From a virus: 64,000 bases of DNA. Position 1 is the stretch's first letter, and each line of letters starts with the position of its first letter. The position numbers were made by a program, and so were the translations under genes. Below are positions 1-64,000 of this stretch, piece after piece. Where the stretch lies: positions 1 to 64,000 of the IMG/VR virus record IMGVR_UViG_3300023174_005819; one strand, 5' to 3'. The notes beneath the pieces are model-generated. The model was not told the DNA's origin. It did no database searches and worked only from the letters and a program-made list of their open reading frames with translations.

Positions 1-2062
1 CCAAATTATAAGTTGGATTGACTTGATCGAATTTAATATCAATTTCAGCCAATTTTAAAAACTCAAGAGCTTCGCCAACCTTCTTGAAGTTCGATTTTGC
101 ATAGAACATAACCGCACTCAAATATTGGGCAAACTCTGAATTTTCTTTTTCAATAAGTTCGTGCAAATCTTTCTTTTGCACATTTTGAACAAGATCAGCA
201 AAGTTATTATCTTCTTTGTTATGCTTGTCCCAATGATTCTTGTCTGTGATTTGCTGTGATAGTTTAGAATACTCCTTGCGGATTCCATCTTCGAGATGTT
301 TCCAGAGGCTTGTAAGATTTTTATTTTTATTAATAATCTTTTTCTTGGATTCAAAAGTTTTGGATTTGATTCCATAAACTTCTGGAAGTTTCTCGCCAGT
401 AAGTTCTTCATACTTCTCAAGAATATCTTTTAGAGTTCCATTTCTAAATTCGTGTTCTTTGCCTTGAGCTTGGAAGTTGCTGATCTCTACATAGATAGCA
501 GTATCATTTGCTAAATCCATAGCCATAGTCTCCCAATTATTAGAATTAGTTCCCCAATTCGTAGCATCTTTACGCTTAAACTTAAAGATTTGAGAGGAAT
601 GTTTTGGATTCTTACTGGTTACAACGCTAGTTCCAGAATTAATCTTCTGAATTGTAATCTTCTCATAATCAGAGAGATTCAAATAATTCTCATTAACAAT
701 ACCAAGTTCCTTGTTAAAGGAATCTTTCGTTGCTTGATCTACGAATGTAAATACATAAGCACCATCAATCTTGTCTCCTAATTCATTCCAAAGAGTAGCA
801 AGACGATGAGTTACTCCCATAGCTGAACCAGTATCATTGACTAGGATTTTATGCGTCTTTTCACAAAGAATCCTTTTAGCTTCATTCTCTGAATTTAATT
901 TTGTGCTTCTGCGAGACTTCTGATAAAACTTTGAAGTCAATTTGCCATTCTCAATCATCTTCGCAATCTTATCATTGAAATCAATATGATTATCAGTAAT
1001 AGTTTTGCTATTCCAAGTAACCTTGTTGCTCAAAGCATTACGAACAATGTAACCCAAACTGCCATAAGTTCCAAAGACTTCATTATAAAGAGCTTTGGCA
1101 TCATAGATGTTTGTAGAATCTTTGAATTGTTGAGAGATGCACTCTGCCATCTCCTTCTTAATCTTGCGAAACTTTTCTCTGATAGCTTTTCTAGTCTTTT
1201 CAGTATATTCTAGATTCTCACGGCTTGCTGTAATATCTAGTTCGCCAAGTTCAAACTCGACTTCAAATCCTTGAGAGCAAATACTTTGCTCATCAGAATC
1301 TTCTTTGAATTGCACATCGCTAGTTTCGATAGGATAACCAACTCCCATAATAGCAACAGATTCTTTACCATAGCTAGAGTTATTATAATAAGCCCAACCA
1401 TTACCTTTAAATACTGGTGTGCGATCATAGATTTCTGATAAATCTTCTTTTCTTGCACCTTTGATAATTGGTTTGTTCTTGAAATACTTAAACAATTCTT
1501 GAGCAGTAGACAAGAAGGTTTCTGTATCTTCTTCTTTGATTGGAACAGAAATTAATACGCCAGTAGGCTCGGAAGATTTTTCTTCCTTGAGCTTAACAAT
1601 CTTACCAATTTTAGTTTCATCAATAAAAGCATTGTAAGTAGTTTTCTTGCCATCGTGATAAGAAATCAAAACAAAGTTATCACCATAGCTAAATGGTGCA
1701 AACTTACCAATACCATAATATCCAATAGCAGAATTACTATTGCGTTTGGTAGATTCACCATAGTAGCAATAAAGATTCTTAATATCATCGGCAGAAAGAC
1801 CATTACCAAAATCTCTGATAGTTAAGGTAGGCTCTAGCTTGGTAGGAAGTTTAATCTCAATCGGACGCTTGCTCTTTGCTTCAATATTAGCGTCTTGTGC
1901 ATTACAAGTAATCTCACGCAAAACTGCGAGAGGTTTGTTGGAATACAACTGATTGCGAAGGATGTTAAAGATATAAGGAAGTCCAGATTGCTTGATTCCG
2001 AAACTTACGGATTCAAAACTATCGGACTCGACTACATTGATTGGTTTTTCGATTAATTTCAT
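1..2062 (-). CDS. rIIA: rIIA-like GHKL ATPase (3' end cut by window edge)
   Basis: The frame is open from an ATG at 2062 to the left edge, so about 687 codons are visible and the C-terminus is missing. Residues about 30-90 carry the GHKL ATP-binding motifs: AVLREITCNAQDAN (the E-N-DA helix), then TIRDFGNGLS (DxGxG) and a glycine-rich GYYGIGKFAPFSYG lid. The later ELGELDITASRENLEYT segment resembles the SREALS region of T4 rIIA. T4 rIIA is a membrane-associated protein affecting lysis timing and exclusion; the same role here is inference. No rIIB partner is in the window. It is the last gene of a minus-strand run and has its own promoter. Confidence 0.8.
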   Translation of the reverse strand, partial: MKLIEKPINVVESDSFESVSFGIKQSGLPYIFNILRNQLYSNKPLAVLREITCNAQDANIEAKSKRPIEIKLPTKLEPTLTIRDFGNGLSADDIKNLYCYYGESTKRNSNSAIGYYGIGKFAPFSYGDNFVLISYHDGKKTTYNAFIDETKIGKIVKLKEEKSSEPTGVLISVPIKEEDTETFLSTAQELFKYFKNKPIIKGARKEDLSEIYDRTPVFKGNGWAYYNNSSYGKESVAIMGVGYPIETSDVQFKEDSDEQSICSQGFEVEFELGELDITASRENLEYTEKTRKAIREKFRKIKKEMAECISQQFKDSTNIYDAKALYNEVFGTYGSLGYIVRNALSNKVTWNSKTITDNHIDFNDKIAKMIENGKLTSKFYQKSRRSTKLNSENEAKRILCEKTHKILVNDTGSAMGVTHRLATLWNELGDKIDGAYVFTFVDQATKDSFNKELGIVNENYLNLSDYEKITIQKINSGTSVVTSKNPKHSSQIFKFKRKDATNWGTNSNNWETMAMDLANDTAIYVEISNFQAQGKEHEFRNGTLKDILEKYEELTGEKLPEVYGIKSKTFESKKKIINKNKNLTSLWKHLEDGIRKEYSKLSQQITDKNHWDKHNKEDNNFADLVQNVQKKDLHELIEKENSEFAQYLSAVMFYAKSNFKKVGEALEFLKLAEIDIKFDQVNPTYNL

Positions 2063-2068
2063 ATATTG

Positions 2069-2097
2069 AATTTAAATTAAATTTAAAATGATGTCAA
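2069..2097 (-). promoter_or_regulatory. sigma70-type promoter, leaderless rIIA-like gene
   Basis: On the minus strand: -35 TTGACA (2097-2092), 17-bp spacer, -10 TAAATT (2074-2069), then only six bases before the ATG at 2062. Confidence 0.6.
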
Positions 2098-2105
2098 ATA
2101 ATATT

Positions 2106-3218
2106 TTATTCGTAGCTATCTCTGTCAATAGCAATCACATACGGAAATCTTGGCACTTCATCTGGCGTATAATTGAAGAATTTTATGGTAGCTTTCTTGC
2201 CAACCAAATCATTTCTTTGCTTGTAAAGTTCTTTAAGATAACCAAAATCACCTTTGATATTACTCTTGAAGTATTTACCTTTAGCATTTGTAAATTCCAT
2301 ATAGCCAGCAGTTCCTTTGCGGTTGCCTTCGCCTTCTTTTACTCCATTGATAATAAACTCTGCATCCATAAACTCTTTTCTTTTAAGAAGAAACTTACTA
2401 CGCTTATTCTCGTAAGGTCTATTTAGTCTAATCATTTGACCTTCGTAACCATTCTCCATATACATTTCATAAGATTCAGTAAGTTCTTTTTCGCTATTTA
2501 CTTTTAAAGTAGTAACGACAACAATGCTTGTGTATTTTCTTTTAGTAAGAGCATTGGAAACTGCTTCATACCTTTCGTAGAATAAATCTTTCTCATTTAA
2601 CAAACCAATTTTAGGTGCATCATAAACCCAATATTGAATACTATCTGCACTTTCTTCTAGTTCTTCGTCAGTAGGTTTAGTTCTTTTTACAAGAGAGCAA
2701 ATCTTATTAAAATCATTTGCAAACTTATCACAATATAACTCACCATCAAGAATTGCATTAGGATAATCTTTAAAGAATAAATCTAAATTCTGGCGAATGT
2801 GCGGTGCAGAAATAATCTTCTTGCCATTTCTGCTAAACATTCCATCTTTAGTTACGATACAACGAATACCATCAAGTTTAGGTTGGCTATAAACTGGATA
2901 AGCAATTTCGTGATCTTCATACTTTTGTGCAAGCATTGGCTCAAAGTATTGAACCTTATTAATATCTTTGATAGATTCAAAGTAACCAGATTCTAATTTC
3001 TTCTTGCGTTTTGCTTCTGCTTCTTTGATCGCTTGTTCTTCTGGAGTAGTAGCATTTGCTCTGCCAGCATTTTTAATATCACAATCACTCCAATTATTAG
3101 TAATCTTTTCACCATCTGTTTGACCAGAGATCGTGCGATATTGATTTCCTTTAACTTCGATAGTCCATTCTTGGACTTTGCCAGTTTTAGTCTTTTTATA
3201 AATTGTAGGTAACTTCAT
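2106..3218 (-). CDS. ATP-dependent DNA ligase
   Basis: 370 aa. Seals nicks through a lysyl-AMP intermediate. Motif I KLDGIR lies at residues 114-119 with K114 as the predicted adenylated lysine; motif III LDGELY is near 157-162, motif IV EGQMIR at 259-264 and motif V around FLLKRKEF at 276-283. A C-terminal OB-fold-sized segment follows. The first 60 residues form an extra basic N-terminal domain with tryptophans (EWTIEVKGNQYRT), reminiscent of a WGR-type nucleic-acid-binding domain (inference). Length fits phage single-subunit ligases. It likely works with the phage polymerase, UvsX-type recombinase and UV endonuclease in replication and repair. Confidence 0.92.
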   Translation of the reverse strand: MKLPTIYKKTKTGKVQEWTIEVKGNQYRTISGQTDGEKITNNWSDCDIKNAGRANATTPEEQAIKEAEAKRKKKLESGYFESIKDINKVQYFEPMLAQKYEDHEIAYPVYSQPKLDGIRCIVTKDGMFSRNGKKIISAPHIRQNLDLFFKDYPNAILDGELYCDKFANDFNKICSLVKRTKPTDEELEESADSIQYWVYDAPKIGLLNEKDLFYERYEAVSNALTKRKYTSIVVVTTLKVNSEKELTESYEMYMENGYEGQMIRLNRPYENKRSKFLLKRKEFMDAEFIINGVKEGEGNRKGTAGYMEFTNAKGKYFKSNIKGDFGYLKELYKQRNDLVGKKATIKFFNYTPDEVPRFPYVIAIDRDSYE

Positions 3219-3224
3219 ACTTCC

Positions 3225-3253
3225 AGTATATGCTGGACTAATAGATTCGTCAA
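3225..3253 (-). promoter_or_regulatory. sigma70-type promoter of the ligase gene
   Basis: -35 TTGACG (3253-3248), 17-bp spacer, -10 TATACT (3230-3225), six bases to the ATG at 3218. It overlaps the 3' end of the upstream gene. Confidence 0.55.
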
Positions 3254-3435
3254 ATTTTGTTTCTTTTTGATTTAGAAGGTTTTGCGACTTTGATTAAAGA
3301 AAAACTTCCATCTTTATTATAATGCCAATCAATAGTATCTCCGATTTCCCATCCCATTTTTTTCATCAATTTATCTGGAAATTCTAGATATAAATGTCCA
3401 TCTTCTGATTTTTGGATTGGAATATTATATTTCAT
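3250..3435 (-). CDS. AbrB/MazE-like (SpoVT-fold) small DNA-binding protein
   Basis: 61 aa. MKYNIPIQKSEDGHLYLEFP then KLMKKMGWEIGDTIDW matches the swapped-hairpin AbrB/SpoVT pattern (IPIQ...G..YLEFP..L...MGW..GD.IDW). The tail KPSKSKRNKI is basic. Such proteins are usually dimeric DNA-binding regulators or antitoxins; no toxin partner is adjacent, and phages carry many of unknown role. Its start overlaps the upstream glycosyltransferase stop by 4 nt (ATGA), so it is probably translated from the same mRNA. Confidence 0.6.
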   Translation of the reverse strand: MKYNIPIQKSEDGHLYLEFPDKLMKKMGWEIGDTIDWHYNKDGSFSLIKVAKPSKSKRNKI

Positions 3436-4172
3436 ATAAGTTCAAGTCTAATATAATTATTTGATATGTCAAGAGTTTTATATTGTCTAGGTTGCCAATC
3501 TGGTTTCTCTTGAGCAATTTGAATATTTCGCCTAAAGTCCATATTCTTTTGATCTAAACAATGGATATATCTTAAATAATCATCGTGATTAATATGATAC
3601 ATATATCTTTTTATATCAAAGAATATTATTCTTTGTAGAGATTTAAATTCTTGCCACCAGTTTTTTACTTCAATTTTTTTTGCTAGTAATCTATTATATA
3701 AATCTTCATCTTCATATCCCCAAATTGGCATTAAATTCTCATTGTAACCCTTACCAAAATCTTTTTTATTAACCAAAAGAAATCCCATTGAGCCAAGATA
3801 AAAAGAAGCACATCCAGTAATAAAATAATTAACTAATTCTCCATTATTAATATTTTGATATTTTAACCAAGATTCATTTAAATTTATATAATCTACATCT
3901 AATTTAAGTAAAACTTTATTGCTTGGGTCTGTGTATTGGGATGCTAGATTAAGAGCTAAACATCTATAATAATATTTTTGATTTTCTACTCTTATAACTT
4001 TTATATTATATTCTTGCATTTGTTTTATTAAAACTTTATTATTTATGATTGGTTGTTTAGAATCCCAATCTACTATTACAAAATCTTTTATAAGAGGAAT
4101 TTTTGTCCAAGTTGGAAGCATTTGTTCCAATCTGTCTGTTCTATTTTTTAATGCTAAAATACAAGAAATCAT
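3432..4172 (-). CDS. GT2-like glycosyltransferase
   Basis: 246 aa. GT-A fold: N-terminal MISCILALKNRTDRLEQMLP and FVIVDWDSKQP (first Rossmann strands), LLKLDVDYIN giving the DxD metal/nucleotide-sugar motif, and GYEDEDLYNRLLAK near the C-terminus as the catalytic ED-type acid. It is a clear paralogue of the next gene (shared openings MISCI and FVIVDW, identical order of motifs), so the pair is a tandem duplication. Its first ATG overlaps the upstream paralogue's stop (ATGA). Donor and acceptor cannot be read from sequence. Confidence 0.82.
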   Translation of the reverse strand: MISCILALKNRTDRLEQMLPTWTKIPLIKDFVIVDWDSKQPIINNKVLIKQMQEYNIKVIRVENQKYYYRCLALNLASQYTDPSNKVLLKLDVDYINLNESWLKYQNINNGELVNYFITGCASFYLGSMGFLLVNKKDFGKGYNENLMPIWGYEDEDLYNRLLAKKIEVKNWWQEFKSLQRIIFFDIKRYMYHINHDDYLRYIHCLDQKNMDFRRNIQIAQEKPDWQPRQYKTLDISNNYIRLELI

Positions 4173-4978
4173 ATAATTCTTTTTAAGGTAAAATAGTTAT
4201 CTGATTTATATATTATATCATATTTTTGCGGAGTCCATATAGTTTTATTTTTTGCTATAAAATCATTAATTGACGCTTTTCTGAATATATCTTCTTTTAT
4301 GGAATTATTTGATATTTTATAGTTTCCTTTTAAATTCGCTACTCTTTCTTCATCTGATGTATTAATATTAGAAATATATTTTTGTATATTAAAGAAAATT
4401 ATTTTTCTTGAATTTGTCCATTCAGAAATTTGAGGTCTTTGAAATTTAGAAAGTAAATAACGATCTAATCTTAAATTTAAATCAATATCGTCATAACCCC
4501 AAACTGCTTCAAAATTTTCATTGTAGCCTTTCACATTTTCAAAATCTTTTTTATTTACCAAAAGAAATCCAGAAGAATCTTTAGAAAATAAATTACTTCC
4601 AGATAAAAAATATTTGTTTAAGATATATGGAGAATTTTTTGATTCGTCAAGTTTAATTAAATTTAAATAATTAATCCAGCTTGAATCAATATTTGAAGAA
4701 TCTGCATCTAGTTTTAGTATAATTTCATTATCTATATATTTGCTTGCTAAATTCCAAGCAAGACAACGATAAAAAAATTTCTCATTTTCTACTCGAATTA
4801 TTTTAATATTTTTATTTTTATAAGTTTCGTTTTTAATAATAGGACTTTCTATAATCGGTTCGTTAGAACTCCAATCAACTATAACAAAATCTTTAATCTC
4901 TGGAATGTTAGTCCAAGTTGGAAGTATTTGTTCTAACTGCTTTGTTCTATTCATTACGGATATTATACAAGAGATCAT
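4169..4978 (-). CDS. GT2-like glycosyltransferase, paralogue of the adjacent gene
   Basis: 269 aa, GT-A fold: MISCIISVMNRTKQLEQILP, FVIVDWSSNEP, ILKLDADSSN (DxD) and GYDDIDLNLRLD. It matches its neighbour motif for motif but has longer inserts in the middle and C-terminal thirds. Together with the next gene upstream (4980-5999) it forms a small glycosyltransferase group on the minus strand, separate from the main glycan block at 26.5-46.6 kb. Confidence 0.82.
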   Translation of the reverse strand: MISCIISVMNRTKQLEQILPTWTNIPEIKDFVIVDWSSNEPIIESPIIKNETYKNKNIKIIRVENEKFFYRCLAWNLASKYIDNEIILKLDADSSNIDSSWINYLNLIKLDESKNSPYILNKYFLSGSNLFSKDSSGFLLVNKKDFENVKGYNENFEAVWGYDDIDLNLRLDRYLLSKFQRPQISEWTNSRKIIFFNIQKYISNINTSDEERVANLKGNYKISNNSIKEDIFRKASINDFIAKNKTIWTPQKYDIIYKSDNYFTLKRII

Positions 4979-4979
4979 A

Positions 4980-5999
4980 TTAAATTATTTTATTTAAAGT
5001 TATTGTATTGTGAGTTTTTATATTTGATATAGGAATATCAAAATTTTTTATCATTTGTTCGTATTTGATAGACGAGATATTAATTGCATCTTCAAAAACT
5101 TTGTGAAAATTTAAAAAATTTTCATTAAGATAAATCATAGATGGACTAGGAGAAATTAAATTAGAAAGATTGCAACATATTTGTGGTTTTTTAAAAGAAA
5201 AAATATGGTTGTAATTTGAACTTATAACATCGTAGTAATAACCTTTAGTTGGATTATTGACTAGAAGATTTAAAATATAATCTGAATCATTAATCTCGTT
5301 ATAGAAATCAATTTCATTTAAATCTGATTTTATATTTATATATTTAATATTTTTTAAATTAGAATCTATGTTATTTGCGTATTGACCCATTATATTTATT
5401 TCAAAATCTCTTTGAGAATTAATTTTTGTTTTTGTTAAAGATATAAGATTGGAGAGATCCCTAAATTTAGAATTAAATCTTCCCATCAGTAAAATTTTTA
5501 TTTTTTGATTTAATTTTATTTTTTGTGGTAAAATTCTTGATAATGGATTATCTAATGGAAATAAATAATTTAAACCAAATGTTTGAGCCATAGGACTTAA
5601 ACCTATTAAAACAGGATTGGTGAAATCTTTTTTTAAAAAATCAAAATTATTTATATGAGAGGGTTTATGTATCGGTAAAATTATTTTAGATTTAAAATCT
5701 TGTATAATTTTATTGTCATAATTGGGAGTAGATTTAGATTCTTGTATTTGATTTGCTTTATCCTTGTGGGCGTTTATTGGAGTAATTAAAAATGCTTTTT
5801 TAAAATTATTTTTATGATCTGGACTATATTGTTTAATATAATTTAAATTATATTTTTGAAGTAAATCTAATAAATTATAATTATTATGAATAGAATAAAT
5901 ATAAGGATCAAAATTATTGGATTCTAATATTCCATAGAAAGCTAAAACAACTTCTGTATGGTAGTCTGTATTGTTTAAAATTAAAATTTTCTCCTTCAT
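4980..5999 (-). CDS. Putative glycosyltransferase (GT-B-like), family uncertain
   Basis: 339 aa. The start MKEKILILNNTDYHTEVVLA suggests a Rossmann strand and loop; a middle segment IKILLMGRFNSKFRDLSNLI resembles the start of a GT-B second domain, and DSDYILNLLVNNPTKGYYYDVISSNYNHIFSFKKPQI resembles a donor-binding region. No diagnostic catalytic motif is visible. It lies 1 nt upstream of two GT2 genes in the same orientation, which supports a glycan role. Could be another nucleotide-sugar-dependent enzyme. Composition is very rich in Asn, Ile and Lys. Confidence 0.45.
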   Translation of the reverse strand: MKEKILILNNTDYHTEVVLAFYGILESNNFDPYIYSIHNNYNLLDLLQKYNLNYIKQYSPDHKNNFKKAFLITPINAHKDKANQIQESKSTPNYDNKIIQDFKSKIILPIHKPSHINNFDFLKKDFTNPVLIGLSPMAQTFGLNYLFPLDNPLSRILPQKIKLNQKIKILLMGRFNSKFRDLSNLISLTKTKINSQRDFEINIMGQYANNIDSNLKNIKYINIKSDLNEIDFYNEINDSDYILNLLVNNPTKGYYYDVISSNYNHIFSFKKPQICCNLSNLISPSPSMIYLNENFLNFHKVFEDAINISSIKYEQMIKNFDIPISNIKTHNTITLNKII

Positions 6000-6006
6000 A
6001 GGAGAA

Positions 6007-6654
6007 TTATCTAGGGCTTAAAAATCTTATAGCTTTCCTAATTGCTTTCCATTGTAGCCAATTCAAGAAATTAATAATCTTGACAATCCCAATAGAAAGT
6101 TTCCATTCAATAAGATTCATAGTCTTAACATAATATTTAAAATAAAAACTATAAACTGGACATTTCATTTTTCTTTCGTGATCTTCTATTTCTTTCATAA
6201 AAGATTCTTGTGCCTCTATTCTTTGACCAGATGAATTTTTTTCTATGGGCTTAATTAAGGATATTTCTCTTAATAAACCTTGGACTACAACGCATTTCCA
6301 GTCTGGAAAGTAATCATAGCTTTCCTTGGTTTTGCCAGAGATGTAAGCACCAAAAGTAAATGTGCCAGTATAATCATCTCTAAAAACTTCTTCTCTACTA
6401 TCTTCTACCAATTTATTCTTATTAAAAAATTCACCAAATCTACTACCATCTTTTACATAATCTGGATTATCTTCCCAATGGCTAGTTATTTTTAATTCAA
6501 ATAATCTATAATCACGAATAATATAAGTAGACATAAGACTTTCTTCTAGTTCTTTTGTTTGAAATTCTTCTTTCTTGAAATCAATATTAAGAGCTTTCAA
6601 CTCATCATTAAGAGGTAAATCTTGCTCCACTTTGATATAATTAAACATACCCAT
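6007..6654 (-). CDS. Conserved phage protein of unknown function
   Basis: 215 aa from the ATG at 6654. An in-frame TTG at 6699 would add 15 residues but overlaps a small upstream gene and lies in front of the promoter; the 6654 ATG sits 7 nt after a TATAAT box. The start MGMFNYIKVEQDLPLNDELK is followed by a mixed region with FGAYISGKTKESYDYFPDWKCVVVQG. The C-terminus is basic and aromatic (LNWLQWKAIRKAIRFLSPR) and may touch a membrane or nucleic acid (inference). I do not recognise a family with a known activity. Confidence 0.65.
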   Translation of the reverse strand: MGMFNYIKVEQDLPLNDELKALNIDFKKEEFQTKELEESLMSTYIIRDYRLFELKITSHWEDNPDYVKDGSRFGEFFNKNKLVEDSREEVFRDDYTGTFTFGAYISGKTKESYDYFPDWKCVVVQGLLREISLIKPIEKNSSGQRIEAQESFMKEIEDHERKMKCPVYSFYFKYYVKTMNLIEWKLSIGIVKIINFLNWLQWKAIRKAIRFLSPR

Positions 6655-6661
6655 ATAATAT

Positions 6662-6689
6662 ATTATATAGTTATTTAAGATATTGTCAA
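6662..6689 (-). promoter_or_regulatory. sigma70-type promoter with start-proximal -10
   Basis: -35 TTGACA (6689-6684), 16-bp spacer, -10 TATAAT (6667-6662), seven bases to the ATG at 6654. Confidence 0.65.
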
Positions 6690-6692
6690 ATT

Positions 6693-6782
6693 TTACCAAT
6701 GATGAATTGCATTTATAATAAGCACAATATTAGCTATCACACCTAATATAACAATAAACATTTCATATAATTTATGAGTCAT
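6693..6782 (-). CDS. 29-aa hydrophobic membrane peptide
   Basis: ATG at 6782 overlaps the TGA of the UV endonuclease gene (ATGA), and the frame runs 29 codons to TAA. The peptide begins MTHKLYEM and continues with one hydrophobic helix (FIVILGVIANIVLIINAI) ending HHW. This fits a single transmembrane segment. Function unknown; translational coupling to the upstream gene is inferred from the overlap. Confidence 0.4.
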   Translation of the reverse strand: MTHKLYEMFIVILGVIANIVLIINAIHHW

Positions 6783-7678
6783 AGTTTGGCGAAAGATTGT
6801 TCTTTCATCTTTAATTCAAAATCAACATCTATATTATCATAACCATAAGTATTGGGCAAGAACTTTGCGTAGTCTGCGTGTTTGCGTGGATTCTTATGAC
6901 CATCAATGCTTTCGGAGTAATGAAATAGTGGAGTATGATTGCCCCAAGTAATTCGTGCAAGATGAAATGCTTGTTCTTCTGATAGATTATCTGAATGGCA
7001 TTTGTGATGAAGATAATCGAAAGTAATGGGGATATTAGAAATAGAATGAAAATACTTCATAAGTTTCTTAACTGACCAGCAAGTATCTTTATCATCATTT
7101 TCTATTACTAATCTAGACTTAACATCATCTGATAGTCTTTGAAAGTTGCTCATAAACTTCTTTACTATGTCATTTAGATTGCCCTTGGAATTATGTATGT
7201 GCATATTCATAGGAGAATCATAGTTAAGAGGACAACCGATTTGAGTCATAAACCAACCATAATGATTTAATTCTTTGATTGTTTTAGTTATGGCATTTTC
7301 GTTATCACTTGCAAGAACATTAAATTCACTAGGATGGCAAGATACTCTTACATTCCTAGATTGAATAAGATGTTTGATACTATCAAATGATACTAATATT
7401 TTATGATAATCTGGTAAATCTTCTAGCTTTACATTTGCTTTGTCATAAGTAATAAGAGGAAATAGATCAGAAGAAATTCGATAAGTATGATTATGGTCTG
7501 CACAATACTTTATGTATTGATATGTAGTAGTCATATTGTTTAATATTCTAGAAGATAAGGTAGAAAGAGCTTCTTTCCTATCCATAGATGAGAAACGAGC
7601 ATAAGTCATAGTATTGAACTTGATAGGATTATCTTGTTCAGTTAGACTTAATACAATGCAACAAACTCCTTTTCGCAT
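6779..7678 (-). CDS. uvdE: UV damage endonuclease (UvdE/UvsE family)
   Basis: 299 aa, normal for the minimal bacterial TIM-barrel enzyme that nicks DNA 5' to UV photoproducts. Family motifs are clear: N-terminal TYARF, HTYRISSDLFP, VRVSCHPSEFNVLAS, MNMHIHNSKGN, LVIENDDKDTCWSV, ITFDYLHHKCH and LFHYSES, which supply the His, Glu and Asp ligands of the metal cluster. Together with the ligase, UvsX-like protein and DnaE polymerase it would give the phage an excision-type repair route, expected for a phage exposed to sunlight (inference). It has its own promoter and overlaps the small membrane peptide downstream. Confidence 0.92.
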   Translation of the reverse strand: MRKGVCCIVLSLTEQDNPIKFNTMTYARFSSMDRKEALSTLSSRILNNMTTTYQYIKYCADHNHTYRISSDLFPLITYDKANVKLEDLPDYHKILVSFDSIKHLIQSRNVRVSCHPSEFNVLASDNENAITKTIKELNHYGWFMTQIGCPLNYDSPMNMHIHNSKGNLNDIVKKFMSNFQRLSDDVKSRLVIENDDKDTCWSVKKLMKYFHSISNIPITFDYLHHKCHSDNLSEEQAFHLARITWGNHTPLFHYSESIDGHKNPRKHADYAKFLPNTYGYDNIDVDFELKMKEQSFAKL

Positions 7679-7684
7679 TATTCA

Positions 7685-7713
7685 AATATAATATAAGTTG
7701 TCAAACTTGTCAA
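7685..7713 (-). promoter_or_regulatory. Promoter of the UV endonuclease gene
   Basis: -35 TTGACA (7713-7708), 17 bp, -10 TATATT (7690-7685), six bases to the ATG at 7678. Confidence 0.65.
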
Positions 7714-8091
7714 TTAAACTTTTTCAAAGAATCCAAAGCTATTTAACCTTGTTGCTCCGTGATACTTATACTTAATAGTAAAACTTTCTGGTTCAATAAT
7801 AGATAAGAATTTCTTACCTTCTTCTGTTTCATACAAATAATAATCTTGACCTATGATACATTCTATTCTGCACTCAAAACTATCAACAAAAGTATTCCAT
7901 TCGTGCAAAGAAACTAACGCATCATACTCTGTCTTAATTTCTTCTAAACGAGTTTCTATTTTTTTATTTAGATTTAAATGTCTAACTTGTTGTAGCTTAC
8001 CAAGATCAGCAAGCTCAATTTTTGGAGCAGAGTATTCTGCTATGTATGAGGAACTTGCACGATTTTCCAAAACTCTTTTTGGGTCTGTCAT
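7714..8091 (-). CDS. DUF2452-like protein
   Basis: 125 aa. Opens TDPKRVLENRASSSYIAEYS; central predicted helix KKIETRLEEIKTEYDALVSL; C-terminal GQDYYLYETEEGKKFLSII followed by an aromatic-rich end. This order (Asn-Pro-like start, helix, GxxYYLYE...LSxI) is what I recall of DUF2452 proteins, whose function is unknown. Its start overlaps the upstream small gene's stop (ATGA). The family name is from memory and unverified. Confidence 0.6.
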   Translation of the reverse strand: MTDPKRVLENRASSSYIAEYSAPKIELADLGKLQQVRHLNLNKKIETRLEEIKTEYDALVSLHEWNTFVDSFECRIECIIGQDYYLYETEEGKKFLSIIEPESFTIKYKYHGATRLNSFGFFEKV

Positions 8092-8264
8092 TTGTAAATA
8101 TATGTAGATGAACCATTATGGTTTTTTAATTCCTTTTTAATCAACGACTTATCTCTTTCGTCTGACCAATTTATACTATCAAAGTTTTCTTTAAACCTAT
8201 TAGAGAAACAATTTCTTGCTTTATCGCCTTTTCCAGCACCATTATTTGAACTTTTTTCGTTCAT
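8088..8264 (-). CDS. Small GKGD-motif phage protein
   Basis: 58 aa, not listed among longer ORFs. The frame runs from ATG 8264 to a TGA overlapping the next gene (ATGA). It begins MNEKSSNNGAGKGDKARNC and contains FKENFDSINWSDERDK. The GGKGDxxR...F..NyDxIxW pattern recurs in small phage proteins of unknown role. The 4-nt overlap and the match to this pattern support a real gene. Confidence 0.65.
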   Translation of the reverse strand: MNEKSSNNGAGKGDKARNCFSNRFKENFDSINWSDERDKSLIKKELKNHNGSSTYIYK

Positions 8265-8361
8265 ATATTTGGCTTTTTTCTGTTAGCAAATATGACTATA
8301 TTTGGAAATATCGCGTTAGCAAATATAAGTATATATTTGGCTAAATCTCGTTAGCAAATAT
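8265..8361 (+). repeat. Three tandem copies of a 29-nt imperfect palindromic repeat
   Basis: Copies at 8265-8293, 8298-8326 and 8333-8361, each ATATTTGG + 9 variable bases + GTTAGCAAATAT, separated by 4 and 6 nt. The outer 7 bases (ATATTTG/CAAATAT) are inverted complements, so each copy can form a hairpin; adjacent copies can also pair across the short gaps. The block fills the gap between the genes starting at 8264 and ending at 8361. A fourth copy lies at 9624-9652. Confidence 0.85.
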
Positions 8362-8654
8362 TACTTTTTGAAATCACCAAGATCACGATCAAAAGAAAAC
8401 TTTCCAGGTTTTTCTACAAGACCTTCATAAGTTTCCTCTGTGCATCCAGCCATTTCAGTAAATGGAGCTACTACTGCAAAAATTCCAAATGCACCAATAG
8501 TTGCTGCGGTTGAGATTGGGCGAACAAATACTAAATCTCCCGCTGATAGAAAACCATCTGCTACTGGAGTAGACTCGCTTTGAGTTCCAGAATCAGAGAA
8601 GCCTAAAGAGGCAGAAAATAGTGCTATTAATACTAGTGTTTTAATTTTATTCAT
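8361..8654 (-). CDS. Small exported/membrane protein of bacterial type
   Basis: 97 aa. Residues 1-20 form a signal peptide (NKIKTLVLIALFSASLGFS). After GDLVFVRPIS a second hydrophobic stretch TAATIGAFGIFAVVAPF follows, then an acidic/basic tail ending FSFDRDLGDFKK. The pattern DxVFxRPxxxxAT...G.F....PF is familiar from small bacterial envelope proteins of unknown function, so this may be a host-derived gene (inference). Expressed from a strong promoter just upstream; the 29-nt repeats begin exactly at its 3' end. Confidence 0.6.
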   Translation of the reverse strand: MNKIKTLVLIALFSASLGFSDSGTQSESTPVADGFLSAGDLVFVRPISTAATIGAFGIFAVVAPFTEMAGCTEETYEGLVEKPGKFSFDRDLGDFKK

Positions 8655-8662
8655 ATTAATAT

Positions 8663-8691
8663 ATTATATATAAAACATAGATATTTGTCAA
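8663..8691 (-). promoter_or_regulatory. Consensus sigma70 promoter
   Basis: -35 TTGACA (8691-8686), 17-bp spacer, -10 TATAAT (8668-8663): a perfect match in both boxes. The ATG at 8654 starts eight bases after the -10, so the transcript probably has no leader. Confidence 0.75.
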
Positions 8692-8716
8692 TTATATTTT
8701 ATAATATTTATATCAA

Positions 8717-9619
8717 ATGATCAAAATTAATGATTTATTAGAAAGAATTTTATTTCTTAAAAAAGAAAATAATAAATTATATTTTATAAATAAAAATAAC
8801 GATAAAGATTGGTGGTCAAAAACATCTCCTAGACTAGTTAAATATATTTTAGATAATCCATCTGTTATGCCAGATGAGGATGGATTTTATTTGATTTTAA
8901 CATCAGAAAGAATTGGGTCTATTGATTTAAAAGATTGGATTTCAGATGAAACATTTAATATATTAAAAAACAATAATATAAAAATTGGAGTTTCAACTAG
9001 TTTAGAAAAAGACTCTTGTAATATTATATGTATACCAAATTATTTTATATTAATAGATGGCAAAAAATATCATGATTATTTTTTATCAAAAAGTAAGATA
9101 AATCATAATTGGGAATTTAAATCTAATGATCTTATATATATGGGGACATTAAATTGTAACTTTAGAATAAATGCAATTAATCTTCTAAAAGAAAATGGAT
9201 TTAAAAAATTATTTACAAGACAAAACACAAATATTAATAATATATCTTATGATGAACATATTAATTATAAATTTATTCTAGATTTACCAACAGAGCATCA
9301 ATATAATTATGACTATTCTTGGGCTATTTGGAAAAAATTTTATTTTAAATCAGTAGTTTTTCATTTATCTTTACCGCAAAAACATCATACATTTTTTTAT
9401 GATCATTTTAAAGATGGTGAGCATTGGATTATTTGTAAAAATGTAAATGATATTATAGAAAAATATAATTATTATCTTAATAATCAATTAGAGGCTAAAA
9501 GAATAGCTGAAAATGGTTATAATAAAATCATATCAATTGTTAATAATTATGATAATGAATATAAAAAATACTTGCAAAAATGCAGAAATAATTTACATCA
9601 CCTTAAATACTTTATTTAA
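8717..9619 (+). CDS. GT90-like (CAP10/LPS-modifying) glycosyltransferase
   Basis: 300 aa. The C-terminal half follows the CAP10 pattern: IYMGTLNCNFRINAINLLKE, YKFILDLPTEH, then FKSVVFHLSLPQKHHTFFYD, DGEHWIICKNVNDIIEKY, and a helix with RIAENGYN. In the family this is an xylosyl-, glucosyl- or capsule-type transferase acting on lipid-linked or protein acceptors; the substrate here is unknown. It stands alone on the plus strand among minus-strand genes. No strong -35 is seen, though TATAAT occurs at 8700-8705, 11 nt before the ATG. Confidence 0.65.
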   Translation: MIKINDLLERILFLKKENNKLYFINKNNDKDWWSKTSPRLVKYILDNPSVMPDEDGFYLILTSERIGSIDLKDWISDETFNILKNNNIKIGVSTSLEKDSCNIICIPNYFILIDGKKYHDYFLSKSKINHNWEFKSNDLIYMGTLNCNFRINAINLLKENGFKKLFTRQNTNINNISYDEHINYKFILDLPTEHQYNYDYSWAIWKKFYFKSVVFHLSLPQKHHTFFYDHFKDGEHWIICKNVNDIIEKYNYYLNNQLEAKRIAENGYNKIISIVNNYDNEYKKYLQKCRNNLHHLKYFI

Positions 9620-9623
9620 TTAT

Positions 9624-9652
9624 ATATTTGAGATTTTTTTGTTAGCAAATAA
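9624..9652 (+). repeat. Fourth copy of the 29-nt palindromic repeat
   Basis: ATATTTGA + 9 bases (mostly T) + GTTAGCAAATAA. Same length and layout as the three copies at 8265-8361. It lies between two convergent genes, ending 9619 and 9658, where a bidirectional terminator would be expected. Confidence 0.75.
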
Positions 9653-9657
9653 AGATA

Positions 9658-10290
9658 TTAAATATATTCTAATATAATTTTATTGTGTATTACTTTGATA
9701 ATTTTAAAGTTTTTATTTTTCAATAAAAAATCGTCTACAGCAGTTTTTACATGTGGAAAATCATGACTCCCATAATCGTCTAATATAATGTATCCATTTT
9801 TTATAATTATATTTTTAGACTGCTCCAAATCATATTTTACGCAATCATATTCATGGTTTCCGTCTATATGTATAATTCTGTATGATAAATTATTATTAAG
9901 ATAGTCTATATAATTATTACTTATTAAAGTTTGTGAGTTTGCTTGTATTAATTTATATTTCAAATTTTTAAGATTTTCTCCGTATATATTTTTTAAAATT
10001 TTTTCAGACCAATTAATTAAATTCGCACATGTACCATTACAAATTCTTGAGTCTTCTGGATTTAAGAATAAATCAATTCCAATTATTTGTTCATTATTTT
10101 TTAATAAAAATGATAGTGGTATAAAACTTTTAGATTGATAAACTCCAATCTCTAGGATATTCCCTTTTATATTTTTTTCTTGATGTATTGCGTCTAATTT
10201 AAAAAATTCTTCTATAAAATTAAAATGAAACCATCCTCGAATATGTTTAAAATTTTTCTTATACTTATCTAGTGCATCTTGATTTATCAT
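9658..10290 (-). CDS. SAM-dependent methyltransferase (class I, Methyltransf_24-like)
   Basis: 210 aa. Motif I GNILEIGVYQSKSF (residues about 44-57), motif II IIGIDLFLNPED, and RIIHIDGNHEYDCVKYDLE then GYIILDDYGSHDFPHVKTAV, typical of the O-methyltransferase/cephalosporin-hydroxylase-like group that act on sugars or small molecules. The D-x-D-D metal-binding arrangement (IDGNHEY and LDDYG) fits a metal-dependent O-methyltransferase. TATAAT lies 8 nt before the ATG. Near the GT90-like gene, so a glycan substrate is plausible (inference). Confidence 0.75.
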   Translation of the reverse strand: MINQDALDKYKKNFKHIRGWFHFNFIEEFFKLDAIHQEKNIKGNILEIGVYQSKSFIPLSFLLKNNEQIIGIDLFLNPEDSRICNGTCANLINWSEKILKNIYGENLKNLKYKLIQANSQTLISNNYIDYLNNNLSYRIIHIDGNHEYDCVKYDLEQSKNIIIKNGYIILDDYGSHDFPHVKTAVDDFLLKNKNFKIIKVIHNKIILEYI

Positions 10291-10317
10291 ATCTAATGAT
10301 TATAGATTTAAATAAAA

Positions 10318-10404
10318 CGGAACGAGTAGGATTCGAACCTACGGATAGAGTTAACCATCGGAAGTTTAGTAAACTTCTGCTTTAGACCACTCAGCCATCG
10401 TTCC
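10318..10404 (-). tRNA. tRNA-Ser, anticodon ACU
   Basis: Acceptor stem GGAACGA/TCGTTCC, D-arm typical of class II tRNAs, anticodon arm GAAGT-TTACTAA-ACTTC giving anticodon ACT, a long variable region and T-arm GTAGG-TTCGAAT-CCTAC. Discriminator is G, as expected for serine. CCA is not encoded. The A34 is unusual: bacterial serine tRNAs for AGU/AGC normally have GCU. Four bases separate it from tRNA-Asn. Confidence 0.88.
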
Positions 10405-10408
10405 AATG

Positions 10409-10480
10409 CTCCCAAACTAGGATTTGAACCTAGAACAGCCTCGTTAACAGCGAGGTACTCTACCATTGAGTTATTTGGGA
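10409..10480 (-). tRNA. tRNA-Asn, anticodon GUU
   Basis: Acceptor TCCCAAA/TTTGGGA, D-arm ACTC-AATGGTA-GAGT, anticodon arm CCTCG-CTGTTAA-CGAGG, T-arm CTAGG-TTCAAAT-CCTAG, discriminator G, no encoded CCA. Asn codons AAT/AAC are very frequent in this AT-rich genome, which may explain carriage. Confidence 0.95.
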
Positions 10481-10488
10481 AAAATATA

Positions 10489-10776
10489 TTAATTATTCTC
10501 TGCAACTTCATTTACATGATCTTTTATTAGATTATATATTCTTACTTCTTCTTTATTAGCTTTTCTTTCAACCTTAGAAAGATTATTAAATTTATATTCT
10601 TTTAATTGATGATGTTTAAAATGATATACTCGTTTATTTGAATAAACTTCGTTAGTAAATCTGATATATCTAAATGGTAAAGCTTCGCCTTTGATCTTAT
10701 AAAGAGTACCTAATACTGGTTGCTCTTTTTCTTCTTCAAATACTCCATCAATGAATTCTAGAATTTTTTTTAACAT
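10489..10776 (-). CDS. Conserved hypothetical phage protein
   Basis: 95 aa, charged and soluble. Begins LKKILEFIDGVFEEEKEQPV; the middle has GTLYKIKGEALPFRYIRFTNE, a probable beta-barrel-like stretch, and a basic region SKVERKANKEEVR. No known family recognised. Its start overlaps the end of the upstream membrane-protein gene (10748-10948) by 29 nt, and two tRNAs follow directly, so the tRNAs may be processed from its mRNA. Confidence 0.55.
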   Translation of the reverse strand: MLKKILEFIDGVFEEEKEQPVLGTLYKIKGEALPFRYIRFTNEVYSNKRVYHFKHHQLKEYKFNNLSKVERKANKEEVRIYNLIKDHVNEVAENN

Positions 10777-10948
10777 TTTTCTTTTTCCTTTTGGGTTTAA
10801 CGCGTTTCCAAATTTTTCCTTGATTGTCTAAATCTACGCTCCATAGCATTACTTTATTATAAATTTTAAATCCATAACCCCAAAACATTAGTGTTCTACT
10901 TATGATATCGCCTATAAAATATAAAATATATGATAACAACAGTTTCAT
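10748..10948 (-). CDS. Small membrane-anchored phage protein
   Basis: 66 aa. One hydrophobic N-terminal helix (LLLSYILYFIGDIISRTLMF), then YNKVMLWSVDLDNQGKIWK and a strongly basic tail (PKRKKKNVKKN). The segment GDxxSR...YNKxMLWSxDLDxxGKIWK is a pattern seen in small phage proteins of unknown function. It has a promoter divergent from that of the cytidylyltransferase-like gene. Confidence 0.6.
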   Translation of the reverse strand: MKLLLSYILYFIGDIISRTLMFWGYGFKIYNKVMLWSVDLDNQGKIWKRVKPKRKKKNVKKNSRIH

Positions 10949-10954
10949 ATTAAT

Positions 10955-10983
10955 ATATTATATAAATTTTATAATAAAGTCAA
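10955..10983 (-). promoter_or_regulatory. Promoter of the small membrane protein gene
   Basis: -35 TTGACT (10983-10978), 17 bp, -10 TAATAT (10960-10955), six bases to the ATG at 10948. A TATAAT at 10984-10989 on the plus strand, five bases before the ATG at 10995, gives a divergent -10 for the next gene. Confidence 0.6.
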
Positions 10984-10994
10984 TATAATATATT

Positions 10995-11474
10995 ATGAAA
11001 ATAGGTTTTAATTGTAGTAGTTTTGACATGCTTCATGCTGGTCATGTAACAATGTTAAGAATGGAAAAAGATTTATGTGATTATTTAAAAGTTGCTTTAC
11101 AAGTAGACCCAACAATTGATAGGCCAGGAATTAAGAATAAACCAATTCAAAGTATATATGAAAGATATGTTCAATTGCAAGCTTGTAAATATGTAGATGA
11201 AATATTGGTTTATAGTACAGAATTTGATCTCCTTCAATTAATAATGACTCAAAAAATAGATATAAGATTTTTGAGTGAAGAATATTTAAATAGAGATTTT
11301 ACTGGAAAAGATTATTGTATTAAAAATGGAATTGAACTTCACTATCATAAACGTGGTCATATTTATTCTTCTAGTGAATTAAGAAAAAGAACAGCAGATT
11401 TAGAGAAAATTAAAAACGATCAAAATCTGATAGAAATTCCACAACATTCTCCAGTTTTGATTAAGCCAGAATAG
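10995..11474 (+). CDS. Cytidylyltransferase-like nucleotidyltransferase
   Basis: 159 aa. MKIGFNCSSFDMLHAGHVTML carries the HxGH signature of the nucleotidyltransferase superfamily, IYERYVQLQACKYVDEILVY matches the ERxxxLxxxxxVDEVI pattern of TagD/RfaE-type cytidylyltransferases, and SSSELRKR at residues 127-134 resembles the (S/T)TS motif. Such enzymes make CDP-glycerol, ADP-heptose or similar donors, so it may supply the glycosyltransferases (inference). The stop codon and last ten bases lie inside the tRNA-Thr gene. Confidence 0.82.
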   Translation: MKIGFNCSSFDMLHAGHVTMLRMEKDLCDYLKVALQVDPTIDRPGIKNKPIQSIYERYVQLQACKYVDEILVYSTEFDLLQLIMTQKIDIRFLSEEYLNRDFTGKDYCIKNGIELHYHKRGHIYSSSELRKRTADLEKIKNDQNLIEIPQHSPVLIKPE

Positions 11475-11536
11475 CACAGCGGTAGTGCAACGGTTTTGTA
11501 AACCGTAGGTCATCGGTTCGAATCCGATTTCTGGCT
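11465..11536 (+). tRNA. tRNA-Thr, anticodon UGU
   Basis: Acceptor GCCAGAA/TTCTGGC, D-arm GCAC-AGCGGTA-GTGC, anticodon arm ACGGT-TTTGTAA-ACCGT, T-arm ATCGG-TTCGAAT-CCGAT, discriminator U, no encoded CCA. Its first 10 bases are also the end of the preceding coding sequence, including the TAG stop. Confidence 0.95.
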
Positions 11537-11537
11537 C

Positions 11538-11753
11538 TTATCTTCGTTTATTAGGAACAAAATATACTATTGCTTCATCACCATATACTTGAAAAGATTT
11601 TAATTTATAGTTTTTATTTTCAAGCATATTTTTTAATTCGTTAATATATTCACTTTTCATATAAACTATAATTTTATTATTATCTTTTGAATCAATTCCA
11701 TATTCTTCTGCAAATTCAGAACAAATAGCTAGAGCTTCACTTTGATTACTCAC
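11538..11753 (-). CDS. Small hypothetical protein
   Basis: 71 aa from a GTG start, five bases after a TAAAAT box. Alternating strands and helices (NNKIIVYMKSEYINELKNML, SFQVYGDEAIVYFVPNKRR) suggest a small ferredoxin-like alpha/beta fold. No family recognised. Downstream of the adenylosuccinate synthetase gene on the same strand. Confidence 0.5.
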   Translation of the reverse strand: MSNQSEALAICSEFAEEYGIDSKDNNKIIVYMKSEYINELKNMLENKNYKLKSFQVYGDEAIVYFVPNKRR

Positions 11754-11769
11754 ATAATATTTTACACTA

Positions 11770-12765
11770 TTAAATTGAAGATCTGTTTCCAGAGAATACT
11801 ATTTCGCAATATTCTTGTAATTGGGTTACTATATATTCTTTCATTGAATCAAAATTAATAAAGTCAATATGACTTGGTCCTTTTTCGTCATCTGTTATAA
11901 TTTTATATTTATTAATATCTTCTAAGATATCGCATTTATTTATGATTAATTTATTTGTGCCAGAAATTTTAACTGCTTGTTTTAAGTGATTTAATCTTAA
12001 CCAATTAACTATTCTTTTGCGACCAGTAGTTGATCCAAATTCTTTACCAAGTTCTATGATTTTATTGAGATATTGATCATTCCATAACGATTCTGAAAAG
12101 AGAGGATCAACCCCACTTTTAGTATCATAAATTTTAGCAACACCAATAATATCTCTTATTTTTTTAGGAGAAAATCCTAGCGAACAAGCTGAATAAGGTA
12201 GCGTTTCACTACTAGTAACATAAGGATAGTTTCCATAATTTAAGTCTAGCCAAAAACTTTGAGCCCCTTCACAAAGAATATTGCCATATAGTTCGCCATC
12301 CCAAATATATTTTTTATCTAGATAATTTCCAGCAAGCCTTCCAATTCGTAAAGCTTTATCGGCGTATGCAGGAGCAATTCCTTGACCAGTTGTTCCGAGT
12401 TTAGGTTTTAAAAATTTAAGATCATATTGGATATGTCTTTCAGTAATTATATGAGCTTTTGGACTAACTTTGATTAATGATGTATCAAATCCTTCTTTTT
12501 TAAGATAATCTATTTCGTCAAAAAATTTGTCAATATTGATAACACAATTTGGACCAATGATGCTAAGTTTATTTTGGAAAACTCCACAAGGAATAATATG
12601 AGTTTTATATTTTTTATCATTGAGATAAACTGTATGACCTGCATTGGGGCCACCATTCCAACGACAAACAGCATCATAATTTTTACTAATAGCATTACTT
12701 ATTTTACCCTTTCCTTCATCACCCCAAGCTAAACCAAATATAATATCTACATAATTGACCATCAT
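11770..12765 (-). CDS. Short adenylosuccinate synthetase family enzyme (PurA/PurZ-like)
   Basis: 331 aa; a second ATG follows directly. P-loop AWGDEGKGK at residues 13-21 retains the catalytic Asp (D16); GGPNAGHT (38-45) retains the catalytic His (H44); then GTTGQGIAPAYADKALRIG, EGAQSFWLDLNYGNYPYVTSS and TTGRKRIVNWL (IMP and aspartate loops). PurA joins IMP and aspartate using GTP; phage PurZ does the same with dGMP for 2-aminoadenine DNA. Bacterial PurA is about 430 aa, so this belongs to the short archaeal/phage size class. Retention of the Asp, which I recall being replaced in classical PurZ such as that of S-2L, argues for PurA-like or intermediate activity. Substrate cannot be decided by eye. 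Confidence 0.85.
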   Translation of the reverse strand: MMVNYVDIIFGLAWGDEGKGKISNAISKNYDAVCRWNGGPNAGHTVYLNDKKYKTHIIPCGVFQNKLSIIGPNCVINIDKFFDEIDYLKKEGFDTSLIKVSPKAHIITERHIQYDLKFLKPKLGTTGQGIAPAYADKALRIGRLAGNYLDKKYIWDGELYGNILCEGAQSFWLDLNYGNYPYVTSSETLPYSACSLGFSPKKIRDIIGVAKIYDTKSGVDPLFSESLWNDQYLNKIIELGKEFGSTTGRKRIVNWLRLNHLKQAVKISGTNKLIINKCDILEDINKYKIITDDEKGPSHIDFINFDSMKEYIVTQLQEYCEIVFSGNRSSI

Positions 12766-12800
12766 TATGATGATACTAATATATTAAACTAATGTAAAGA

Positions 12801-13133
12801 TTATTTTTTATTTATTAAGTGTTGCTGTATTATGTCAAAATTACGATCTAGTTTCTTTTCGATTCTATCAAAATAATCATCAAAAGATTCTTTTGTAACA
12901 TAGGTAGTTGAAATTTTTAAAGCTAAATCTGAAATTTCTTGTTGGTGTTTTCTGCCTTCTGCTTCCATTTCTTTTCTTAAAGTTATAAAATCACTAAAAG
13001 TTTTATCGTTAATCTCTTTCATGAGACTTTCTTGTTTGTCAAAAAGTGAAAATACTCTAGTAAATAACCATCCACCTAAAAAGGATAATGCTCCTAAAAT
13101 AAGATTAAATAGCAATGTAATATCTAAATTCAC
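12801..13133 (-). CDS. Membrane-anchored coiled-coil protein
   Basis: 110 aa from a GTG start. Residues 5-27 form a transmembrane helix (TLLFNLILGALSFLGGWLF) followed by a long heptad-rich helix with KQESLMKEINDK, RKEMEAEGRKHQQEISDLAL and RIEKKLDRNFDIIQQHL. The topology resembles inner-membrane spanins or holin-associated XhlA-like proteins, but there is no lysis gene beside it, so function is left open. It lies between the purA-like gene and nrdB on the same strand. Confidence 0.5.
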   Translation of the reverse strand: MNLDITLLFNLILGALSFLGGWLFTRVFSLFDKQESLMKEINDKTFSDFITLRKEMEAEGRKHQQEISDLALKISTTYVTKESFDDYFDRIEKKLDRNFDIIQQHLINKK

Positions 13134-13163
13134 ATAGATAATTACACATTAATTGAATAGATA

Positions 13164-14228
13164 TTATAGCTTTAAATCACCAAAATCATCATCAGAGATA
13201 TCGGTTTTCCTTGCCCCAACCTTATAACTAGAAATCTCTGTTTCTTGAGGTGCAACTTGAACTTTACTACTGTCAAGATAACTATCATGCCATCCAGATA
13301 TAGGATTATCTTTTTGATTAAATATCTTCTTATAGCCAAGGCTTCTTAGCCTAGAGTCACACAACCATTTAGAATAACCATCTAACACTTCAGCATTTAA
13401 TCCAAGTAAACTGCCATTGCTAAATAGATATTTAGACCATTCGCTTTCATTTTTAGCTGCTTGTTCGTAAAAAGCGTAAATTTTGTCTTCACTTTTCTTA
13501 ACTATAGAAGTAAAACCTTCTTTATCTTCTTCTCTTAAGATTTTAATTAAGTTTTGACTGACTGCAAAATGTAAAGCTTCATCTCTTTGAATAAATTTAA
13601 TAATCTTAGAGTTACCTTCCATTTTACCACGATATCCGAAATAGAAAGAACAAGCGAAAGAAACATAAAACACAAGTCCTTCCATTACATTAATAGAAAG
13701 AATAGCATCAAAAATCTTTTGTTTAGGATCTTTCTTTTCGTCATCTCCAAGAATCTTATCAAAATTATTTCTAATTAATTCAGCACGACTTGTAATTTCT
13801 TTATCTTCCATAATGCTATCAAAGAATTTAGTAGCATCTGGATATACATTATTCAAAAGATAAGAATAAGAATAACTATGGATACCTTCAAATTGCGCCC
13901 AAGTATTCATGCAAATTTCAAGTTCTGGATTACTGACATAATCTTTCAAGGAATGAATACTACGAGAAAGCATACTGTCTCCAAGAGTTTGGAATCTTAA
14001 ATTGCTATCAAATACAAATCTTTCTGTGTCAGTTAAATTTTTATAGTCACTTCTATCTTTTCCTAGTGCTATTTCATGAGGCCACCAGAAATTTTCATTT
14101 TGCTTTTTAAATAATTCAAAGAATATTGGATACTTAAAACGATCATATCTTTGAAGATTAAGGTCTTCTCCAAGAAACAATGGTTGTTTAGTGGTGTCTA
14201 TGTTTTTAAAATTTAAAACAGTCTTCAT
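13164..14228 (-). CDS. nrdB: Ribonucleotide reductase class Ia beta subunit
   Basis: 354 aa. Di-iron ligands match class Ia: D84 (RFQTLGDS), E114 and H117 (AQFEGIHSYSY), E183 (NVMEG), E217 and H220 (QRDEALHF); the radical Tyr is Y121. The C-terminus (SDDDFGDLKL) is the acidic, hydrophobic-ended tail that docks to the alpha subunit. With nrdA it reduces NDPs to dNDPs for phage DNA synthesis. It begins 3 nt after the nrdA stop, so the two are one operon. Confidence 0.96.
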   Translation of the reverse strand: MKTVLNFKNIDTTKQPLFLGEDLNLQRYDRFKYPIFFELFKKQNENFWWPHEIALGKDRSDYKNLTDTERFVFDSNLRFQTLGDSMLSRSIHSLKDYVSNPELEICMNTWAQFEGIHSYSYSYLLNNVYPDATKFFDSIMEDKEITSRAELIRNNFDKILGDDEKKDPKQKIFDAILSINVMEGLVFYVSFACSFYFGYRGKMEGNSKIIKFIQRDEALHFAVSQNLIKILREEDKEGFTSIVKKSEDKIYAFYEQAAKNESEWSKYLFSNGSLLGLNAEVLDGYSKWLCDSRLRSLGYKKIFNQKDNPISGWHDSYLDSSKVQVAPQETEISSYKVGARKTDISDDDFGDLKL

Positions 14229-14231
14229 GGA

Positions 14232-16493
14232 TTATAGTTTACACGCACCGCTTGAACAATCTCTATCTTCTTTTTGATTTAAAGACTGCTCTTTATCACC
14301 ATCATCTGTGTTATTATAATATAAACTAATTAACCCAAGGCTATAAGCATAAATAAGCTCTTTCATAACCTTTGCATCTGGTAATATGTTGTTTTCATAA
14401 TGGCTATAGTTGTAGTATACATTAGTTGATATGGCCATGTCAATATATTTTTGAATAACTGCATTGATTTTTAATAGTCCGCTATTGTCTTTAAGATCAT
14501 AAGCTAATTCATAATTATCATCATATTTACCAATTCCTGGAACCATAACTGGAAGTTTACCCATTTTACTGGTTTTATATGTTATAAGACTACGAATAGG
14601 TTCGACTCCATTTGTTGAGCATTGAATTACTGAACTACTTTCGCAGGGCATACAAGAAGATAATGTAGAATGCCTCAAGCCAAATTCTTTAATATCTTTT
14701 CTTAGTTTATCCCAATCAAGAGATAATTTTCTTTTAACTAATTCGTCTACTTTATCTTTGTATGTATCAATAGGTAGTATACCTTTTGAATATTTGGTTC
14801 TATCAAACTTATCGCATTTGCCTTTTTCTTTAGCTAATTCAAGACTACTTTTTAATAGATAATATTGAAAATGCTCCATCCATTCATCAACTACAGATAG
14901 TGTTTTGTCTGAACTATATTTTAATTCATTTTTCGCCAAGAAAGCTGCCAGATTTGTAATTCCGACTCCAAGGCTTCTTCTTTTTTTAGCAAAATTTTCA
15001 GCAGCAATATTAAAATAATCTTGAAGCTCAATGATTTCATCTAGAAATCTTACGATAAGATCGCAGGTCTTCTCAAGATCTTGCCAGTTTTTTATTTCTA
15101 GCATGTTTACCGCTGAAAGAATACACATTCCGATTTCGCCCTCTTTATCGTGATAATCATTTAATGGAATAGTAGGATGAATAACTTCTGTGCAAAGATT
15201 ACTCATTGTGACTTTATCTAACCATGCTCCGTGATTGTTTGCGTGATCTACATTTAAAATATAAATTCTACCAGTTTCAACTCTTTCTTTAATAATAAGA
15301 GAGAATAGTTTGCGAGCAGACATTTTCTTTTTTAATTTTAATTTTTTAGATTCACATTCTTTGTATACTTTATCGAAGTCTTTTGTTCCCCATGCCTCAT
15401 AAAGCTCTGGAACTTCTGCATTATTAAATAGAGTAATATCTTCATCTTTTAAGATTCTATCATAAAATAACTTGCTCATACCAACTGTGTAGTCAAGTTT
15501 ACGAACTCTATTGTCATCTGTTCCTGCATTATTTTTCAATACAACAATATCTTCAATTTCATAATGCCACCATTGAATATTGCAGGTTGCGCTACCACCT
15601 CTCAATCCATTTTGTTGCCATGCCTTTACGCTACTTTCATAGATTTTTAAAAATGGAATTAAACCAGTATGTACAACTTCCCCATTCTTAATAGAAGATC
15701 CAATAGCTCTAATCTTACTTATATCAATTCCAATTCCACATCTATTCGCAGTAGCCATACTAACTGCAGTAGCACTAGCAGTAATGCTATCTTTTGTATC
15801 GTCTACTCCAATTAAGCAGCAACTAGCGTAATTTCTGCTAGATGTTCTAACTCCTGCCATTACTGGTGTTGGAAGATTAATTTTATGTTTACTAATAGCA
15901 TCGTAAAATTTTCTAACATAAGAAAGTCTTGTTTCTGCTGGATATTTTGCAAAAGCATAAGCTGATATCAAAATATAAGCAAATTGTGGGGTTTCGTGAA
16001 TTTCTCCAGTAGTTCTATTCTTAATTAAATATTTATCACAAAGCTGCTTGATTCCAGCATAAGTAAAAATAAAATCTCTATCGTGATCAATAAATTCCCC
16101 AATTTTATTTATCTCATCTTCTGAGTAATGATTTAAAATACTTAGGTCATAAACTTTATTTTTAATATTTTGATTTAAAAATTCTGATAATCTGGGGGCA
16201 TGTTTACCTTTCCAAACATCTTTTCTAAGCTGATAGTTCAATAACCTTGCTGCAACATATTGATAATTTGGTTTTTCAATTGAAATTAAATTTGCCGCGC
16301 TTTCAATTAAAAGATTATGAATTTCCTTCGTATTAATTCCATCGTGAATATTAATTTTTGCGTTAATCTCAATATCCGTTAAACTAACTCCGCTATAACC
16401 ATCAATCGCCCAGTTAATTACTTTGTTTATTTTTTCTATATTAAACTTTTCAGTAGAACCATTTCTTTTTTTAACATTCGTATTTTTATTCAT
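14232..16493 (-). CDS. nrdA: Ribonucleotide reductase class Ia alpha subunit
   Basis: 753 aa, full family length. N-terminal ATP-cone (VKKRNGSTEKFNIEKI, residues 8-23, onward to about 95), active-site cysteines near 225-226 (NYASCC) and 457 (EIGMCILS), the NLCTEV catalytic triad N432/C434/E436, and PCESSSVIQCSTNGVEP. The tail ends DRDCSSGACKL, with the C-x4-C pair (C746, C751) that is re-reduced by thioredoxin or glutaredoxin. The intact ATP-cone suggests dATP feedback may be kept. First gene of an operon with nrdB. Confidence 0.97.
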   Translation of the reverse strand: MNKNTNVKKRNGSTEKFNIEKINKVINWAIDGYSGVSLTDIEINAKINIHDGINTKEIHNLLIESAANLISIEKPNYQYVAARLLNYQLRKDVWKGKHAPRLSEFLNQNIKNKVYDLSILNHYSEDEINKIGEFIDHDRDFIFTYAGIKQLCDKYLIKNRTTGEIHETPQFAYILISAYAFAKYPAETRLSYVRKFYDAISKHKINLPTPVMAGVRTSSRNYASCCLIGVDDTKDSITASATAVSMATANRCGIGIDISKIRAIGSSIKNGEVVHTGLIPFLKIYESSVKAWQQNGLRGGSATCNIQWWHYEIEDIVVLKNNAGTDDNRVRKLDYTVGMSKLFYDRILKDEDITLFNNAEVPELYEAWGTKDFDKVYKECESKKLKLKKKMSARKLFSLIIKERVETGRIYILNVDHANNHGAWLDKVTMSNLCTEVIHPTIPLNDYHDKEGEIGMCILSAVNMLEIKNWQDLEKTCDLIVRFLDEIIELQDYFNIAAENFAKKRRSLGVGITNLAAFLAKNELKYSSDKTLSVVDEWMEHFQYYLLKSSLELAKEKGKCDKFDRTKYSKGILPIDTYKDKVDELVKRKLSLDWDKLRKDIKEFGLRHSTLSSCMPCESSSVIQCSTNGVEPIRSLITYKTSKMGKLPVMVPGIGKYDDNYELAYDLKDNSGLLKINAVIQKYIDMAISTNVYYNYSHYENNILPDAKVMKELIYAYSLGLISLYYNNTDDGDKEQSLNQKEDRDCSSGACKL

Positions 16494-16569
16494 AATGTAA
16501 CTAGTACAAAAACTATATTACATTCTTTTTTAAAATAAGGAAAGAAAATTTTTAAAAGTTATAAACAAT

Positions 16570-16920
16570 TTACTCTAAATGACTTTTAGGGTGTACTCGA
16601 CCTTTTCTTTTTTTACTCCAATTTTTATAGTAGTTATTTTTTACTGGATCTTTGCCATAAACCTTTTTTCTTTTTTCTGAAAGCTCCGAGCTTCTATCCC
16701 AAAGATCTCCAATACTACCCTTTTGATTTTTTGTATATTCAGAAAATTGTTTATCTGTTGTTTCAGCTTTTAATGTTCCATGAGTATTAACTTCTGGAAC
16801 TGTAAAGACTCTTTTCCATTCTATTCCTTTTTTATCAATATATACGTGATCGTCATGTACAGATTGTACGACATCTATTGTTTCTTCAGTTTCTGGATGT
16901 ATATAGGTATATAGTGGCAT
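16570..16920 (-). CDS. FmdB-like phage protein
   Basis: 116 aa. MPLYTYIHPETEETIDVVQS then GIEWKRVFTVPEV follows the FmdB N-terminal layout (MPxYxYxCxxCg..fE) but the zinc-ribbon cysteines are missing. The rest is hydrophilic, with SIGDLWDRSSELSEKRKKVYGKDPV and a basic end KNWSKKRKGRVHPKS. Related proteins are common in large phages; role unknown. It begins directly after the glycosyltransferase stop. Confidence 0.6.
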   Translation of the reverse strand: MPLYTYIHPETEETIDVVQSVHDDHVYIDKKGIEWKRVFTVPEVNTHGTLKAETTDKQFSEYTKNQKGSIGDLWDRSSELSEKRKKVYGKDPVKNNYYKNWSKKRKGRVHPKSHLE

Positions 16921-18006
16921 TTATTTTAAATAAGATAAAATATTTTCTGTTAATTTCTCTGAAGTAAATTCTTGTTGCAATTTTAAACCTTCTTTATTAA
17001 TTTTATTAGTCTCTACTCTTTTTATTGCTAATTCACAAGCTGAAATAAAATTATCTTCATCAAAATCATAGATATTGCCTTGATTATATGGTAAGCCTTT
17101 ATTAAAAAAGATTCCATCATAAGATTCTATTTTAGAATTAGGTTCTACTAGGACACTATTACTTTCATTAGCCCAAGATTTATATCCATGAGCATCCATT
17201 ATTACTGAATGTTTACCCATAGCGACAGAATGAAATTCTGGTAATCCCCATCCTTCTGCACCACTCATTCCTAGTACGATATTAGCGCTATTTAAAAAAT
17301 CATTGTAAATTTTATTTTGCCCCATAAATGGTAAGAAATTAATATTAAAATAAGTTTTACCTTCTAAAGCTTGAGAAATAAGATTATTTTGATCTTCTGG
17401 TTTCATAAATGGATTAAAAATGGAGCATTGTAGAGCGTATTTTTTATTATTACCAAATTTTTTAGCCCAAAGTTTAATTAATTTTAAATGATGCTTTCTC
17501 TTTTCTAATTTACCAACTAAATTAAAAACAATTCTGTCATCAATAAAATAAGATTTATCTGTTTTATTAAAATTATACTTATCAAAGGCCAGTGGAATAT
17601 ATTCAACATTTTTACATCCAAGATTTTTAAATATTTCTACTGTTTCTTTGCAAGAGAAAAGAACTTTATTGTTATTTTTTACAGTATTTAACTCTACTTT
17701 TGTTGGTTGATCTAATTCATAAAAACTAAGTAAAACTTGTTCGTTAGAATAGCTTTCAAATGATCCATTAAGATGCCAGAGTTTAAATAATTTATTTTTT
17801 CTATTAAATGATTCTAGTGAGGTATTAATTGATTCTTGTAACCAAGTACTAAATTCTTGAGTTAAATCGGATTGAGTAGATAGATCAACATTACCAATAG
17901 GTAAAATACCTACATTAGTTTTAGAATTAAATAACTCTCTAAGAACTAATGTAGATATCTGACCAAAACTTACTGAATTTATTGGTAAGTTAAGAGTTAA
18001 ACTCAT
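16921..18006 (-). CDS. GT-B glycosyltransferase (GT4/GT1-like)
   Basis: 361 aa. N-terminal Rossmann half, then FNLVGKLEKRKHHLKLIKLWA (start of the second domain) and GAEGWGLPEFHSVAMGKHSVI, the EX7E-type donor site, followed by DAHGYKSW. This is a retaining-type transferase using a nucleotide sugar. Its start overlaps the upstream small-protein gene by 4 nt. It is separated from the main glycan block but in the company of nucleotide-metabolism genes. Confidence 0.8.
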   Translation of the reverse strand: MSLTLNLPINSVSFGQISTLVLRELFNSKTNVGILPIGNVDLSTQSDLTQEFSTWLQESINTSLESFNRKNKLFKLWHLNGSFESYSNEQVLLSFYELDQPTKVELNTVKNNNKVLFSCKETVEIFKNLGCKNVEYIPLAFDKYNFNKTDKSYFIDDRIVFNLVGKLEKRKHHLKLIKLWAKKFGNNKKYALQCSIFNPFMKPEDQNNLISQALEGKTYFNINFLPFMGQNKIYNDFLNSANIVLGMSGAEGWGLPEFHSVAMGKHSVIMDAHGYKSWANESNSVLVEPNSKIESYDGIFFNKGLPYNQGNIYDFDEDNFISACELAIKRVETNKINKEGLKLQQEFTSEKLTENILSYLK

Positions 18007-18308
18007 AGGATGTCATCTTCATCCTCTTCAATAACTGGTTGAGCTTTCTTTACTGGAGCAGTTTTAGCTGCTGGTACAGAAGCTACAGTTTTGTTTTGAC
18101 TGTCCAAAGGCTTAGATACGTATAACCTATAATCTGGAGCCTTTTCATTTGTCTTTTTGCTATTAGCAAAAACTACAACATCAATTCTTTGACCATCATG
18201 ATCATTAATATAACCAGACAGAAATGACATTCCTGTTTTGCTTTTCTTTTTCCAAAGTGCGCCTAGCTCATTTTGGTTCTTATTTGTATTTTGATTTGTA
18301 TTATTCAT
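18003..18308 (-). CDS. Small phage protein with acidic C-terminal tip
   Basis: 101 aa. Central segment ELGALWKKKSKTGMSFLSGYI then QRIDVVVFANSKKTNEKAPDYRLYVSKP looks like a small beta domain; residues 75-92 are a Pro/Ala/Lys linker and the tail is VIEEDEDDIL. The layout of small beta core, flexible linker and acidic tip with terminal hydrophobics resembles single-stranded DNA-binding or scaffold proteins (inference). It overlaps the next gene by 4 nt. Confidence 0.5.
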   Translation of the reverse strand: MNNTNQNTNKNQNELGALWKKKSKTGMSFLSGYINDHDGQRIDVVVFANSKKTNEKAPDYRLYVSKPLDSQNKTVASVPAAKTAPVKKAQPVIEEDEDDIL

Positions 18309-18329
18309 TTTTATATTGTATATCTTTTA

Positions 18330-18923
18330 TTATATTTTGTCAAAAGAATTTTTACTTTCAACTTTAGTTTTTAATAGTTTAATAGCTTTATTATGAATAT
18401 TAATAGCCGTTTGCGTACTTATCTTTAATTTTTTAGCTATTTTATTCCAAGGGGTTTTCTTGTTAGAATCATTTAAATATCGCATTTTGAATATCTTCTG
18501 TATTCTTTCGTCCGAACAAGATTCAATAATATTCATAATATATTCATTAATATTTTTATATTCTTTTTGAATTGGAGTATTTTTTTCTATTAAGTAGTTT
18601 AACTTATCAGTTTCAAGGGTTAAGTAATGACTATTTTCGTTCATGCAATTAAGGCATTGATATCTTACTTGATTATATAACCAAGTTGAAAATTTGGAAT
18701 TTTTATTCTCATCAAAACTTAATGCAGATTTATATACTATATAGTCTTTTTGATCTATTACATCTTGAAGATGAACTCCAGATGCAATCATAGGACTAGA
18801 GTATTTTTTATATAAAGAATTACAAAGAGCAGAATGTTTTTGAATTAAAGCTTTTAATGCTTCTTCATCATTCTTTTCTTTTATATTCTTTACTAAAGTA
18901 ATGTCGTCTGTTATTATATTCAT
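18330..18923 (-). CDS. RNA polymerase sigma-like factor
   Basis: 197 aa from the ATG at 18923; an upstream ATG at 18953 would overlap the preceding gene. Region 2-like helices (ALIQKHSALCNSLYKKYSS, DVIDQKDYIVYKSALSFD, FSTWLYNQVRYQCLNCMNE) and a region 4-like helix-turn-helix (WNKIAKKLKISTQTAINIHNKAIKLLK) mark a short sigma70-family factor lacking region 1, comparable in size to late sigma factors of T4-like phages. It may redirect host RNA polymerase to a class of phage promoters; which class is not visible. Confidence 0.75.
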   Translation of the reverse strand: MNIITDDITLVKNIKEKNDEEALKALIQKHSALCNSLYKKYSSPMIASGVHLQDVIDQKDYIVYKSALSFDENKNSKFSTWLYNQVRYQCLNCMNENSHYLTLETDKLNYLIEKNTPIQKEYKNINEYIMNIIESCSDERIQKIFKMRYLNDSNKKTPWNKIAKKLKISTQTAINIHNKAIKLLKTKVESKNSFDKI

Positions 18924-18924
18924 A

Positions 18925-19512
18925 TTATTTTTTATTTTGTAAATATTTTTCATAAATATTTTTTAATTGTTTTTGCATTAATTCATATAAGAAATTAACG
19001 TCTTGACAAGTTTCCCAAACTATACTTATATCGGATACAGCTTTGAGTTTATTATCATTAGATTTTTCTTCTATATTAGCTGGAGGGACTAAAGAGCCAT
19101 CGTCCAGTTTCCTTGAAATATGCACTAAGATGCCATTATGTGATTTTATCCAAGAGTATTCATCATCTTTGTACTCTATATATCTTACGTCTGTTACAAT
19201 TGGTACAACATTATTAGCAATTAATTTATTGACTTCTGGTTGAATTGTGGAAGTCCAGTATTTTCCATCCGTTTGGATTCTTCTACATTTTCCATAAGCA
19301 ACCATGAGTGGTCTTACTATTTCTTTGTTTTCTGGACTGCAATTTAGTAAGTCTATTTTAAATTTATCTTTAGTAAAATCGTATAGTTCATTTTTTAATG
19401 CATCAGCAAAAGCTAATCTTTGCGATTTAATTGCTTTTTCTTCTAGATACCTTTTTAAAATAGAATAAAAAGTATCTTTTCCAGATCGAGCTACTCCAGT
19501 TAATCCAATCAT
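18925..19512 (-). CDS. Deoxynucleoside monophosphate kinase
   Basis: 195 aa. P-loop GVARSGKDT at residues 6-14, followed by LEEKAIKSQRLAFADALKNELY and the VPIVTDVRYIEYKDD segment (DVR base-recognition motif), as in T4 gp1-type dNMP kinases. It phosphorylates dNMPs to dNDPs and sits with dCMP deaminase, RNR and purine enzymes, forming a dNTP supply group. It starts 4 nt after the secreted repeat protein gene on the same strand. Confidence 0.82.
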   Translation of the reverse strand: MIGLTGVARSGKDTFYSILKRYLEEKAIKSQRLAFADALKNELYDFTKDKFKIDLLNCSPENKEIVRPLMVAYGKCRRIQTDGKYWTSTIQPEVNKLIANNVVPIVTDVRYIEYKDDEYSWIKSHNGILVHISRKLDDGSLVPPANIEEKSNDNKLKAVSDISIVWETCQDVNFLYELMQKQLKNIYEKYLQNKK

Positions 19513-19515
19513 TTG

Positions 19516-20001
19516 TTATTCTCCATAAGATATATCTCCAGTTCCGTCGTATTTTGGATAATCTTGTCCAGTTCGAATTTGTTGTGTTCTAACTTGAGTT
19601 TGTATATTTTCTTTTAAAGCTTTAGTATTCACGCTTGGATCGATATTTTTTGCTTCAAATGGTTGGGCAAATATCGTACCACGAGATTGATTAGTAGATT
19701 TATAATCAGTCTTGTATGTTCTATATATTTTATTGTTAACTATATAATACTCTGGAAATGGTTTAGAAAATATAGTTCCATGAGATTGATTTGTTCCATT
19801 TCCGCCACCAGTTTTATATGTTTGGTAGACTTCTATTCCTCTAGCGGTTTTAACATAATTATATTCTTGGAATGGTTTATTGAAAATTGTACCATCAGAT
19901 TGATTTGTTCCACCACCCGTAGTTTTATATGTTTCGTACACAGCTCCAGATTGAGCGACTGCGAAATTAGCTATAAATGATAGTAGTATTATATATTTCA
20001 T
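19516..20001 (-). CDS. Secreted protein with three tandem repeats
   Basis: 161 aa. Signal peptide at residues 1-17 (MKYIILLSFIANFAVAQ). Three repeats follow: 21-47 (VYETYKT...TNQSDGTIFNKPFQEY), 58-85 (VYQTYKT...TNQSHGTIFSKPFPEY) and 92-117 (IYRTYKT...TNQSRGTIFAQPF). Each has the core YxTYKT, TNQSxGTIF and PF. The C-terminus is helical then acidic (GDISYGE). No family recognised. It overlaps the deaminase gene by 4 nt, which ties it to the nucleotide operon although it is exported. A surface or periplasmic role is inferred from the signal peptide only. Confidence 0.7.
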   Translation of the reverse strand: MKYIILLSFIANFAVAQSGAVYETYKTTGGGTNQSDGTIFNKPFQEYNYVKTARGIEVYQTYKTGGGNGTNQSHGTIFSKPFPEYYIVNNKIYRTYKTDYKSTNQSRGTIFAQPFEAKNIDPSVNTKALKENIQTQVRTQQIRTGQDYPKYDGTGDISYGE

Positions 20002-20411
20002 ATTTTAATTAATTCTATATTGTAAAATTTAAATATTTCTTTGGCTGTAGAATCCTTTTCATATTCTTCTGAGTATACCACACTTTTAACTCCATATGCA
20101 ACAATATTAGTAGCACAATTTGAACAAGGTAATAAAGTGGAAGCTAGTAAGTGTGGTTGGTCTCCTCTTTTAACCAAAGATAAAGCGTTGGTTTCAGCGT
20201 GGACCATGTACTTTCTTCTATTATCTCTATCTCTAAAGAAATCTTCATTGATGCTAAACTTAGGTAATAAACCATTATATCCTACAGATAATACTCTACC
20301 ATCTTTATTTAATATGCATACCCCAACTTTTTTATATGGATCTTCTGATCTTCTTGACCAAATTCTTGCTGTTTCAATCGCAGCTTCTATAAATGATATT
20401 CTATTATTCAT
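19998..20411 (-). CDS. dCMP/CMP deaminase family enzyme
   Basis: 137 aa. Zinc site H71-A-E73 (VHAETNAL) and PCSNC (C96, C99); E73 is the proton shuttle. Substrate loop GYNGLLP at 45-50 is typical of dCMP deaminases. The product dUMP feeds thymidylate synthesis by the ThyX encoded at 49955-50611. Short tail IELIKI. Preceded by a tiny hydrophobic peptide gene that shares its promoter. Confidence 0.92.
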   Translation of the reverse strand: MNNRISFIEAAIETARIWSRRSEDPYKKVGVCILNKDGRVLSVGYNGLLPKFSINEDFFRDRDNRRKYMVHAETNALSLVKRGDQPHLLASTLLPCSNCATNIVAYGVKSVVYSEEYEKDSTAKEIFKFYNIELIKI

Positions 20412-20478
20412 TTTGAAAAAAATGCCACTTTATCGCTATTCCAACTCCTATTGCTATGCATATAATTGTTTGAAACAT
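20404..20478 (-). CDS. 24-aa hydrophobic peptide, first ORF of the deaminase transcript
   Basis: ATG at 20478 lies eight bases after a good promoter; the frame MFQTIICIAIGVGIAIKWHF... ends in TAA at 20404-20406, overlapping the deaminase start. It could be a real membrane peptide or a leader peptide that couples translation. Low confidence because of length. Confidence 0.35.
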   Translation of the reverse strand: MFQTIICIAIGVGIAIKWHFFQNE

Positions 20479-20486
20479 AAGATTAT

Positions 20487-20515
20487 ATATTAAATCTTTT
20501 TTATTTTTAAGTCAA
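20487..20515 (-). promoter_or_regulatory. Promoter of the deaminase-secreted protein-dNMP kinase run
   Basis: -35 TTGACT (20515-20510), 17 bp, -10 TAATAT (20492-20487), eight bases to the ATG at 20478. Divergent from the next promoter, 8 bp away. Confidence 0.6.
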
Positions 20516-20523
20516 TTATTTTC

Positions 20524-20552
20524 TTGATTGTTTATAAAGAATAGTTTAATAT
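20524..20552 (+). promoter_or_regulatory. Promoter of the IMPDH/GMPR-like gene
   Basis: -35 TTGATT (20524-20529), 17 bp, -10 TAATAT (20547-20552), six bases to the ATG at 20559. Confidence 0.6.
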
Positions 20553-20558
20553 AAATAA

Positions 20559-21668
20559 ATGCAAAAACAAGAATTCAAAGAAGCGTTAAGTTACGATGAT
20601 ATTTCGTTGCTCCCAAATTTTTCAGATATCACTTCCAGAAAAGAAGTAGATACAACTACTAAAATTTCAAGAAATTGTAGCATTAAGATTCCAATCGTAC
20701 TTTCTCCAATGGATACAGTATCTTCTGTTAAATCATGTATTAAGATGAATAAACTTGGTGCAGCTGGAGTTTTACATAGGTTCATGTCTGTTGATGATCA
20801 AAGAGCTAAAGCTAGAATTATTAAAGATGAAAGCGATTTCTGTGTCACAGCAATTGGTCTTAAAGATGCAGAAGAAAGAATTAGAGCTACTAGCACATTT
20901 ACTAATCTTTATTTTTTAGATACTGCTAATGGTTTAGCTAAGAATGTAGAAGATTTTCTTAGATGGTATAAAACTTCTGGATTTTCTCAAGATGTTATAG
21001 TAGGTAATACTTTAACAAAAGAAAGTGTTTATAGGCTAGCTAATCTTAAAGCAGATGGATTTAGGCATTTAATTGGTCCAGGTTCTATGTGTTTAACTCA
21101 AGTCAAAACTGGAATTGGATGTCCAAGTCTGACTGGTAATTATTACGCTTGGAAAGCTGTAAGAAATTGGGAACTTTCTCAAGTTGATTTATTTAAACAA
21201 GATAAACCAAATCCATCTCATAGACCTAGTATTCTTGCTGATGGTGGTATACGATATCCAAAAGATTTAGTTAAAGCTATTGCTAGCGGATGTGATGCTG
21301 TTATTTGTGGAAGAATTTTCGCTGGACTATCTGATGTTGTTGATGATGAGAATATCATTGAAATAGATGGCAAAAGATTCGCTAAATATAGAGGAATGGC
21401 TAGTCAAGATGTTGTCGAAGATTATGACTTATATGATGGAACTAAAAAGAATCTATTTGTAGAAGGAGATAATACTTTAATTCCAATTATTGAAAATAAA
21501 TCTATTGAAGATATTGTTTATGATTTCACTAATGGTTTAAGAAGTTCTATGAGTTATCTTGGGTTCAGGAATATACAGGATATGCGCGGAGGTCTATGGA
21601 ATAATACTATACAAGCTGTTAGAAATAGTCCGAATAGTATGTATGAGGGATTTGCTCATGGAAAATAA
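20559..21668 (+). CDS. IMP dehydrogenase / GMP reductase family enzyme
   Basis: 369 aa TIM barrel without CBS domains. SYDDISLLPNFSD and IPIVLSPMDTVSS open the barrel; the catalytic loop IGPGSMCLTQ (172-181) has the nucleophile C178; ILADGGIR (225-232) binds phosphate; the flap YRGMASQDVVEDYDLYDG then FVEGDN is intermediate. IMPDH makes XMP from IMP, GMPR makes IMP from GMP; absence of CBS domains and size (about 350 aa) suit GMPR, whereas YRGM and FVEG-like residues recall IMPDH. Either way it acts at the IMP branch point shared with the PurA-like enzyme. Function choice is open. Confidence 0.85.
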   Translation: MQKQEFKEALSYDDISLLPNFSDITSRKEVDTTTKISRNCSIKIPIVLSPMDTVSSVKSCIKMNKLGAAGVLHRFMSVDDQRAKARIIKDESDFCVTAIGLKDAEERIRATSTFTNLYFLDTANGLAKNVEDFLRWYKTSGFSQDVIVGNTLTKESVYRLANLKADGFRHLIGPGSMCLTQVKTGIGCPSLTGNYYAWKAVRNWELSQVDLFKQDKPNPSHRPSILADGGIRYPKDLVKAIASGCDAVICGRIFAGLSDVVDDENIIEIDGKRFAKYRGMASQDVVEDYDLYDGTKKNLFVEGDNTLIPIIENKSIEDIVYDFTNGLRSSMSYLGFRNIQDMRGGLWNNTIQAVRNSPNSMYEGFAHGK

Positions 21669-21697
21669 TTGATTTAAATTAACAAACACCTTATAAT
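21669..21697 (+). promoter_or_regulatory. Promoter of the SEC-C-like small gene
   Basis: -35 TTGATT (21669-21674), 17 bp, -10 TATAAT (21692-21697), six bases to the ATG at 21704. It starts at the base after the previous stop codon. Confidence 0.6.
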
Positions 21698-21703
21698 ATT
21701 AAA

Positions 21704-21964
21704 ATGAATAAAGAAAATGTAGATAAACTTATAAATAGCAATAATCCTTACGCAAGAGGAACTGAGTTTAGTCCTATTGTTAGGATTTACCCTAAGATTT
21801 CAAGAAATATAGTATGCCCTAGTAGTGGTAAAAAATTTAAAAATTGTTGTGGACAAACTGGACAAGATTTCTGTGATAAAGCAAAAGATTCATTAAAAGA
21901 ACATTTAATGAAATTAGTCGATGAACATGAAAAAGAAAAACAAACAGAAAAAACAAAAGAATAA
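21704..21964 (+). CDS. Small protein with SEC-C-like motif
   Basis: 86 aa. Residues 36-50 contain VCPSSGKKFKNCCG, close to the SEC-C zinc motif CxCGSGKKYKxCCG but with one cysteine changed to Ser. N-terminus has NNPYARGTEFSPIVRIYPK; the C-terminus is a highly charged Lys/Glu helix. SEC-C domains bind zinc and occur in SecA and many small proteins. Role here unknown. The last 44 bases overlap the next gene in another frame. Confidence 0.6.
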   Translation: MNKENVDKLINSNNPYARGTEFSPIVRIYPKISRNIVCPSSGKKFKNCCGQTGQDFCDKAKDSLKEHLMKLVDEHEKEKQTEKTKE

Positions 21965-22103
21965 GTATTACGCTATTTTCAGTAAAAGCGATAATTTTCT
22001 TCATGGAGTATTTCCACCATCACAAGATGGTCTTTCTAAAGCTAAAGAATATTTACTAAAATTAGATCCATCAAATAAAAACTATAAGATTAAAAAATAT
22101 TAA
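21921..22103 (+). CDS. Small basic phage protein
   Basis: 60 aa (alternative ATG at 21927). Lysine-rich start, then YYAIFSKSDNFLHGVFPPSQ and SKAKEYLLKLDPSNKNYKIKKY, a conserved-looking unit in small phage proteins. Its TAA at 22101-22103 shares bases with the stop of the convergent membrane-protein gene and sits in a hairpin. Confidence 0.55.
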   Translation: MNMKKKNKQKKQKNKYYAIFSKSDNFLHGVFPPSQDGLSKAKEYLLKLDPSNKNYKIKKY

Positions 22104-22115
22104 TTCTTAATATTT
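22095..22115. terminator. Bidirectional hairpin at convergent gene ends
   Basis: Perfect 9-bp inverted repeat AAATATTAA/TTAATATTT with a 3-base loop, spanning both stop codons. On the minus strand it is followed by a run of T (22096-22091), as in an intrinsic terminator; the plus strand has no U-run. All-AT stem, so modest stability. Confidence 0.55.
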
Positions 22116-23086
22116 GGATCCGCTAAGTCTGGATTATGTTGAGCCTTAGTTCCTCGTTTGAAATTCCTATGTAGATTTTCATATAATATTTTAAATGTAT
22201 CTAATGGTTTTTCTATGACATTTTGAATTTTTTGCTCTGGTTTTTGTGCTTCTTGATTTTCTATTTTCTTAATGATTGAGTTATAAGCTATAACTAAACA
22301 TACTGCTAGTGGGTCAAAAACAATAACAATTAATATAATAAATATTCTAACTGCAGTTTCTATCTTTAATCCAAATGCGTCTGCTACAAATTTAAATGTA
22401 CCAATTTCGCCTTTTGTATTATCGCTTTCAAGTTTCATTATTTCTTGGCTATTTTCTAAACTTTGTTTTTCTAGGTTTTGAAGATCAGAAGTTACTGTGG
22501 ATATTTGAGAGAATAAGTTATTAATATTACTTTGAGATCCTTCTACTATCTTATTTTTGCTTTCTACTAATTTAATATCTGTTACTTTTTCAGTTTTAGC
22601 TGAACTAAAGAATCCTCCGCCAGTAATTTTAGTTGTAGTTACGTCTTGTTTAACAGCATTATCTAATGATGTTTGATATGTCTTTTGTAATTCTATGAGA
22701 TCTTTAAGTTTGTTCTTATTGAAATCTATTTGTGAAATATAAAAGTTTTGTTGAGATTTTAAGCTTTGAATTTTATTTAAATTCAAGGAATATTGAGAAA
22801 AATTACGTTGAAAAGCGTCAGAAAGAAAACCAAAAATACCAAGACTTGTTATGCACATAAGTAATATAGTTGCGGATAGCATATACTTTTTAAGTAAATT
22901 ATGTATTGATGACCAATATCTATAAAGATAACTTGCGCTTACTAATTTCGCTACTTCCAAACTTCCAGCCATAACCGCAACACTCCAAAAACTTGCTGCA
23001 AATAAAAGAGCAATTCCTTTTACAGAAAAAAATGCAGCACAAGAGGCTAAAATAAATGCAGACAACCCTAGTATATATTTAAACAT
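22100..23086 (-). CDS. Multi-pass membrane protein with central coiled coil
   Basis: 328 aa. Two or three N-terminal membrane helices (residues 4-26, 29-47 and 71-90), a long soluble coiled-coil region (about 100-235: NLNKIQSLKSQQNFYISQI, LVESKNKIVEGSQSN, LQNLEKQSLENSQEIMKLE), then another membrane helix (VRIFIILIVIVFDPLAVCL) and a polar tail. It resembles membrane proteins found in many large aquatic phages, with no assigned role. The structured RNA candidate and its promoter lie just upstream on the same strand, so this gene may be expressed from that transcript. A glycine-rich GGGFFSS element interrupts the coil. Confidence 0.7.
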   Translation of the reverse strand: MFKYILGLSAFILASCAAFFSVKGIALLFAASFWSVAVMAGSLEVAKLVSASYLYRYWSSIHNLLKKYMLSATILLMCITSLGIFGFLSDAFQRNFSQYSLNLNKIQSLKSQQNFYISQIDFNKNKLKDLIELQKTYQTSLDNAVKQDVTTTKITGGGFFSSAKTEKVTDIKLVESKNKIVEGSQSNINNLFSQISTVTSDLQNLEKQSLENSQEIMKLESDNTKGEIGTFKFVADAFGLKIETAVRIFIILIVIVFDPLAVCLVIAYNSIIKKIENQEAQKPEQKIQNVIEKPLDTFKILYENLHRNFKRGTKAQHNPDLADPNIKN

Positions 23087-23149
23087 AATATTTAATACAA
23101 ATTACACAGATATATCTTATAATAATTAACTTTGATTCAATATGGTTTT

Positions 23150-23470
23150 CTGAATTATTTAACTTTTCTTTGATATCCAAAAGGGCTTTACCTCCAGATT
23201 TTATATATCTGAAGTTGAGTATTATCAATCCAACTTTTCTTTTGACTCCAAATTTTACTGCGATCTCAGCAGTAAACGGGCCATCGCACTTATGGATCAG
23301 AGGTAGCTTCGATCACTACATTCTGCGATGCCTATAGCTACATTTCCTTATTTAGCCATATAATGTACAAATTAAGGTTTTAATAGTTGTCAGCCCTTAT
23401 GACATTGCTATCTCAGGGATTGATAGTTGATTTTTTGACATCAACAAACTGCTCTAATTGGGAACTATGT
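23150..23470 (-). ncRNA. Structured RNA candidate (unassigned) or long structured 5' leader
   Basis: The 492-bp stretch 23087-23578 has no credible ORF. On the minus strand a sigma70 promoter starts a transcript near 23470. Many perfect helices occur: 23426-31/23440-45, 23408-12/23422-26, 23388-92/23400-04, 23346-50/23373-77, 23282-88/23324-30 (CATCGCA/TGCGATG), 23303-08/23336-41 (GTAGCT/AGCTAC, crossing the previous one), 23254-61/23269-76 (8 bp TTTACTGC/GCAGTAAA), 23212-17/23231-36 and 23195-99/23207-11. Several loops are 7 nt. It is also less AT-rich than its surroundings. I see no RNase P, SRP, group I or group II signature. The 3' end is not defined, and it may instead be a leader of the membrane-protein gene. 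Confidence 0.5.
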
Positions 23471-23476
23471 ACTTAC

Positions 23477-23505
23477 ATACTATTCTAATTTTCAACTTTT
23501 GTCAA
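23477..23505 (-). promoter_or_regulatory. Promoter of the structured RNA
   Basis: -35 TTGACA (23505-23500), 17 bp, -10 TAGTAT (23482-23477). No start codon follows closely, unlike the protein-gene promoters of this window. Divergent to the tmRNA promoter, with 16 bp between the two -35 boxes. Confidence 0.6.
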
Positions 23506-23521
23506 ATTTATTAATAAAAAC

Positions 23522-23550
23522 TTGCTTTATTTTATTAAAAGCTTTATAAT
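23522..23550 (+). promoter_or_regulatory. Promoter of the tmRNA gene
   Basis: -35 TTGCTT (23522-23527), 17-bp spacer, perfect -10 TATAAT (23545-23550). Expected start near 23557 leaves about 22 nt of 5' leader for RNase P removal. Confidence 0.7.
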
Positions 23551-23578
23551 GTGTAAGATTAGTTAGTTCTTTAACATT

Positions 23579-23966
23579 GGGCGCGTACTGGTTTCGATTT
23601 TAGAAATCGGAATTAAAATGCAAGTGGAGGTTGAATCGAGGACTCCTTAAAAAGTTTCACTTATATTAACTGCCAAAACAGCAAAATATAAAGGTCATAT
23701 TTCTGCAAGAGCTTCTCTTGTTGAATTGACCGCTTCTGTAGCCTAAGTTCTACAGCGTGACTACCTTGACACATCTATTGGATAGTTGCGTAATTAGATG
23801 TTTGAGTATAATAAGTTTTTTTATTCTTTTTATATTCAATATTCAAAATAAAATCGCTAAGTATGTTTGTTCTTTATCTATACAAAGCTAAAAACAAAAA
23901 GAACTAAACTTGTAGTATTTTAATTTAGATTTTTAAAAGACAAAGGTTCAATTCCTTTCGCGTCCA
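23579..23966 (+). ncRNA. ssrA: tmRNA (one-piece, alanyl type)
   Basis: 388 nt. The 5' GGGCGCG pairs with 3' CGCGTCC over 7 bp with the G3-U70 wobble that marks alanine identity, and A is the discriminator. The 5' part has the conserved TGGTTTCGA segment; the 3' T-arm is AAAGG-TTCAATT-CCTTT. CCA is not encoded. A resume frame opens at GCC 23672 and reads 24 codons to TAA 23744: it begins AKTAKYKGHISAR and ends ELTASVA, a hydrophobic degron-like end similar to ALAA tags. tmRNA rescues stalled ribosomes and tags their products. Boundaries come from the acceptor stem and are firm; the resume codon is inferred. Confidence 0.9.
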
Positions 23967-23998
23967 AGTAAACGAATCTCTTAGCCTCCAATTTTATA

Positions 23999-24367
23999 GT
24001 GAAATCAAAAAGAAATAAAACAAGATTAGATCAATATAGTCCATTTAAATACTCTTTAAATAAAGCTAGATCACGAAGTAAATCTAGAAATGAAGTTACA
24101 GATTTAACTCTTGAATATTTAAAAGAGATTTGGGAAAATCAAAAAGGATTATGTTCATATACTAATATTAAAATGGAACTACCAAGAAGCTCCCAAGATG
24201 AAGATATCAAGAAAAGTCCAACCAAACTAAGCCTTGATAGAATTGACCCAAGTATAGGATATATAAAAGGTAATGTTGAATTTGTATGTTATTGCGTTAA
24301 TGTTATGAAAAATGATTTCACAAAAGAACAGATGGTACATTTTATAAATCAAATTAAAAATAATTGA
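23999..24367 (+). CDS. HNH endonuclease
   Basis: 122 aa from a GTG start. LCSYTNIKMELP followed by LSLDRIDPSIGYIKGNVEFVCYCVNVMKNDF matches the HNH variant C..T...L....SLDRID...GY..GNV..V....N.MKN found in phage free-standing endonucleases. N-terminus is basic (MKSKRNKTRLDQYSPFKYSL), probably for DNA contact. It starts 32 nt after the tmRNA; small RNA genes are common neighbours and targets of mobile endonucleases, so this may be a homing-type element (inference). Confidence 0.8.
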   Translation: MKSKRNKTRLDQYSPFKYSLNKARSRSKSRNEVTDLTLEYLKEIWENQKGLCSYTNIKMELPRSSQDEDIKKSPTKLSLDRIDPSIGYIKGNVEFVCYCVNVMKNDFTKEQMVHFINQIKNN

Positions 24368-24404
24368 AGTAACATTTTTTATAATTTAAAGTGTAATAAA
24401 GATT

Positions 24405-25670
24405 ATGGGTAATTATGATATAGCTTCTTGGCCAGCACGAGCAAATTCTTACAATGGAATAGCAAATATAGCTCTTAATGGTTGGGCGCAACAATATCCA
24501 CTAAGCTTATACCAAGTATCACTTGCAACACCAACAATTTCTGCTACAGCGGGAGGAGATGGAAATGTATTATTAACTATTACCAATGGTAATTCATCAT
24601 ATAGATATCTCGTATATATTGATGGAGTAGGCGTTGGATTTTTTAAATCAATAGACAATCAAATTACAATTTCTAATTTACCTCTTACCGTTCCTCATAC
24701 AATTCGAATTAGATCTACATATGTAACTTATTCTGGAAACACCGTAACAAGCGCAGGACTAAGCCAATTGAGCAATTCAGTTACAGTTACTCCACAATTT
24801 CAATTTGCAGCAAGAGTTCCACTTAACTTAAGACAACCTTATAATGGAGGAGTAGGTCAGTATAATCAACCTCCATATGATTATGTTGATGTAATAAGAT
24901 TACCCTCTTTACTATACTCTACTTCAGATTGGGAATACACCGACAATACATATACTGACCAAGAAGCTCCTGGTGCATACGCAATTCCACTTAGTCCATC
25001 TTTTAAAATTTCAATATATACAGCTCAAATAAGATTAAGAGCTAGAATAGTAAACGGAGCAAAAGATGAAACATATTTTGGAGCAGTAGATTACTCTTAT
25101 AAAGATGTTGATGTTACTGTTGATGATCCATTTTTAGATTTATATGGAGCTGATGGACATGATATCGGTTATTATTATTTTCAAAAATTGATAGAACTTG
25201 GATTATATCAAGCAAATATTAGCTCAAATATTTCTAGTGCAATAGGATGGAGACTTACAAAAGAATACATGCTTTCAAAACCTTATCTTGGTAATAAAAT
25301 TAAAAATATTATTAAAAATAATTTTAACATCATAATGAAATCAAGAGAAGCAATGCTACAATTTAGAGATATAACAAACTTTAATCCTAAACTAACTAAA
25401 GATTTTCAAGATTTTACAATAACATATCAAGGACCAATTTGGATTAATCCAAAAATCATTTCAACAAGCGGAACTCCAGATGAAGTAACAATACCAGCTA
25501 ATGCACCACTATATAATTTAAAAAATTCAAAAAATAGAATATTAAAAAGTGGAAATTCTGCTGCAGCAATACTTTTATCTAATCCTCAAGATTGTTCACA
25601 TTATTCCTTTTCTGCAATCGCAGCGCCACTTAGTGCAGATGACTATTATGGAAATGCGCCAGCTTCTTAA
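24405..25670 (+). CDS. Probable virion structural protein with Fn3-like N-terminal domain
   Basis: 421 aa. Residues about 40-130 form a beta-sandwich-like repeat (TPTISATAGGDGNVLLTIT, YRYLVYIDGVG, ISNLPLTVPHTIRIRSTYV), typical of fibronectin-III or Ig-like domains on phage surfaces. The C-terminal half is mixed: YYYFQKLIELGLYQANISS, MKSREAMLQFRDITNFNP, ending SAIAAPLSADDYYGNAPAS. No enzyme motif. It precedes another structural-type gene and the glycan block, so it could be decorated by those enzymes (inference). TATAAT lies 19 nt before the ATG. Confidence 0.55.
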   Translation: MGNYDIASWPARANSYNGIANIALNGWAQQYPLSLYQVSLATPTISATAGGDGNVLLTITNGNSSYRYLVYIDGVGVGFFKSIDNQITISNLPLTVPHTIRIRSTYVTYSGNTVTSAGLSQLSNSVTVTPQFQFAARVPLNLRQPYNGGVGQYNQPPYDYVDVIRLPSLLYSTSDWEYTDNTYTDQEAPGAYAIPLSPSFKISIYTAQIRLRARIVNGAKDETYFGAVDYSYKDVDVTVDDPFLDLYGADGHDIGYYYFQKLIELGLYQANISSNISSAIGWRLTKEYMLSKPYLGNKIKNIIKNNFNIIMKSREAMLQFRDITNFNPKLTKDFQDFTITYQGPIWINPKIISTSGTPDEVTIPANAPLYNLKNSKNRILKSGNSAAAILLSNPQDCSHYSFSAIAAPLSADDYYGNAPAS

Positions 25671-25679
25671 TATAAAAAT

Positions 25680-26516
25680 ATGACAACCGATAATACATCT
25701 TTAGAGAGCATTTGGAGCCAAACTGTTGGAGAAGATCCTACAGACCCATATCTTAATTGTAACTCTTGCGAACTAGATTGCGCTAATCAAGCATTAAATG
25801 ATGCAGCCGCTAATGTTTCAAACTTTCCATTTAACATGAAAGCAGCTGCCAAAAATGATTTTCTTGCTCCACAACCAAGCGCAATGGATATTCTTCGCCA
25901 GGAAGAGCACCTTAGAGCTTTTAACGCGGACCAGGCTGCAAAAAAAGGAGCAAGAGCAATGGTAGACTTGGGGCCCAGTCGAAGGTATCCTATCTCATTT
26001 TCTCCAAATAGAGGAGGTGGTGGAAGCCGATCATCTAGCGGATTTGAAGCAACTTCTATTGGTTCTGAAAATCCTTTAGGCCAAACAGGATCAGTAGGAT
26101 TTCGATGGTCTGGTAATGAAGTTAGCTGGGATCCAGATAATTTTCTTAACGAAACTAGTGGCAGCGTAGTAGTCGTTCCAGAGCAAGGAATTACAGATGT
26201 TGGAAATGCTGCTGGCAGTTTGTTGAGAGAAACTTTTAATCCAACTCCCGATCCAGTTACAACTGTGAGTTGTTCAACTGACACAGCAGCAGCTACTGCT
26301 GCTGTTCCTGCCACTCCAACTACAAGTGGCCTTGGCGCTACTGGATCACAATCAGCAGTAAGTGCAACGCAAGGAACCACAGTTACTGGAGGAGGAGGAT
26401 TGAATCAAGCTGGCGGAGGATCAGTAAGTAGCGTAAAAACTGGAGTAAATAATAATGGTGTCGCAACTCAAGGCAATGGGGGCTTCAGAGGGGTCAAAGC
26501 AACAATCAGGCCTTAA
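25680..26516 (+). CDS. Low-complexity Gly/Ser/Thr/Ala-rich probable structural protein
   Basis: 278 aa. The first 70 residues are ordered-looking with cysteines (LNCNSCELDCANQALNDAA); then PNRGGGGSRSSSGFEATSIG, an internal domain around VGFRWSGNEVSWDPDNF, and a disordered tail rich in Thr, Ala and Gly (TAAATAAVPATPTTSGLG). Such tails are common in fibrous or linker virion proteins and are good O-glycosylation substrates (inference). The long ORF in the opposite strand is a shadow of its codon bias. Nine nt after the preceding gene. Confidence 0.55.
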   Translation: MTTDNTSLESIWSQTVGEDPTDPYLNCNSCELDCANQALNDAAANVSNFPFNMKAAAKNDFLAPQPSAMDILRQEEHLRAFNADQAAKKGARAMVDLGPSRRYPISFSPNRGGGGSRSSSGFEATSIGSENPLGQTGSVGFRWSGNEVSWDPDNFLNETSGSVVVVPEQGITDVGNAAGSLLRETFNPTPDPVTTVSCSTDTAAATAAVPATPTTSGLGATGSQSAVSATQGTTVTGGGGLNQAGGGSVSSVKTGVNNNGVATQGNGGFRGVKATIRP

Positions 26517-26568
26517 AAGATAATTTTTAGATATATAAATATTACATTCATAGAATACTAAATAATCT

Positions 26569-27534
26569 ATGAATATACTTTGGCCAGATATACATAAAAA
26601 TCTAACAAAAAATATAGCAAAAGCATTTTATAAACTTGGTCATACTTTAATTTTGCCAAGCAATCAATATATTCCAACTAATTTACCTCCTAAACAATTT
26701 AACCAATGGGCATGGAACACAAGTTGGACTCAAGAAAAAGTAGATCTTGAATTTGAACATAAAAATGTAAAAGTTTTAAACAAACAAGAGATATTAGACA
26801 TTAAACCAGAAATAATATTTATCACCAGCTTTGAAAGTCAATTTGAAATTTTAAATGAAATTTGGCCCCACTTAAAAGATAATAGTAAAATAGCTTGCTA
26901 CAGTGGCAATGATTATTGGGATGGAGCTTATCCATTTTATATTATTAAAAATTATCTTTGTGCAGATTATGTTGGTTTTTGTTTAGCTAATAAATATAAA
27001 GTAAATCACTTATATTATAAGCCTTGGGTAGATTATGATAGATGTACTTTTGATGGACCAACAGACGGAAATATAGTTGGAATTTATATTTCAGAATATG
27101 AAAATAATTTTAATCAAGAATATAATATGAGTAAAGCATTGCAACAAATTACTCCATATATAGACTACCATTATCACACAAATAGCTCTCAACAAGAATT
27201 AACTAAAACCCTTAAGTCTAGTATTGCAACTCAACATATCAAACACCTTGAAGGTTATGGAATAGCTATTATAGAAAGCATGGCTTGTGGTAGACCAGTT
27301 CTTATGCATCGCCAAATGGCGCAAAACAAAAGCTTAATGAATTGGAGTATTGAAAATGTAACAGCTCTATTCTTTGAAAGTCAGCACGAATATATAGCAA
27401 AATTAAAAGCATTATATGATAGTAAAGAATATAGACATTTTATTCAATATACAACAGCTAATGTAATAAGGCAAATTATAGACAACAATCAAGAAACAGA
27501 AAAGCTTGGACATTTTCTTAATAATCTAGTATAA
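26569..27534 (+). CDS. GT-B glycosyltransferase (GT4-like)
   Basis: 321 aa, first gene of the glycan block. Opens MNILWPDIHKNLTKNIAKAF; the C-terminal half has HLEGYGIAIIESMACGRPVLMHR, the E-G-x-G...E..ACG.PV donor-binding motif of GT4. Substrate unknown. A 52-nt gap separates it from the structural genes. Confidence 0.75.
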   Translation: MNILWPDIHKNLTKNIAKAFYKLGHTLILPSNQYIPTNLPPKQFNQWAWNTSWTQEKVDLEFEHKNVKVLNKQEILDIKPEIIFITSFESQFEILNEIWPHLKDNSKIACYSGNDYWDGAYPFYIIKNYLCADYVGFCLANKYKVNHLYYKPWVDYDRCTFDGPTDGNIVGIYISEYENNFNQEYNMSKALQQITPYIDYHYHTNSSQQELTKTLKSSIATQHIKHLEGYGIAIIESMACGRPVLMHRQMAQNKSLMNWSIENVTALFFESQHEYIAKLKALYDSKEYRHFIQYTTANVIRQIIDNNQETEKLGHFLNNLV

Positions 27535-27535
27535 T
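27506..27535 (+). promoter_or_regulatory. Promoter inside the gene end, for the GT2 gene
   Basis: -35 TTGGAC (27506-27511), 18 bp, -10 TATAAT (27530-27535), eight bases to the GTG at 27544. Confidence 0.45.
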
Positions 27536-27543
27536 TTTTAATA

Positions 27544-28380
27544 GTGAAAATCTGGCTCTGCGGTATTACCCAAAACGAGAAACAGAATATTGATGATATG
27601 ACAAAACATATATATCAATATTTTGATGGTTTAATTTTTGTAGATGGTGGATCAACAGATGGTACATTAGAAATATTAAATGCAAGAAAAGGCCAAGGAA
27701 AGATTGTAAACAGAGAATGGTCAAATGACCACGATATTCAAATGAATGGTTTTTTAAGAGCAAATGTAATGCAAAATGGCGATTGGTTTATTATTCGAGA
27801 TAGCTGCGAAAGATTAGATATAGATTGGGCAAAAAACTTGCGTAATTTTATAGAAAATTTTTTAGAAAAAAATAAAGTAAATAGTTGTGTTGATAGGCAA
27901 AAAGCATTTCTTGTTAAATATTTTGATGATATGATATTTCAAGGTAGCCCGCATTGGGGACTACAAGGTATGAGGCCAGGATATATTGATCTTTATGAAT
28001 ATTATAATAAAAATCAAAAAATGTTTGCATGGGAAGAAAGACCATCTCAAAGAAAGCATTATATTGATAGTGATATGAAATATTATTTTGTTTACGGAAG
28101 ATCAAATCATTGTGTTCTTCATTATTATGATAATGGAAGAACTCCAGAAAGATACCAACAACAAGAAGGCATAAGACAAAATTTTAGATCTTTTTGCGAA
28201 AGTTTAGGTATAAGATTTAATCTAGAATCATTAAAAAATTATTGGAAAAATAATCCAATTGACGAAAAAATGAAATTTTTTATCAATAACGAAAGATTAA
28301 TAAGAAGATTTTATAGATTAAATATTTTAAATCATACATTAGAAAAAATTGACTCATCAGAAGAATGGGTATTAGAATGA
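27544..28380 (+). CDS. GT2 glycosyltransferase
   Basis: 278 aa from a GTG start. GT-A features: KIWLCGITQNEKQNIDD, GLIFVDGGSTDGTLEIL (the D-G-G-S-x-D-G-T signature), REWSNDHDIQMNGFL and WFIIRDSCERL (acidic pair). C-terminal part is basic and aromatic, ending EKIDSSEEWVLE. Acts with a nucleotide sugar; acceptor unknown. The next gene overlaps its stop by ATGA. Confidence 0.83.
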   Translation: MKIWLCGITQNEKQNIDDMTKHIYQYFDGLIFVDGGSTDGTLEILNARKGQGKIVNREWSNDHDIQMNGFLRANVMQNGDWFIIRDSCERLDIDWAKNLRNFIENFLEKNKVNSCVDRQKAFLVKYFDDMIFQGSPHWGLQGMRPGYIDLYEYYNKNQKMFAWEERPSQRKHYIDSDMKYYFVYGRSNHCVLHYYDNGRTPERYQQQEGIRQNFRSFCESLGIRFNLESLKNYWKNNPIDEKMKFFINNERLIRRFYRLNILNHTLEKIDSSEEWVLE

Positions 28381-29267
28381 AATTAATTGATTGCTTTATG
28401 TTTTTTAATGAAAAAGATATTGCATATCTTAGAATTAAAGAATTATATGATGCTGTAGATTATTTTGTTATTAATGAAGCCACGAAAACTCACCAAGGGC
28501 AAGATAAAGAATTATCCTTTTGGAAGGATGACAGATTACAAGAATTTAAAGATAAAATTATTTACTCTTCAATAGATTTAGATGGAAGATTCGATTATTT
28601 AATGCCAAAATTTTTTCCAGATGCAAATATTGGCGCAAAGGAACATGAACAAAGAATAAGGCTACTCGAACAAATTGAAAAACTAAATCTATCAGATGAT
28701 GATATCGTTATGATATCGGATTGCGATGAAATTCCTAATAAAAATATATTCCAAGAAATTCTGAATTATCCAGTAGTAGCATTAAATCAAATGTTTTTTG
28801 TTCATTATATTAATATTTATACAAATAAAAATGTAACTGGAACCATAGCTTGCAAATATAAACATTTAAAACATTTAAATACTCTATGTTTTGGAATGGG
28901 TCTTCAGCTTTTAAGAAGAGATAAAGATTTTATGCCAAGGATAGAAAATGGAGGTTGGCATTATTCATATATGGGTGGACCAAAATCTGTAAGCAGAAAA
29001 GTAATCTCAACTTATGATGGAAATTTAAATTCTGAGTGGAAAACAGAAGAATCTTCTAATATGTTAATTCAAGAAAGTATAAAAAATAAAAAAAGTCCAT
29101 TCTCTCAAATGCCATTAGAATTTATAGATTTAAATATAAAAAATAAATTCATAGAATTTTTAACAGCAAAAAATGGAACATGGATTAATGCACAAGGGTG
29201 TTATCAATTTTCTCCAAATATTTTGGAAAAAGACATACAAAATCATAAACATCTTATATATGAATAA
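28377..29267 (+). CDS. GT17-family glycosyltransferase
   Basis: 296 aa from the ATG overlapping the previous stop (ATGA); an upstream in-frame ATG at 28365 is less likely. LIDCFMFFNEKDIAYLRIKE then DYFVINEATKTHQGQDKELSF, VMISDCDEIPN and GWHYSYMGG match GT17 (beta-1,4-N-acetylglucosaminyltransferase family, here of bacterial/phage type). D-x-D at ISDCDE. Confidence 0.82.
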   Translation: MKLIDCFMFFNEKDIAYLRIKELYDAVDYFVINEATKTHQGQDKELSFWKDDRLQEFKDKIIYSSIDLDGRFDYLMPKFFPDANIGAKEHEQRIRLLEQIEKLNLSDDDIVMISDCDEIPNKNIFQEILNYPVVALNQMFFVHYINIYTNKNVTGTIACKYKHLKHLNTLCFGMGLQLLRRDKDFMPRIENGGWHYSYMGGPKSVSRKVISTYDGNLNSEWKTEESSNMLIQESIKNKKSPFSQMPLEFIDLNIKNKFIEFLTAKNGTWINAQGCYQFSPNILEKDIQNHKHLIYE

Positions 29268-29958
29268 TCCATTTGATTACTTTGATAGGATATATTGCAT
29301 TAATCTTCAAGAAAGAACTGATAAGTGGCAACAATGCCTACAAGAATTTACTAAATTAGGAATAGAAAATAAAGTAATTAAATTTAATGGAATTAAATTT
29401 ATAGGAGAATTACCACCACAACTAAGATGGATTAATATTCGAGCCTGTGGATGCACAGCTTCGCATAGAGAAATTATAAAAATTTGCAATAATGAAAATG
29501 TAAAAAATGTACTAGTTCTAGAAGATGATGTAGAATTTCACAATGACCCAATTAAAAATTTAAATTTATCTATAAATGAATTAAAAGATAAAGAATGGGA
29601 TATATTTTATCTTGGAATGAATGTGACAGATGAAAAATTTAAAAATCCATTAGAGCGAGTAAGTCCAAATTTATTAAAAATCAAAAGCGCTCTCACAACT
29701 CATGCGATCGCATATAACTCTTCATGCTTTAAACTTATTTTAGATCATATTCCAGAAGGTTTAAATATTATTAACTGGCAGGCAGAAAATGAATCTTATG
29801 ATGGATTTTTCATGAAACATTTCTTAAGTCAAAATAAAGCGTTTTGTACAAATGAATATTTAGCAACACAAAGAGATAGTTTTTCAGATATTAACCTTGG
29901 AAATGCAACTTATGGAAAAGCCATAATGGAAAATTTTTATAGAATGCGACCAGCATGA
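29260..29958 (+). CDS. GT25-family glycosyltransferase
   Basis: 232 aa from the ATG at 29260, which overlaps the previous stop. YFDRIYCINLQERTDKWQQC is the GT25 opening (I..INL..R.DR...), then CGCTASHREIIK, VLVLEDDVEFH (EDD metal site) and DIFYLGMNV. In bacteria the family adds galactose to lipooligosaccharide. The longer in-frame ORF from 29173 reads through the previous gene and is rejected. Confidence 0.85.
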   Translation: MNNPFDYFDRIYCINLQERTDKWQQCLQEFTKLGIENKVIKFNGIKFIGELPPQLRWINIRACGCTASHREIIKICNNENVKNVLVLEDDVEFHNDPIKNLNLSINELKDKEWDIFYLGMNVTDEKFKNPLERVSPNLLKIKSALTTHAIAYNSSCFKLILDHIPEGLNIINWQAENESYDGFFMKHFLSQNKAFCTNEYLATQRDSFSDINLGNATYGKAIMENFYRMRPA

Positions 29959-30764
29959 TAACATTTTTTCAATTAGGTAAATATGGCGCAATTGGAAATC
30001 AACTTTTTCAATATGCAACATTATATTCTATAGGCAAAATTAATAACTATGAGATTAAAATACCTAAAACAGAAGAACATTTTGATGAAGGTACAAATAG
30101 AATTCAGCATTATTTCTTAAATTGCTTTGATAATATCTCAGCTCAAATACTTACAGAGCAAGATGCTACATCAATAAAATATAAAGCATACGATGGCAAC
30201 GCGATATCTTATAATAAGGACATATTCAACATACCAGACTTCACAACATTAGAAGGATATTTTCAATCTTATAAATATTTTCATATTTTTAAAAAAAATT
30301 TAAAAGAACAATTAAAATTTAAACAATCTATTAAAAATTCTGCTGATAAAAAATATAATATAAATTATAAAGATTTTACTTCGGTTCATTTAAGATATGG
30401 AGATTATGCCCATAGACAAGATCACCATCCTATTATGGACAAGGATTATTATCAAAGAGCTTTTGATTTAATAAACTGCTCAAATTGTTTGGTTTTTTCG
30501 GATAGTATAGATTATGCTAAAAATATATTTAATGAATTTAAGGATATAAATTTTACTTATATAGAAAATAATCACGCTTTTGAAGATATGTATATCATGT
30601 CTAATTGTAAAAATAATATTTTAGCAAATAGTAGTTTTTCTTGGTGGGCAGCTTGGTTAAATGAAAATAATAAAGTTATCGCACCAAGAAATTGGCTAGG
30701 CCCAGCGTACAATGGAAAATGGAATTTAGACGATTTAATTCCAAAAGAATGGATTATTATATAA
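29955..30764 (+). CDS. GT11-family fucosyltransferase-like enzyme
   Basis: 269 aa. FQLGKYGAIGNQLFQYATL (the GxGNQxFQYA opening), TSVHLRYGDYA (HxRxGD motif), CLVFSDSIDYAKN, then ILANSSFSWWAAWL (N-S-T/S-FSWWAA-L) define GT11, alpha-1,2-fucosyltransferases that use GDP-fucose. A GDP-sugar source is in the block (Gmd-like gene at 44393). Start overlaps previous stop by ATGA. Confidence 0.88.
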   Translation: MITFFQLGKYGAIGNQLFQYATLYSIGKINNYEIKIPKTEEHFDEGTNRIQHYFLNCFDNISAQILTEQDATSIKYKAYDGNAISYNKDIFNIPDFTTLEGYFQSYKYFHIFKKNLKEQLKFKQSIKNSADKKYNINYKDFTSVHLRYGDYAHRQDHHPIMDKDYYQRAFDLINCSNCLVFSDSIDYAKNIFNEFKDINFTYIENNHAFEDMYIMSNCKNNILANSSFSWWAAWLNENNKVIAPRNWLGPAYNGKWNLDDLIPKEWIII

Positions 30765-30765
30765 T

Positions 30766-31377
30766 ATGCTTTTAATATCAGAAAAAACTTTTGAAAAAAT
30801 TTCTCCAAATATAAAGGGAGTTATTCATATTGGAGCGCATCATGGACAAGAACATGTATTATATAAAAAATATAATATAAATAAAATGATTTACTTTGAA
30901 CCTCTAAAAGATGTTTTTGAGATTTTAAAATCAAATATTAATAATGAAGGCATAGTTGTAAACAAAGCGCTTGGTAATGAAAATAAAAAAGTAATGATGA
31001 ATGTAGAGAAAAATAACCAAAGCCAATCAAGTTCAATACTTAATCCAAAAATTCATTTACAACAATATAATTGGGTACATTTTAATCATAAAGAAGAAGT
31101 AGATATGATCAAACTCGATGATTACGAAGGAGACTTATCTTTATATAACTTTATTAATATAGACATTCAAGGATACGAACTAGAAGCTCTTAAAGGGGCA
31201 TCTAAAGTATTAAATAATATTGATTATATTTTATCAGAAGTAAATCGCGCAGAAGTATACGAAGGATGCGCCCATGTAAAAGATTTATGTGATTTTTTAC
31301 ATACATATGGATTTGAATTAGAAGAGGTCTCATGGGCTGGAGAAACATGGGGAGATGGTTTATTTATAAAGAAATGA
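30766..31377 (+). CDS. FkbM-family methyltransferase
   Basis: 203 aa. GVIHIGAHHGQEHVLYKKY (motif I), MIYFEPLKDVFEILKSN, NKALGNENKKV, a Ser-rich QSQSSSILNP strand, VDMIKLDDYEG and FINIDIQGYELEALKGA are standard FkbM features. The family O-methylates sugars or other hydroxyls with SAM. Its position among fucosyltransferases points to methylated sugar capping (inference). Confidence 0.88.
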   Translation: MLLISEKTFEKISPNIKGVIHIGAHHGQEHVLYKKYNINKMIYFEPLKDVFEILKSNINNEGIVVNKALGNENKKVMMNVEKNNQSQSSSILNPKIHLQQYNWVHFNHKEEVDMIKLDDYEGDLSLYNFINIDIQGYELEALKGASKVLNNIDYILSEVNRAEVYEGCAHVKDLCDFLHTYGFELEEVSWAGETWGDGLFIKK

Positions 31378-32237
31378 ATAAAAAAAATTTTAATTTAATA
31401 GATAATAATTTTGCTCACGATAAATATAGTGTTGCAGGAGTAGACTCTAAACATATAGCTTGGGATAGAGAATTAAAAGATTTAAATAATCCAACATTTT
31501 ATTCTCATATTAGAATGTTAGATATACAAAAAGGCTTATCAAGCAAAGATAAATCATATGGATTTATAGTAGAATCTAGAGGGATTGAAGCCCTTGGATA
31601 TCAATTAGTAGAACCAGTTATACCATATTTTGATAAAGTTTTTACGCATAATTCTGATTTTATTAAAAAATATGAAAATTGCAAATGGATTCCTGGAGGA
31701 GGAATTTGGATTGGTGGAAGAAATGACTTACCTCATGGAGAAGGTGAAATAGAAATTTATAATAAAAATAAATTATGTTCAATGGTATCCTCTAATAAAA
31801 GAATGTGCGAATTGCATTTAGTTAGACTACAAATCATAGATTTTCTTCAAAATAATACTAAAATAGATAAATTTACTGGCGGAGGAGGACCTGGAGATGG
31901 AAATTGGCTCCCAATTTTTAGAACACTAAAAGATTATATGTTTTCAATTGTAATAGAAAATTATATAGATGATTTATATTTTACAGAAAAAATATTAAAT
32001 TGTTTTGCAACTGGTACAATTCCAATATATCTTGGCGCAAAAAATATAGGATCAATTTTTGATAAAAATGGAATATTGCAGTTTTCTTCTTTTGAAGAAT
32101 TTAATAATATTGTAAATAATTTATCAGAAGATCAATATTATTCAAGAATGGAAGCGATTAAATACAACTTTAAAAAATCTTTAGAATTTAGATCTATAGA
32201 AGATTATATATATGAAAAATATTTTATTATTGGGTAA
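31374..32237 (+). CDS. GT10-family fucosyltransferase-like enzyme
   Basis: 287 aa from the ATG overlapping the FkbM stop (ATGA). The second domain has MFSIVIENYIDDLYFTEKIL and FATGTIPIYLGAKNI, the conserved E-N....YxTEKixx...G.iPiY.GA core of GT10 alpha-1,3-fucosyltransferases. GGIWIGG at 112-118 follows the GT10 acceptor-side region. Second fucosyltransferase family in the block. Confidence 0.85.
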   Translation: MNKKNFNLIDNNFAHDKYSVAGVDSKHIAWDRELKDLNNPTFYSHIRMLDIQKGLSSKDKSYGFIVESRGIEALGYQLVEPVIPYFDKVFTHNSDFIKKYENCKWIPGGGIWIGGRNDLPHGEGEIEIYNKNKLCSMVSSNKRMCELHLVRLQIIDFLQNNTKIDKFTGGGGPGDGNWLPIFRTLKDYMFSIVIENYIDDLYFTEKILNCFATGTIPIYLGAKNIGSIFDKNGILQFSSFEEFNNIVNNLSEDQYYSRMEAIKYNFKKSLEFRSIEDYIYEKYFIIG

Positions 32238-33081
32238 AGGTTATATTGGATCAAATCTTGCGGAATATTTTAAATCTAAATCAGATATAAAATCAAATAT
32301 TTATTCGAAACAAGATTTAAACTATTTAGACTTTTATACTTTAAATAAATATCTCCAGCAAAATCAATCTATTGAAATAGATTATATTATAAATTGTGCT
32401 GGATATACTGGAAGGCCAAATGTAGAAGGATGTGAAAATGATAAAGAAACTTGCTGGAAATATAATGTAAAATTACCAATTCTTTTAACAGAAGTAGCAT
32501 CTTATTGGAAGATACCTATTATTCATATTAGTAGTGGATGTGTTTATACTGGAAATGAAAAAGATTATACAGAAGAAGATGAACCAAATTTTGGAATTTA
32601 TAATCAAAATAGTAGTTTTTATAGTAAAACTAAACATGCATGCGAATTGTCATTAAAGAACACCAACTCCTATATCTTTAGAATAAGAATGCCTTTTTCA
32701 CACAAATCTTCTGAACGTAATTATATAGATAAAATATTAAAATATGAAAATCTTATAAGTTATAAAAATAGCTTAACAAATATAAACGATCTTAATGAAT
32801 TTATTTATAAATTTATAAATTTAAAAAATAAACCACAATATGGTATATATAATGTAACTAATGAAGGTTCTGCAGATGCAAAAGAAATAACAGAAATCCT
32901 TAAAAAATATAAACTACAAAATAAGAATTGGAAATTTTTTGACCAGAGCGAAATGAACTTCAAAGTTTCAAGAAGTAATTGCGTGCTTTCTACAGAAAAA
33001 ATTAAAAAATTAGATTTACAATTACCAAATATTTTTTCTAGTATTGAAAATGCAATCAGTAGATTTAAAAATGATACCTAA
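32212..33081 (+). CDS. NAD(P)-dependent sugar reductase/epimerase (RmlD-like SDR)
   Basis: 289 aa. N-terminal MKNILLLGKGYIGSNLAEYF nucleotide fold, DYIINCAGYTGRPNVEGCE, HISSGCVYTG and the catalytic YSKTK (YxxxK). It could reduce the 4-keto sugar made by the Gmd-like or RmlB-like dehydratases of the block, giving GDP-fucose, GDP-rhamnose or dTDP-rhamnose type donors; which is not decidable. Overlaps the previous gene by 26 nt. Confidence 0.82.
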   Translation: MKNILLLGKGYIGSNLAEYFKSKSDIKSNIYSKQDLNYLDFYTLNKYLQQNQSIEIDYIINCAGYTGRPNVEGCENDKETCWKYNVKLPILLTEVASYWKIPIIHISSGCVYTGNEKDYTEEDEPNFGIYNQNSSFYSKTKHACELSLKNTNSYIFRIRMPFSHKSSERNYIDKILKYENLISYKNSLTNINDLNEFIYKFINLKNKPQYGIYNVTNEGSADAKEITEILKKYKLQNKNWKFFDQSEMNFKVSRSNCVLSTEKIKKLDLQLPNIFSSIENAISRFKNDT

Positions 33082-33724
33082 AATTATACATTTAATATGG
33101 TTCGGAAATAAGAAACCAGAAAAATTTGATTTCACATTAAATGAAATTAAACGAATAAATAATGATTACGAAATTAAAGAATGGAATGATAATAATATTG
33201 ATTTTGAACTAGTTCAAAAAGACTTTTTTAATAAAACTGAAAATCTAGGATCAAAATCTGATATTTTAAGATTTGAACTACTTAATAAATATGGTGGAAT
33301 TTACATGGATTATGATTTTATTCAAATTAAAAAATTTGATGAATTATTAGATTACGATTTTTTTATTGGAAGTGGAAACGAAAATGAAACATGGAATAGT
33401 ATTGTTGGTTCTATTCCAAATCATAAAATTTGTAAGGATTTTCTACATGGATTATCTAGTACTACTCCAGTAATAAAAAATGATAATGGAGATGAAGTTG
33501 GTATGGTCATGAGTAAAACTGGCCCATATTATATCCATAAAATTTATAGTCATAACAATTCTTTATCAAATATTAAACATTTAAATAAAAATTATTTTTT
33601 TCCATTTCCAGGAGGCGAAAGAGATTTAGTAAAAAATTTTGATGAACAATCAATTAATTATATTAAATCTTTCGCAACCCAAGAAACGATTTGTATACAT
33701 TTTCATACTTGTACATGGCAATGA
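33071..33724 (+). CDS. GT32-family (OCH1-like) glycosyltransferase
   Basis: 217 aa from the ATG at 33071. MIPKIIHLIWFGNKKPEK (IPKxIHxIWFG), KSDILRFELLNKYGGIYMDYDF (the DxxRxxxLxxxGGxYxDxD signature) and a C-terminal HFHTCTWQ are diagnostic for GT32 (alpha-mannosyl- or galactosyltransferases). Start overlaps the previous gene by 11 nt. Confidence 0.88.
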   Translation: MIPKIIHLIWFGNKKPEKFDFTLNEIKRINNDYEIKEWNDNNIDFELVQKDFFNKTENLGSKSDILRFELLNKYGGIYMDYDFIQIKKFDELLDYDFFIGSGNENETWNSIVGSIPNHKICKDFLHGLSSTTPVIKNDNGDEVGMVMSKTGPYYIHKIYSHNNSLSNIKHLNKNYFFPFPGGERDLVKNFDEQSINYIKSFATQETICIHFHTCTWQ

Positions 33725-34563
33725 ATATATTAGAAACACCTTTCATGGTTAAAACTAACCATGAATATCCTCCAAATAATAAAATTATATTTGAAGAATA
33801 TTTTTATAATTGGTTTATAAAAAATAAACCTCAAACAACTAAAACATATTTACCAATTTTTTGGACTAACTACTATATCTCAAAAGAATATGCACAGCAA
33901 GATATATCTGAAATTGATAGATTTCTAGATACTTTAGATAAAAGCAAAGAATATTTCACAATCATTCAATGGGATGATGGTATCGTAAATCCATTTGAAT
34001 ATAAAAATATATACGTTTTTGGACAAGGAGGCGGAGGGGGTAAAAATGGTTATATTGGAAATTATTCAATTCCATTAATTTGCCAGCCAAATCCAAATAT
34101 AAAAATACAAAATAAAGATATTTTTGCTAGTTTTATAGGCGCTATACATGGTAGAAATAATCAAATTAGGGAAAAATTGTATAGCGATCTTAATAATAAA
34201 CATGGGTATTTATTTGAAAACTCTATAAGTTACGATGCGTTTTCAAATGTAATGTCTAGAAGTATTTTTTCTTTATGTCCAAGGGGATATGGAGCAACAT
34301 CTTTTAGAATATGTGAAGCTTTACAACATGAATCCATTCCAGTATATATTTCAGATAAGCCTTGGATTCCATTTAATAATATTATAAATTTTAATGATTA
34401 TGGAGTTATTATTGACATAAAAGATATTGATCATATAGATAATATTCTTAAATCTATACCTAAAGAAGAAATAGAGAAAAAAATAAATATTGGAAAAATT
34501 ATATATAATGAATATTATACATATACAGGATGCGCAGATAAAATTATAAAAATAATTAAATGA
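33721..34563 (+). CDS. GT47 exostosin-like glycosyltransferase
   Basis: 280 aa from the ATG overlapping the GT32 stop. IFWTNYYISKEYAQQD, IQWDDGI, then IFASFIGAIHGRNNQI, SRSIFSLCPRGYGATSFRIC and EALQHESIPVYISDKPWIPF follow the exostosin pattern S.F.L.PxG....S.R..EAL..G.IPV..SD. Eukaryotic relatives make heparan backbones; phage relatives are uncharacterised. A Gly-rich loop FGQGGGGGKNGY is present. Confidence 0.75.
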   Translation: MNILETPFMVKTNHEYPPNNKIIFEEYFYNWFIKNKPQTTKTYLPIFWTNYYISKEYAQQDISEIDRFLDTLDKSKEYFTIIQWDDGIVNPFEYKNIYVFGQGGGGGKNGYIGNYSIPLICQPNPNIKIQNKDIFASFIGAIHGRNNQIREKLYSDLNNKHGYLFENSISYDAFSNVMSRSIFSLCPRGYGATSFRICEALQHESIPVYISDKPWIPFNNIINFNDYGVIIDIKDIDHIDNILKSIPKEEIEKKINIGKIIYNEYYTYTGCADKIIKIIK

Positions 34564-35363
34564 AAAATGTTATAGTTTTAGCAACGGATCACAATCATAT
34601 AAAATATGTAAAATATAATATTAATAATATTAGAAGTACGCATGGAGACATTGATATAGTGGTACTACATGATAAATGTTATTCAGAAATAATTAATAAT
34701 GAGTTGAATAAATATAATATCATATCATATCCTGTTGATTGCTTAAAAATTAACGATGGGCCATTTTATATTAAATATCATTTATTCGATGTATTTTTTA
34801 AAAAATGGGAAAATATATTATATATAGATTCAGATACAATGATTTTTTCAAATTTAAATCCAATCTTTGAAATGTTAAATGAAAATAATTTATTTTTTGC
34901 AGATTATGAAAAATGTAAAGTTTTAAACTTTTTTACTTCTGATTGTCCACAAGATTTAGGAAATAATGATATATATCTTGATCTTCTTAATGAAGAAAAT
35001 ATAAATAAACAAGGATTTAATTCTGGAATTTTACTATACAAATCTTCTATTATTCAAGAAGATACAATAAGTAAATTGTATAAGTTACATGAAAAATATA
35101 TAGAAGTAAATAAACACGGCAAAGAGCAAAACATTTTATGGAAATTTAAACCTGGAACAGATCAACCAATAATAAATTTAATATTTGCTAATATAGTAAA
35201 ACAGATGCCAAATAATTATTTTTCATTTTATTCAAATATATCAGATTCTACAGTTATATCACATTTTTGTAGATGGGATGCTCCATGGTTTAATGAGCGA
35301 TATGGATATAGAATAAACATGAAATATATAGATTACTATAATCAAATGCTAAATTTAATTTAA
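34560..35363 (+). CDS. GT8-like glycosyltransferase
   Basis: 267 aa. NVIVLATDHNHIKYVKYNI start, KWENILYIDSDTMIFSNLNP with the DxD site, QGFNSGILLYKSS (GFNxGxxL), and a C-terminal SHFCRWDAPW approximate GT8. Start overlaps the previous stop by ATGA. Retaining transferase on unknown acceptor. Confidence 0.75.
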   Translation: MKNVIVLATDHNHIKYVKYNINNIRSTHGDIDIVVLHDKCYSEIINNELNKYNIISYPVDCLKINDGPFYIKYHLFDVFFKKWENILYIDSDTMIFSNLNPIFEMLNENNLFFADYEKCKVLNFFTSDCPQDLGNNDIYLDLLNEENINKQGFNSGILLYKSSIIQEDTISKLYKLHEKYIEVNKHGKEQNILWKFKPGTDQPIINLIFANIVKQMPNNYFSFYSNISDSTVISHFCRWDAPWFNERYGYRINMKYIDYYNQMLNLI

Positions 35364-35365
35364 TT

Positions 35366-36082
35366 ATGAAGAAAATCTGTATTAATTATGTTGGTCAACC
35401 TAGAACTTTTTATAAATATTATAAAAATCAATTCAAAAATTTACCTTTAAATTATAAAGATTTTGATATTCATTTTTTATTTTCTACATGGGAAAATGAA
35501 AATACAGACATATATGCAGAAAAGACTCAAGATATTAAAAAAGATATTTTTATAAAAAAATATAGTCCACCACAAAAAGAAGAATTTAATTGGGACCCAA
35601 GATTTCAACATCATCATAGTAATCCTCAGTTTCATGGTAAAGGAGTTTTTAATTATTTTTGTCAATTAAAAATTTGGAATCATTCAAACCAGACAATTTT
35701 AGAATATGAAAATAAAAATAATTTAATTTTTGATTATATAATTCAACTAAGACCTGATACATTTTTTGGATATAATGAAGAATCTGAAAACGAAACTGGC
35801 GTAAAAGATATTTCAATATATGATAACTTAGAAGATAATACTATTTATACTCCATCAGAATGTAGATTTGATGTTTATTGCTGTGGATCTGTTCCAGATC
35901 AAGTAAGATGGGCTAAAAGAGATTGTATTTTAAAATTAAATCATGCAATAGAAATAGCTGAAAAAATACAACCAGTACAATTTGAAATACATCCAGAAAG
36001 CTCTTTATTTCAAATAATAAAATATTATGGTTTCAAATTAGAATATAAAGAAGCTGCAATGACATGCGTGATTCAAACTTAA
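35366..36082 (+). CDS. Putative glycan-block protein with RPD motif
   Basis: 238 aa. INYVGQPRTFYKYY at the N-terminus, DIHFLFSTWEN, FDYIIQLRPDTFFGYN and a C-terminal IHPESSLFQIIKYYGFKLEY. The order V-x-G-x-x-R, H-F-x-x-W, Y-x-x-x-x-R-P-D, PE..L..yL recurs in the N-terminal part of the fusion protein at 38959-40416 and is found in capsule loci. It may be a transferase; the activity is unproven. Confidence 0.5.
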   Translation: MKKICINYVGQPRTFYKYYKNQFKNLPLNYKDFDIHFLFSTWENENTDIYAEKTQDIKKDIFIKKYSPPQKEEFNWDPRFQHHHSNPQFHGKGVFNYFCQLKIWNHSNQTILEYENKNNLIFDYIIQLRPDTFFGYNEESENETGVKDISIYDNLEDNTIYTPSECRFDVYCCGSVPDQVRWAKRDCILKLNHAIEIAEKIQPVQFEIHPESSLFQIIKYYGFKLEYKEAAMTCVIQT

Positions 36083-37293
36083 AAATATTAGATTTCAATT
36101 TACAAGAAAATAAATTTTTATATCTATCTAAAGACGAAAATAATAGAGAAATAAATATTTTTTTATTACAAGATATCCAATTTACAGGAGATAATCTATT
36201 CTATCCTAATATTCTAGGATATTCTCATAAAAATAATAGAATTTATTCTTTAATTAAAGAAAAAATAATGTCTTTAGAAAAGATAAAAAAAGATAATATT
36301 TTTACAAATGAAATAAACAACATAGAGAAAAAATGTACTCAACCATTATTTTATTTCATCTACAATACAGATAATTATTTTCATTTTATTTATGATTCTT
36401 TGCCATATTTAATATCTTATTTTTCATTAAAAAAACAAATACCAAATATTAAGTTACTTATGAATTACCCGAATCAAGAAAAAAAACAATTTTACAAATT
36501 TGTTGAGGAATTTTTACAAATTTTAAAAATTGAAAAACATGATATTGTTATGGTTGATTCGGATACTGTATATTCTAATATATATGTATCAAATTCCTAT
36601 ACTCATGACTTTGATTCAAATCTACCTCCAAGAAAGGAAATATATGATTTTTATAAAAAAATATCAGACCAAGTAATAGATAATCATGATTTACCTAAAA
36701 AAATTTATATTTCTAGAAGAACATGGTTAAATAAAGATCATAGTAATATAGGAACAAATTATACAACTAGAAGAAAATTAATAAACGAAGATGATTTAGT
36801 GAAAATGTTAAATAAATACGGATACGAAGAAATATTTACGGAAAATCTATCAACAAAAGAAAAGATAGCTTTATTTAAAAATGCTACAAATGTAATTGGA
36901 GCTTTTGGGGGTGGTATATGTAATGTTTTATTTAGTAAACCCCAATGTCAATTAATAGCGATTGAATCTCCAGGTTTTTTAGATATAAATCAAAGATTTT
37001 TATTTTCTTTGAAGAATATAGATTTAAAAATATTTAAAGATACAAATCATTACGAAAAAACAAAATATAAAAAATACATGAGAGTAAAATATAATTCAAT
37101 AATTGGAGAAATTATTGAAGTAGATGGGGATTATATAACAATTGCATATACTGATAATTTTATTGCAGGGTGGAACGCTGATTTAAACTATAAAAATATA
37201 AGAGTAAAAAGTGAATTATGCCAATTACTGGACAATGGACTTAATTCAAGTTGGGAGTTAAATATCAAAAATTTAGAAAAAATATTAAATTAA
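36064..37293 (+). CDS. GT61-family glycosyltransferase
   Basis: 409 aa. FYFIYNTDNYFHFIYDSLPYL is the GT61 acceptor helix (N..H...D.LP.L), KKIYISRRTWL, RRKLINEDDLVKML and NVIGAFGGGICNVLFSK (GAHG.gl.N..F-like). A C-terminal beta segment (YMRVKYNSIIGEIIEVDG) adds a small extra domain. Overlaps the preceding gene by 19 nt. Confidence 0.8.
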   Translation: MRDSNLKILDFNLQENKFLYLSKDENNREINIFLLQDIQFTGDNLFYPNILGYSHKNNRIYSLIKEKIMSLEKIKKDNIFTNEINNIEKKCTQPLFYFIYNTDNYFHFIYDSLPYLISYFSLKKQIPNIKLLMNYPNQEKKQFYKFVEEFLQILKIEKHDIVMVDSDTVYSNIYVSNSYTHDFDSNLPPRKEIYDFYKKISDQVIDNHDLPKKIYISRRTWLNKDHSNIGTNYTTRRKLINEDDLVKMLNKYGYEEIFTENLSTKEKIALFKNATNVIGAFGGGICNVLFSKPQCQLIAIESPGFLDINQRFLFSLKNIDLKIFKDTNHYEKTKYKKYMRVKYNSIIGEIIEVDGDYITIAYTDNFIAGWNADLNYKNIRVKSELCQLLDNGLNSSWELNIKNLEKILN

Positions 37294-37306
37294 TATATAA
37301 TATATT

Positions 37307-37930
37307 ATGACTGAAGCTATACAACAATTAAGAGAAAAAACAGTAGCCGAGAATATTGATTTTTTAAAGGATAAGTCATATTTTGAATTTGGTGTATTTG
37401 AAGGAAATTCATTATTAATGTTCTATGATTTGTATAAAAAATATTCAAACACGCAAAATGCTTTATTTTATGGATTTGATTCATTTAAAGGGCTTCCAGA
37501 AGAAACACTAGATAAAAATAATCCATCTTATTGGAATAATGGTCAATATAGTACAAGTGGAAATATTTCGCCAAATTTAAATAAAGAAAATATTATAATA
37601 GTCGAAGGTTTTTTCTCTGAGTCATTAACAGAAGCATTCGCAGCAACTCTTAATCAAAAAATCGGTCTACTTCATATAGATTGCGATATATATACATCTA
37701 CCTATCAAGCTTTAGATTTTTGTTTTAAAAATGATTTAATAGTTCCAGGAACAATTATAATGTATGATGATTGGGGTGGTTATCATGAGAAAAAAGTAAA
37801 TGAGTTTGAATGTGGAGAAGGTTTAGCTCATAAAGAAATACTAGAAAAATATAATAAAAAATGTATCTTTAAATCTAAAACAATCGTTTGGGAAAATTAT
37901 CACGAAATTAGTACTTTTGTGGTACAGTAA
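37307..37930 (+). CDS. TylF/MycF-like sugar O-methyltransferase
   Basis: 207 aa. YFEFGVFEGNSLLMF (motif I), LFYGFDSFKGLPEET (the FDSFxGLPE TylF signature), LLHIDCDIYTSTYQALDF and IIMYDDWGGY supply SAM and metal (D, D, D) sites. Relatives O-methylate rhamnose- or javose-type sugars. TATAAT lies five bases before the ATG, so it may start its own leaderless transcript within the block. Confidence 0.86.
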   Translation: MTEAIQQLREKTVAENIDFLKDKSYFEFGVFEGNSLLMFYDLYKKYSNTQNALFYGFDSFKGLPEETLDKNNPSYWNNGQYSTSGNISPNLNKENIIIVEGFFSESLTEAFAATLNQKIGLLHIDCDIYTSTYQALDFCFKNDLIVPGTIIMYDDWGGYHEKKVNEFECGEGLAHKEILEKYNKKCIFKSKTIVWENYHEISTFVVQ

Positions 37931-37950
37931 TATTTTTTAGTTTTTATAAA

Positions 37951-38949
37951 ATGAAGAAATATACTAATATAAAATTAGTACATATTAAAAATGGTATAGA
38001 TATCGTACATAATACAAGCGAACAAAATAAAGAAGTACTTTTTGGATTTAATGATCAAAATAATTTTATTCAAGGATTAACTTATCCAACGAATATGTAT
38101 TTTGATATGGATGTTTTAAATAAAAACAATAGAGAGATCATTAACATAAAAAATAAATCATTTTTATATTATTCATTTAATTATCAAATTAGCTTCGCTC
38201 ATTATATGACTCAATGCTTACCTAAATTGAAAACATTTATTGAAAATGATGACATGCTATTAGTTATACCAGAAAGCACTTATAATCAAACATGTAAAGA
38301 TATATTGAATATTTTAAATATAAATATTAATAAAATTTTAATTGTTAAAGATGATGTAGAATATAGATTTGATGAACTATATGTAGTCGAACATATTGGT
38401 GATCAATGGGGAGGACCAGGAAATATTAATGAAGATGGTGTTAAAGTATGCGAACTAATTAGAAAAAATTTAAATATATTTCCCACAAATAAACCATATA
38501 GAAAAGTTTATTTGAAAAGAGATGGTGCGCCAAATACTACTCATGGTAATGGTGAAGTTGGAATTACAAGAAAAATATTAAATGAAGAAAAGTTAATAGA
38601 TTTTTTAAAGAACAATGAATTTGAAATAATAGAATTAGGAAGCAAATCAATAAATGATAAAAAAGAAGCGTTAAAAGATATCAAAATACTAATAACGCAA
38701 TTAGGTGCTAATTGCATGAATTTAATTTTTTCTAATAATATAGAAAATAGCATTTTTCTATCAAATGACAGACCAATTGCTGAAGCATTTTATATAAACA
38801 TGTTCAACAGATTAAGTAATAATAAAAATAATCATCATAACTTATACTATAAATCAGAAGATATTAATGCTGATCCAAAAAATGGTTGGAATAGTCCATT
38901 TATTGTAAATGTAAATGATATTAAAAATATATTAGATCAAATTCAATAA
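37951..38949 (+). CDS. GT61-like glycosyltransferase
   Basis: 332 aa. SFLYYSFNYQISFAHYMTQCLPKL corresponds to the GT61 N...H...D.LP helix, RKVYLKRDGAPNT, ITRKILNEEKLIDFLK and ILITQLGANCMNLIFS to the C-terminal region. A second GT61 member, clearly diverged from that at 36064-37293. Confidence 0.7.
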   Translation: MKKYTNIKLVHIKNGIDIVHNTSEQNKEVLFGFNDQNNFIQGLTYPTNMYFDMDVLNKNNREIINIKNKSFLYYSFNYQISFAHYMTQCLPKLKTFIENDDMLLVIPESTYNQTCKDILNILNININKILIVKDDVEYRFDELYVVEHIGDQWGGPGNINEDGVKVCELIRKNLNIFPTNKPYRKVYLKRDGAPNTTHGNGEVGITRKILNEEKLIDFLKNNEFEIIELGSKSINDKKEALKDIKILITQLGANCMNLIFSNNIENSIFLSNDRPIAEAFYINMFNRLSNNKNNHHNLYYKSEDINADPKNGWNSPFIVNVNDIKNILDQIQ

Positions 38950-38958
38950 ATATTGTAT

Positions 38959-40416
38959 ATGAAAATAGCAGTATTAATCTCTGGATATCTCAGATCTTTT
39001 AAATTAAATATATCTTTAATAAAATCTAAAATTTTAGATCAATATAAAAATGTTGATATATATATTCATATAACTAAAAATGAAATAAAAAATGATAAAT
39101 ATTTTAATATAACAAATGAAGTAGAAGATATTTCATATATAAAAAATATTTTAAATCCAAAATGTATTTTATTAGAAGACAATATTGATATCTTTAAAAA
39201 TCCAAAGAAAAACAATCTTTATAATACATGGATAAAATATTACAAGTTAAATGAAATTAAAAAAATAAATGAAAAATTAAATGGAAAATATGACTTGGTT
39301 GTAAAATATAGACCAGATTTAAATATAATAACTGATGAAATTTTTTTAAAACAAATAGAAGACAAAATATATATACCAGAAAAAAGTCTAATTGATATAT
39401 CTAAATTAGAAAATCCTAATGATAAATATATGTGCGATATATTTGCTTATGGCAAATCTAATTTAATGGATCAATATTTTAATATATATAATAAATTAGA
39501 AGAATTATCTCAAGAACACGGATATACTCCAGAAACAATCATTTACCAATATTTAAGTAAAGAACAAATTCCATATAAACTTATTGATTTAGATTATTCA
39601 ATGATTTTATCTATATGCAATACTTTTGCAATTTGTGGAGATTCTGGATCTGGAAAATCTACTTTGAGCAATATACTTCAAGAGTACTTCTCGAACTCTT
39701 TCGTTTTAGAATGCGATAGATACCATAAGTGGGAAAGGAATGACAAAAATTGGAAAAAGTTTACACATTTAAATCCAGAAGCAAATTATATAACAAAAAT
39801 GGAAAATGATATTTTTGATTTAAAAATTGGCAAGACAATTCACCAAGTTAATTATGATCATTCAAATGGAAAATTTACTCAAAAAGAAAAAATAGAAAAA
39901 TCAGACAATATAATTGTTTGCGGATTACATAGTTTATATTCAGAAAATCATGGAGCATATAACTTAAAAATATTTATTGATACAGATATTAATCTTAAAA
40001 CTAAATGGAAAATAAAAAGAGATATGCAAAACAGAGGCTATTCGATTGAAGAAACGCTAAAACAAATAGAAGCAAGAAAAGAAGATTATTATAAATATAT
40101 ATATCCCCAAAGAGATAAATCAGATATTATTATTAATTTCTTTACAGATAAGGATTTTGATATAACTAAAATTGATGAAGAAGATACTGTTAATTTAAGA
40201 ATTTTAATCAATAAAAAGTATTCTTTGATAGATATATTAAGTCATTTATCCAAAAAAGAAATACAATTCAAGATAAAATCGAATAATGAGATATTTAATG
40301 AAATTGTTTTTTATAAATATAAAAAATGTAATATTTTAGAAAACTCAAAGATATCCTTCGATAATTATTATGATTATATAATGTTTTTTATATTATCGTT
40401 GCAACAAAATCATTAA
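38959..40416 (+). CDS. Fusion: RPD-type putative transferase + uridine-kinase-like P-loop kinase
   Basis: 485 aa from the ATG at 38959 (a TTG six bases earlier is less likely). Residues 1-215 have IAVLISGYLRSF, DIYIHIT, YDLVVKYRPDLN (RPD at 118-120) and PETIIYQYLS. Residues 220-390 are a kinase: P-loop GDSGSGKST (227-235), LECDRYHKWERND, IIVCGLHSLYS, IKRDMQNRGYSIEET (lid). This resembles uridine kinase/phosphoribulokinase. A further 90 residues follow with no recognised domain. The kinase may activate a sugar or nucleoside for the block. Confidence 0.72.
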   Translation: MKIAVLISGYLRSFKLNISLIKSKILDQYKNVDIYIHITKNEIKNDKYFNITNEVEDISYIKNILNPKCILLEDNIDIFKNPKKNNLYNTWIKYYKLNEIKKINEKLNGKYDLVVKYRPDLNIITDEIFLKQIEDKIYIPEKSLIDISKLENPNDKYMCDIFAYGKSNLMDQYFNIYNKLEELSQEHGYTPETIIYQYLSKEQIPYKLIDLDYSMILSICNTFAICGDSGSGKSTLSNILQEYFSNSFVLECDRYHKWERNDKNWKKFTHLNPEANYITKMENDIFDLKIGKTIHQVNYDHSNGKFTQKEKIEKSDNIIVCGLHSLYSENHGAYNLKIFIDTDINLKTKWKIKRDMQNRGYSIEETLKQIEARKEDYYKYIYPQRDKSDIIINFFTDKDFDITKIDEEDTVNLRILINKKYSLIDILSHLSKKEIQFKIKSNNEIFNEIVFYKYKKCNILENSKISFDNYYDYIMFFILSLQQNH

Positions 40417-41075
40417 TGAATAAATTATTAGAATTAGCCCATTCTCTCGATAAATTCGTAGTAGGAATGGAGGGAAATGTTTCTCAAAGAATAAAAAATG
40501 ATTTTTTAATAAAAGCTAGTGGATGTAGTTTGAAAAAACTATCCGAACAAGATCTTGTATTATGTAATATAAAAGGGAAGCAAATTAATAATTTTAAAAA
40601 AAGACCTAGTATTGAAGCGCAATTTCATTCTATTTTATTCCAAAATATAAATATAGAATTTATAGCTCATAGCCATCCAATTAATACTTTAAAAATTTTA
40701 TGTACTGAATTAGTAGAGGAATTTGCAAATAATAGATTATTTCCAGATCAAGTTGTTTTCAATGGAATAAAATCGTGCGTTGTACCATATGTAGCACCAG
40801 GAATTGAATTAGCTATAGAAATTAATAAAAGTATAAATATCTTTAATCAATTTAATAAATATTTTCCTAAGTTAATTTTACTTAAAAATCATGGAGTTAT
40901 ATCTTTGGGTTCTACCGCAGAGGAATGCTTGGTTGCAACAGAGATATGTGAAAAAGCAGCAGAAATTTTCTTAGGATCAAAATTATCAGGAAGCATAAAT
41001 TTTTTAACTGAATCAGATCAATTAGAATTAGAAAAAGATCCAAATGAAATTTATAGAAAAGGTTTATTAACATGA
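40416..41075 (+). CDS. Class II aldolase/adducin-family protein
   Basis: 219 aa. MEGNVSQRI (gGNvS), IKASGCSLKKL, PSIEAQFHSILF with E67, FIAHSHP (H85, H87) and LLKNHGVISLG (third His) are the Zn site and catalytic acid of L-fuculose-phosphate aldolase-like enzymes. It could process a sugar phosphate feeding the block. Joined to the preceding gene as TAATG. Confidence 0.85.
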   Translation: MNKLLELAHSLDKFVVGMEGNVSQRIKNDFLIKASGCSLKKLSEQDLVLCNIKGKQINNFKKRPSIEAQFHSILFQNINIEFIAHSHPINTLKILCTELVEEFANNRLFPDQVVFNGIKSCVVPYVAPGIELAIEINKSINIFNQFNKYFPKLILLKNHGVISLGSTAEECLVATEICEKAAEIFLGSKLSGSINFLTESDQLELEKDPNEIYRKGLLT

Positions 41076-41365
41076 AGGTAATATATATCGATATAGACGA
41101 AACAATTTGCAATACTCCAGAAAGTAGGGATTATTTTCAAGCAACCCCAATAAAAGAAAATATAGAAAAAATAAATAAACTCTATGAACAAGGTAATACG
41201 ATTGTATATTGGACATCTAGAGGTAGTAGAAAACAAATTAATTGGTATGCATTAACTAAATCCCAATTAGACTCATGGGGAGTAAAATATCACGAATTAA
41301 GAGTAGATAAACCATACTATGATTTATTTATTGATGATAAAACATTAAGAATTGAAGAAGTATGA
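41072..41365 (+). CDS. HAD-superfamily small phosphatase
   Basis: 97 aa. MKVIYIDIDETIC is HAD motif I (DxDxT-type with IDID), YWTSRGSRK is motif II, and YDLFIDDKTL is motif IV. Short capless HADs of this kind accompany nucleotidyltransferases in capsule loci and may remove sugar phosphates. ATGA overlaps at both ends. Confidence 0.82.
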   Translation: MKVIYIDIDETICNTPESRDYFQATPIKENIEKINKLYEQGNTIVYWTSRGSRKQINWYALTKSQLDSWGVKYHELRVDKPYYDLFIDDKTLRIEEV

Positions 41366-41838
41366 AAATTATATCTCACAGAGGCAATATTAATGGAAAA
41401 GTCTTAGATAAGGAAAATAAACCCTCATATCTAGATTCTGCGATTTTCTCTAAAATTGAAGTAGAAGCAGACATTAGATGGATAGATAATAAATTTTATC
41501 TTGGCCATGACAATCCAGATTATATTATAAATGAAGAATGGATTTTAAAAAGAAAGGATTATATATGGTTTCATTGTAAAAATTTAGAAGCTGCACAAAA
41601 ACTAGAAACTTTATCTAAGGATATAAAATACTTTTGCCATACCAATGATCCATTTATATCTACTAGCACAAATCATTTTTGGGTTCATGATTTTACTTGT
41701 AATTTAAACAATCAATGCATTATACCATTATTAGATGAAATTGATATTAAAAATTTTAACAATAAAATTGTTTACGCGGTATGCACGGATTATGTAAATT
41801 TTTGTAAATATAATTTACGCCAAAAGGGATTATGCTAA
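41362..41838 (+). CDS. GDPD/PI-PLC-like TIM-barrel fragment or short relative
   Basis: 158 aa. MKIISHRGNINGK, EVEADIRWIDNKFYLGHDNP matches the HRG....E.D.......GHD pattern of glycerophosphodiesterases, but the protein is about half the family's usual length and ends soon after FWVHDFTCNL. It is either a truncated form or a compact branch found with HAD and nucleotidyltransferase genes in capsule loci. Confidence 0.6.
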   Translation: MKIISHRGNINGKVLDKENKPSYLDSAIFSKIEVEADIRWIDNKFYLGHDNPDYIINEEWILKRKDYIWFHCKNLEAAQKLETLSKDIKYFCHTNDPFISTSTNHFWVHDFTCNLNNQCIIPLLDEIDIKNFNNKIVYAVCTDYVNFCKYNLRQKGLC

Positions 41839-43400
41839 TTAAAGATAATATTCAACTTATAATTCCTATGTCGGGAAAAGGAAAGAGATTTGCTGAAGCT
41901 GGATATAAAACATTAAAACCATTGCTAGAAGTAGATGGTTTTCCAATGGTTCAACATGTATTAAATCTTTTTCCTGGAGTAACAGACATATCTTTCATTT
42001 GTGATGAAGCACATATAAAAGAAACTAATATGCTACAAATATTAAAATCAATTGCACCAAATGCCAAAATATTTAAAATTTATAATAACACAAAAGGTCC
42101 AGTAAATGCCGTATGTTCAATCGAAGAACATATAGACGAAAACAAAGAAGTAATTGTGTCTTATTGCGATTATGGTACAGATTGGGATTTCGACAAGTTC
42201 TTAGAAATAACTAGAAATGGAAATTTCGATGGAGCAATACCATGTTATACAGGATTTCACCCTCATATGTTGGGTAGCGATAATTACGCTTTTTGTAGAG
42301 AAGAAAATAAAATACTTTTAGAAATTAAGGAAAAAGAACCATTTACAAACAATAGAATGAATGAATACGCTTCAAATGGAACTTACTATTTTAAAACAGG
42401 ATCAATTCTTAAAAAATATTTTAAAGAATTAATTGACTTAGACCTTAATTTAAAAGGAGAATATTATGTCAGTTTAGTTTATAATCTTTTAGTTAGAGAC
42501 AATTTAAAAGTTAATATTTTTGAAATTAAAAAAATGCTTCAATGGGGAACGCCATATGATCTAGAGATATATAAAAGTTGGTCATCTTATTTTAGTAATA
42601 TTAAAAAACCTCAAACGCCAATCTACAATGATCCAGAAACTACATTAATTTTGCCAATGGCTGGAAGAGGAAGCAGATTTTCTGAAGAAGGTTATTCATT
42701 GCCAAAGCCATTATTAGAAGTAGACTCAAAACCAATGATAATACAAGCTGTAGATTGTCTTCCTCAATCACAAAATAATATATTTATATGTTTATCAGAG
42801 CATATTAAAAATTTTAATTTAGAAGAAAAATTAAAAAATAAATATTCAAATTGTAAGGTTTTATCTATAGACCGAACTACCCAAGGCCAAGCTTGTACTT
42901 GTGAATTAGCTATTAAAAACTTTAAATTAGACTTAAACAAACCAATCTTAATTTCCGCTTGTGATAACGGAGTTTACTATGATCAAGACAAGTATTTAAA
43001 ATTATTAGAAGATAAGAATAACGATATTATTGTTTGGTCTTTCAGAAATAACCAAACTAGTAAAGTGCATCCTAATATGTATTCTTGGTTAGACGTAGAT
43101 GGAGATAATAATTTAAAATATGTTTCTTCTAAAAAATTCATATATGATGATCCATTAAAAACTCATGCAATTATAGGAACTATGTTTTTTAGAAAAGCTA
43201 AATATTTTATGGATGGTCTACAAAAAAATTACGAAGAAAATATAACAACAAATAATGAATTTTATGTAGACGATGTATTGAATCAAAATATCAAAATGGG
43301 ATTAAATATAAAAGTATTTGAAGTTAAAAATTATATTTGTTGGGGAACTCCAGATGATTATAAAACTTATAATTATTGGAAAGATTATTTTAATAAATAA
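41832..43400 (+). CDS. Tandem two-domain sugar nucleotidyltransferase
   Basis: 522 aa made of two homologous GT-A-like nucleotidyltransferase domains. Domain 1 (about 7-255): IPMSGKGKRFAEAGYKTLKP and WGTPYDLE. Domain 2 (about 268-522): LPMAGRGSRFSEEGYSLPKP and WGTPDDYK. Both keep the G-x-G-x-R-F...KP NTP-binding motif and end alike, showing internal duplication. It would activate sugar-1-phosphates to NDP-sugars; possibly two substrates. Overlaps the previous gene by 7 nt. Confidence 0.85.
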   Translation: MLIKDNIQLIIPMSGKGKRFAEAGYKTLKPLLEVDGFPMVQHVLNLFPGVTDISFICDEAHIKETNMLQILKSIAPNAKIFKIYNNTKGPVNAVCSIEEHIDENKEVIVSYCDYGTDWDFDKFLEITRNGNFDGAIPCYTGFHPHMLGSDNYAFCREENKILLEIKEKEPFTNNRMNEYASNGTYYFKTGSILKKYFKELIDLDLNLKGEYYVSLVYNLLVRDNLKVNIFEIKKMLQWGTPYDLEIYKSWSSYFSNIKKPQTPIYNDPETTLILPMAGRGSRFSEEGYSLPKPLLEVDSKPMIIQAVDCLPQSQNNIFICLSEHIKNFNLEEKLKNKYSNCKVLSIDRTTQGQACTCELAIKNFKLDLNKPILISACDNGVYYDQDKYLKLLEDKNNDIIVWSFRNNQTSKVHPNMYSWLDVDGDNNLKYVSSKKFIYDDPLKTHAIIGTMFFRKAKYFMDGLQKNYEENITTNNEFYVDDVLNQNIKMGLNIKVFEVKNYICWGTPDDYKTYNYWKDYFNK

Positions 43401-43408
43401 AATTATTC

Positions 43409-44383
43409 ATGAATATTTTAATAACTGGTGGATTAGGATTTATTGGTTCTAATTTTATTAAATATATAATTCATAAAAATGAAGTAAATGTAATAATAAA
43501 TATAGATACAACAACAAAAAAACATACTTCATCTAATAAAAAAAATCTACAATCTATCGAAAATAATCCTAAATATAAATTTTATGATTTTTGGTTAGAT
43601 ATATTAGACTATTCTCCTTCGAAAGAAGAACTCAAAAGAATAATAAAAAATTATAATATAACTCATATAGTTCATTTTGCTGCTGAATCTCATGTTGATA
43701 ATTCAATATCTGACCCAAGAAGATTCATTCAATCTAATATATTAGGCACATTTAATCTTTTAGAAATTATTAGAGATTTTCCACAAATCAGATTTCATCA
43801 TATTTCTACTGATGAAGTTTATGGTAGTTTAGGAGAAAATGGAAAGTTTACAGAAACAACATCTTATGCCCCAAATTCTCCATATTCTGCATCAAAAGCC
43901 GCAAGTGATATGTTAGTTAGAGCATATAATCATACTTTTAAAAGTTTAATCACAATTTCTAATTGCTCTAATAATTATGGTCCAAATCAACATAATGAAA
44001 AATTTATACCAGTTGTTATTAATTCTATATTAAATAATAAAAAAATACCTGTTTATGGGAATGGAAAAAATATAAGAGATTGGATTTTTGTTAATGATCA
44101 TTGTGAAGCGGTATGGTCTATACTAAACAATGGTAAAATTGGAGATACCTATAATGTGGGCGGTAATTGTGAAAAAACAAACTTAGAGATTATTAATGAT
44201 ATTTGTGAAGTATTAAATGTTAATCCTCAAGATTACATATCTTTTGTAGAAGATCGTAAAGGACATGATTTTAGATACGCAATAGATAATGCTAAAATAA
44301 ACAAAGAATTAAACTGGTATCCAATTACATCTTTTAAAGATGGACTAAAACAAACAATTGATTTTTATAAAAATTTGTTATAA
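43409..44383 (+). CDS. rmlB: dTDP-glucose 4,6-dehydratase-like SDR
   Basis: 324 aa. GGLGFIGSNFIKYI (NAD fold), HFAAESHVDNSI, HISTDEVYGSLG, YSASKAASD (catalytic YxxxK) and NCSNNYGPNQHNEK are RmlB motifs. Product is a 4-keto-6-deoxy sugar nucleotide used for rhamnose and related sugars. Followed by the Gmd-like gene. Confidence 0.88.
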   Translation: MNILITGGLGFIGSNFIKYIIHKNEVNVIINIDTTTKKHTSSNKKNLQSIENNPKYKFYDFWLDILDYSPSKEELKRIIKNYNITHIVHFAAESHVDNSISDPRRFIQSNILGTFNLLEIIRDFPQIRFHHISTDEVYGSLGENGKFTETTSYAPNSPYSASKAASDMLVRAYNHTFKSLITISNCSNNYGPNQHNEKFIPVVINSILNNKKIPVYGNGKNIRDWIFVNDHCEAVWSILNNGKIGDTYNVGGNCEKTNLEIINDICEVLNVNPQDYISFVEDRKGHDFRYAIDNAKINKELNWYPITSFKDGLKQTIDFYKNLL

Positions 44384-44392
44384 TATATCAAT

Positions 44393-45538
44393 ATGAGTTT
44401 AAATTTTCAAGAAACCTATTATGGTAAAAAGATAGATACTTCTAATATTTTAAATATTGAAGATGCCAGCAGAATAATTAATGGAAGAAAAACAGTAGTA
44501 ATAACTGGAGTGACTGGTCAAGATGGAAGTCATATGGTTGATTTTTTGCTTAAAAATACAGATTATCTTATTTTTGGTGGAGTAAGAAGATTGAGCGTAT
44601 ACAATCATGAAAATATTAAACATATTAAGTCTGATAGATTTCATCTTATTAATTTTGATTTAACTGATTCTCATGCTATATCTAGAACTGTAGAAAAATT
44701 ACAACCAGATTATTTTATTAACTTTGCTGCCCAAAGCTTTGTTGCAAGTAGCTGGGATTTCGCTAGACAAACTTGGCAAACTAATTCTACAGCAGTTCTT
44801 GATATTTTAGAAGCTATAAGACTTTATAAACCATCTTGCAGACTTTATCAAGCTGGTTCAAGTGAGGAATTCGGAAATGTACAATATACTCCTCAAGATG
44901 AAAATCATCCATTAAAACCAAGAAGTCCATATGGAGCAAGTAAAGCAGCTTCTCGTCAATTAGTTAAGGTATATAGAGAATCTTATAATATATATGCTAT
45001 TCAAGGTTGGCTTTTTAATCATGAAGGCACAAGAAGGGGTGAAGAATTTGTTACTAGAAAAATTACAAAAAATGTAGCAAGAATTTCTAATGCGGTTAAA
45101 AATAACAAAGAATTTAATCCACTTGAATTAGGTAATATAGATGCAAAAAGAGATTGGAGTGATGCAGAAGATTTTATAGAAGGTGTTTGGATGATGTTAA
45201 ATCAAGATAAATACAATCAAAATTACGATGGAGCACCAAAAGAATATATTTTCTCATCTAATGAAACTCATACCATTAGAGAATTCGCAGAAAAAGCCTT
45301 TGCTTGCGCTGGAATTACTGGCGAATGGATTGGTGAAAAAGAACATGAAGTATACATATCTAATGATAAGAAAGTATTAATTCAAATTAATCCAAAATTC
45401 TATAGACCAGCTGAAGTAGAACTTCTACTTGGAAATTCAGACAAAGCTAGAAAAGAGTTAAACTGGCATCCGAAAATTTCATTTGACAAATTAATAGAAA
45501 AGATGGTAAACTGGGACATTGAAAATCTCAAATCATAA
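44393..45538 (+). CDS. gmd: GDP-mannose 4,6-dehydratase-like
   Basis: 381 aa. VITGVTGQDGSHMVDFLL, NFAAQSFVASSWD, AGSSEEFGNVQ, PRSPYGASKAASRQLV (YxxxK), NHEGTRRGEEFVTRKIT and KRDWSDAEDF are the standard Gmd motifs. GDP-4-keto-6-deoxymannose from this enzyme is the precursor of GDP-fucose, GDP-rhamnose and GDP-perosamine, which connects to the GT10/GT11 genes. A 30-residue N-terminal extension precedes the usual start. TATAAT lies eight bases before the ATG. Confidence 0.93.
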   Translation: MSLNFQETYYGKKIDTSNILNIEDASRIINGRKTVVITGVTGQDGSHMVDFLLKNTDYLIFGGVRRLSVYNHENIKHIKSDRFHLINFDLTDSHAISRTVEKLQPDYFINFAAQSFVASSWDFARQTWQTNSTAVLDILEAIRLYKPSCRLYQAGSSEEFGNVQYTPQDENHPLKPRSPYGASKAASRQLVKVYRESYNIYAIQGWLFNHEGTRRGEEFVTRKITKNVARISNAVKNNKEFNPLELGNIDAKRDWSDAEDFIEGVWMMLNQDKYNQNYDGAPKEYIFSSNETHTIREFAEKAFACAGITGEWIGEKEHEVYISNDKKVLIQINPKFYRPAEVELLLGNSDKARKELNWHPKISFDKLIEKMVNWDIENLKS

Positions 45539-45854
45539 ACTTTGTCAATTAATAGTTAAAAAATTTATTAAAGGAAATATTAATTGGCCAAGAGAAATTA
45601 AAATCGCTCAAAAATTGGTTAAAAAATTCAATTCTTTTGATTTTTGGGATAATCTAAAAGACTTAGGAAGCCCACCACCTTCATTAGCTTGGTTCCTTAA
45701 ACCAGAAGGTAAGGCTTTTATATTAAAAGAATATGAAAGTTTTAATTTAAATCTAAATATAGAAATAATAAAATTAGAACAAGATAAAGTTCAAGACGAT
45801 AAAAAGATTTGTAAAAAACCTAAAAGTTTGATAGAATTTATAAGACAAAAATGA
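45519..45854 (+). CDS. Hypothetical protein in the glycan block
   Basis: 111 aa, with a TTG start at 45519 inside the gmd end because no ATG is available in frame. CQLIVKKFIKGNINWPREIKI, SFDFWDNLKDLGSPPPSLAWF and FILKEYESFNL, then a lysine-rich tail. Conserved-looking tryptophans but no recognised family. Overlaps the next gene by ATGA, which supports expression. Confidence 0.5.
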   Translation: MKISNHKLCQLIVKKFIKGNINWPREIKIAQKLVKKFNSFDFWDNLKDLGSPPPSLAWFLKPEGKAFILKEYESFNLNLNIEIIKLEQDKVQDDKKICKKPKSLIEFIRQK

Positions 45855-46555
45855 AAAATATAGCTCTCACTTCTGCGATAAATTATAATGATTATTTAAA
45901 AATTTTCAAACAACATAATTATAATTATTTTGATGAAATATATGTAGTTACAGATACAAAGGAAGATAATGAACTACAAGAGATATGTAGTGATTCTAAA
46001 TTTAAATTAATAAAAACTGATAAATTTTATACTTTTGAAAATCAACCAGCAAAATTCAATCGAGGCGCAGCTTATACATACGCTATGAGTTTATTGCAAA
46101 ATCCAGAAATAATTACAATTATAGACGCTGATACTCTACTACCAGAGAGTTATCATAGTATATTTACAGAATTAAAATATAAAAAATTTGATTATATGGT
46201 GAGTGCTAGAAGATTCGTATTAGAAACTTATCAAGATTATTCAAAAGTCTTTTTAGAAAAAGATCCAAATTATAAATTGGAAATAAGAAGTTCTGATTGG
46301 GGTTGGGGATATTTACAAATTTTTCATGCAAAAAGTAAATGGTTAAAAAACGGGCTTGTATATCCAGAAAATTATGATTGTGCAGTATCAGATTTTATGT
46401 TTAGAAGGCAATTTGGATGGCATATTTTTAGACAAGATACAGAAGAACATTATTGGGATCCAGAGGCGCAAGTATGCTTAAGGCAATTTCCAGTATATGG
46501 TCTAGGTCCAAATAATATTAATTCAAGAGGTCGCCGTGCACCAGAATTTAAATAA
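45851..46555 (+). CDS. GT2-like glycosyltransferase
   Basis: 234 aa. DEIYVVTDTKEDN, NRGAAYTYAMSLLQNPEII then ITIIDADTLLP (DxD) and SSDWGWGYLQIF. GT-A fold, last gene of the block. The C-terminus HYWDPEAQVCLRQFP has a possible catalytic or acceptor loop. Confidence 0.75.
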   Translation: MKNIALTSAINYNDYLKIFKQHNYNYFDEIYVVTDTKEDNELQEICSDSKFKLIKTDKFYTFENQPAKFNRGAAYTYAMSLLQNPEIITIIDADTLLPESYHSIFTELKYKKFDYMVSARRFVLETYQDYSKVFLEKDPNYKLEIRSSDWGWGYLQIFHAKSKWLKNGLVYPENYDCAVSDFMFRRQFGWHIFRQDTEEHYWDPEAQVCLRQFPVYGLGPNNINSRGRRAPEFK

Positions 46556-46560
46556 TTTAG

Positions 46561-46588
46561 TTGCATTTTGTTAAAAGAAAGGTATAAT
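46561..46588 (+). promoter_or_regulatory. Promoter of the uvsX-like gene
   Basis: -35 TTGCAT (46561-46566), 16 bp, -10 TATAAT (46583-46588), six bases to the ATG at 46595. The GAAAGG just before the -10 is therefore not read as a ribosome site. Confidence 0.6.
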
Positions 46589-46594
46589 AAAATT

Positions 46595-47737
46595 ATGGGA
46601 AGAAAACCTAAAGAAGAAATCGTCCAATCATCTGGTCCAAGTTCATCAGATAGATTGTTATCATTTTTAAAAGAAAATAAAGAAGATCATTATAATTTCG
46701 AAGATGAAATTTATTATAAAGTATCAACTGGTAGTTTAAATCTCGATATCGCTACAAGTGGTGGCTTGTGTCCAGGTTTACATAGATTTATTGGTATGAA
46801 TGAAGGCGGTAAAACTTCAGAAGCCCTTGAGGTAACAAAGAATTTTCTTAAATCGGTAGAAAATTCAAGAGCTTTACTTTTTAAAGCAGAGGGAAGATTA
46901 AGCAAGGAAATTAAAGATCGTTCTGGTATTAAGTTTGTAACTGACCCAAAAGAATGGGTTGACGGAACTTGTTTCGTATTTGAATGTAATATTTTTGAAA
47001 CAGTTTCAGAATTAATGAAAGATCTTATCCAGTCTAATGATGAAAATAAGAGATATATGTTTATTTTAGATTCAGTTGACGGTTTGATGACAAAAGGTGA
47101 CTCTCAAAAAAGCATGACCGAAGCAACAAAGGTTGCTGGCGGAGCAGTTATTTCTTCTATGTTGATGAAGAGAATCTCTCTTGCACTTTCTAAACGTGGT
47201 CATATGGCAATTTTTATTAGTCAAGTTCGATCTGATATTAAACTCGATCCTTATGCCGCGAATAAGGATATTCGTCAAACTACTGCGACTGGTGGAAATG
47301 CATTATTGCATTTCGCTAATTGGATTCTTGAATTTGAACCAAAGTTCAACAAAGACCTTATTCTTGAAAAACCAAATGACAAATATGATCCAGTTAAGAA
47401 TAAAATTATTGGACATAACGTTAAGATTGTTATTAAAAAATCCACAAATGAATCTACAAACTCTAAGATTCAATACCCAATCAAATATGGTCGTAAAGAT
47501 GGTTCTTCTGTTTGGAGAGAATACGAAATTATTGATCAAATTTTGGCTTGGGAATTTGCAACAGCAAAAGGAGCATGGGTTACTTTTTCTGATGAGATCA
47601 TTGAAGAACTTAAAAAAGTAAATCTAGAACTTAAGAAGCAACATCAAGGAATAGATAATCTAAGATCTTATCTCGAAGAGAATAAACCAATCGTAGATTA
47701 TTTTTATAATAAATTCATTAATACTCTTGCATCATGA
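46595..47737 (+). CDS. uvsX: UvsX/RecA-like recombinase
   Basis: 380 aa from the ATG at 46595. Walker A-like GMNEGGKT at 67-74 (diverged from GPESSGKT), FKAEGRLSKE with the catalytic Glu region, YMFILDSVDGL (Walker B), and ISQVRSDIKLDPYAANKDI then TTATGGNALLHFA, the DNA-binding L2-like region. It forms filaments on single-stranded DNA for strand exchange. Overlaps the nuclease gene downstream by ATGA. Confidence 0.85.
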   Translation: MGRKPKEEIVQSSGPSSSDRLLSFLKENKEDHYNFEDEIYYKVSTGSLNLDIATSGGLCPGLHRFIGMNEGGKTSEALEVTKNFLKSVENSRALLFKAEGRLSKEIKDRSGIKFVTDPKEWVDGTCFVFECNIFETVSELMKDLIQSNDENKRYMFILDSVDGLMTKGDSQKSMTEATKVAGGAVISSMLMKRISLALSKRGHMAIFISQVRSDIKLDPYAANKDIRQTTATGGNALLHFANWILEFEPKFNKDLILEKPNDKYDPVKNKIIGHNVKIVIKKSTNESTNSKIQYPIKYGRKDGSSVWREYEIIDQILAWEFATAKGAWVTFSDEIIEELKKVNLELKKQHQGIDNLRSYLEENKPIVDYFYNKFINTLAS

Positions 47738-48153
47738 GATTATTGAATATTAACGGCAAGCTCGTTAATAAAAATGTAAGAAACTACGAAATAGATTGGG
47801 ATGGAAAATGCAGAAGCAAATTGCAATTTAAATTCAAGCAATTCTTCTATCCTTACTGGAAAAATCATATTGTTTATGAAGAGTTTCCAGTTTATGGAAG
47901 CATGCTTAAAGTAGATTTATTAAATGCTACGAAAAAGATAGCAGTTGAGATACAAGGCAATCAACACGAGAGTTTCAATAAATTCTTTCACGATAATTCT
48001 AGATTAAAATATCTTCAAAGCATAAAAAGAGATGTTAAGAAAGAAAAATGGCTTGAAATGAATGGATTTAAATTCTTAGAACTCTACGAAAATGATTTAA
48101 AAAGTCTGTCACCACAATATATAGAAGAAAAGTGCGGAATATTAATTATTTAA
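47734..48153 (+). CDS. Small PD-(D/E)xK nuclease-like protein
   Basis: 139 aa. YEEFPVYGSMLKVDLLNATKKIAVEIQGNQHESF gives E, D and ExQ of a PD-(D/E)xK fold in the Vsr/DUF559-like style (the Lys replaced by Gln); C-terminal LEMNGFKFLELYEND completes the fold. Position directly after uvsX suggests recombination, mismatch or junction processing (inference). Confidence 0.65.
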   Translation: MRLLNINGKLVNKNVRNYEIDWDGKCRSKLQFKFKQFFYPYWKNHIVYEEFPVYGSMLKVDLLNATKKIAVEIQGNQHESFNKFFHDNSRLKYLQSIKRDVKKEKWLEMNGFKFLELYENDLKSLSPQYIEEKCGILII

Positions 48154-48168
48154 GTGTAAAATTCTGTA

Positions 48169-48432
48169 GTGACAAATAAGAAAAAATTTAATTTCCCACC
48201 TGCTCTTTTAAAACAAATTGATGAATGCAGTTTTGGTGGATATATTCTTTTTAATTTTTCTAATAAAGGTGAACCTCAAGTATATACTAAATTTGATAAT
48301 CAAATAAATGCTATGGCTCTTTTATATTATTTAAATACATGGGGACAAAGCATAGACCAACTTAATCTAGAAGCCACTACTGATTTAATAGCAAGAAAAA
48401 ACGAAGAAGAAGATTCAGAAGAACAAGATTAA
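48169..48432 (+). CDS. Small hypothetical protein
   Basis: 87 aa from a GTG, six bases after a TAAAAT box. FNFPPALLKQIDECSFGGYIL, PQVYTKFDNQINAMALLYYLN and an acidic tail NEEEDSEEQD. No family recognised; the small size and acidic tail are like phage replication accessory proteins. Lies between the nuclease and the helicase. Confidence 0.55.
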   Translation: MTNKKKFNFPPALLKQIDECSFGGYILFNFSNKGEPQVYTKFDNQINAMALLYYLNTWGQSIDQLNLEATTDLIARKNEEEDSEEQD

Positions 48433-48435
48433 AAC

Positions 48436-48464
48436 TTGACTTTTAATTTCTAGTTTGGTATCAT
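48436..48464 (+). promoter_or_regulatory. Promoter of the helicase operon
   Basis: -35 TTGACT (48436-48441), 17 bp, -10 TATCAT (48459-48464), nine bases (ending AAGG) before the ATG at 48474. Confidence 0.6.
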
Positions 48465-48473
48465 ATATAAAGG

Positions 48474-49958
48474 ATGATTTATTCTTTACAAGTAGAAAGA
48501 CATGTATTAGGTGGTCTATTAAAGCATCAAGATTTATTTGCAGATATTGATGTATTTTTAACAGAGAATGATTTCTATAATGATGTTCATTGTACTATTT
48601 ATTCAATATTTAAGAATATCAAGCATAGGGGCGAAAATGTAGATAAAGTACTATTAGCCGAAAAGATTAAAAATCTTGGAATCTCATTTAAAGATGAAAT
48701 TAATATCTTTGATTATATTGATAACTTAAGCTTCTCACAAATCACGGAAGAAGCAACAATGGAAGCGTGCAAGGAACTTATTAAGTTGCGAGTTAGAAGA
48801 GAAATATCTTCAACAGCAGATAAGCTTAAAGAATATGTAACGAAAAACTCAGATGAATCACTTGATTCTATAATATCTAAAATAGATCAGATTTATAACA
48901 AAAAGATCTCGTCTTATTCTGAGAATGATATGCCAATTAATATTTTTGAAGGAGTTGAAGATCTTATCGAAGAAATTGGCAATAGTCCAAAAGAAGATAC
49001 TGGACTTATAACTCCATATTCTGAATTTAATAGAATGTATGGTGGTTTAAAGAATGGTAATATTTATGCAATCGCAAGTAGGCCAGGTCAAGGAAAATCA
49101 ACTTGGTTAAATGATATTTGTTTTAAAACTTCTATTAATCCTAAGAATAAAACTAAAACTCTTATTCTTGATACCGAAATGCAAACTGTAGATATTCAAT
49201 TAAGAATGGTTGCATCTTTAAGTGGAGTTCCAGTTTGGTATCTTGAAACTGGAAACTGGCGTAAAAATGAAGAAATGACCAAGAAAGTAAGAGAAGCTTG
49301 GGATAAGGTTAAAAAATATGAATACTTTCATTATCATGTAGGAAATAAAAATATTGATCAAGTATGTTCTATGATTCGCAGATGGTATCTTTCTAAAGTT
49401 GGAAGAGGAAATCAAGCTATGATCGCTTATGATTACATTAAACTAACTGGAGAAAAAGTCGGACAAAACTGGGCAGAACATCAAGCGATTGGTGATAAGA
49501 TAGACAAACTAAAAAGAATTTCAGAAGAAATCAATTGTCCAATTATTACAGCCATGCAATTGAATAGAACTGGTGAAAGTTTTAATAGAAAAGGTTCAGA
49601 GGTTGTTGATGATAGCTCTGTAATTTCACTTTCAGATAGATTACAATGGTTCGCATCATTCGTAGCAATCTTTAGAAGAAAAACTCTAGATGAGATTACT
49701 CTTGATGGTCAAGCGTTTGGAACTCATAAGTTGATTCCCACTAAAACTAGATTCCAAGGAAAAGACGCAGCTGGTCATCAAGATTTGGTTAGAAGACTAG
49801 ATTGCACTGGTAAAGAAGTCTGGTCACAAAATTATTTAAATTATAATGTTCAAAACTTTAATATAGAAGAAAGAGGATCACTCGCAGATGTAGCAGAACG
49901 TCAAAGAGAACAATACGAACTTAATGATGCAAACGCAAATGACGGAGAACTATTATGA
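48474..49958 (+). CDS. dnaB: Replicative DNA helicase, DnaB family
   Basis: 494 aa. N-terminal domain (1-110: VERHVLGGLLKHQDLF), linker helix, then the RecA-type motor: Walker A ASRPGQGKST at 201-210, TLILDTEMQ, Walker B MIAYDYIKL, and CPIITAMQLNR (sensor Q). The C-terminus AGHQDLVRRLDCTGKEVW is an added phage-type tail. Unwinds DNA 5' to 3' as a hexamer. No helicase loader is seen here. First gene of a long replication operon. Confidence 0.95.
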   Translation: MIYSLQVERHVLGGLLKHQDLFADIDVFLTENDFYNDVHCTIYSIFKNIKHRGENVDKVLLAEKIKNLGISFKDEINIFDYIDNLSFSQITEEATMEACKELIKLRVRREISSTADKLKEYVTKNSDESLDSIISKIDQIYNKKISSYSENDMPINIFEGVEDLIEEIGNSPKEDTGLITPYSEFNRMYGGLKNGNIYAIASRPGQGKSTWLNDICFKTSINPKNKTKTLILDTEMQTVDIQLRMVASLSGVPVWYLETGNWRKNEEMTKKVREAWDKVKKYEYFHYHVGNKNIDQVCSMIRRWYLSKVGRGNQAMIAYDYIKLTGEKVGQNWAEHQAIGDKIDKLKRISEEINCPIITAMQLNRTGESFNRKGSEVVDDSSVISLSDRLQWFASFVAIFRRKTLDEITLDGQAFGTHKLIPTKTRFQGKDAAGHQDLVRRLDCTGKEVWSQNYLNYNVQNFNIEERGSLADVAERQREQYELNDANANDGELL

Positions 49959-50611
49959 ATGTAAATTTAGTATCAATTACAAAACCAGAAATTAAAGGAA
50001 TTAAAAATCCAGAAGATTTAGTTGCATTTTGTGCTAGAGTTAGTAATCCATCTAATCAAATGAATGTTGAAACTGCTCCGAAGCTATTAAAATTTTTAAT
50101 CAAACATAAGCATTGGAGTCCATTCGAACTTGTTGATATGTGTGTTGAAATTAAAACTAGCAGAGGAATTGCAGCTCAAATTCTTAGACACAGATCATTT
50201 AGTTTTCAAGAATTTAGTCAAAGATATAGTATTGCAAATGAGTTTGAAGATATTGAACTCAGATTACAAGGAGATAAGAATAGGCAAGTGGGTGAAATTC
50301 TTATGAAAACAAATACCGATGCATATGATAAAGTCAATGAACTTCTAATAGAATCCCTATCACTTTCTCAACATTGTTATGATACAATGATTGAAAATGG
50401 AGTTGCGAAAGAAGTAGCAAGAATGATATTACCACTAACAACTCAAACCACAATGTATATGAAAGGTTCATTAAGAAGCTGGATTCATTATATCGAATTA
50501 AGAACAGAACAGAATACTCAAAAAGAACATAGAGTAATTGCAGAAAAATGTAAAAAGATTTTCATTAAAGAATTTCCTACAATAAGTGAGGCTTTAGAAT
50601 GGAAGAATTAA
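49955..50611 (+). CDS. thyX: Flavin-dependent thymidylate synthase
   Basis: 218 aa. The ThyX motif RHRSFSFQEFSQRY is at 78-91, with HKHWSPFEL upstream (51-59) and the C-terminal HYIELRTEQNTQKEHR (substrate-binding Arg/Gln). Makes dTMP from dUMP with FAD and methylene-tetrahydrofolate. Works with the dCMP deaminase, RNR and dNMP kinase encoded in this window. ATGA overlap with dnaB. Confidence 0.96.
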   Translation: MNVNLVSITKPEIKGIKNPEDLVAFCARVSNPSNQMNVETAPKLLKFLIKHKHWSPFELVDMCVEIKTSRGIAAQILRHRSFSFQEFSQRYSIANEFEDIELRLQGDKNRQVGEILMKTNTDAYDKVNELLIESLSLSQHCYDTMIENGVAKEVARMILPLTTQTTMYMKGSLRSWIHYIELRTEQNTQKEHRVIAEKCKKIFIKEFPTISEALEWKN

Positions 50612-51504
50612 ATGTATATCAAATCCTAACAGATCTTGGTTACCAATTAAAAGATTGTGGAAAAGAATTTAGAGCTAAACCTTTATATAGGGATAGCGAT
50701 AATGACTCTGTATTAAGAATCTACAAAGATACTGGCAAATGGGTGGATTTCAAACAGAATATGAGCGGCGACATAAACTCACTAGTTAAATTAACACTTA
50801 AATTAGAAAATCCAAGTGAAGCTCAAGAATGGCTTAAAAATAAAAACTTTGCATTTAAAAAGCCAACAGAACCAGAAAAACCACTTATAAAATCTTCTAA
50901 AAAATTTGATATAGAAATTCTTTCTAAACTACAAGACGATCAAGAGTATTGGCTCAAAAGAGGAGTAGATATTGAAACATTAAAAATTTTCAAAGGTGGA
51001 GTTGCAAAAATGGGAAAGATGAAAAACAGATATGTATTTCCTATTTTTAATTCTAAGAATAATATTATAGGATTTTCTGGAAGAGACATTACCAATTTAT
51101 CTAAGATAAAGTGGAAGCATATTGGTGAAAAAACAGAATTTGTTTATCCATTATTTGTTAATTCAGAAATCATACAACAACAAAAAGAAATAATCTTAGT
51201 TGAAAGTATTGGAGATATGTTGAGTTTATGGCAAGCTGGAGTTAAGAATACTCTTGTTACATTTGGAACTAGTTTAAGTTTAGCGATTTTAAATTACTGT
51301 TTAAAACTTGATCCAAAAAAAATTTATATTAGTTTAAACAATGATTCAAATAAAAACAATGCTGGAAATATTGCAGCAGAAAAAACTCAATCTAGATTGA
51401 GTAGATACTTTGATAAAAGTCAACTTAAAATAGCTCTACCACCTAAAAAAGATTTTGGTGAGATGACTAAAGAAGAAATAATTCAATGGAAAAACAATCT
51501 TTAA
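50599..51504 (+). CDS. DnaG-type primase (Toprim), lacking a clear zinc finger
   Basis: 301 aa. N-terminal 1-85 resembles a primase zinc-binding domain in layout (LTDLGYQLKDCGKEFRAKPL, VLRIYKDTGKWVDFKQNMSG) but only one Cys is present. The Toprim core runs from about 195: ESIGDMLSLWQAG (202-214), TFGTSLS, then the metal motif SLNNDSNKNNAG where DxD is replaced by NxD. It may prime with altered metal use. Follows ThyX with a 13-nt overlap. Confidence 0.8.
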   Translation: MEELNVYQILTDLGYQLKDCGKEFRAKPLYRDSDNDSVLRIYKDTGKWVDFKQNMSGDINSLVKLTLKLENPSEAQEWLKNKNFAFKKPTEPEKPLIKSSKKFDIEILSKLQDDQEYWLKRGVDIETLKIFKGGVAKMGKMKNRYVFPIFNSKNNIIGFSGRDITNLSKIKWKHIGEKTEFVYPLFVNSEIIQQQKEIILVESIGDMLSLWQAGVKNTLVTFGTSLSLAILNYCLKLDPKKIYISLNNDSNKNNAGNIAAEKTQSRLSRYFDKSQLKIALPPKKDFGEMTKEEIIQWKNNL

Positions 51505-52451
51505 AAGTATTATCAGCATCTAGAATTAAAACTCTTGAGACTTGCTCTTGGGTTTATTGGAATAATTATCATACCAAAGTTCCACAATCTCAAAATGATG
51601 GAGCTTTAAGAGGAACGATTTGTCATACAGTTTTTGAATTACTCTTAAATAAAAGACATCTTAAAAATTATAAAAGAATAATAAAAAAGAATTCGATTGA
51701 TGGTGATGAGGGAGTAAATAGGTTAGTTAAAAAACTATCAGCAAAGGTCAAGCTTGACGAAAGCAATTATAAACTATTAAATGATATGATTTTAGTTGGC
51801 CTTAAAAACGACTTCTTTGGACAAGGTGGAGAAATAATTAAACCAGAGTATGATTTTGATATTAAAAATGATGAACCAAAATATCATATTCGTGGCTTTA
51901 TAGATAAGCCAGTTAAAATCAAAAAAGAAATGCATATAATCGACTATAAAAGCTCTAAATACAAGTTTAGGGGTGATGACCTTGAAGCTAATATTCAAGC
52001 TATGATGTATAGTCTTGCTAGTAAAAAATTATGGCCCAAGTTGAAACCTATTGTTAAATTTCTATTTCTCAGGTTTCCAAAACAACCAATTCAAGAGCTA
52101 GTATTTGATGACAATCAAATTAAAGGATTCGAGCATTATCTGGAGCACATTAATGATTATGTTAATAAGTTTGACGAAGAATCTGCCAGATCAAACTTTG
52201 CAATAGATAGCGTTAAGAATAAGTGGATGTGTCAAATTGGTGGATGGAAATGTCCATATAAAGATCCATATACATATTATGTCAAAGTAAATGATAAAGG
52301 CGATATAGTAGAAACTAGCCTAGAAGATAATTTTAAAGATATTAAAGGATTCAAAGTAGAAACTCGAAAATATGAAGGATGTCCAAAGTTTCAAGCTGCT
52401 TCCGCTAAAGATGACTTTCTAGATGACTCAAAAGACGAATTTTTAGATTGA
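51486..52451 (+). CDS. PD-(D/E)xK exonuclease with Fe-S cysteine pattern (Cas4/AddB-like)
   Basis: 321 aa. LSASRIKTLETCSWVYW with C20, GTICHTVFEL (H47), IRGFIDKP (D140) and IIDYKSSK (D153, K155) followed by Q171 (NIQAMMY) form the RecB-type nuclease. Three late cysteines (C248, C255, C298: MCQIGGWKCPY, EGCPKF) with C20 match the four-Cys 4Fe-4S pattern of Cas4, AddB and Dna2. Acidic tail DDFLDDSKDEFLD. Processes single-strand ends in recombination; no cas1/cas2 in the window. Confidence 0.85.
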   Translation: MEKQSLKVLSASRIKTLETCSWVYWNNYHTKVPQSQNDGALRGTICHTVFELLLNKRHLKNYKRIIKKNSIDGDEGVNRLVKKLSAKVKLDESNYKLLNDMILVGLKNDFFGQGGEIIKPEYDFDIKNDEPKYHIRGFIDKPVKIKKEMHIIDYKSSKYKFRGDDLEANIQAMMYSLASKKLWPKLKPIVKFLFLRFPKQPIQELVFDDNQIKGFEHYLEHINDYVNKFDEESARSNFAIDSVKNKWMCQIGGWKCPYKDPYTYYVKVNDKGDIVETSLEDNFKDIKGFKVETRKYEGCPKFQAASAKDDFLDDSKDEFLD

Positions 52452-52476
52452 TATATTTATAAATTGTTGTTATATT
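52448..52476 (+). promoter_or_regulatory. Promoter of the polymerase genes
   Basis: -35 TTGATA (52448-52453), 17 bp, -10 TATATT (52471-52476), seven bases to the ATG at 52484. Confidence 0.55.
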
Positions 52477-52483
52477 GGTAAAA

Positions 52484-53230
52484 ATGATACCTTTATTTAA
52501 ATCTCATTATTCTTTAGGAAGATCTATTCTTACTCTAGAGGATAAATCTGAAAGAGATGAGTATCCAGATTCTATTATTCAAATAGCTAAACAAAATAAA
52601 TTAAAAGAGATATTTCTAGTAGAAGATAATATGTCATCATTTCTTGAAGCTTATACTAATTGCAAGAACAATGATATTAAATTAAATTATGGATTAAGAA
52701 TTTCAGTTACAGAGTCGATAGCTGATAAAACGGATGAATCAAGAGCAAAAAACTCAAAATTTATACTTTTCTTTAAAAATAAAAAAGGTTACGAATCCTT
52801 GACTAAATTATTTAGTATTGGTGCAAAAGATGGTTTTTATTATGAACCTAGAGTAGATTATACTACAATAAAGAATAACTGGTCAGATGATTTAATTATG
52901 GGTATTCCATTCTATGATTCTTTCATATTTAATAATACTTTAAAAAATAGCATATGTGTTCCACAAATAGATTTTACAAAACCAGTAGTATTCATTGAGC
53001 AAAATGAATTGCCTTTTGATTTTATTATTAAAGATAAAATATTATCATTTGCAGAAAAGAATAAATTAGAAATTTATAAAGCAAAAAGCATTTACTATAA
53101 TGATAGAAAAGATTTTAAAACATACTTGACATTCAGATGCATTAATAATAGAAGTGTTCTAAATAAACCAGATATTGAGCATATGAGTAGTAATGAATTT
53201 TCTTTTGAAAGCTGGAAGGAAAATAATTAA
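52484..53230 (+). CDS. Stand-alone PHP-like N-terminal part of DNA polymerase III alpha
   Basis: 248 aa from the ATG at 52484; a TTG nine bases earlier would add three residues. IPLFKSHYSLGRSIL corresponds to the DnaE opening (F..L..HS.YS..DG), then IIQIAKQNKLKEIFLVEDN (A...G...lalTDH) and ILFFKNKKGYESLTKL (GY.NL..L), the PHP layout at the head of DnaE. Most metal-binding His are missing, so it is probably structural rather than catalytic. Followed 2 nt later by a DnaQ-like gene. Confidence 0.7.
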   Translation: MIPLFKSHYSLGRSILTLEDKSERDEYPDSIIQIAKQNKLKEIFLVEDNMSSFLEAYTNCKNNDIKLNYGLRISVTESIADKTDESRAKNSKFILFFKNKKGYESLTKLFSIGAKDGFYYEPRVDYTTIKNNWSDDLIMGIPFYDSFIFNNTLKNSICVPQIDFTKPVVFIEQNELPFDFIIKDKILSFAEKNKLEIYKAKSIYYNDRKDFKTYLTFRCINNRSVLNKPDIEHMSSNEFSFESWKENN

Positions 53231-53232
53231 AT

Positions 53233-53871
53233 ATGGACGAACATTTATTAAGATACGACAAAAATAAAACTTTAGTTTTTATAGATTGCGAAACATTTAA
53301 TCTTTGCTTAAATTTTTGTCATAATATTCCTTGGCAAATTGCTATGCTTAAAGTTCAAGGCGATAAAAAAATTGATCAAAAGAATTTTTATTTAAAATGG
53401 CAAACAGACTTAAAAATTAGTCAAGATGCAGCCAGAATCACAAGATATGACCATAAAAAAGTTCAAAAAGAAGGTTATGATCCTAAAGAGATATTTCCAA
53501 CTATTAAAGATTGGTTAGACCATGCAGATTATATTATTGGTCACAATACTCTTGGGTTTGACATTTATCTTATAAAAGAGTATTATAAATACATGGGTTG
53601 TAATTGGCATCATCTTGTGAATAAATTTATTGATACAAATGCAATAGCAAGAGGTATAAAATATGAGATGCCTTATAATTCAAAAGATAGCTTAATTGAA
53701 TATCAATATAAAATTCTTCATACTAGAAAAAAGAATGTTAAAAGTTCTTTGACTTTCTTAGGAAAAGAAAATGGGATAGAACATGATTACGAAAAACTTC
53801 ATGATGCTATTAATGATCTTGACTTAAATTTAAAAGTATGGAATAAATTAAAATGGCAATTAGAGGTATAA
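53233..53871 (+). CDS. DnaQ-like 3'-5' exonuclease (DEDDh)
   Basis: 212 aa. Exo I TLVFIDCETFN (D18, E20), Exo II YIIGHNTLGFDIYLI (D110), Exo III EHDYEKLHDAINDLDLN (H190, D195). This gives the four acidic residues plus His of DEDDh nucleases. Provides proofreading for the split polymerase; its position between the PHP and palm genes supports that role. Confidence 0.88.
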   Translation: MDEHLLRYDKNKTLVFIDCETFNLCLNFCHNIPWQIAMLKVQGDKKIDQKNFYLKWQTDLKISQDAARITRYDHKKVQKEGYDPKEIFPTIKDWLDHADYIIGHNTLGFDIYLIKEYYKYMGCNWHHLVNKFIDTNAIARGIKYEMPYNSKDSLIEYQYKILHTRKKNVKSSLTFLGKENGIEHDYEKLHDAINDLDLNLKVWNKLKWQLEV

Positions 53872-53872
53872 T

Positions 53873-54097
53873 ATGGCATCATTAGACGATATTTATGATA
53901 TAATCCAAAAACTAGAAAATGGTGGAATAGAATATTTACTTATCACGGTCCAAAAAGGTAAAAAACAAGGTAAGGCTGATGTATTCTTTAATCTAAAAGA
54001 TAAGGCATCTATGAAAATATTAGCGACTGGATTAGCAGCTTTTAACAAAGAGATAGATAATATTGATAGACAAGATGAAGATGAAGATGATGAATAA
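53873..54097 (+). CDS. Small acidic-tailed protein between exonuclease and polymerase
   Basis: 74 aa. ASLDDIYDIIQKLENGGIEYLLITVQKGKKQGKAD, KASMKILATGLAAFNKEIDNI and the acidic end RQDEDEDDE. A compact alpha/beta unit of unknown role; the position suggests a polymerase accessory subunit (inference). Its last codons overlap the polymerase start. Confidence 0.55.
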   Translation: MASLDDIYDIIQKLENGGIEYLLITVQKGKKQGKADVFFNLKDKASMKILATGLAAFNKEIDNIDRQDEDEDDE

Positions 54098-56672
54098 TAC
54101 CATAAAAGATGAATTATTTTCCAGTAAGTTTACTACTACTGACCTTGGATTGCATGGGGTCAGACTTCCAGAATTTAATATTGATGGATCTTTAAAAAGA
54201 CATCTTAACATTAGCGAAGATGTTTCTAATTACGACTTTCTAAGGGCATTAGCCCTAAATGGTTTCAAAGATTTAAAGATAGAAAAAGATAATAAAGATT
54301 ACAAGAAATATATTGATCGAGCAAAATACGAACTAGAAACATTGAAAGAATTAGGTTTTACTGATTATGTTTTATTAGTATGGGATGTTATTAATTTTTG
54401 TAAAACAAATAATATACCAGTTGGACTAGGTAGAGGTTCAGCTGCTGGTTCACTTATTCTTTATCTAATTGGCGTAACTAGAATTGATCCAGTTAAATAT
54501 GACCTTTATTTCGAAAGATTTATATCCAAGATTCGAGCTAAAAAGCAGGTTATTGATGGAGTAACATATCTTGATGGCAGTTTAATGTGCGATGTCGATT
54601 TAGATATTTGTTATTATAATCGTCAAAAAGTATTACAGTATTTAGAGTCTAAATTTAAAGGTAAAACTAGTAAAATTCTAACGCTTAATACTTTAAGTGG
54701 AAAACTTTTAATTAAAGAATGTGGTAAAATCGTTGGAGAAAAAACAGAAGAAGAAATGACGAATATTTCTTCATTAATCCCCAAAGTTTATGGTCAAGTT
54801 AAAGATATTAATACTGCATATGAAGAAGTAGAAAAATTTAAAGAATGGTGCGATGAAAATAAAGAAACATTTCAAATTGCTTTAAAGTTAAGAGATTTAA
54901 TTAAAAATAAAGGAGTTCATCCATCTGGAGTTCTTCTTTCTTACTACGATTTAGAAACAGTATGTCCAACAGAATTTTCTTCTGATAAAGAACCAGTTTC
55001 AAGTTTTGATATGAATTGGGTTAGTTTATTTAATATTAAACTTGATATCTTGGGATTAAGAAGTGTTTCCGTAGTTGATGATGTTTGTAAAAATATTGGC
55101 ATTAAAGTAGAAGATATTGATTTAAATCATGAATCTATCTATAGAAATCTACAAGATTTAAAATCTCCTCATGGTTTATTCCAAATTGAAGCAGAAACTA
55201 ACTTTAGAGTTTGTCAAAAAGTAAAACCAAAGAATCTTGAAGAACTTAGCGGAGTATTAGCTCTAGCAAGACCTGGAGCATTACAATTCGTAGATAAATA
55301 TGCTGCCCACACAAATTATCAACAATCAGAAAGTATTCATCCATTCTTTGATGATATTCTAAAACAAACTGGTGGAGTAGCATTGTATCAAGAGCAATTG
55401 ATGAAGATGGCTAATAAGATTGGATTTACTTTGGATGAAGCAGAAATCTTAAGAAGAATCGTAGGCAAAAAGAAAACCGAAGAGATCAAAGCTTGGAAAA
55501 AGAAGATTGAATCAAAGATCAAAGAAAATAAAATACCAAAAGAAGTAGGAGAAATTCTATGGAAAATCTTGGAAGATTCTGCGAATTATTCTTTTAACAA
55601 GAGTCATTCATTGGCATATGCAGCTTTAGCGGCAGTTACAATTTATTTAAAATTTAATTATCCTCAACAATTCTTCTTATCTTTATTGAAAATGAGCAGA
55701 AACGAACCAGACCCAATTGGTGAAATTTCTAAAATTCAAAAAGAAATGCATGAGTTTGATATTAAACTTCTTCCTCCGCATATCATCAAATCAGAGATGG
55801 ATTTCTCAACAGAAGATAAAGATATTAGATTCGGATTACTATCAATCAAAGGTATTAGTGATAAATCTATTGAAAAATTAAATAGTTTTAGAAATAAGTA
55901 TTCTAATAAATTTGAGATTTTTCAAGCAGCAGAAGAAGCCAATCTTAATATTGGAGTGTTATCTTCTTTAATTCAAGCAGGAGCATTGAGTGGTTTTAGT
56001 CAATCTAGAAGTAAAATTGTATTAGAAGCTCAATTATGGAATATTTTAACTTCTAAAGAAAAGAAATATTCAATTTCATTCGCAGACAAATTTGATTATG
56101 ACTTAATTAAAATTATTAAGCATCTTAATAAATTTACTGACGAAAAGAATCATTTAGTTATTAAAGATAATAGATTAAATACTATTAAAGCAAAATATGC
56201 ACCATATCTTGAAATCTATAACCAAAATAGTAAAAGCGAAAGTTTTGCTAATTGGTATTATGAAAAGAAACTTTTGGGATATACATATAATAAAAATTTA
56301 AGAGATATCTTCGCAGAGAAAAGAGAAAATCTTAAATATGTTAGCGATATTGTAGATGAACCAGTTAATAGTAAAGTGGCATTTGTTGGTCAAATAGAAG
56401 AAGTCTATACTGGGGTATCTAAAAATGAAAAGAAAACCAGATATGTAAGGTTAAAGATATCAGATGAAACAAGTTCAATTAGCGTATTAATATTTAATGA
56501 TAATATTGAGAATAATAAATTATTAAATAATAAAGCTTTTGAAGAAGGAAATATTGTTATTGCTAAGGGCTCAAAGAGAGATGATTGTATATTTGGAGAC
56601 TTGATAGCTATTCAAGATCATCAAATTTATATGAAATTAAATGATTTAAAAAAGACAGATAAAAATAATTGA
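54087..56672 (+). CDS. dnaE: DNA polymerase III alpha, palm-fingers-OB part without PHP
   Basis: 861 aa from ATG 54087 (54090 is equally possible). The palm domain has VGLGRGSAAGSLILYLIG (GRGSAAGS at 115-122) and the catalytic Asp pattern CDVDLDICY (169-173), separated by an unusual insert around IDGVTYLDGS. Then GVHPSGVLL, ALARPGALQF, GGVALYQEQLMKMANKIGF, RRIVGKKK and KSHSLAYAALA of the fingers, a helix-hairpin-helix region, and a C-terminal OB fold (AFVGQIEEVY, LKISDETSSISVLIF). The usual N-terminal PHP is absent here and encoded by the separate gene at 52484. Main replicative polymerase. Confidence 0.93.
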   Translation: MMNNTIKDELFSSKFTTTDLGLHGVRLPEFNIDGSLKRHLNISEDVSNYDFLRALALNGFKDLKIEKDNKDYKKYIDRAKYELETLKELGFTDYVLLVWDVINFCKTNNIPVGLGRGSAAGSLILYLIGVTRIDPVKYDLYFERFISKIRAKKQVIDGVTYLDGSLMCDVDLDICYYNRQKVLQYLESKFKGKTSKILTLNTLSGKLLIKECGKIVGEKTEEEMTNISSLIPKVYGQVKDINTAYEEVEKFKEWCDENKETFQIALKLRDLIKNKGVHPSGVLLSYYDLETVCPTEFSSDKEPVSSFDMNWVSLFNIKLDILGLRSVSVVDDVCKNIGIKVEDIDLNHESIYRNLQDLKSPHGLFQIEAETNFRVCQKVKPKNLEELSGVLALARPGALQFVDKYAAHTNYQQSESIHPFFDDILKQTGGVALYQEQLMKMANKIGFTLDEAEILRRIVGKKKTEEIKAWKKKIESKIKENKIPKEVGEILWKILEDSANYSFNKSHSLAYAALAAVTIYLKFNYPQQFFLSLLKMSRNEPDPIGEISKIQKEMHEFDIKLLPPHIIKSEMDFSTEDKDIRFGLLSIKGISDKSIEKLNSFRNKYSNKFEIFQAAEEANLNIGVLSSLIQAGALSGFSQSRSKIVLEAQLWNILTSKEKKYSISFADKFDYDLIKIIKHLNKFTDEKNHLVIKDNRLNTIKAKYAPYLEIYNQNSKSESFANWYYEKKLLGYTYNKNLRDIFAEKRENLKYVSDIVDEPVNSKVAFVGQIEEVYTGVSKNEKKTRYVRLKISDETSSISVLIFNDNIENNKLLNNKAFEEGNIVIAKGSKRDDCIFGDLIAIQDHQIYMKLNDLKKTDKNN

Positions 56673-56697
56673 CATTTCTAAATATAGCTAGTAACAT
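56669..56697 (+). promoter_or_regulatory. Promoter of the ssDNA-binding gene
   Basis: -35 TTGACA (56669-56674), 17 bp, -10 TAACAT (56692-56697), eight bases to the ATG at 56706. Confidence 0.6.
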
Positions 56698-56705
56698 AAA
56701 GTAAT

Positions 56706-57251
56706 ATGATATCATTTTATAAACCAAATAGCAAGAATACAGGCACGGCTTGTAGTTTCAGCGTAAATTCAAAAGATAATTCAGTATGGGGGTCATTAAT
56801 CAAGCAAAGCTCTTGGAATGATGCCAAAAAAATTGGATCTTTTTCAGAAAATCAAAATAATCCAAGTAAAAGTGTTAAAGTCAAATTTTCTTTAACAGAA
56901 GCAGCAGGTCTTTTAGATGCTCTAGAAAGAAACACAGAATTTTCAGCATATCATACTTCTGAGAAACAAATTACAAAAATCAAATTAGCACCTTATATTA
57001 GAGATGAAAAACAAGTAGGCTTTTCATATAGCGTAAATAAAGAAGACAAGCAAAATGTTGAAAATAAACAATCCTATTTGATTGGTTTTTATTTTAACGA
57101 AGCAAGACTATTGAAAGAATTTTTAAGTTATTCTTTAAATTCTGTTTTCGAAGCTCAAAGAATTGAAGCTATTAAGAAAGCAAAAAATTCAACAAAAGAA
57201 ACCAAAGACGTTAGCGCAACTAATCAAGAAGAAGATAGCGAACTCTGGTAA
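56706..57251 (+). CDS. Probable single-stranded DNA-binding protein
   Basis: 181 aa. The beta-rich core MISFYKPNSKNTGTACSFSV, VKVKFSLTEAAGLLDALE, ITKIKLAPYI and YLIGFYFNEARLLKEFLSY, with a hydrophilic linker, ends in an acidic tip EEDSELW with a terminal aromatic, the typical SSB partner-binding tail. The core resembles PC4-like phage SSBs rather than an OB fold (inference). Own promoter, next to the polymerase operon. Confidence 0.6.
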   Translation: MISFYKPNSKNTGTACSFSVNSKDNSVWGSLIKQSSWNDAKKIGSFSENQNNPSKSVKVKFSLTEAAGLLDALERNTEFSAYHTSEKQITKIKLAPYIRDEKQVGFSYSVNKEDKQNVENKQSYLIGFYFNEARLLKEFLSYSLNSVFEAQRIEAIKKAKNSTKETKDVSATNQEEDSELW

Positions 57252-59167
57252 TGGAAAGAAAAAAGAAAGTTCTAATACAAACGGATTTTGCCTTAGCTAA
57301 AACAGGCTTTGGTAGAAACGCTAGAGCTTTACTTAAATATTTGTATTCTACAAATAAATATGATTTAATTCATTATTGCTGTGGAATGACTTATGATCAT
57401 CCAGAATTCAAAAAGACTCCTTGGAGATCTGTTGGCTCACTTCCTAATACTCAACAAGAATTAGATCAACTAAATAAAGATCCAAATTTAGCTCGAATGG
57501 CAAGTTATGGAGCGCATTATTTAGATCGAGTTATCAATGATGAAAAGCCAGACGTATATTTTGCAGTACAAGATATTTGGGGGGTAGATTTTGCTATTGA
57601 AAAGCCTTGGTTTAATAAAATTGCATCTGTAATTTGGACTACATTAGATTCTCTACCTATTCTTCAATCTGCTATTACTAATGCTCCAAAAATTAAAAAT
57701 TATTGGATTTGGAGTAATTTTGCTACAAAAGCTCTTCATAAACTTGGATATAGTCATGTAAAAACTATTCATGGATCTTTGGAAGATAAAGATTTTTATC
57801 GTTTATCAGATTTTGATAGAAATCAACTTAGGAAAAAATACAATATTGCTCAAGATGCATTTATTATCGGATTTGTATTTAGAAATCAATTAAGAAAAAG
57901 CGTTCCTAATTTACTTCAAGGATATGCATTATGGAAGAAAAATAATCCTCAAATTAAAAATACATACTTACTACTTCACACTCATTGGGGAGAAGGGTGG
58001 AATATACATAAATTAGCAGCAGAAGCTGGAGTAAATCAAAATGAAATATTAACAACTTATATATGTAAAAGCTGTGGAAATTATGAAATTAAAAATTTTA
58101 CTGCACAAGATTTAGATTGTAAATTTTGTGGATCAAAGAAAACTCAAACCACAACAAATGTTAGTATCGGAGTCACGGAGGCTCAATTAAATGAAGTATA
58201 TAATTTAATGGATGTTTATTGTCATCCATTTACTAGTGGGGGTCAGGAAATTCCAATTCAAGAAGCAAAATTAACGGAATTAATTACGTTAGTTACAAAT
58301 TATAGTTGCGGAGAGGAAATGTGTGAACCAGAAGCTAACTCATTACCACTAGATTGGATAGAATACAGAGAACATGGTACAGAATTTATTAAAGCATCAA
58401 CTCTTCCAGAATCAATAGCAAAACAATTAAATATAGTATATAAAATGCCTATTCATCAAAGAAAAGAAATTGGAAAAAAGGCCAGAGAATGGACTATTAA
58501 AAATTTTGCAATTAGTAATGTTGGAAAAAGTATAGAAAATTTTATTGATAATCAAAAATTAGTTGATTGGAATGAAATAAAAGAGAATCCAGAGGATAAA
58601 AAAGATCCTTATTTTCAAATTCCAAATATCACAGATGATGCAGAATGGTTAATATTTATGTATCATAATATATTAAAAATGAAAAATATTGATCGCAATG
58701 ATTCTGGACATCAATATTGGATGGGAGAATTAGCGAAAGGAGCAAAAAGACAAGATATCGAAAATTATTTTAGAAATGTGGCATTAAAAGAAACAGAAGA
58801 TAAAAAACAGGTTAAATTTGAGGATCTACTTGACCCAAATGATAAAGGTAGAGTGATATATGTTATGCCAGAGAGTGCTGGAGATATTTTCTTAAGCACT
58901 GCATTATTTAAATCTATTAAAAATAGATATCCAGATTATAGTTTATATGTTGCAACAAAACCACAGTACAAAGATATTTTAGATGGTAATCCATATGTTC
59001 ATAGATGGATAGAGTATAATCCAATTATGGATAATTTGATTTGGTTAGAAGGAAATAATCAACATAATGGATATTTTGATATTGCTTATTTACCATATAC
59101 TTGTACTCAAAGAAATTTAAATTATCTTCACAATGGTTTAGATAAAATAGAATTTCAATTAAGTTGA
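57251..59167 (+). CDS. Multidomain glycosyltransferase: GT4 + zinc ribbon + DUF4214-like + GT9 N-half
   Basis: 638 aa. Residues 5-430: GT-B transferase of GT4 type (VLIQTDFALAKTGFGRNARA, FTSGGQEIPIQEAKL). A zinc ribbon is inserted at 270-300 (CKSCG and CKFCG: C272, C275, C290, C293). Residues 467-513 (FMYHNILKMKNIDRNDSGHQ, YWMGELAKGAKRQDIENYF) match DUF4214. From 533, GRVIYVMPESAGDIFLSTAL is the N-terminal Rossmann domain of GT9 (heptosyltransferase), cut off at 638. The GT9 C-half is the next gene. Joined to the SSB gene as TAATG. Confidence 0.78.
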   Translation: MERKKKVLIQTDFALAKTGFGRNARALLKYLYSTNKYDLIHYCCGMTYDHPEFKKTPWRSVGSLPNTQQELDQLNKDPNLARMASYGAHYLDRVINDEKPDVYFAVQDIWGVDFAIEKPWFNKIASVIWTTLDSLPILQSAITNAPKIKNYWIWSNFATKALHKLGYSHVKTIHGSLEDKDFYRLSDFDRNQLRKKYNIAQDAFIIGFVFRNQLRKSVPNLLQGYALWKKNNPQIKNTYLLLHTHWGEGWNIHKLAAEAGVNQNEILTTYICKSCGNYEIKNFTAQDLDCKFCGSKKTQTTTNVSIGVTEAQLNEVYNLMDVYCHPFTSGGQEIPIQEAKLTELITLVTNYSCGEEMCEPEANSLPLDWIEYREHGTEFIKASTLPESIAKQLNIVYKMPIHQRKEIGKKAREWTIKNFAISNVGKSIENFIDNQKLVDWNEIKENPEDKKDPYFQIPNITDDAEWLIFMYHNILKMKNIDRNDSGHQYWMGELAKGAKRQDIENYFRNVALKETEDKKQVKFEDLLDPNDKGRVIYVMPESAGDIFLSTALFKSIKNRYPDYSLYVATKPQYKDILDGNPYVHRWIEYNPIMDNLIWLEGNNQHNGYFDIAYLPYTCTQRNLNYLHNGLDKIEFQLS

Positions 59168-59181
59168 TATATCATAAATAA

Positions 59182-60333
59182 ATGAGACTTCTTGATACAT
59201 ATGCAACAAATACTGGTTCAAAAATTGATCGACCTTTTATTTATACTAAATTTTTCCCATTACCTTTAGATAGATATATAACACTTCAAGCTCAAACTCC
59301 ATATGATTCAAGGAATTATTCTTATTGGCAAGAAGTTATAGATATATTACTTCCATATTTATCTAAAGAAAAAATACATCTTGTTCAAGTTGGGACTAAA
59401 GATGAAAGACCATTAAATGGAGCTATTAATTTATTAGGGCAAACTAATATAAATCAATTAGCATATGTAATAGAAAACTCTACTTTACATTTTGGAGCAG
59501 ATAGTCTTTGTGTTCATTTAGCTTCATATTTTGATAAACCCATAGTTTCAATTTATAGCATAAGTAATCCAAATGTAGCTGGTCCGCATTTTGGAGATAA
59601 AAATAAACATATTCTATTAAAAGGATATGAGAGAATAGGAAATAAAAAACCATCCTATTCTCAAGTAGAATCGCCAAAATCTATTGATACAATTAAACCA
59701 GAAGAAATTGCTAAATCAATTCTACAACTTTTACATATAAAATATAATAATATACCAGAGACTATATTTTTTGGAACAGACTTTAATGTTAAAAGTTTCG
59801 AGATTATTCCAGATGAAATTTTAGACCCAAATTCAATACCAGTAGAAAATCCAATCATAAGAATGGATTATAGTTTCAATGAAAAAGCTTTAGAAGTTAT
59901 AATCTCTACAAAGAAAAGTATAGTATTTACAAATAAACCAATTAAAAAAGATATAATTGAAAAATATAAGCATAATATCAATCAATTAATTTATATAATT
60001 GAAGAAGATAATAGCGTTGATTTTGTTAAATTGCTAAAGAATAATTCCATAAATTATGTGCTTTTATCATTTTTACCAGAAGAAATTTTAAATAATTTTA
60101 AATTAGATTATATGGATTATAATTTAATTGTTAATAGGAAACATAAAACTAAAGAAGATACAAAAATAGAAGATACAAATAATCTTTGTTACAAATCTTG
60201 TAGAACACTATTTTCATCAAAAGGTAAATTTACGTCAAGATACGATTGGATTAATGGTAATGGGAATAAAGTAGTAGATCATCCAAATTTTTGGAAAGAA
60301 GCTGATAATTTTTACATTTTTAAGTTGACTTAA
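59182..60333 (+). CDS. GT9 C-terminal half with extra C-terminal domain
   Basis: 383 aa. Residues 1-195: HLVQVGTKDERPLNGAINLLG and IENSTLHFGADSLCVHLASYFDKPIVSIYS, the ADP-heptose/sugar-binding half of GT9, with NPNVAGPHFGD. Residues 200-383 are a further alpha/beta region of unknown fold ending FWKEADNFYIFKLT. It starts 14 nt after the GT9 N-half; a TATCAT lies six bases before the ATG. The two halves probably associate, or this is a recent split. Confidence 0.75.
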   Translation: MRLLDTYATNTGSKIDRPFIYTKFFPLPLDRYITLQAQTPYDSRNYSYWQEVIDILLPYLSKEKIHLVQVGTKDERPLNGAINLLGQTNINQLAYVIENSTLHFGADSLCVHLASYFDKPIVSIYSISNPNVAGPHFGDKNKHILLKGYERIGNKKPSYSQVESPKSIDTIKPEEIAKSILQLLHIKYNNIPETIFFGTDFNVKSFEIIPDEILDPNSIPVENPIIRMDYSFNEKALEVIISTKKSIVFTNKPIKKDIIEKYKHNINQLIYIIEEDNSVDFVKLLKNNSINYVLLSFLPEEILNNFKLDYMDYNLIVNRKHKTKEDTKIEDTNNLCYKSCRTLFSSKGKFTSRYDWINGNGNKVVDHPNFWKEADNFYIFKLT

Positions 60334-60353
60334 AATATAATTTACAGTATCAT
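60325..60353 (+). promoter_or_regulatory. Promoter of the 270-aa gene
   Basis: -35 TTGACT (60325-60330), 17 bp, -10 TATCAT (60348-60353), six bases to the ATG at 60360. Confidence 0.6.
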
Positions 60354-60359
60354 TCTTAA

Positions 60360-61172
60360 ATGAGTCCAAAAATAAAATCAGAAGAAAATACAATTTCAAT
60401 TGGTAGTTCAGAGCTATTTGAACCAGTAACAGTAGTTGATTCAGAGAATAAATCAACATCTCCTCAAGTAACTCCTCCAAATATAATAACAAGAAACCAA
60501 TATGGACTTATCGAAGATAAAACTCTTAATTATATATTTAATGATGATGGAACTATTAATTGGCGTAAAATGGTTAAAACTGAACATCTTGTACCTAATA
60601 GACAAAAGACTCAAGAAACAGATGTTTCAAAGCTTCAAGATAAAGATCTTCTTATACTTTTAGGTGGAATTAAAGAGTTAGCTCAAATCAGAGGATATAC
60701 TAGTGTTGAATATAAAGTAGTTGCAGCTTCTGAAAATTATTTTGCAACAAGCTGTAGAATCACTTGGCTACCAAATTATGAAACTGGTGGAAGAGAAGTA
60801 GTTTTTGAATCTCTTGCTGACGCTACTTTAAATAATACAAAGAGTTTCGCCAGATTCTTCTTGGCTGCGATTGCTGAGAATAGAGCGTTTGTTCGCTGTG
60901 TACGCAATTTCTTAAAGATTAATATTGTTTCTCAAGAAGAGCTTGGCGATGCAAAACTTCTTGATGATTCTTCTTCTGTAAATGAAAATCCAACTTCTCC
61001 ACAATCATTACTTGAAAAAGTCATGAAAGAAAAGAATGTTAATTTTGAAGCACTAAAGAAAAGATTAATTAAAGATAATTTTGATAATGCAGAAAATTTA
61101 AATTCTATATCAGATATACCTAAAGTTAAATTATTTGAACTAATAGATAGAATCAAAAAGATTAAAGATTAA
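60360..61172 (+). CDS. Possible single-strand annealing (Rad52/Sak-like) protein
   Basis: 270 aa. The core TLNYIFNDDGTINWRKM, RGYTSVEYKVVAASENYFAT, SCRITWLPNYETGG, FESLADATLNNTKSFARFFL and AAIAENRAFVRCVRNFLKI has the strand-strand-A..A..RA..RC.R..L layout reminiscent of Rad52/Sak-type annealing proteins. A Ser-rich linker (212-225) and a C-terminal helical domain follow. Function is inferred; I would not rule out another DNA-binding role. Convergent with the next gene, stops overlapping. Confidence 0.45.
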   Translation: MSPKIKSEENTISIGSSELFEPVTVVDSENKSTSPQVTPPNIITRNQYGLIEDKTLNYIFNDDGTINWRKMVKTEHLVPNRQKTQETDVSKLQDKDLLILLGGIKELAQIRGYTSVEYKVVAASENYFATSCRITWLPNYETGGREVVFESLADATLNNTKSFARFFLAAIAENRAFVRCVRNFLKINIVSQEELGDAKLLDDSSSVNENPTSPQSLLEKVMKEKNVNFEALKKRLIKDNFDNAENLNSISDIPKVKLFELIDRIKKIKD

Positions 61173-61181
61173 TAATCTTTA
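61163..61181. terminator. Hairpin at convergent gene ends
   Basis: 8-bp inverted repeat TAAAGATT/AATCTTTA with a 3-base loop spanning both overlapping stop codons (shared TTAA at 61169-61172). Same design as at 22095-22115. Confidence 0.5.
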
Positions 61182-61465
61182 TACTTTATTAATTGATTTC
61201 TAACAAAATAAAGATTAATAAAAAATCCACAAAAAGCACTAAATATATTACTCAAATAAGGATGTGTTAGTCCATAAAATGGATTAATAAAAAAACTTAT
61301 AAATAAAGATATCCAAAAACTAGAACATTCATGACACAATAATAGTCGATTTATATATGGTATTCTTGCTATTAAATTTCTAAATGGTCTAGTTATTTCA
61401 GTATCGCTCCAAGCGAAACAAACTCCTAAACAGACAAATAGATAAATAAAAAAACAGTAAAACAT
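61169..61465 (-). CDS. Small membrane protein, DUF1360-like
   Basis: 98 aa. N-terminal membrane helix (FYCFFIYLFVCLGVCFAW), TEITRPFRNLIARIPYI, then LCHECSSFWISLFISFF (residues 43-59) with a C-x-x-C...W pattern and a second hydrophobic region. This resembles DUF1360-type phage and bacterial membrane proteins (R..R....C..C.S.W). Function unknown. Confidence 0.6.
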   Translation of the reverse strand: MFYCFFIYLFVCLGVCFAWSDTEITRPFRNLIARIPYINRLLLCHECSSFWISLFISFFINPFYGLTHPYLSNIFSAFCGFFINLYFVRNQLIKYKDY

Positions 61466-61471
61466 TTTTAA

Positions 61472-61753
61472 TTATTTAATTCGTGAATTCAAAAAATTCT
61501 CAAGAGTAATTAACATTTTCTTTGTTGTTTCATCACTAAAAAGATTATTGAAGTAATCAGTTTCTGCGTCAAATTTAGATATTAAATATGATATAACTCT
61601 TTTAACGCATGGACAACTTACATTACGCTTTGCTACAGTTAAATCAGCTAAAATTTCTGGAAATTTATCTTTTAAAGAATTAAAAATTTTAGGATTTTGC
61701 AATATACCATTTAAATATAAATTAGAACTAATATATTTTTTAAATTCCGACAT
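61472..61753 (-). CDS. Small helical phage protein
   Basis: 93 aa. MSEFKKYISSNLYLNGILQN, NVSCPCVKRVISYLISKFD and ETTKKMLITLENFLNSRIK; mostly helical with a CPC pair at residues 47-49. No known family. Own promoter; precedes the membrane-protein gene by 6 nt. Confidence 0.55.
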   Translation of the reverse strand: MSEFKKYISSNLYLNGILQNPKIFNSLKDKFPEILADLTVAKRNVSCPCVKRVISYLISKFDAETDYFNNLFSDETTKKMLITLENFLNSRIK

Positions 61754-61760
61754 ATATAGA

Positions 61761-61789
61761 ATTATATATTATTTACAGTATTATTTCAA
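61761..61789 (-). promoter_or_regulatory. Promoter of the helical protein gene
   Basis: -35 TTGAAA (61789-61784), 17 bp, -10 TATAAT (61766-61761), seven bases to the ATG at 61753. Confidence 0.55.
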
Positions 61790-61793
61790 TATT

Positions 61794-62603
61794 TTATCTT
61801 TCACCACTTAATATATATGTTTGAAAAGCTAAACTTAATTTGGCATCATCAGAAATACTATAATTTAATTGAGTTTGATTATTTATTAAATTAGATAAGT
61901 TAAATGATAATAAAGATTCATCTGTTTTATATTTTTTAAAAGAAATATTTAAATTTCTTTGAGTGATTCCAGTTAATATATTAGTTACTTTTTCTTGAGT
62001 ATAATTACTCATAGAAAATTCAAAATTTAAAGATATTGATATTGGATATTTTATAATTACATTATCTGGAAGATAATTACCAACAGTATAAACTGCTTCT
62101 CTTGGAATATTTATATTTAATTGAAAATTTTGCAATCTATTTTCATTAGCTTCTTTTAAATTTAAATCAACGTAACAATTATCTCCTATATTGAAATTAT
62201 TTAAAACTTTTGGCGTATAATTGAAAACTCCAGTTTCATTTCCTAATTCTCCTAAAATCAAATTTTTAACATTAACAATTGGATACTGATCTAAAGAGTA
62301 AGATATACTATAATTTGTTAAATAACCACTAGAAAATTTAAAATAATTATTGCCATATTCAAGTTTACCACCAAATGGTCTAGACCCAGTATAGCCTATA
62401 AACCTATCATTAGAGCTTAATATATAATTTAAATCAAGATTCGCAACAACTGGAGCAGTTACCAAATAATTTATATTCTGGTCATTTATAGCTAAAGATG
62501 GATTAATATTATTATTATAATTAATATTTAAACTCTGCACTCCAGATATCAAAGAATCATTTAGATAAAAGTTTTGATTTTCTATAGAATATACATTAAA
62601 CAT
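61794..62603 (-). CDS. Probable tail tube (or minor tail) protein
   Basis: 269 aa, nearly all beta. GVQSLNINYNNNINPSLAI, APVVANLDLNYILSSND, GGKLEYGNNYFKFSSGYLTNYSIS and the second half VYTVGNYLPDNVIIKYPISISL, SLAFQTYILSGER repeat a strand-rich pattern, as in two-domain tube proteins of long-tailed phages. No enzyme motif. It lies on the minus strand, divergent from the lambda-M-like gene 51 bp away, which is unusual for a tail module. Confidence 0.5.
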   Translation of the reverse strand: MFNVYSIENQNFYLNDSLISGVQSLNINYNNNINPSLAINDQNINYLVTAPVVANLDLNYILSSNDRFIGYTGSRPFGGKLEYGNNYFKFSSGYLTNYSISYSLDQYPIVNVKNLILGELGNETGVFNYTPKVLNNFNIGDNCYVDLNLKEANENRLQNFQLNINIPREAVYTVGNYLPDNVIIKYPISISLNFEFSMSNYTQEKVTNILTGITQRNLNISFKKYKTDESLLSFNLSNLINNQTQLNYSISDDAKLSLAFQTYILSGER

Positions 62604-62654
62604 TAACTATAATTACACTACTTTTAAGTGTAAAATATAAGAGGTAAAAGGTAT

Positions 62655-63197
62655 ATGGCTAGCATTTACGATATAGTTCCTAGTTGGAACGCTGGAAGTA
62701 CTTATAATAAGTATAATATAGTACTAGGATCTGATAATAAATATTATTATTCAATTATAGATTCCAATATTAATCAAAATCCAATAGATCCATTAAATCT
62801 TCAAGTTGAGTGGGATGGATACATAATTATAAATGGTAATTTAACTCCTAACTTTTTTTGGAAACCTTCTTATAATATAGAAGCAATTTCTAAACCAAGA
62901 GTTAAAATAAATCAATTTGGAAATGGTTATCAACAAAGAATATCTGATGGAATAAATATTAATTTAATTGAATTTAATATTATTTTCGAAAATAGGTCAG
63001 AATTAGAAACTGTTTCAATACTTCATTTTTTACAACAAATGAATACAAAACAAAGTTTTATATATAATTTACCAACAATTTACTCAAAATCAACTTCTAA
63101 TTTAAACACAATGTTTATATGTCCAGAATGGAGCGCCAGTTTTATTTCTTACAATAATTATTCTATAAAAGCCAATTTCACAGAAGTTCCAAAATAA
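62655..63197 (+). CDS. Lambda gpM-like tail tip protein with carbohydrate-binding-like N-terminus
   Basis: 180 aa. Residues 1-60 (PSWNAGSTYNKYNIVLGSDNKYYYSI...NP) match the CBM5/12-type chitin-binding layout W..GxxYnxxxiV...YY. Residues 70-178 match lambda gpM: FFWKPSYNIEAISKPRVKI, QFGNGYQQRISDGI, FIYNLPT. A strong ribosome site (AGAGG and AAAGG) is present, unlike the leaderless genes. Confidence 0.78.
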   Translation: MASIYDIVPSWNAGSTYNKYNIVLGSDNKYYYSIIDSNINQNPIDPLNLQVEWDGYIIINGNLTPNFFWKPSYNIEAISKPRVKINQFGNGYQQRISDGININLIEFNIIFENRSELETVSILHFLQQMNTKQSFIYNLPTIYSKSTSNLNTMFICPEWSASFISYNNYSIKANFTEVPK

Positions 63198-63198
63198 T

Positions 63199-64000
63199 AT
63201 GCCAACATCTTCAGAAACATATAATTTAATTGTAAGTGGAGCAAAAGATATTAATGCAGAGTTAAGTTCTCTTACTCCATCTTCTCCATTACAATTTTAT
63301 GAAATAGATTTATCAGAAGTTTCTCCTATAACAATAAATTTTGATTATAATGGACAACAACCGATGAATCGTGGAATTTTACGTATTTATAATGATTATA
63401 ATTTATTTAAAATAACATCCGATTCTTATGGAAGAATAAAATGGCAAAATAATTTTTACTATCCATTTCCTATATTTTCAGAAGGATTTGAATATACTTC
63501 AGCAGGAACACTTCCTACTCCAAAAGTTTCTATATCAAACCTTTCTCCAGATTATTCTAATAATTCATTTTATAATTATATCAGAATGCAAATGCAGTCT
63601 TTGGGTGATATAGTTGGAGCAAAATTTACAAGAATTAAAACTTTTTTAAAATATTTAGACGGATCAAATTTTTCTCAAGGTTACAATCCATATATGACAA
63701 ACTCTGGAATATATGAAATGGAACTTCCAAGAGATATTTATTATATAGATAGAAAAACAATAGAAAATAAATCAATAGTAGAATATCAATTAAATACAAT
63801 TTTAGATTTAGAAAATTTAGTTTTACCAGGAAGAACGATTTTAGCCAAAAAATGTCCTTTTCAGTATAGAGGAGAAGGATGTTGTTATGAATATAATAGT
63901 AGATTAACATATTTACATAGTGGAATTTATGCTAATATACAAAATTCTCCTATAACAGTCAAAGCTCTTCAAACCGCACCACCCGTAGCTAGTGAAAATG
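63199..64000 (+). CDS. Lambda gpL-like tail tip protein (3' end cut by window edge)
   Basis: Frame open from ATG 63199 to the right edge, 267 codons. TSSETYNLIVSGAKDINAE start, MNRGILRIYNDYN, then TILDLENLVLPGRTILAKKC and PFQYRGEGCCYEYN, the C....YRG..C.Y cysteine region of gpL that binds an Fe-S cluster in lambda. One base separates it from the gpM-like stop. Follows the lambda M-L order. Confidence 0.8.
   Translation, partial: MPTSSETYNLIVSGAKDINAELSSLTPSSPLQFYEIDLSEVSPITINFDYNGQQPMNRGILRIYNDYNLFKITSDSYGRIKWQNNFYYPFPIFSEGFEYTSAGTLPTPKVSISNLSPDYSNNSFYNYIRMQMQSLGDIVGAKFTRIKTFLKYLDGSNFSQGYNPYMTNSGIYEMELPRDIYYIDRKTIENKSIVEYQLNTILDLENLVLPGRTILAKKCPFQYRGEGCCYEYNSRLTYLHSGIYANIQNSPITVKALQTAPPVASEN

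Follow-up and report, generated by a model that had tools for sequence, protein, structure and literature searches.

A PurA-like enzyme and a GMP reductase-like partner suggest a guanine-to-adenine nucleotide route in an AT-rich phage

Why would a phage carry both a short adenylosuccinate synthetase and an enzyme of the IMP dehydrogenase/GMP reductase (IMPDH/GMPR) family? The question is raised by the virus record IMGVR_UViG_3300023174_005819 (87,239 bases, 28.1% G+C), whose first 64,000 nucleotides form the window considered here. The carrier of the gene pair is a freshwater phage with AT-rich DNA, and matches to Terminase_6N were obtained in two of the five records searched. An initial annotation had tied the two enzymes to the same branch point and offered two options for the synthetase, either a PurZ0-like intermediate on the way to 2-aminoadenine (Z) DNA or an IMP-using PurA that raises adenine supply. 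The tie between the enzymes and the second option are supported by the analysis that follows, while the PurZ0-like option is not.

Both genes are real. The synthetase, P0002 (331 aa), is encoded on the minus strand at 11770–12765, where many stops interrupt the plus strand, and is predicted to convert IMP, Asp and GTP to adenylosuccinate. Its gene lies behind nrdA and nrdB, all on the minus strand, with the ribonucleotide reductase large subunit NrdA, which carries an ATP cone, upstream at 14232–16493, the small subunit NrdB at 13164–14228 and a 110-aa protein of unknown function (12801–13133, minus) between nrdB and purA. The partner, P0001 (369 aa; 20559–21668, plus strand), is predicted to convert GMP to IMP, and a divergently oriented gene for dCMP deaminase (19998–20411, minus), the C-to-T arm of the nucleotide logic of this cluster, lies 148 bp from the start of the P0001 gene. 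A deoxynucleoside monophosphate kinase-like protein is encoded at 18925–19512 (minus), and the DNA polymerase of the phage is of the Pol III type (Pol III alpha).

P0002 falls within PF00709 (273 bits, cut-off 27) but does not reach the cut-off of the curated PurA equivalog NF002223 (264.3 of 402 bits), and it is therefore named PurA-like here. Thirteen of 15 checked catalytic and substrate residues of E. coli PurA are identical in P0002 (D13, K16, N38, H41, T129, R143, Q224, T239, T300, R303, R305, K331 and D333), including both catalytic residues, Asp13 and His41. The retention of the catalytic Asp had been correctly read in the initial annotation: D16 in the GLAWGDEGKGK stretch of P0002 corresponds to E. 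coli Asp13, and D16 and H44 are invariant in all 23 phage sequences. The GTP-type K-x-D that recognises guanine and the Arg303 loop are also present, and the equivalent of Arg303 itself, which meets the 2'-OH of IMP, is kept. The predicted fold matches PurA chains with Z scores of 26.7–33.0, as compared with 22.3–25.6 for PurZ/PurZ0 chains. Taken by its residues, P0002 is a predicted IMP-using adenylosuccinate synthetase. It nevertheless differs from the bacterial enzymes in its length (331 aa versus approximately 430), in a Val273 to Ser replacement inside a T[KR]SG.DP motif and in its phylogenetic position. In a tree from which 10 cellular PurA rows were omitted and archaeal PurA was absent, phPurA, PurZ and cellular PurA form one clade each (support 99/97, 100/98 and 97/96), and P0002 belongs to a separate phage clade (99/97) next to cellular PurA. 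The phylogeny called for in the initial annotation thus places P0002 outside PurZ/PurZ0, although not inside cellular PurA. A scan of genome contigs with a single protein returned three loci, all bacterial PurA at 33–36% identity.

The short length of P0002 and the name of PHROG 1211, 2-aminooxy adenylosuccinate synthetase, would suggest a PurZ or PurZ0-like enzyme that supplies 2-aminoadenine DNA with its precursor, and P0002 does share a size class and fold family with the PurZ/PurZ0 enzymes of phiVC8, S-2L and PermaG. We nevertheless regard this reading as exceedingly improbable. P0002 has Asp instead of Ser, retains K-x-D together with Arg303 and Lys331, carries residues that were lost from PurZ, lies outside the PurZ clade and reaches 100.2 of the 300 bits required by the PurZ model. 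According to PMC12884076, Ser replaces the catalytic Asp in all 147 phage PurZ-group sequences, PurZ0 included, and the retained Asp is therefore no PurZ0 trait. With phiVC8 and PermaG proteins as queries, MazZ not among them, no DatZ or DpoZ homologue was detected at E ≤ 1 in the whole 87-kb record, which may be a fragment, and a positive control contig yielded both. DutZ was likewise not found at E ≤ 1 in this possibly fragmentary record. P0002 instead has a GMPR-family partner, and the polymerase is Pol III alpha. A Z-DNA role was rejected on the residues, the tree, the model scores, the lack of DatZ and DpoZ matches in the 87-kb record and the Pol III-type polymerase. Annotators should be aware that the PHROG 1211 label would wrongly imply that a large group of phages makes Z-DNA.

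The identity of the partner is less clear-cut. P0001 is a member of PF00478 (213.6 bits) but remains below every curated cut-off, the best scores being 175.1 of 481.5 bits for IMPDH and 143.4 of 344 for GMPR, with 124.7 of 465.65, 112.2 of 397 and 109.2 of 492.15 bits on the other GMPR models. It has the catalytic Cys, Thr and Glu in common with GMP reductases, lacks CBS domains as do GuaC type 1 and type 2, and carries a short loop without Arg-Tyr in place of the IMPDH flap. Arg-Tyr occupies the flap columns in none of 43 phage or GMPR rows, as opposed to 12 of the 16 IMPDH rows, and the other four IMPDH rows have it elsewhere in the flap loop. In a tree built from 141 sequences thinned to 58 representatives plus P0001 (82% identity rule, at least 300 aa), P0001 belongs to neither GMPR1 nor GMPR2; it is placed towards IMPDH, weakly supported at 80/94, yet outside the IMPDH clade itself (100/97).

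These features leave room for P0001 being an IMP dehydrogenase whose flap has changed, in which case the phage would feed both the XMP/GMP and the AMP branches from IMP. IMPDH gives the top model score, the best PDB sequence matches are IMPDHs and the tree places P0001 nearer to IMPDH than to GMPR1 or GMPR2, while the predicted fold is a tie (Z 40.2 for IMPDH versus 40.1 for the T. brucei GMP reductase). However, the flap loop of P0001 contains no Arg at all, whereas Arg-Tyr is found there in 16 of 16 IMPDH rows; the position outside the IMPDH clade, the pairing of the same PurA with curated GMP reductases in other phages and the absence of any IMPDH among the typed partners of PurA-fetched loci also stand against a dehydrogenase, which we consider rather unlikely. 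An IMPDH identity was disfavoured for want of the Arg-Tyr flap, though the sequence scores lean towards IMPDH. P0001 looks like a GMP reductase, albeit one that falls outside both GuaC clades and under their cut-offs. There is precedent for GMP reductases near IMPDH in sequence score in the T. brucei enzyme (6jig/6lk4) and the GuaB1 type. The T. brucei chains are, however, 504 aa long and, according to PMC7160140, have a CBS domain.

Numerous other uncultivated phages have the pair as well. We based the count on loci retrieved solely with PurA queries, each extending 9 kb or more to either side of the gene, and left out PurA matches shorter than 600 bp or below 60 bits, PurZ-type sequences and matches that were best to E. 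coli PurA. A GMPR-family gene is present in the same locus for 39 of 47 distinct PurA copies and elsewhere on the contig for a further three; none was found on the contig for the remaining five. The partners in the 39 loci are of several types (P0001-type 27, L063-type six, GuaC1 three, L068-type two and GuaC1b one), and a GuaC2-type partner occurs on three contigs. In other phages, the position of P0001 next to this PurA is taken by a true GuaC enzyme, three of the partners lying above curated GMP reductase cut-offs (L209, 533.5 > 397; L199, 397.1 > 397; L227, 362.4 > 344 bits). One phage contig (L422), which also encodes a tail sheath and a head maturation protease, has purB, guaC and purA as a contiguous operon with all three above curated cut-offs, and another (L068) combines PurA and a GMPR-like gene with PurB (450.4 > 446 bits). 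PurB is rare by PF00206 (one of 16 and none of 20 records).

The association is one of GMPR given PurA; PurA given GMPR holds for the P0001 type only, with PurA present in 48 of 52 P0001-type loci. Outside this type the pairing is one-way because GMPR alone is common: among the GuaC-type matches listed, 78 of 80 loci have no PurA in the examined DNA. Contrary to an initial expectation, GMPR genes are not rare among phages, the GuaC-type scan having given at least 599 relatives. A GuaC2-type scan returned six loci with PurA in none within the examined flank, although one of them (L429) is on the contig of L202, which has PurA elsewhere. Two points go beyond the initial annotation, namely the resemblance of the partner to a GMP reductase and the recurrence of the pair with varying GMP reductases, in some cases together with PurB. 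No report of a phage GMPR and PurA pair was found in the open-licence PMC literature.

We propose that P0001 and P0002 probably catalyse successive steps that convert guanine to adenine nucleotides, to be used in AT-rich phage DNA. GMP would be reduced to IMP by P0001, and IMP converted to adenylosuccinate by P0002. Host PurB, or phage PurB in some related phages, may then release AMP, from which host adenylate kinase and phage NrdAB would produce dADP and dATP, purA being placed in the nrdAB gene string of the phage. The net effect would be to shift the guanine pool to adenine to suit a genome of 28% G+C, a purine counterpart of the adjoining dCMP deaminase, which shifts C toward T. Gene identity, active-site residues, clades and recurrent pairing are the observations underlying this proposal; from them we infer the enzyme activities, their direction, the ribo- or deoxynucleotide level and the benefit. 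The direction from GMP to AMP is favoured by the purB-guaC-purA operon and by the three-gene L068 contig. Weighing against the route are the failure of P0001 to pass any curated cut-off, its IMPDH-side tree position and the tied fold. Lone GMPR as the common phage state, the rarity of PurB and the five of 47 PurA copies without GMPR on the contig also count against it.

The same two steps could instead act on deoxynucleotides, taking dGMP from degraded host DNA through dIMP and deoxyadenylosuccinate to dAMP and bypassing ribonucleotide reductase. The dNMP kinase-like and dCMP deaminase genes of the same cluster would fit such a scheme, and the IMPDH/GMPR family can accept deoxy substrates, since Borrelia burgdorferi IMPDH takes dIMP (Km 66 uM) besides IMP (208 uM), as given in PMC2764106. 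However, the Arg balancing O2' of IMP is retained in P0002, and the Val adjacent to C2' is replaced by Ser. In PMC8342488, both of these sites are where PurZ excludes ribonucleotides, and the P0002 pocket thus looks open to a 2'-OH. The deoxynucleotide scheme is therefore possible but doubtful, and the ribonucleotide level is slightly favoured.

Two further readings concern the purpose of the pair. Identical enzymes working in the identical direction could serve to drain guanine nucleotides (GTP and ppGpp precursors) during host takeover, with adenine as a by-product, and PurA consumes GTP too; we think this unlikely, as DNA precursors are indicated by the gene neighbourhoods of this lineage, in which purA belongs to the nrdAB string and the GMPR gene adjoins that for dCMP deaminase. 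A reductase making dIMP, so that deoxyinosine would replace guanine in phage DNA, is brought to mind by some Campylobacter phages, in which deoxyinosine DNA has reportedly been seen. A conserved PurA partner would, however, consume IMP or dIMP, and nothing in the analysis points to dITP use, which makes this reading very improbable.

Returning to the proposed conversion of guanine to adenine nucleotides, the C-to-T route via dCMP deaminase is established, and both would move G+C toward A+T from within the same gene cluster. The deaminase, however, is the pyrimidine arm, whereas the purine arm takes two or three enzymes. We lean, if only slightly, towards the broader view that a modular route from guanine to adenine is present in many uncultivated phages, consisting of a GMP reductase and a phage-specific PurA clade with occasional PurB. 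Such a route may have been put together repeatedly, with unrelated reductases, and would be for purines what dCMP deaminase is for pyrimidines in phages; the P0001 type would then represent a further GMP reductase class on an IMPDH-like scaffold. If true, this would give a reason why a non-PurZ PurA turns up beside GMP reductase, and a reason for the lone GMP reductase genes of many phages, in which the host would complete the route. A phage whose A+T content exceeds that of its host needs a supplementary source of both A and T, and on the purine side this demand would be covered by a dedicated conversion of G to A encoded by the phage.

Reading of the genome as 2-aminoadenine (Z) DNA, as raised in the initial annotation, hinges on the 331-aa PurA-like protein P0002, whose match to PF00709 scores 273 bits. 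On PurA models it reaches 264 bits, below the curated cut-off of 402, and on the PurZ model 100 bits, far under its PurA-model score. Thirteen of the 15 E. coli PurA residues checked are identical in P0002, including Arg303, Lys331, Asp333 and Asp13, the catalytic Asp that had correctly been noted as kept; the other two are V273, replaced by Ser, and R304, replaced by Lys. This Ser (S217 of P0002) is invariant in 23 of 23 phage sequences. The phiVC8 PurZ and PermaG PurZ0 rows both depart from E. coli PurA at D13, T300, R303, R304 and K331, and according to section 24 of PMC12884076 each of the 147 phage sequences in the PurZ group has Ser in place of the Asp. A tree of 47 rows, weakened by long branches and holding no archaeal PurA, separates phage PurA (25 rows, 99/97), cellular PurA (17, 97/96) and PurZ/PurZ0 (4, 100/98), the remaining row being the PurA of uncultured phage LR756501; the suggested phylogenetic check thus places P0002 apart from PurZ/PurZ0, but apart from cellular PurA too. 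The predicted P0002 model (mean pLDDT 82.3) matches PurA chains with Z 26.7-33.0, compared with 22.3-25.6 for PurZ/PurZ0 chains. With Asp13, Arg303 and Lys331 kept, a separate clade, a PurZ-model score of 100 against the required 300 and a higher PurA-model score, a PurZ/PurZ0-like enzyme is not borne out and we reject the Z-DNA reading. PHROG 1211 attaches the name '2-aminooxy adenylosuccinate synthetase' to this Asp-bearing PurA, and that name is probably one source of mistaken Z-DNA annotation.

The IMPDH/GMPR-family protein P0001 (369 aa) retains the catalytic residues Cys, Thr and Glu and lacks the Arg-Tyr dyad, which the hydrolysis step of IMPDH requires. In an alignment of 59 sequences, R-Y occupies the flap columns in 12 of 16 IMPDH rows, the other four having it elsewhere in the loop, and is absent from those columns in all 43 rows from phages or GMPRs; L206, a phage GMPR, carries an R-Y dipeptide at another place in a loop of GMPR length. 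The P0001 loop has 21 residues and no Arg. The tree joins the P0001-type clade (100/100) to L068 (98/92) and leaves both outside the IMPDH clade (100/97), though on its side of the tree, a placement that is weakly supported (80/94). Since P0001 reaches none of the curated GMPR or IMPDH cut-offs, has this IMPDH-side position and shows a fold that does not separate the two (IMPDH, Z 40.2; T. brucei GMPR, Z 40.1), we call it GMP reductase-like and not a GuaC member. The PDB sequence nearest to the L063-type reductase is 3r2g, deposited as IMPDH; because its printed loop is without the IMPDH Arg-Tyr, it may be a mislabelled GMP reductase.

Both genes belong to an uncultivated virus record of 87,239 bases and 28.1% G+C, which also encodes a Pol III-type DNA polymerase, a UvsX-like recombinase, a DnaB-like helicase, an ATP-dependent ligase and a lambda-J-like central tail fibre protein. 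The PurA-like gene (11770-12765, minus strand) is the last in the minus-strand order nrdA, nrdB, 110-aa protein gene, purA. The IMPDH/GMPR-like gene (20559-21668, plus strand) is separated by 148 bp from a dCMP deaminase gene that runs divergently, and a dNMP kinase-like gene is nearby. The phage also has a sugar-coat or LPS-type set: besides many glycosyltransferase-like genes (3432-4978, 16921-18006, 29173-29958 and 57251-60333), it encodes proteins resembling a nucleotide-sugar epimerase (44393-45538) and a heptose kinase/adenylyltransferase (10995-11474).

When viral contigs were scanned with PurA queries, 137 distinct PurA copies were recovered, 105 with a GMPR-family gene in the retrieved locus DNA; for those flanked within one locus by 9 kb or more on each side, the count was 39 of 47. 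Three of the eight exceptions (L202, L207, L282) have such a gene elsewhere on the contig, and in five (L195, L208/L214, L280, L316, L343) none was found anywhere on it. Because the sequences are related and these counts non-independent, the change of partner kind counts for more: P0001-type, L063-type, L068-type, two GuaC1 kinds and a GuaC2 kind all occur as partners of PurA, and the partners in L209, L199 and L227 exceed curated GMP reductase cut-offs. Neighbouring nrd, dCMP deaminase and dNMP kinase genes are common to the window's own lineage and were mostly not found adjoining the pair in the other lineages examined, so the pair is not merely carried by one conserved block. From the reductase side it is not obligatory, since PurA was absent from the retrieved DNA in 78 of the 80 GuaC-type loci kept among at least 599 relatives; the P0001 type is excepted, with PurA in 48 of 52 loci. 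No PF00478 gene was found in phiVC8, PermaG and L270-L272, a small sample of PurZ phages and contigs in which L270 and L271 are phiVC8-like.

The nearest match to P0002 in 50,697 public phage records has 36% identity, and none of 13 named phage records checked for both families has them together. No description of a phage GMPR and PurA pair was found in the open-licence PMC literature. PMC12884076 counts 481 viral PF00709 proteins, and since the PurZ group is only part of these, members of the phage PurA clade may be in that set, without comment in section 24. Among individual loci, L098 has two PurA copies (455-1450, minus; 11703-12695, plus), 80% and 79% identical to P0002, one of them directly downstream of a GMPR-like gene. 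In the L063-type phage L296 a Dam methylase-like gene immediately precedes PurA and a thioredoxin gene separates PurA from the reductase (9453-9995, 11493-11858), and an S-adenosylmethionine lyase-like protein (L225:12372-13229) lies near a GuaC-PurA pair.

As to the level at which the enzymes act, PMC8342488 describes R303 of PurA as balancing the O2' of IMP; it also notes a conserved Val, close to C2', that is drawn nearer in PurZ, where it is able to hinder a 2'-OH. Because P0002 keeps this Arg and carries Ser for the Val, its residues lean towards IMP, at the ribonucleotide level, and the phage NrdAB would then take the product on to the deoxynucleotide. The choice is not a firm one, since Borrelia GuaB also accepts dIMP, for which its Km is lower than for IMP (PMC2764106).

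Bearing on the direction of the pathway is the phage contig 3300021364_000012 (L422, 75.9 kb), where purB (8715-9998), guaC (10001-11056) and purA (11031-12233) form an uninterrupted operon and all pass their curated cut-offs (380.2/326.2, 524.2/397 and 415.8/402); tail sheath and head maturation protease genes are present on it as well. Since its PurA is of the bacterial type, this assembly is a separate one. The L068 contig combines phage PurA, a GMPR-like gene and a PurB above its cut-off (450.4 of 446). Searches with PF00206 found one PurB-bearing record among 16 and none among 20, so the host would normally supply PurB. We propose that the pair most likely provides a two-step route from guanine to adenine nucleotides for an AT-rich phage, one that recurs in uncultivated phages.
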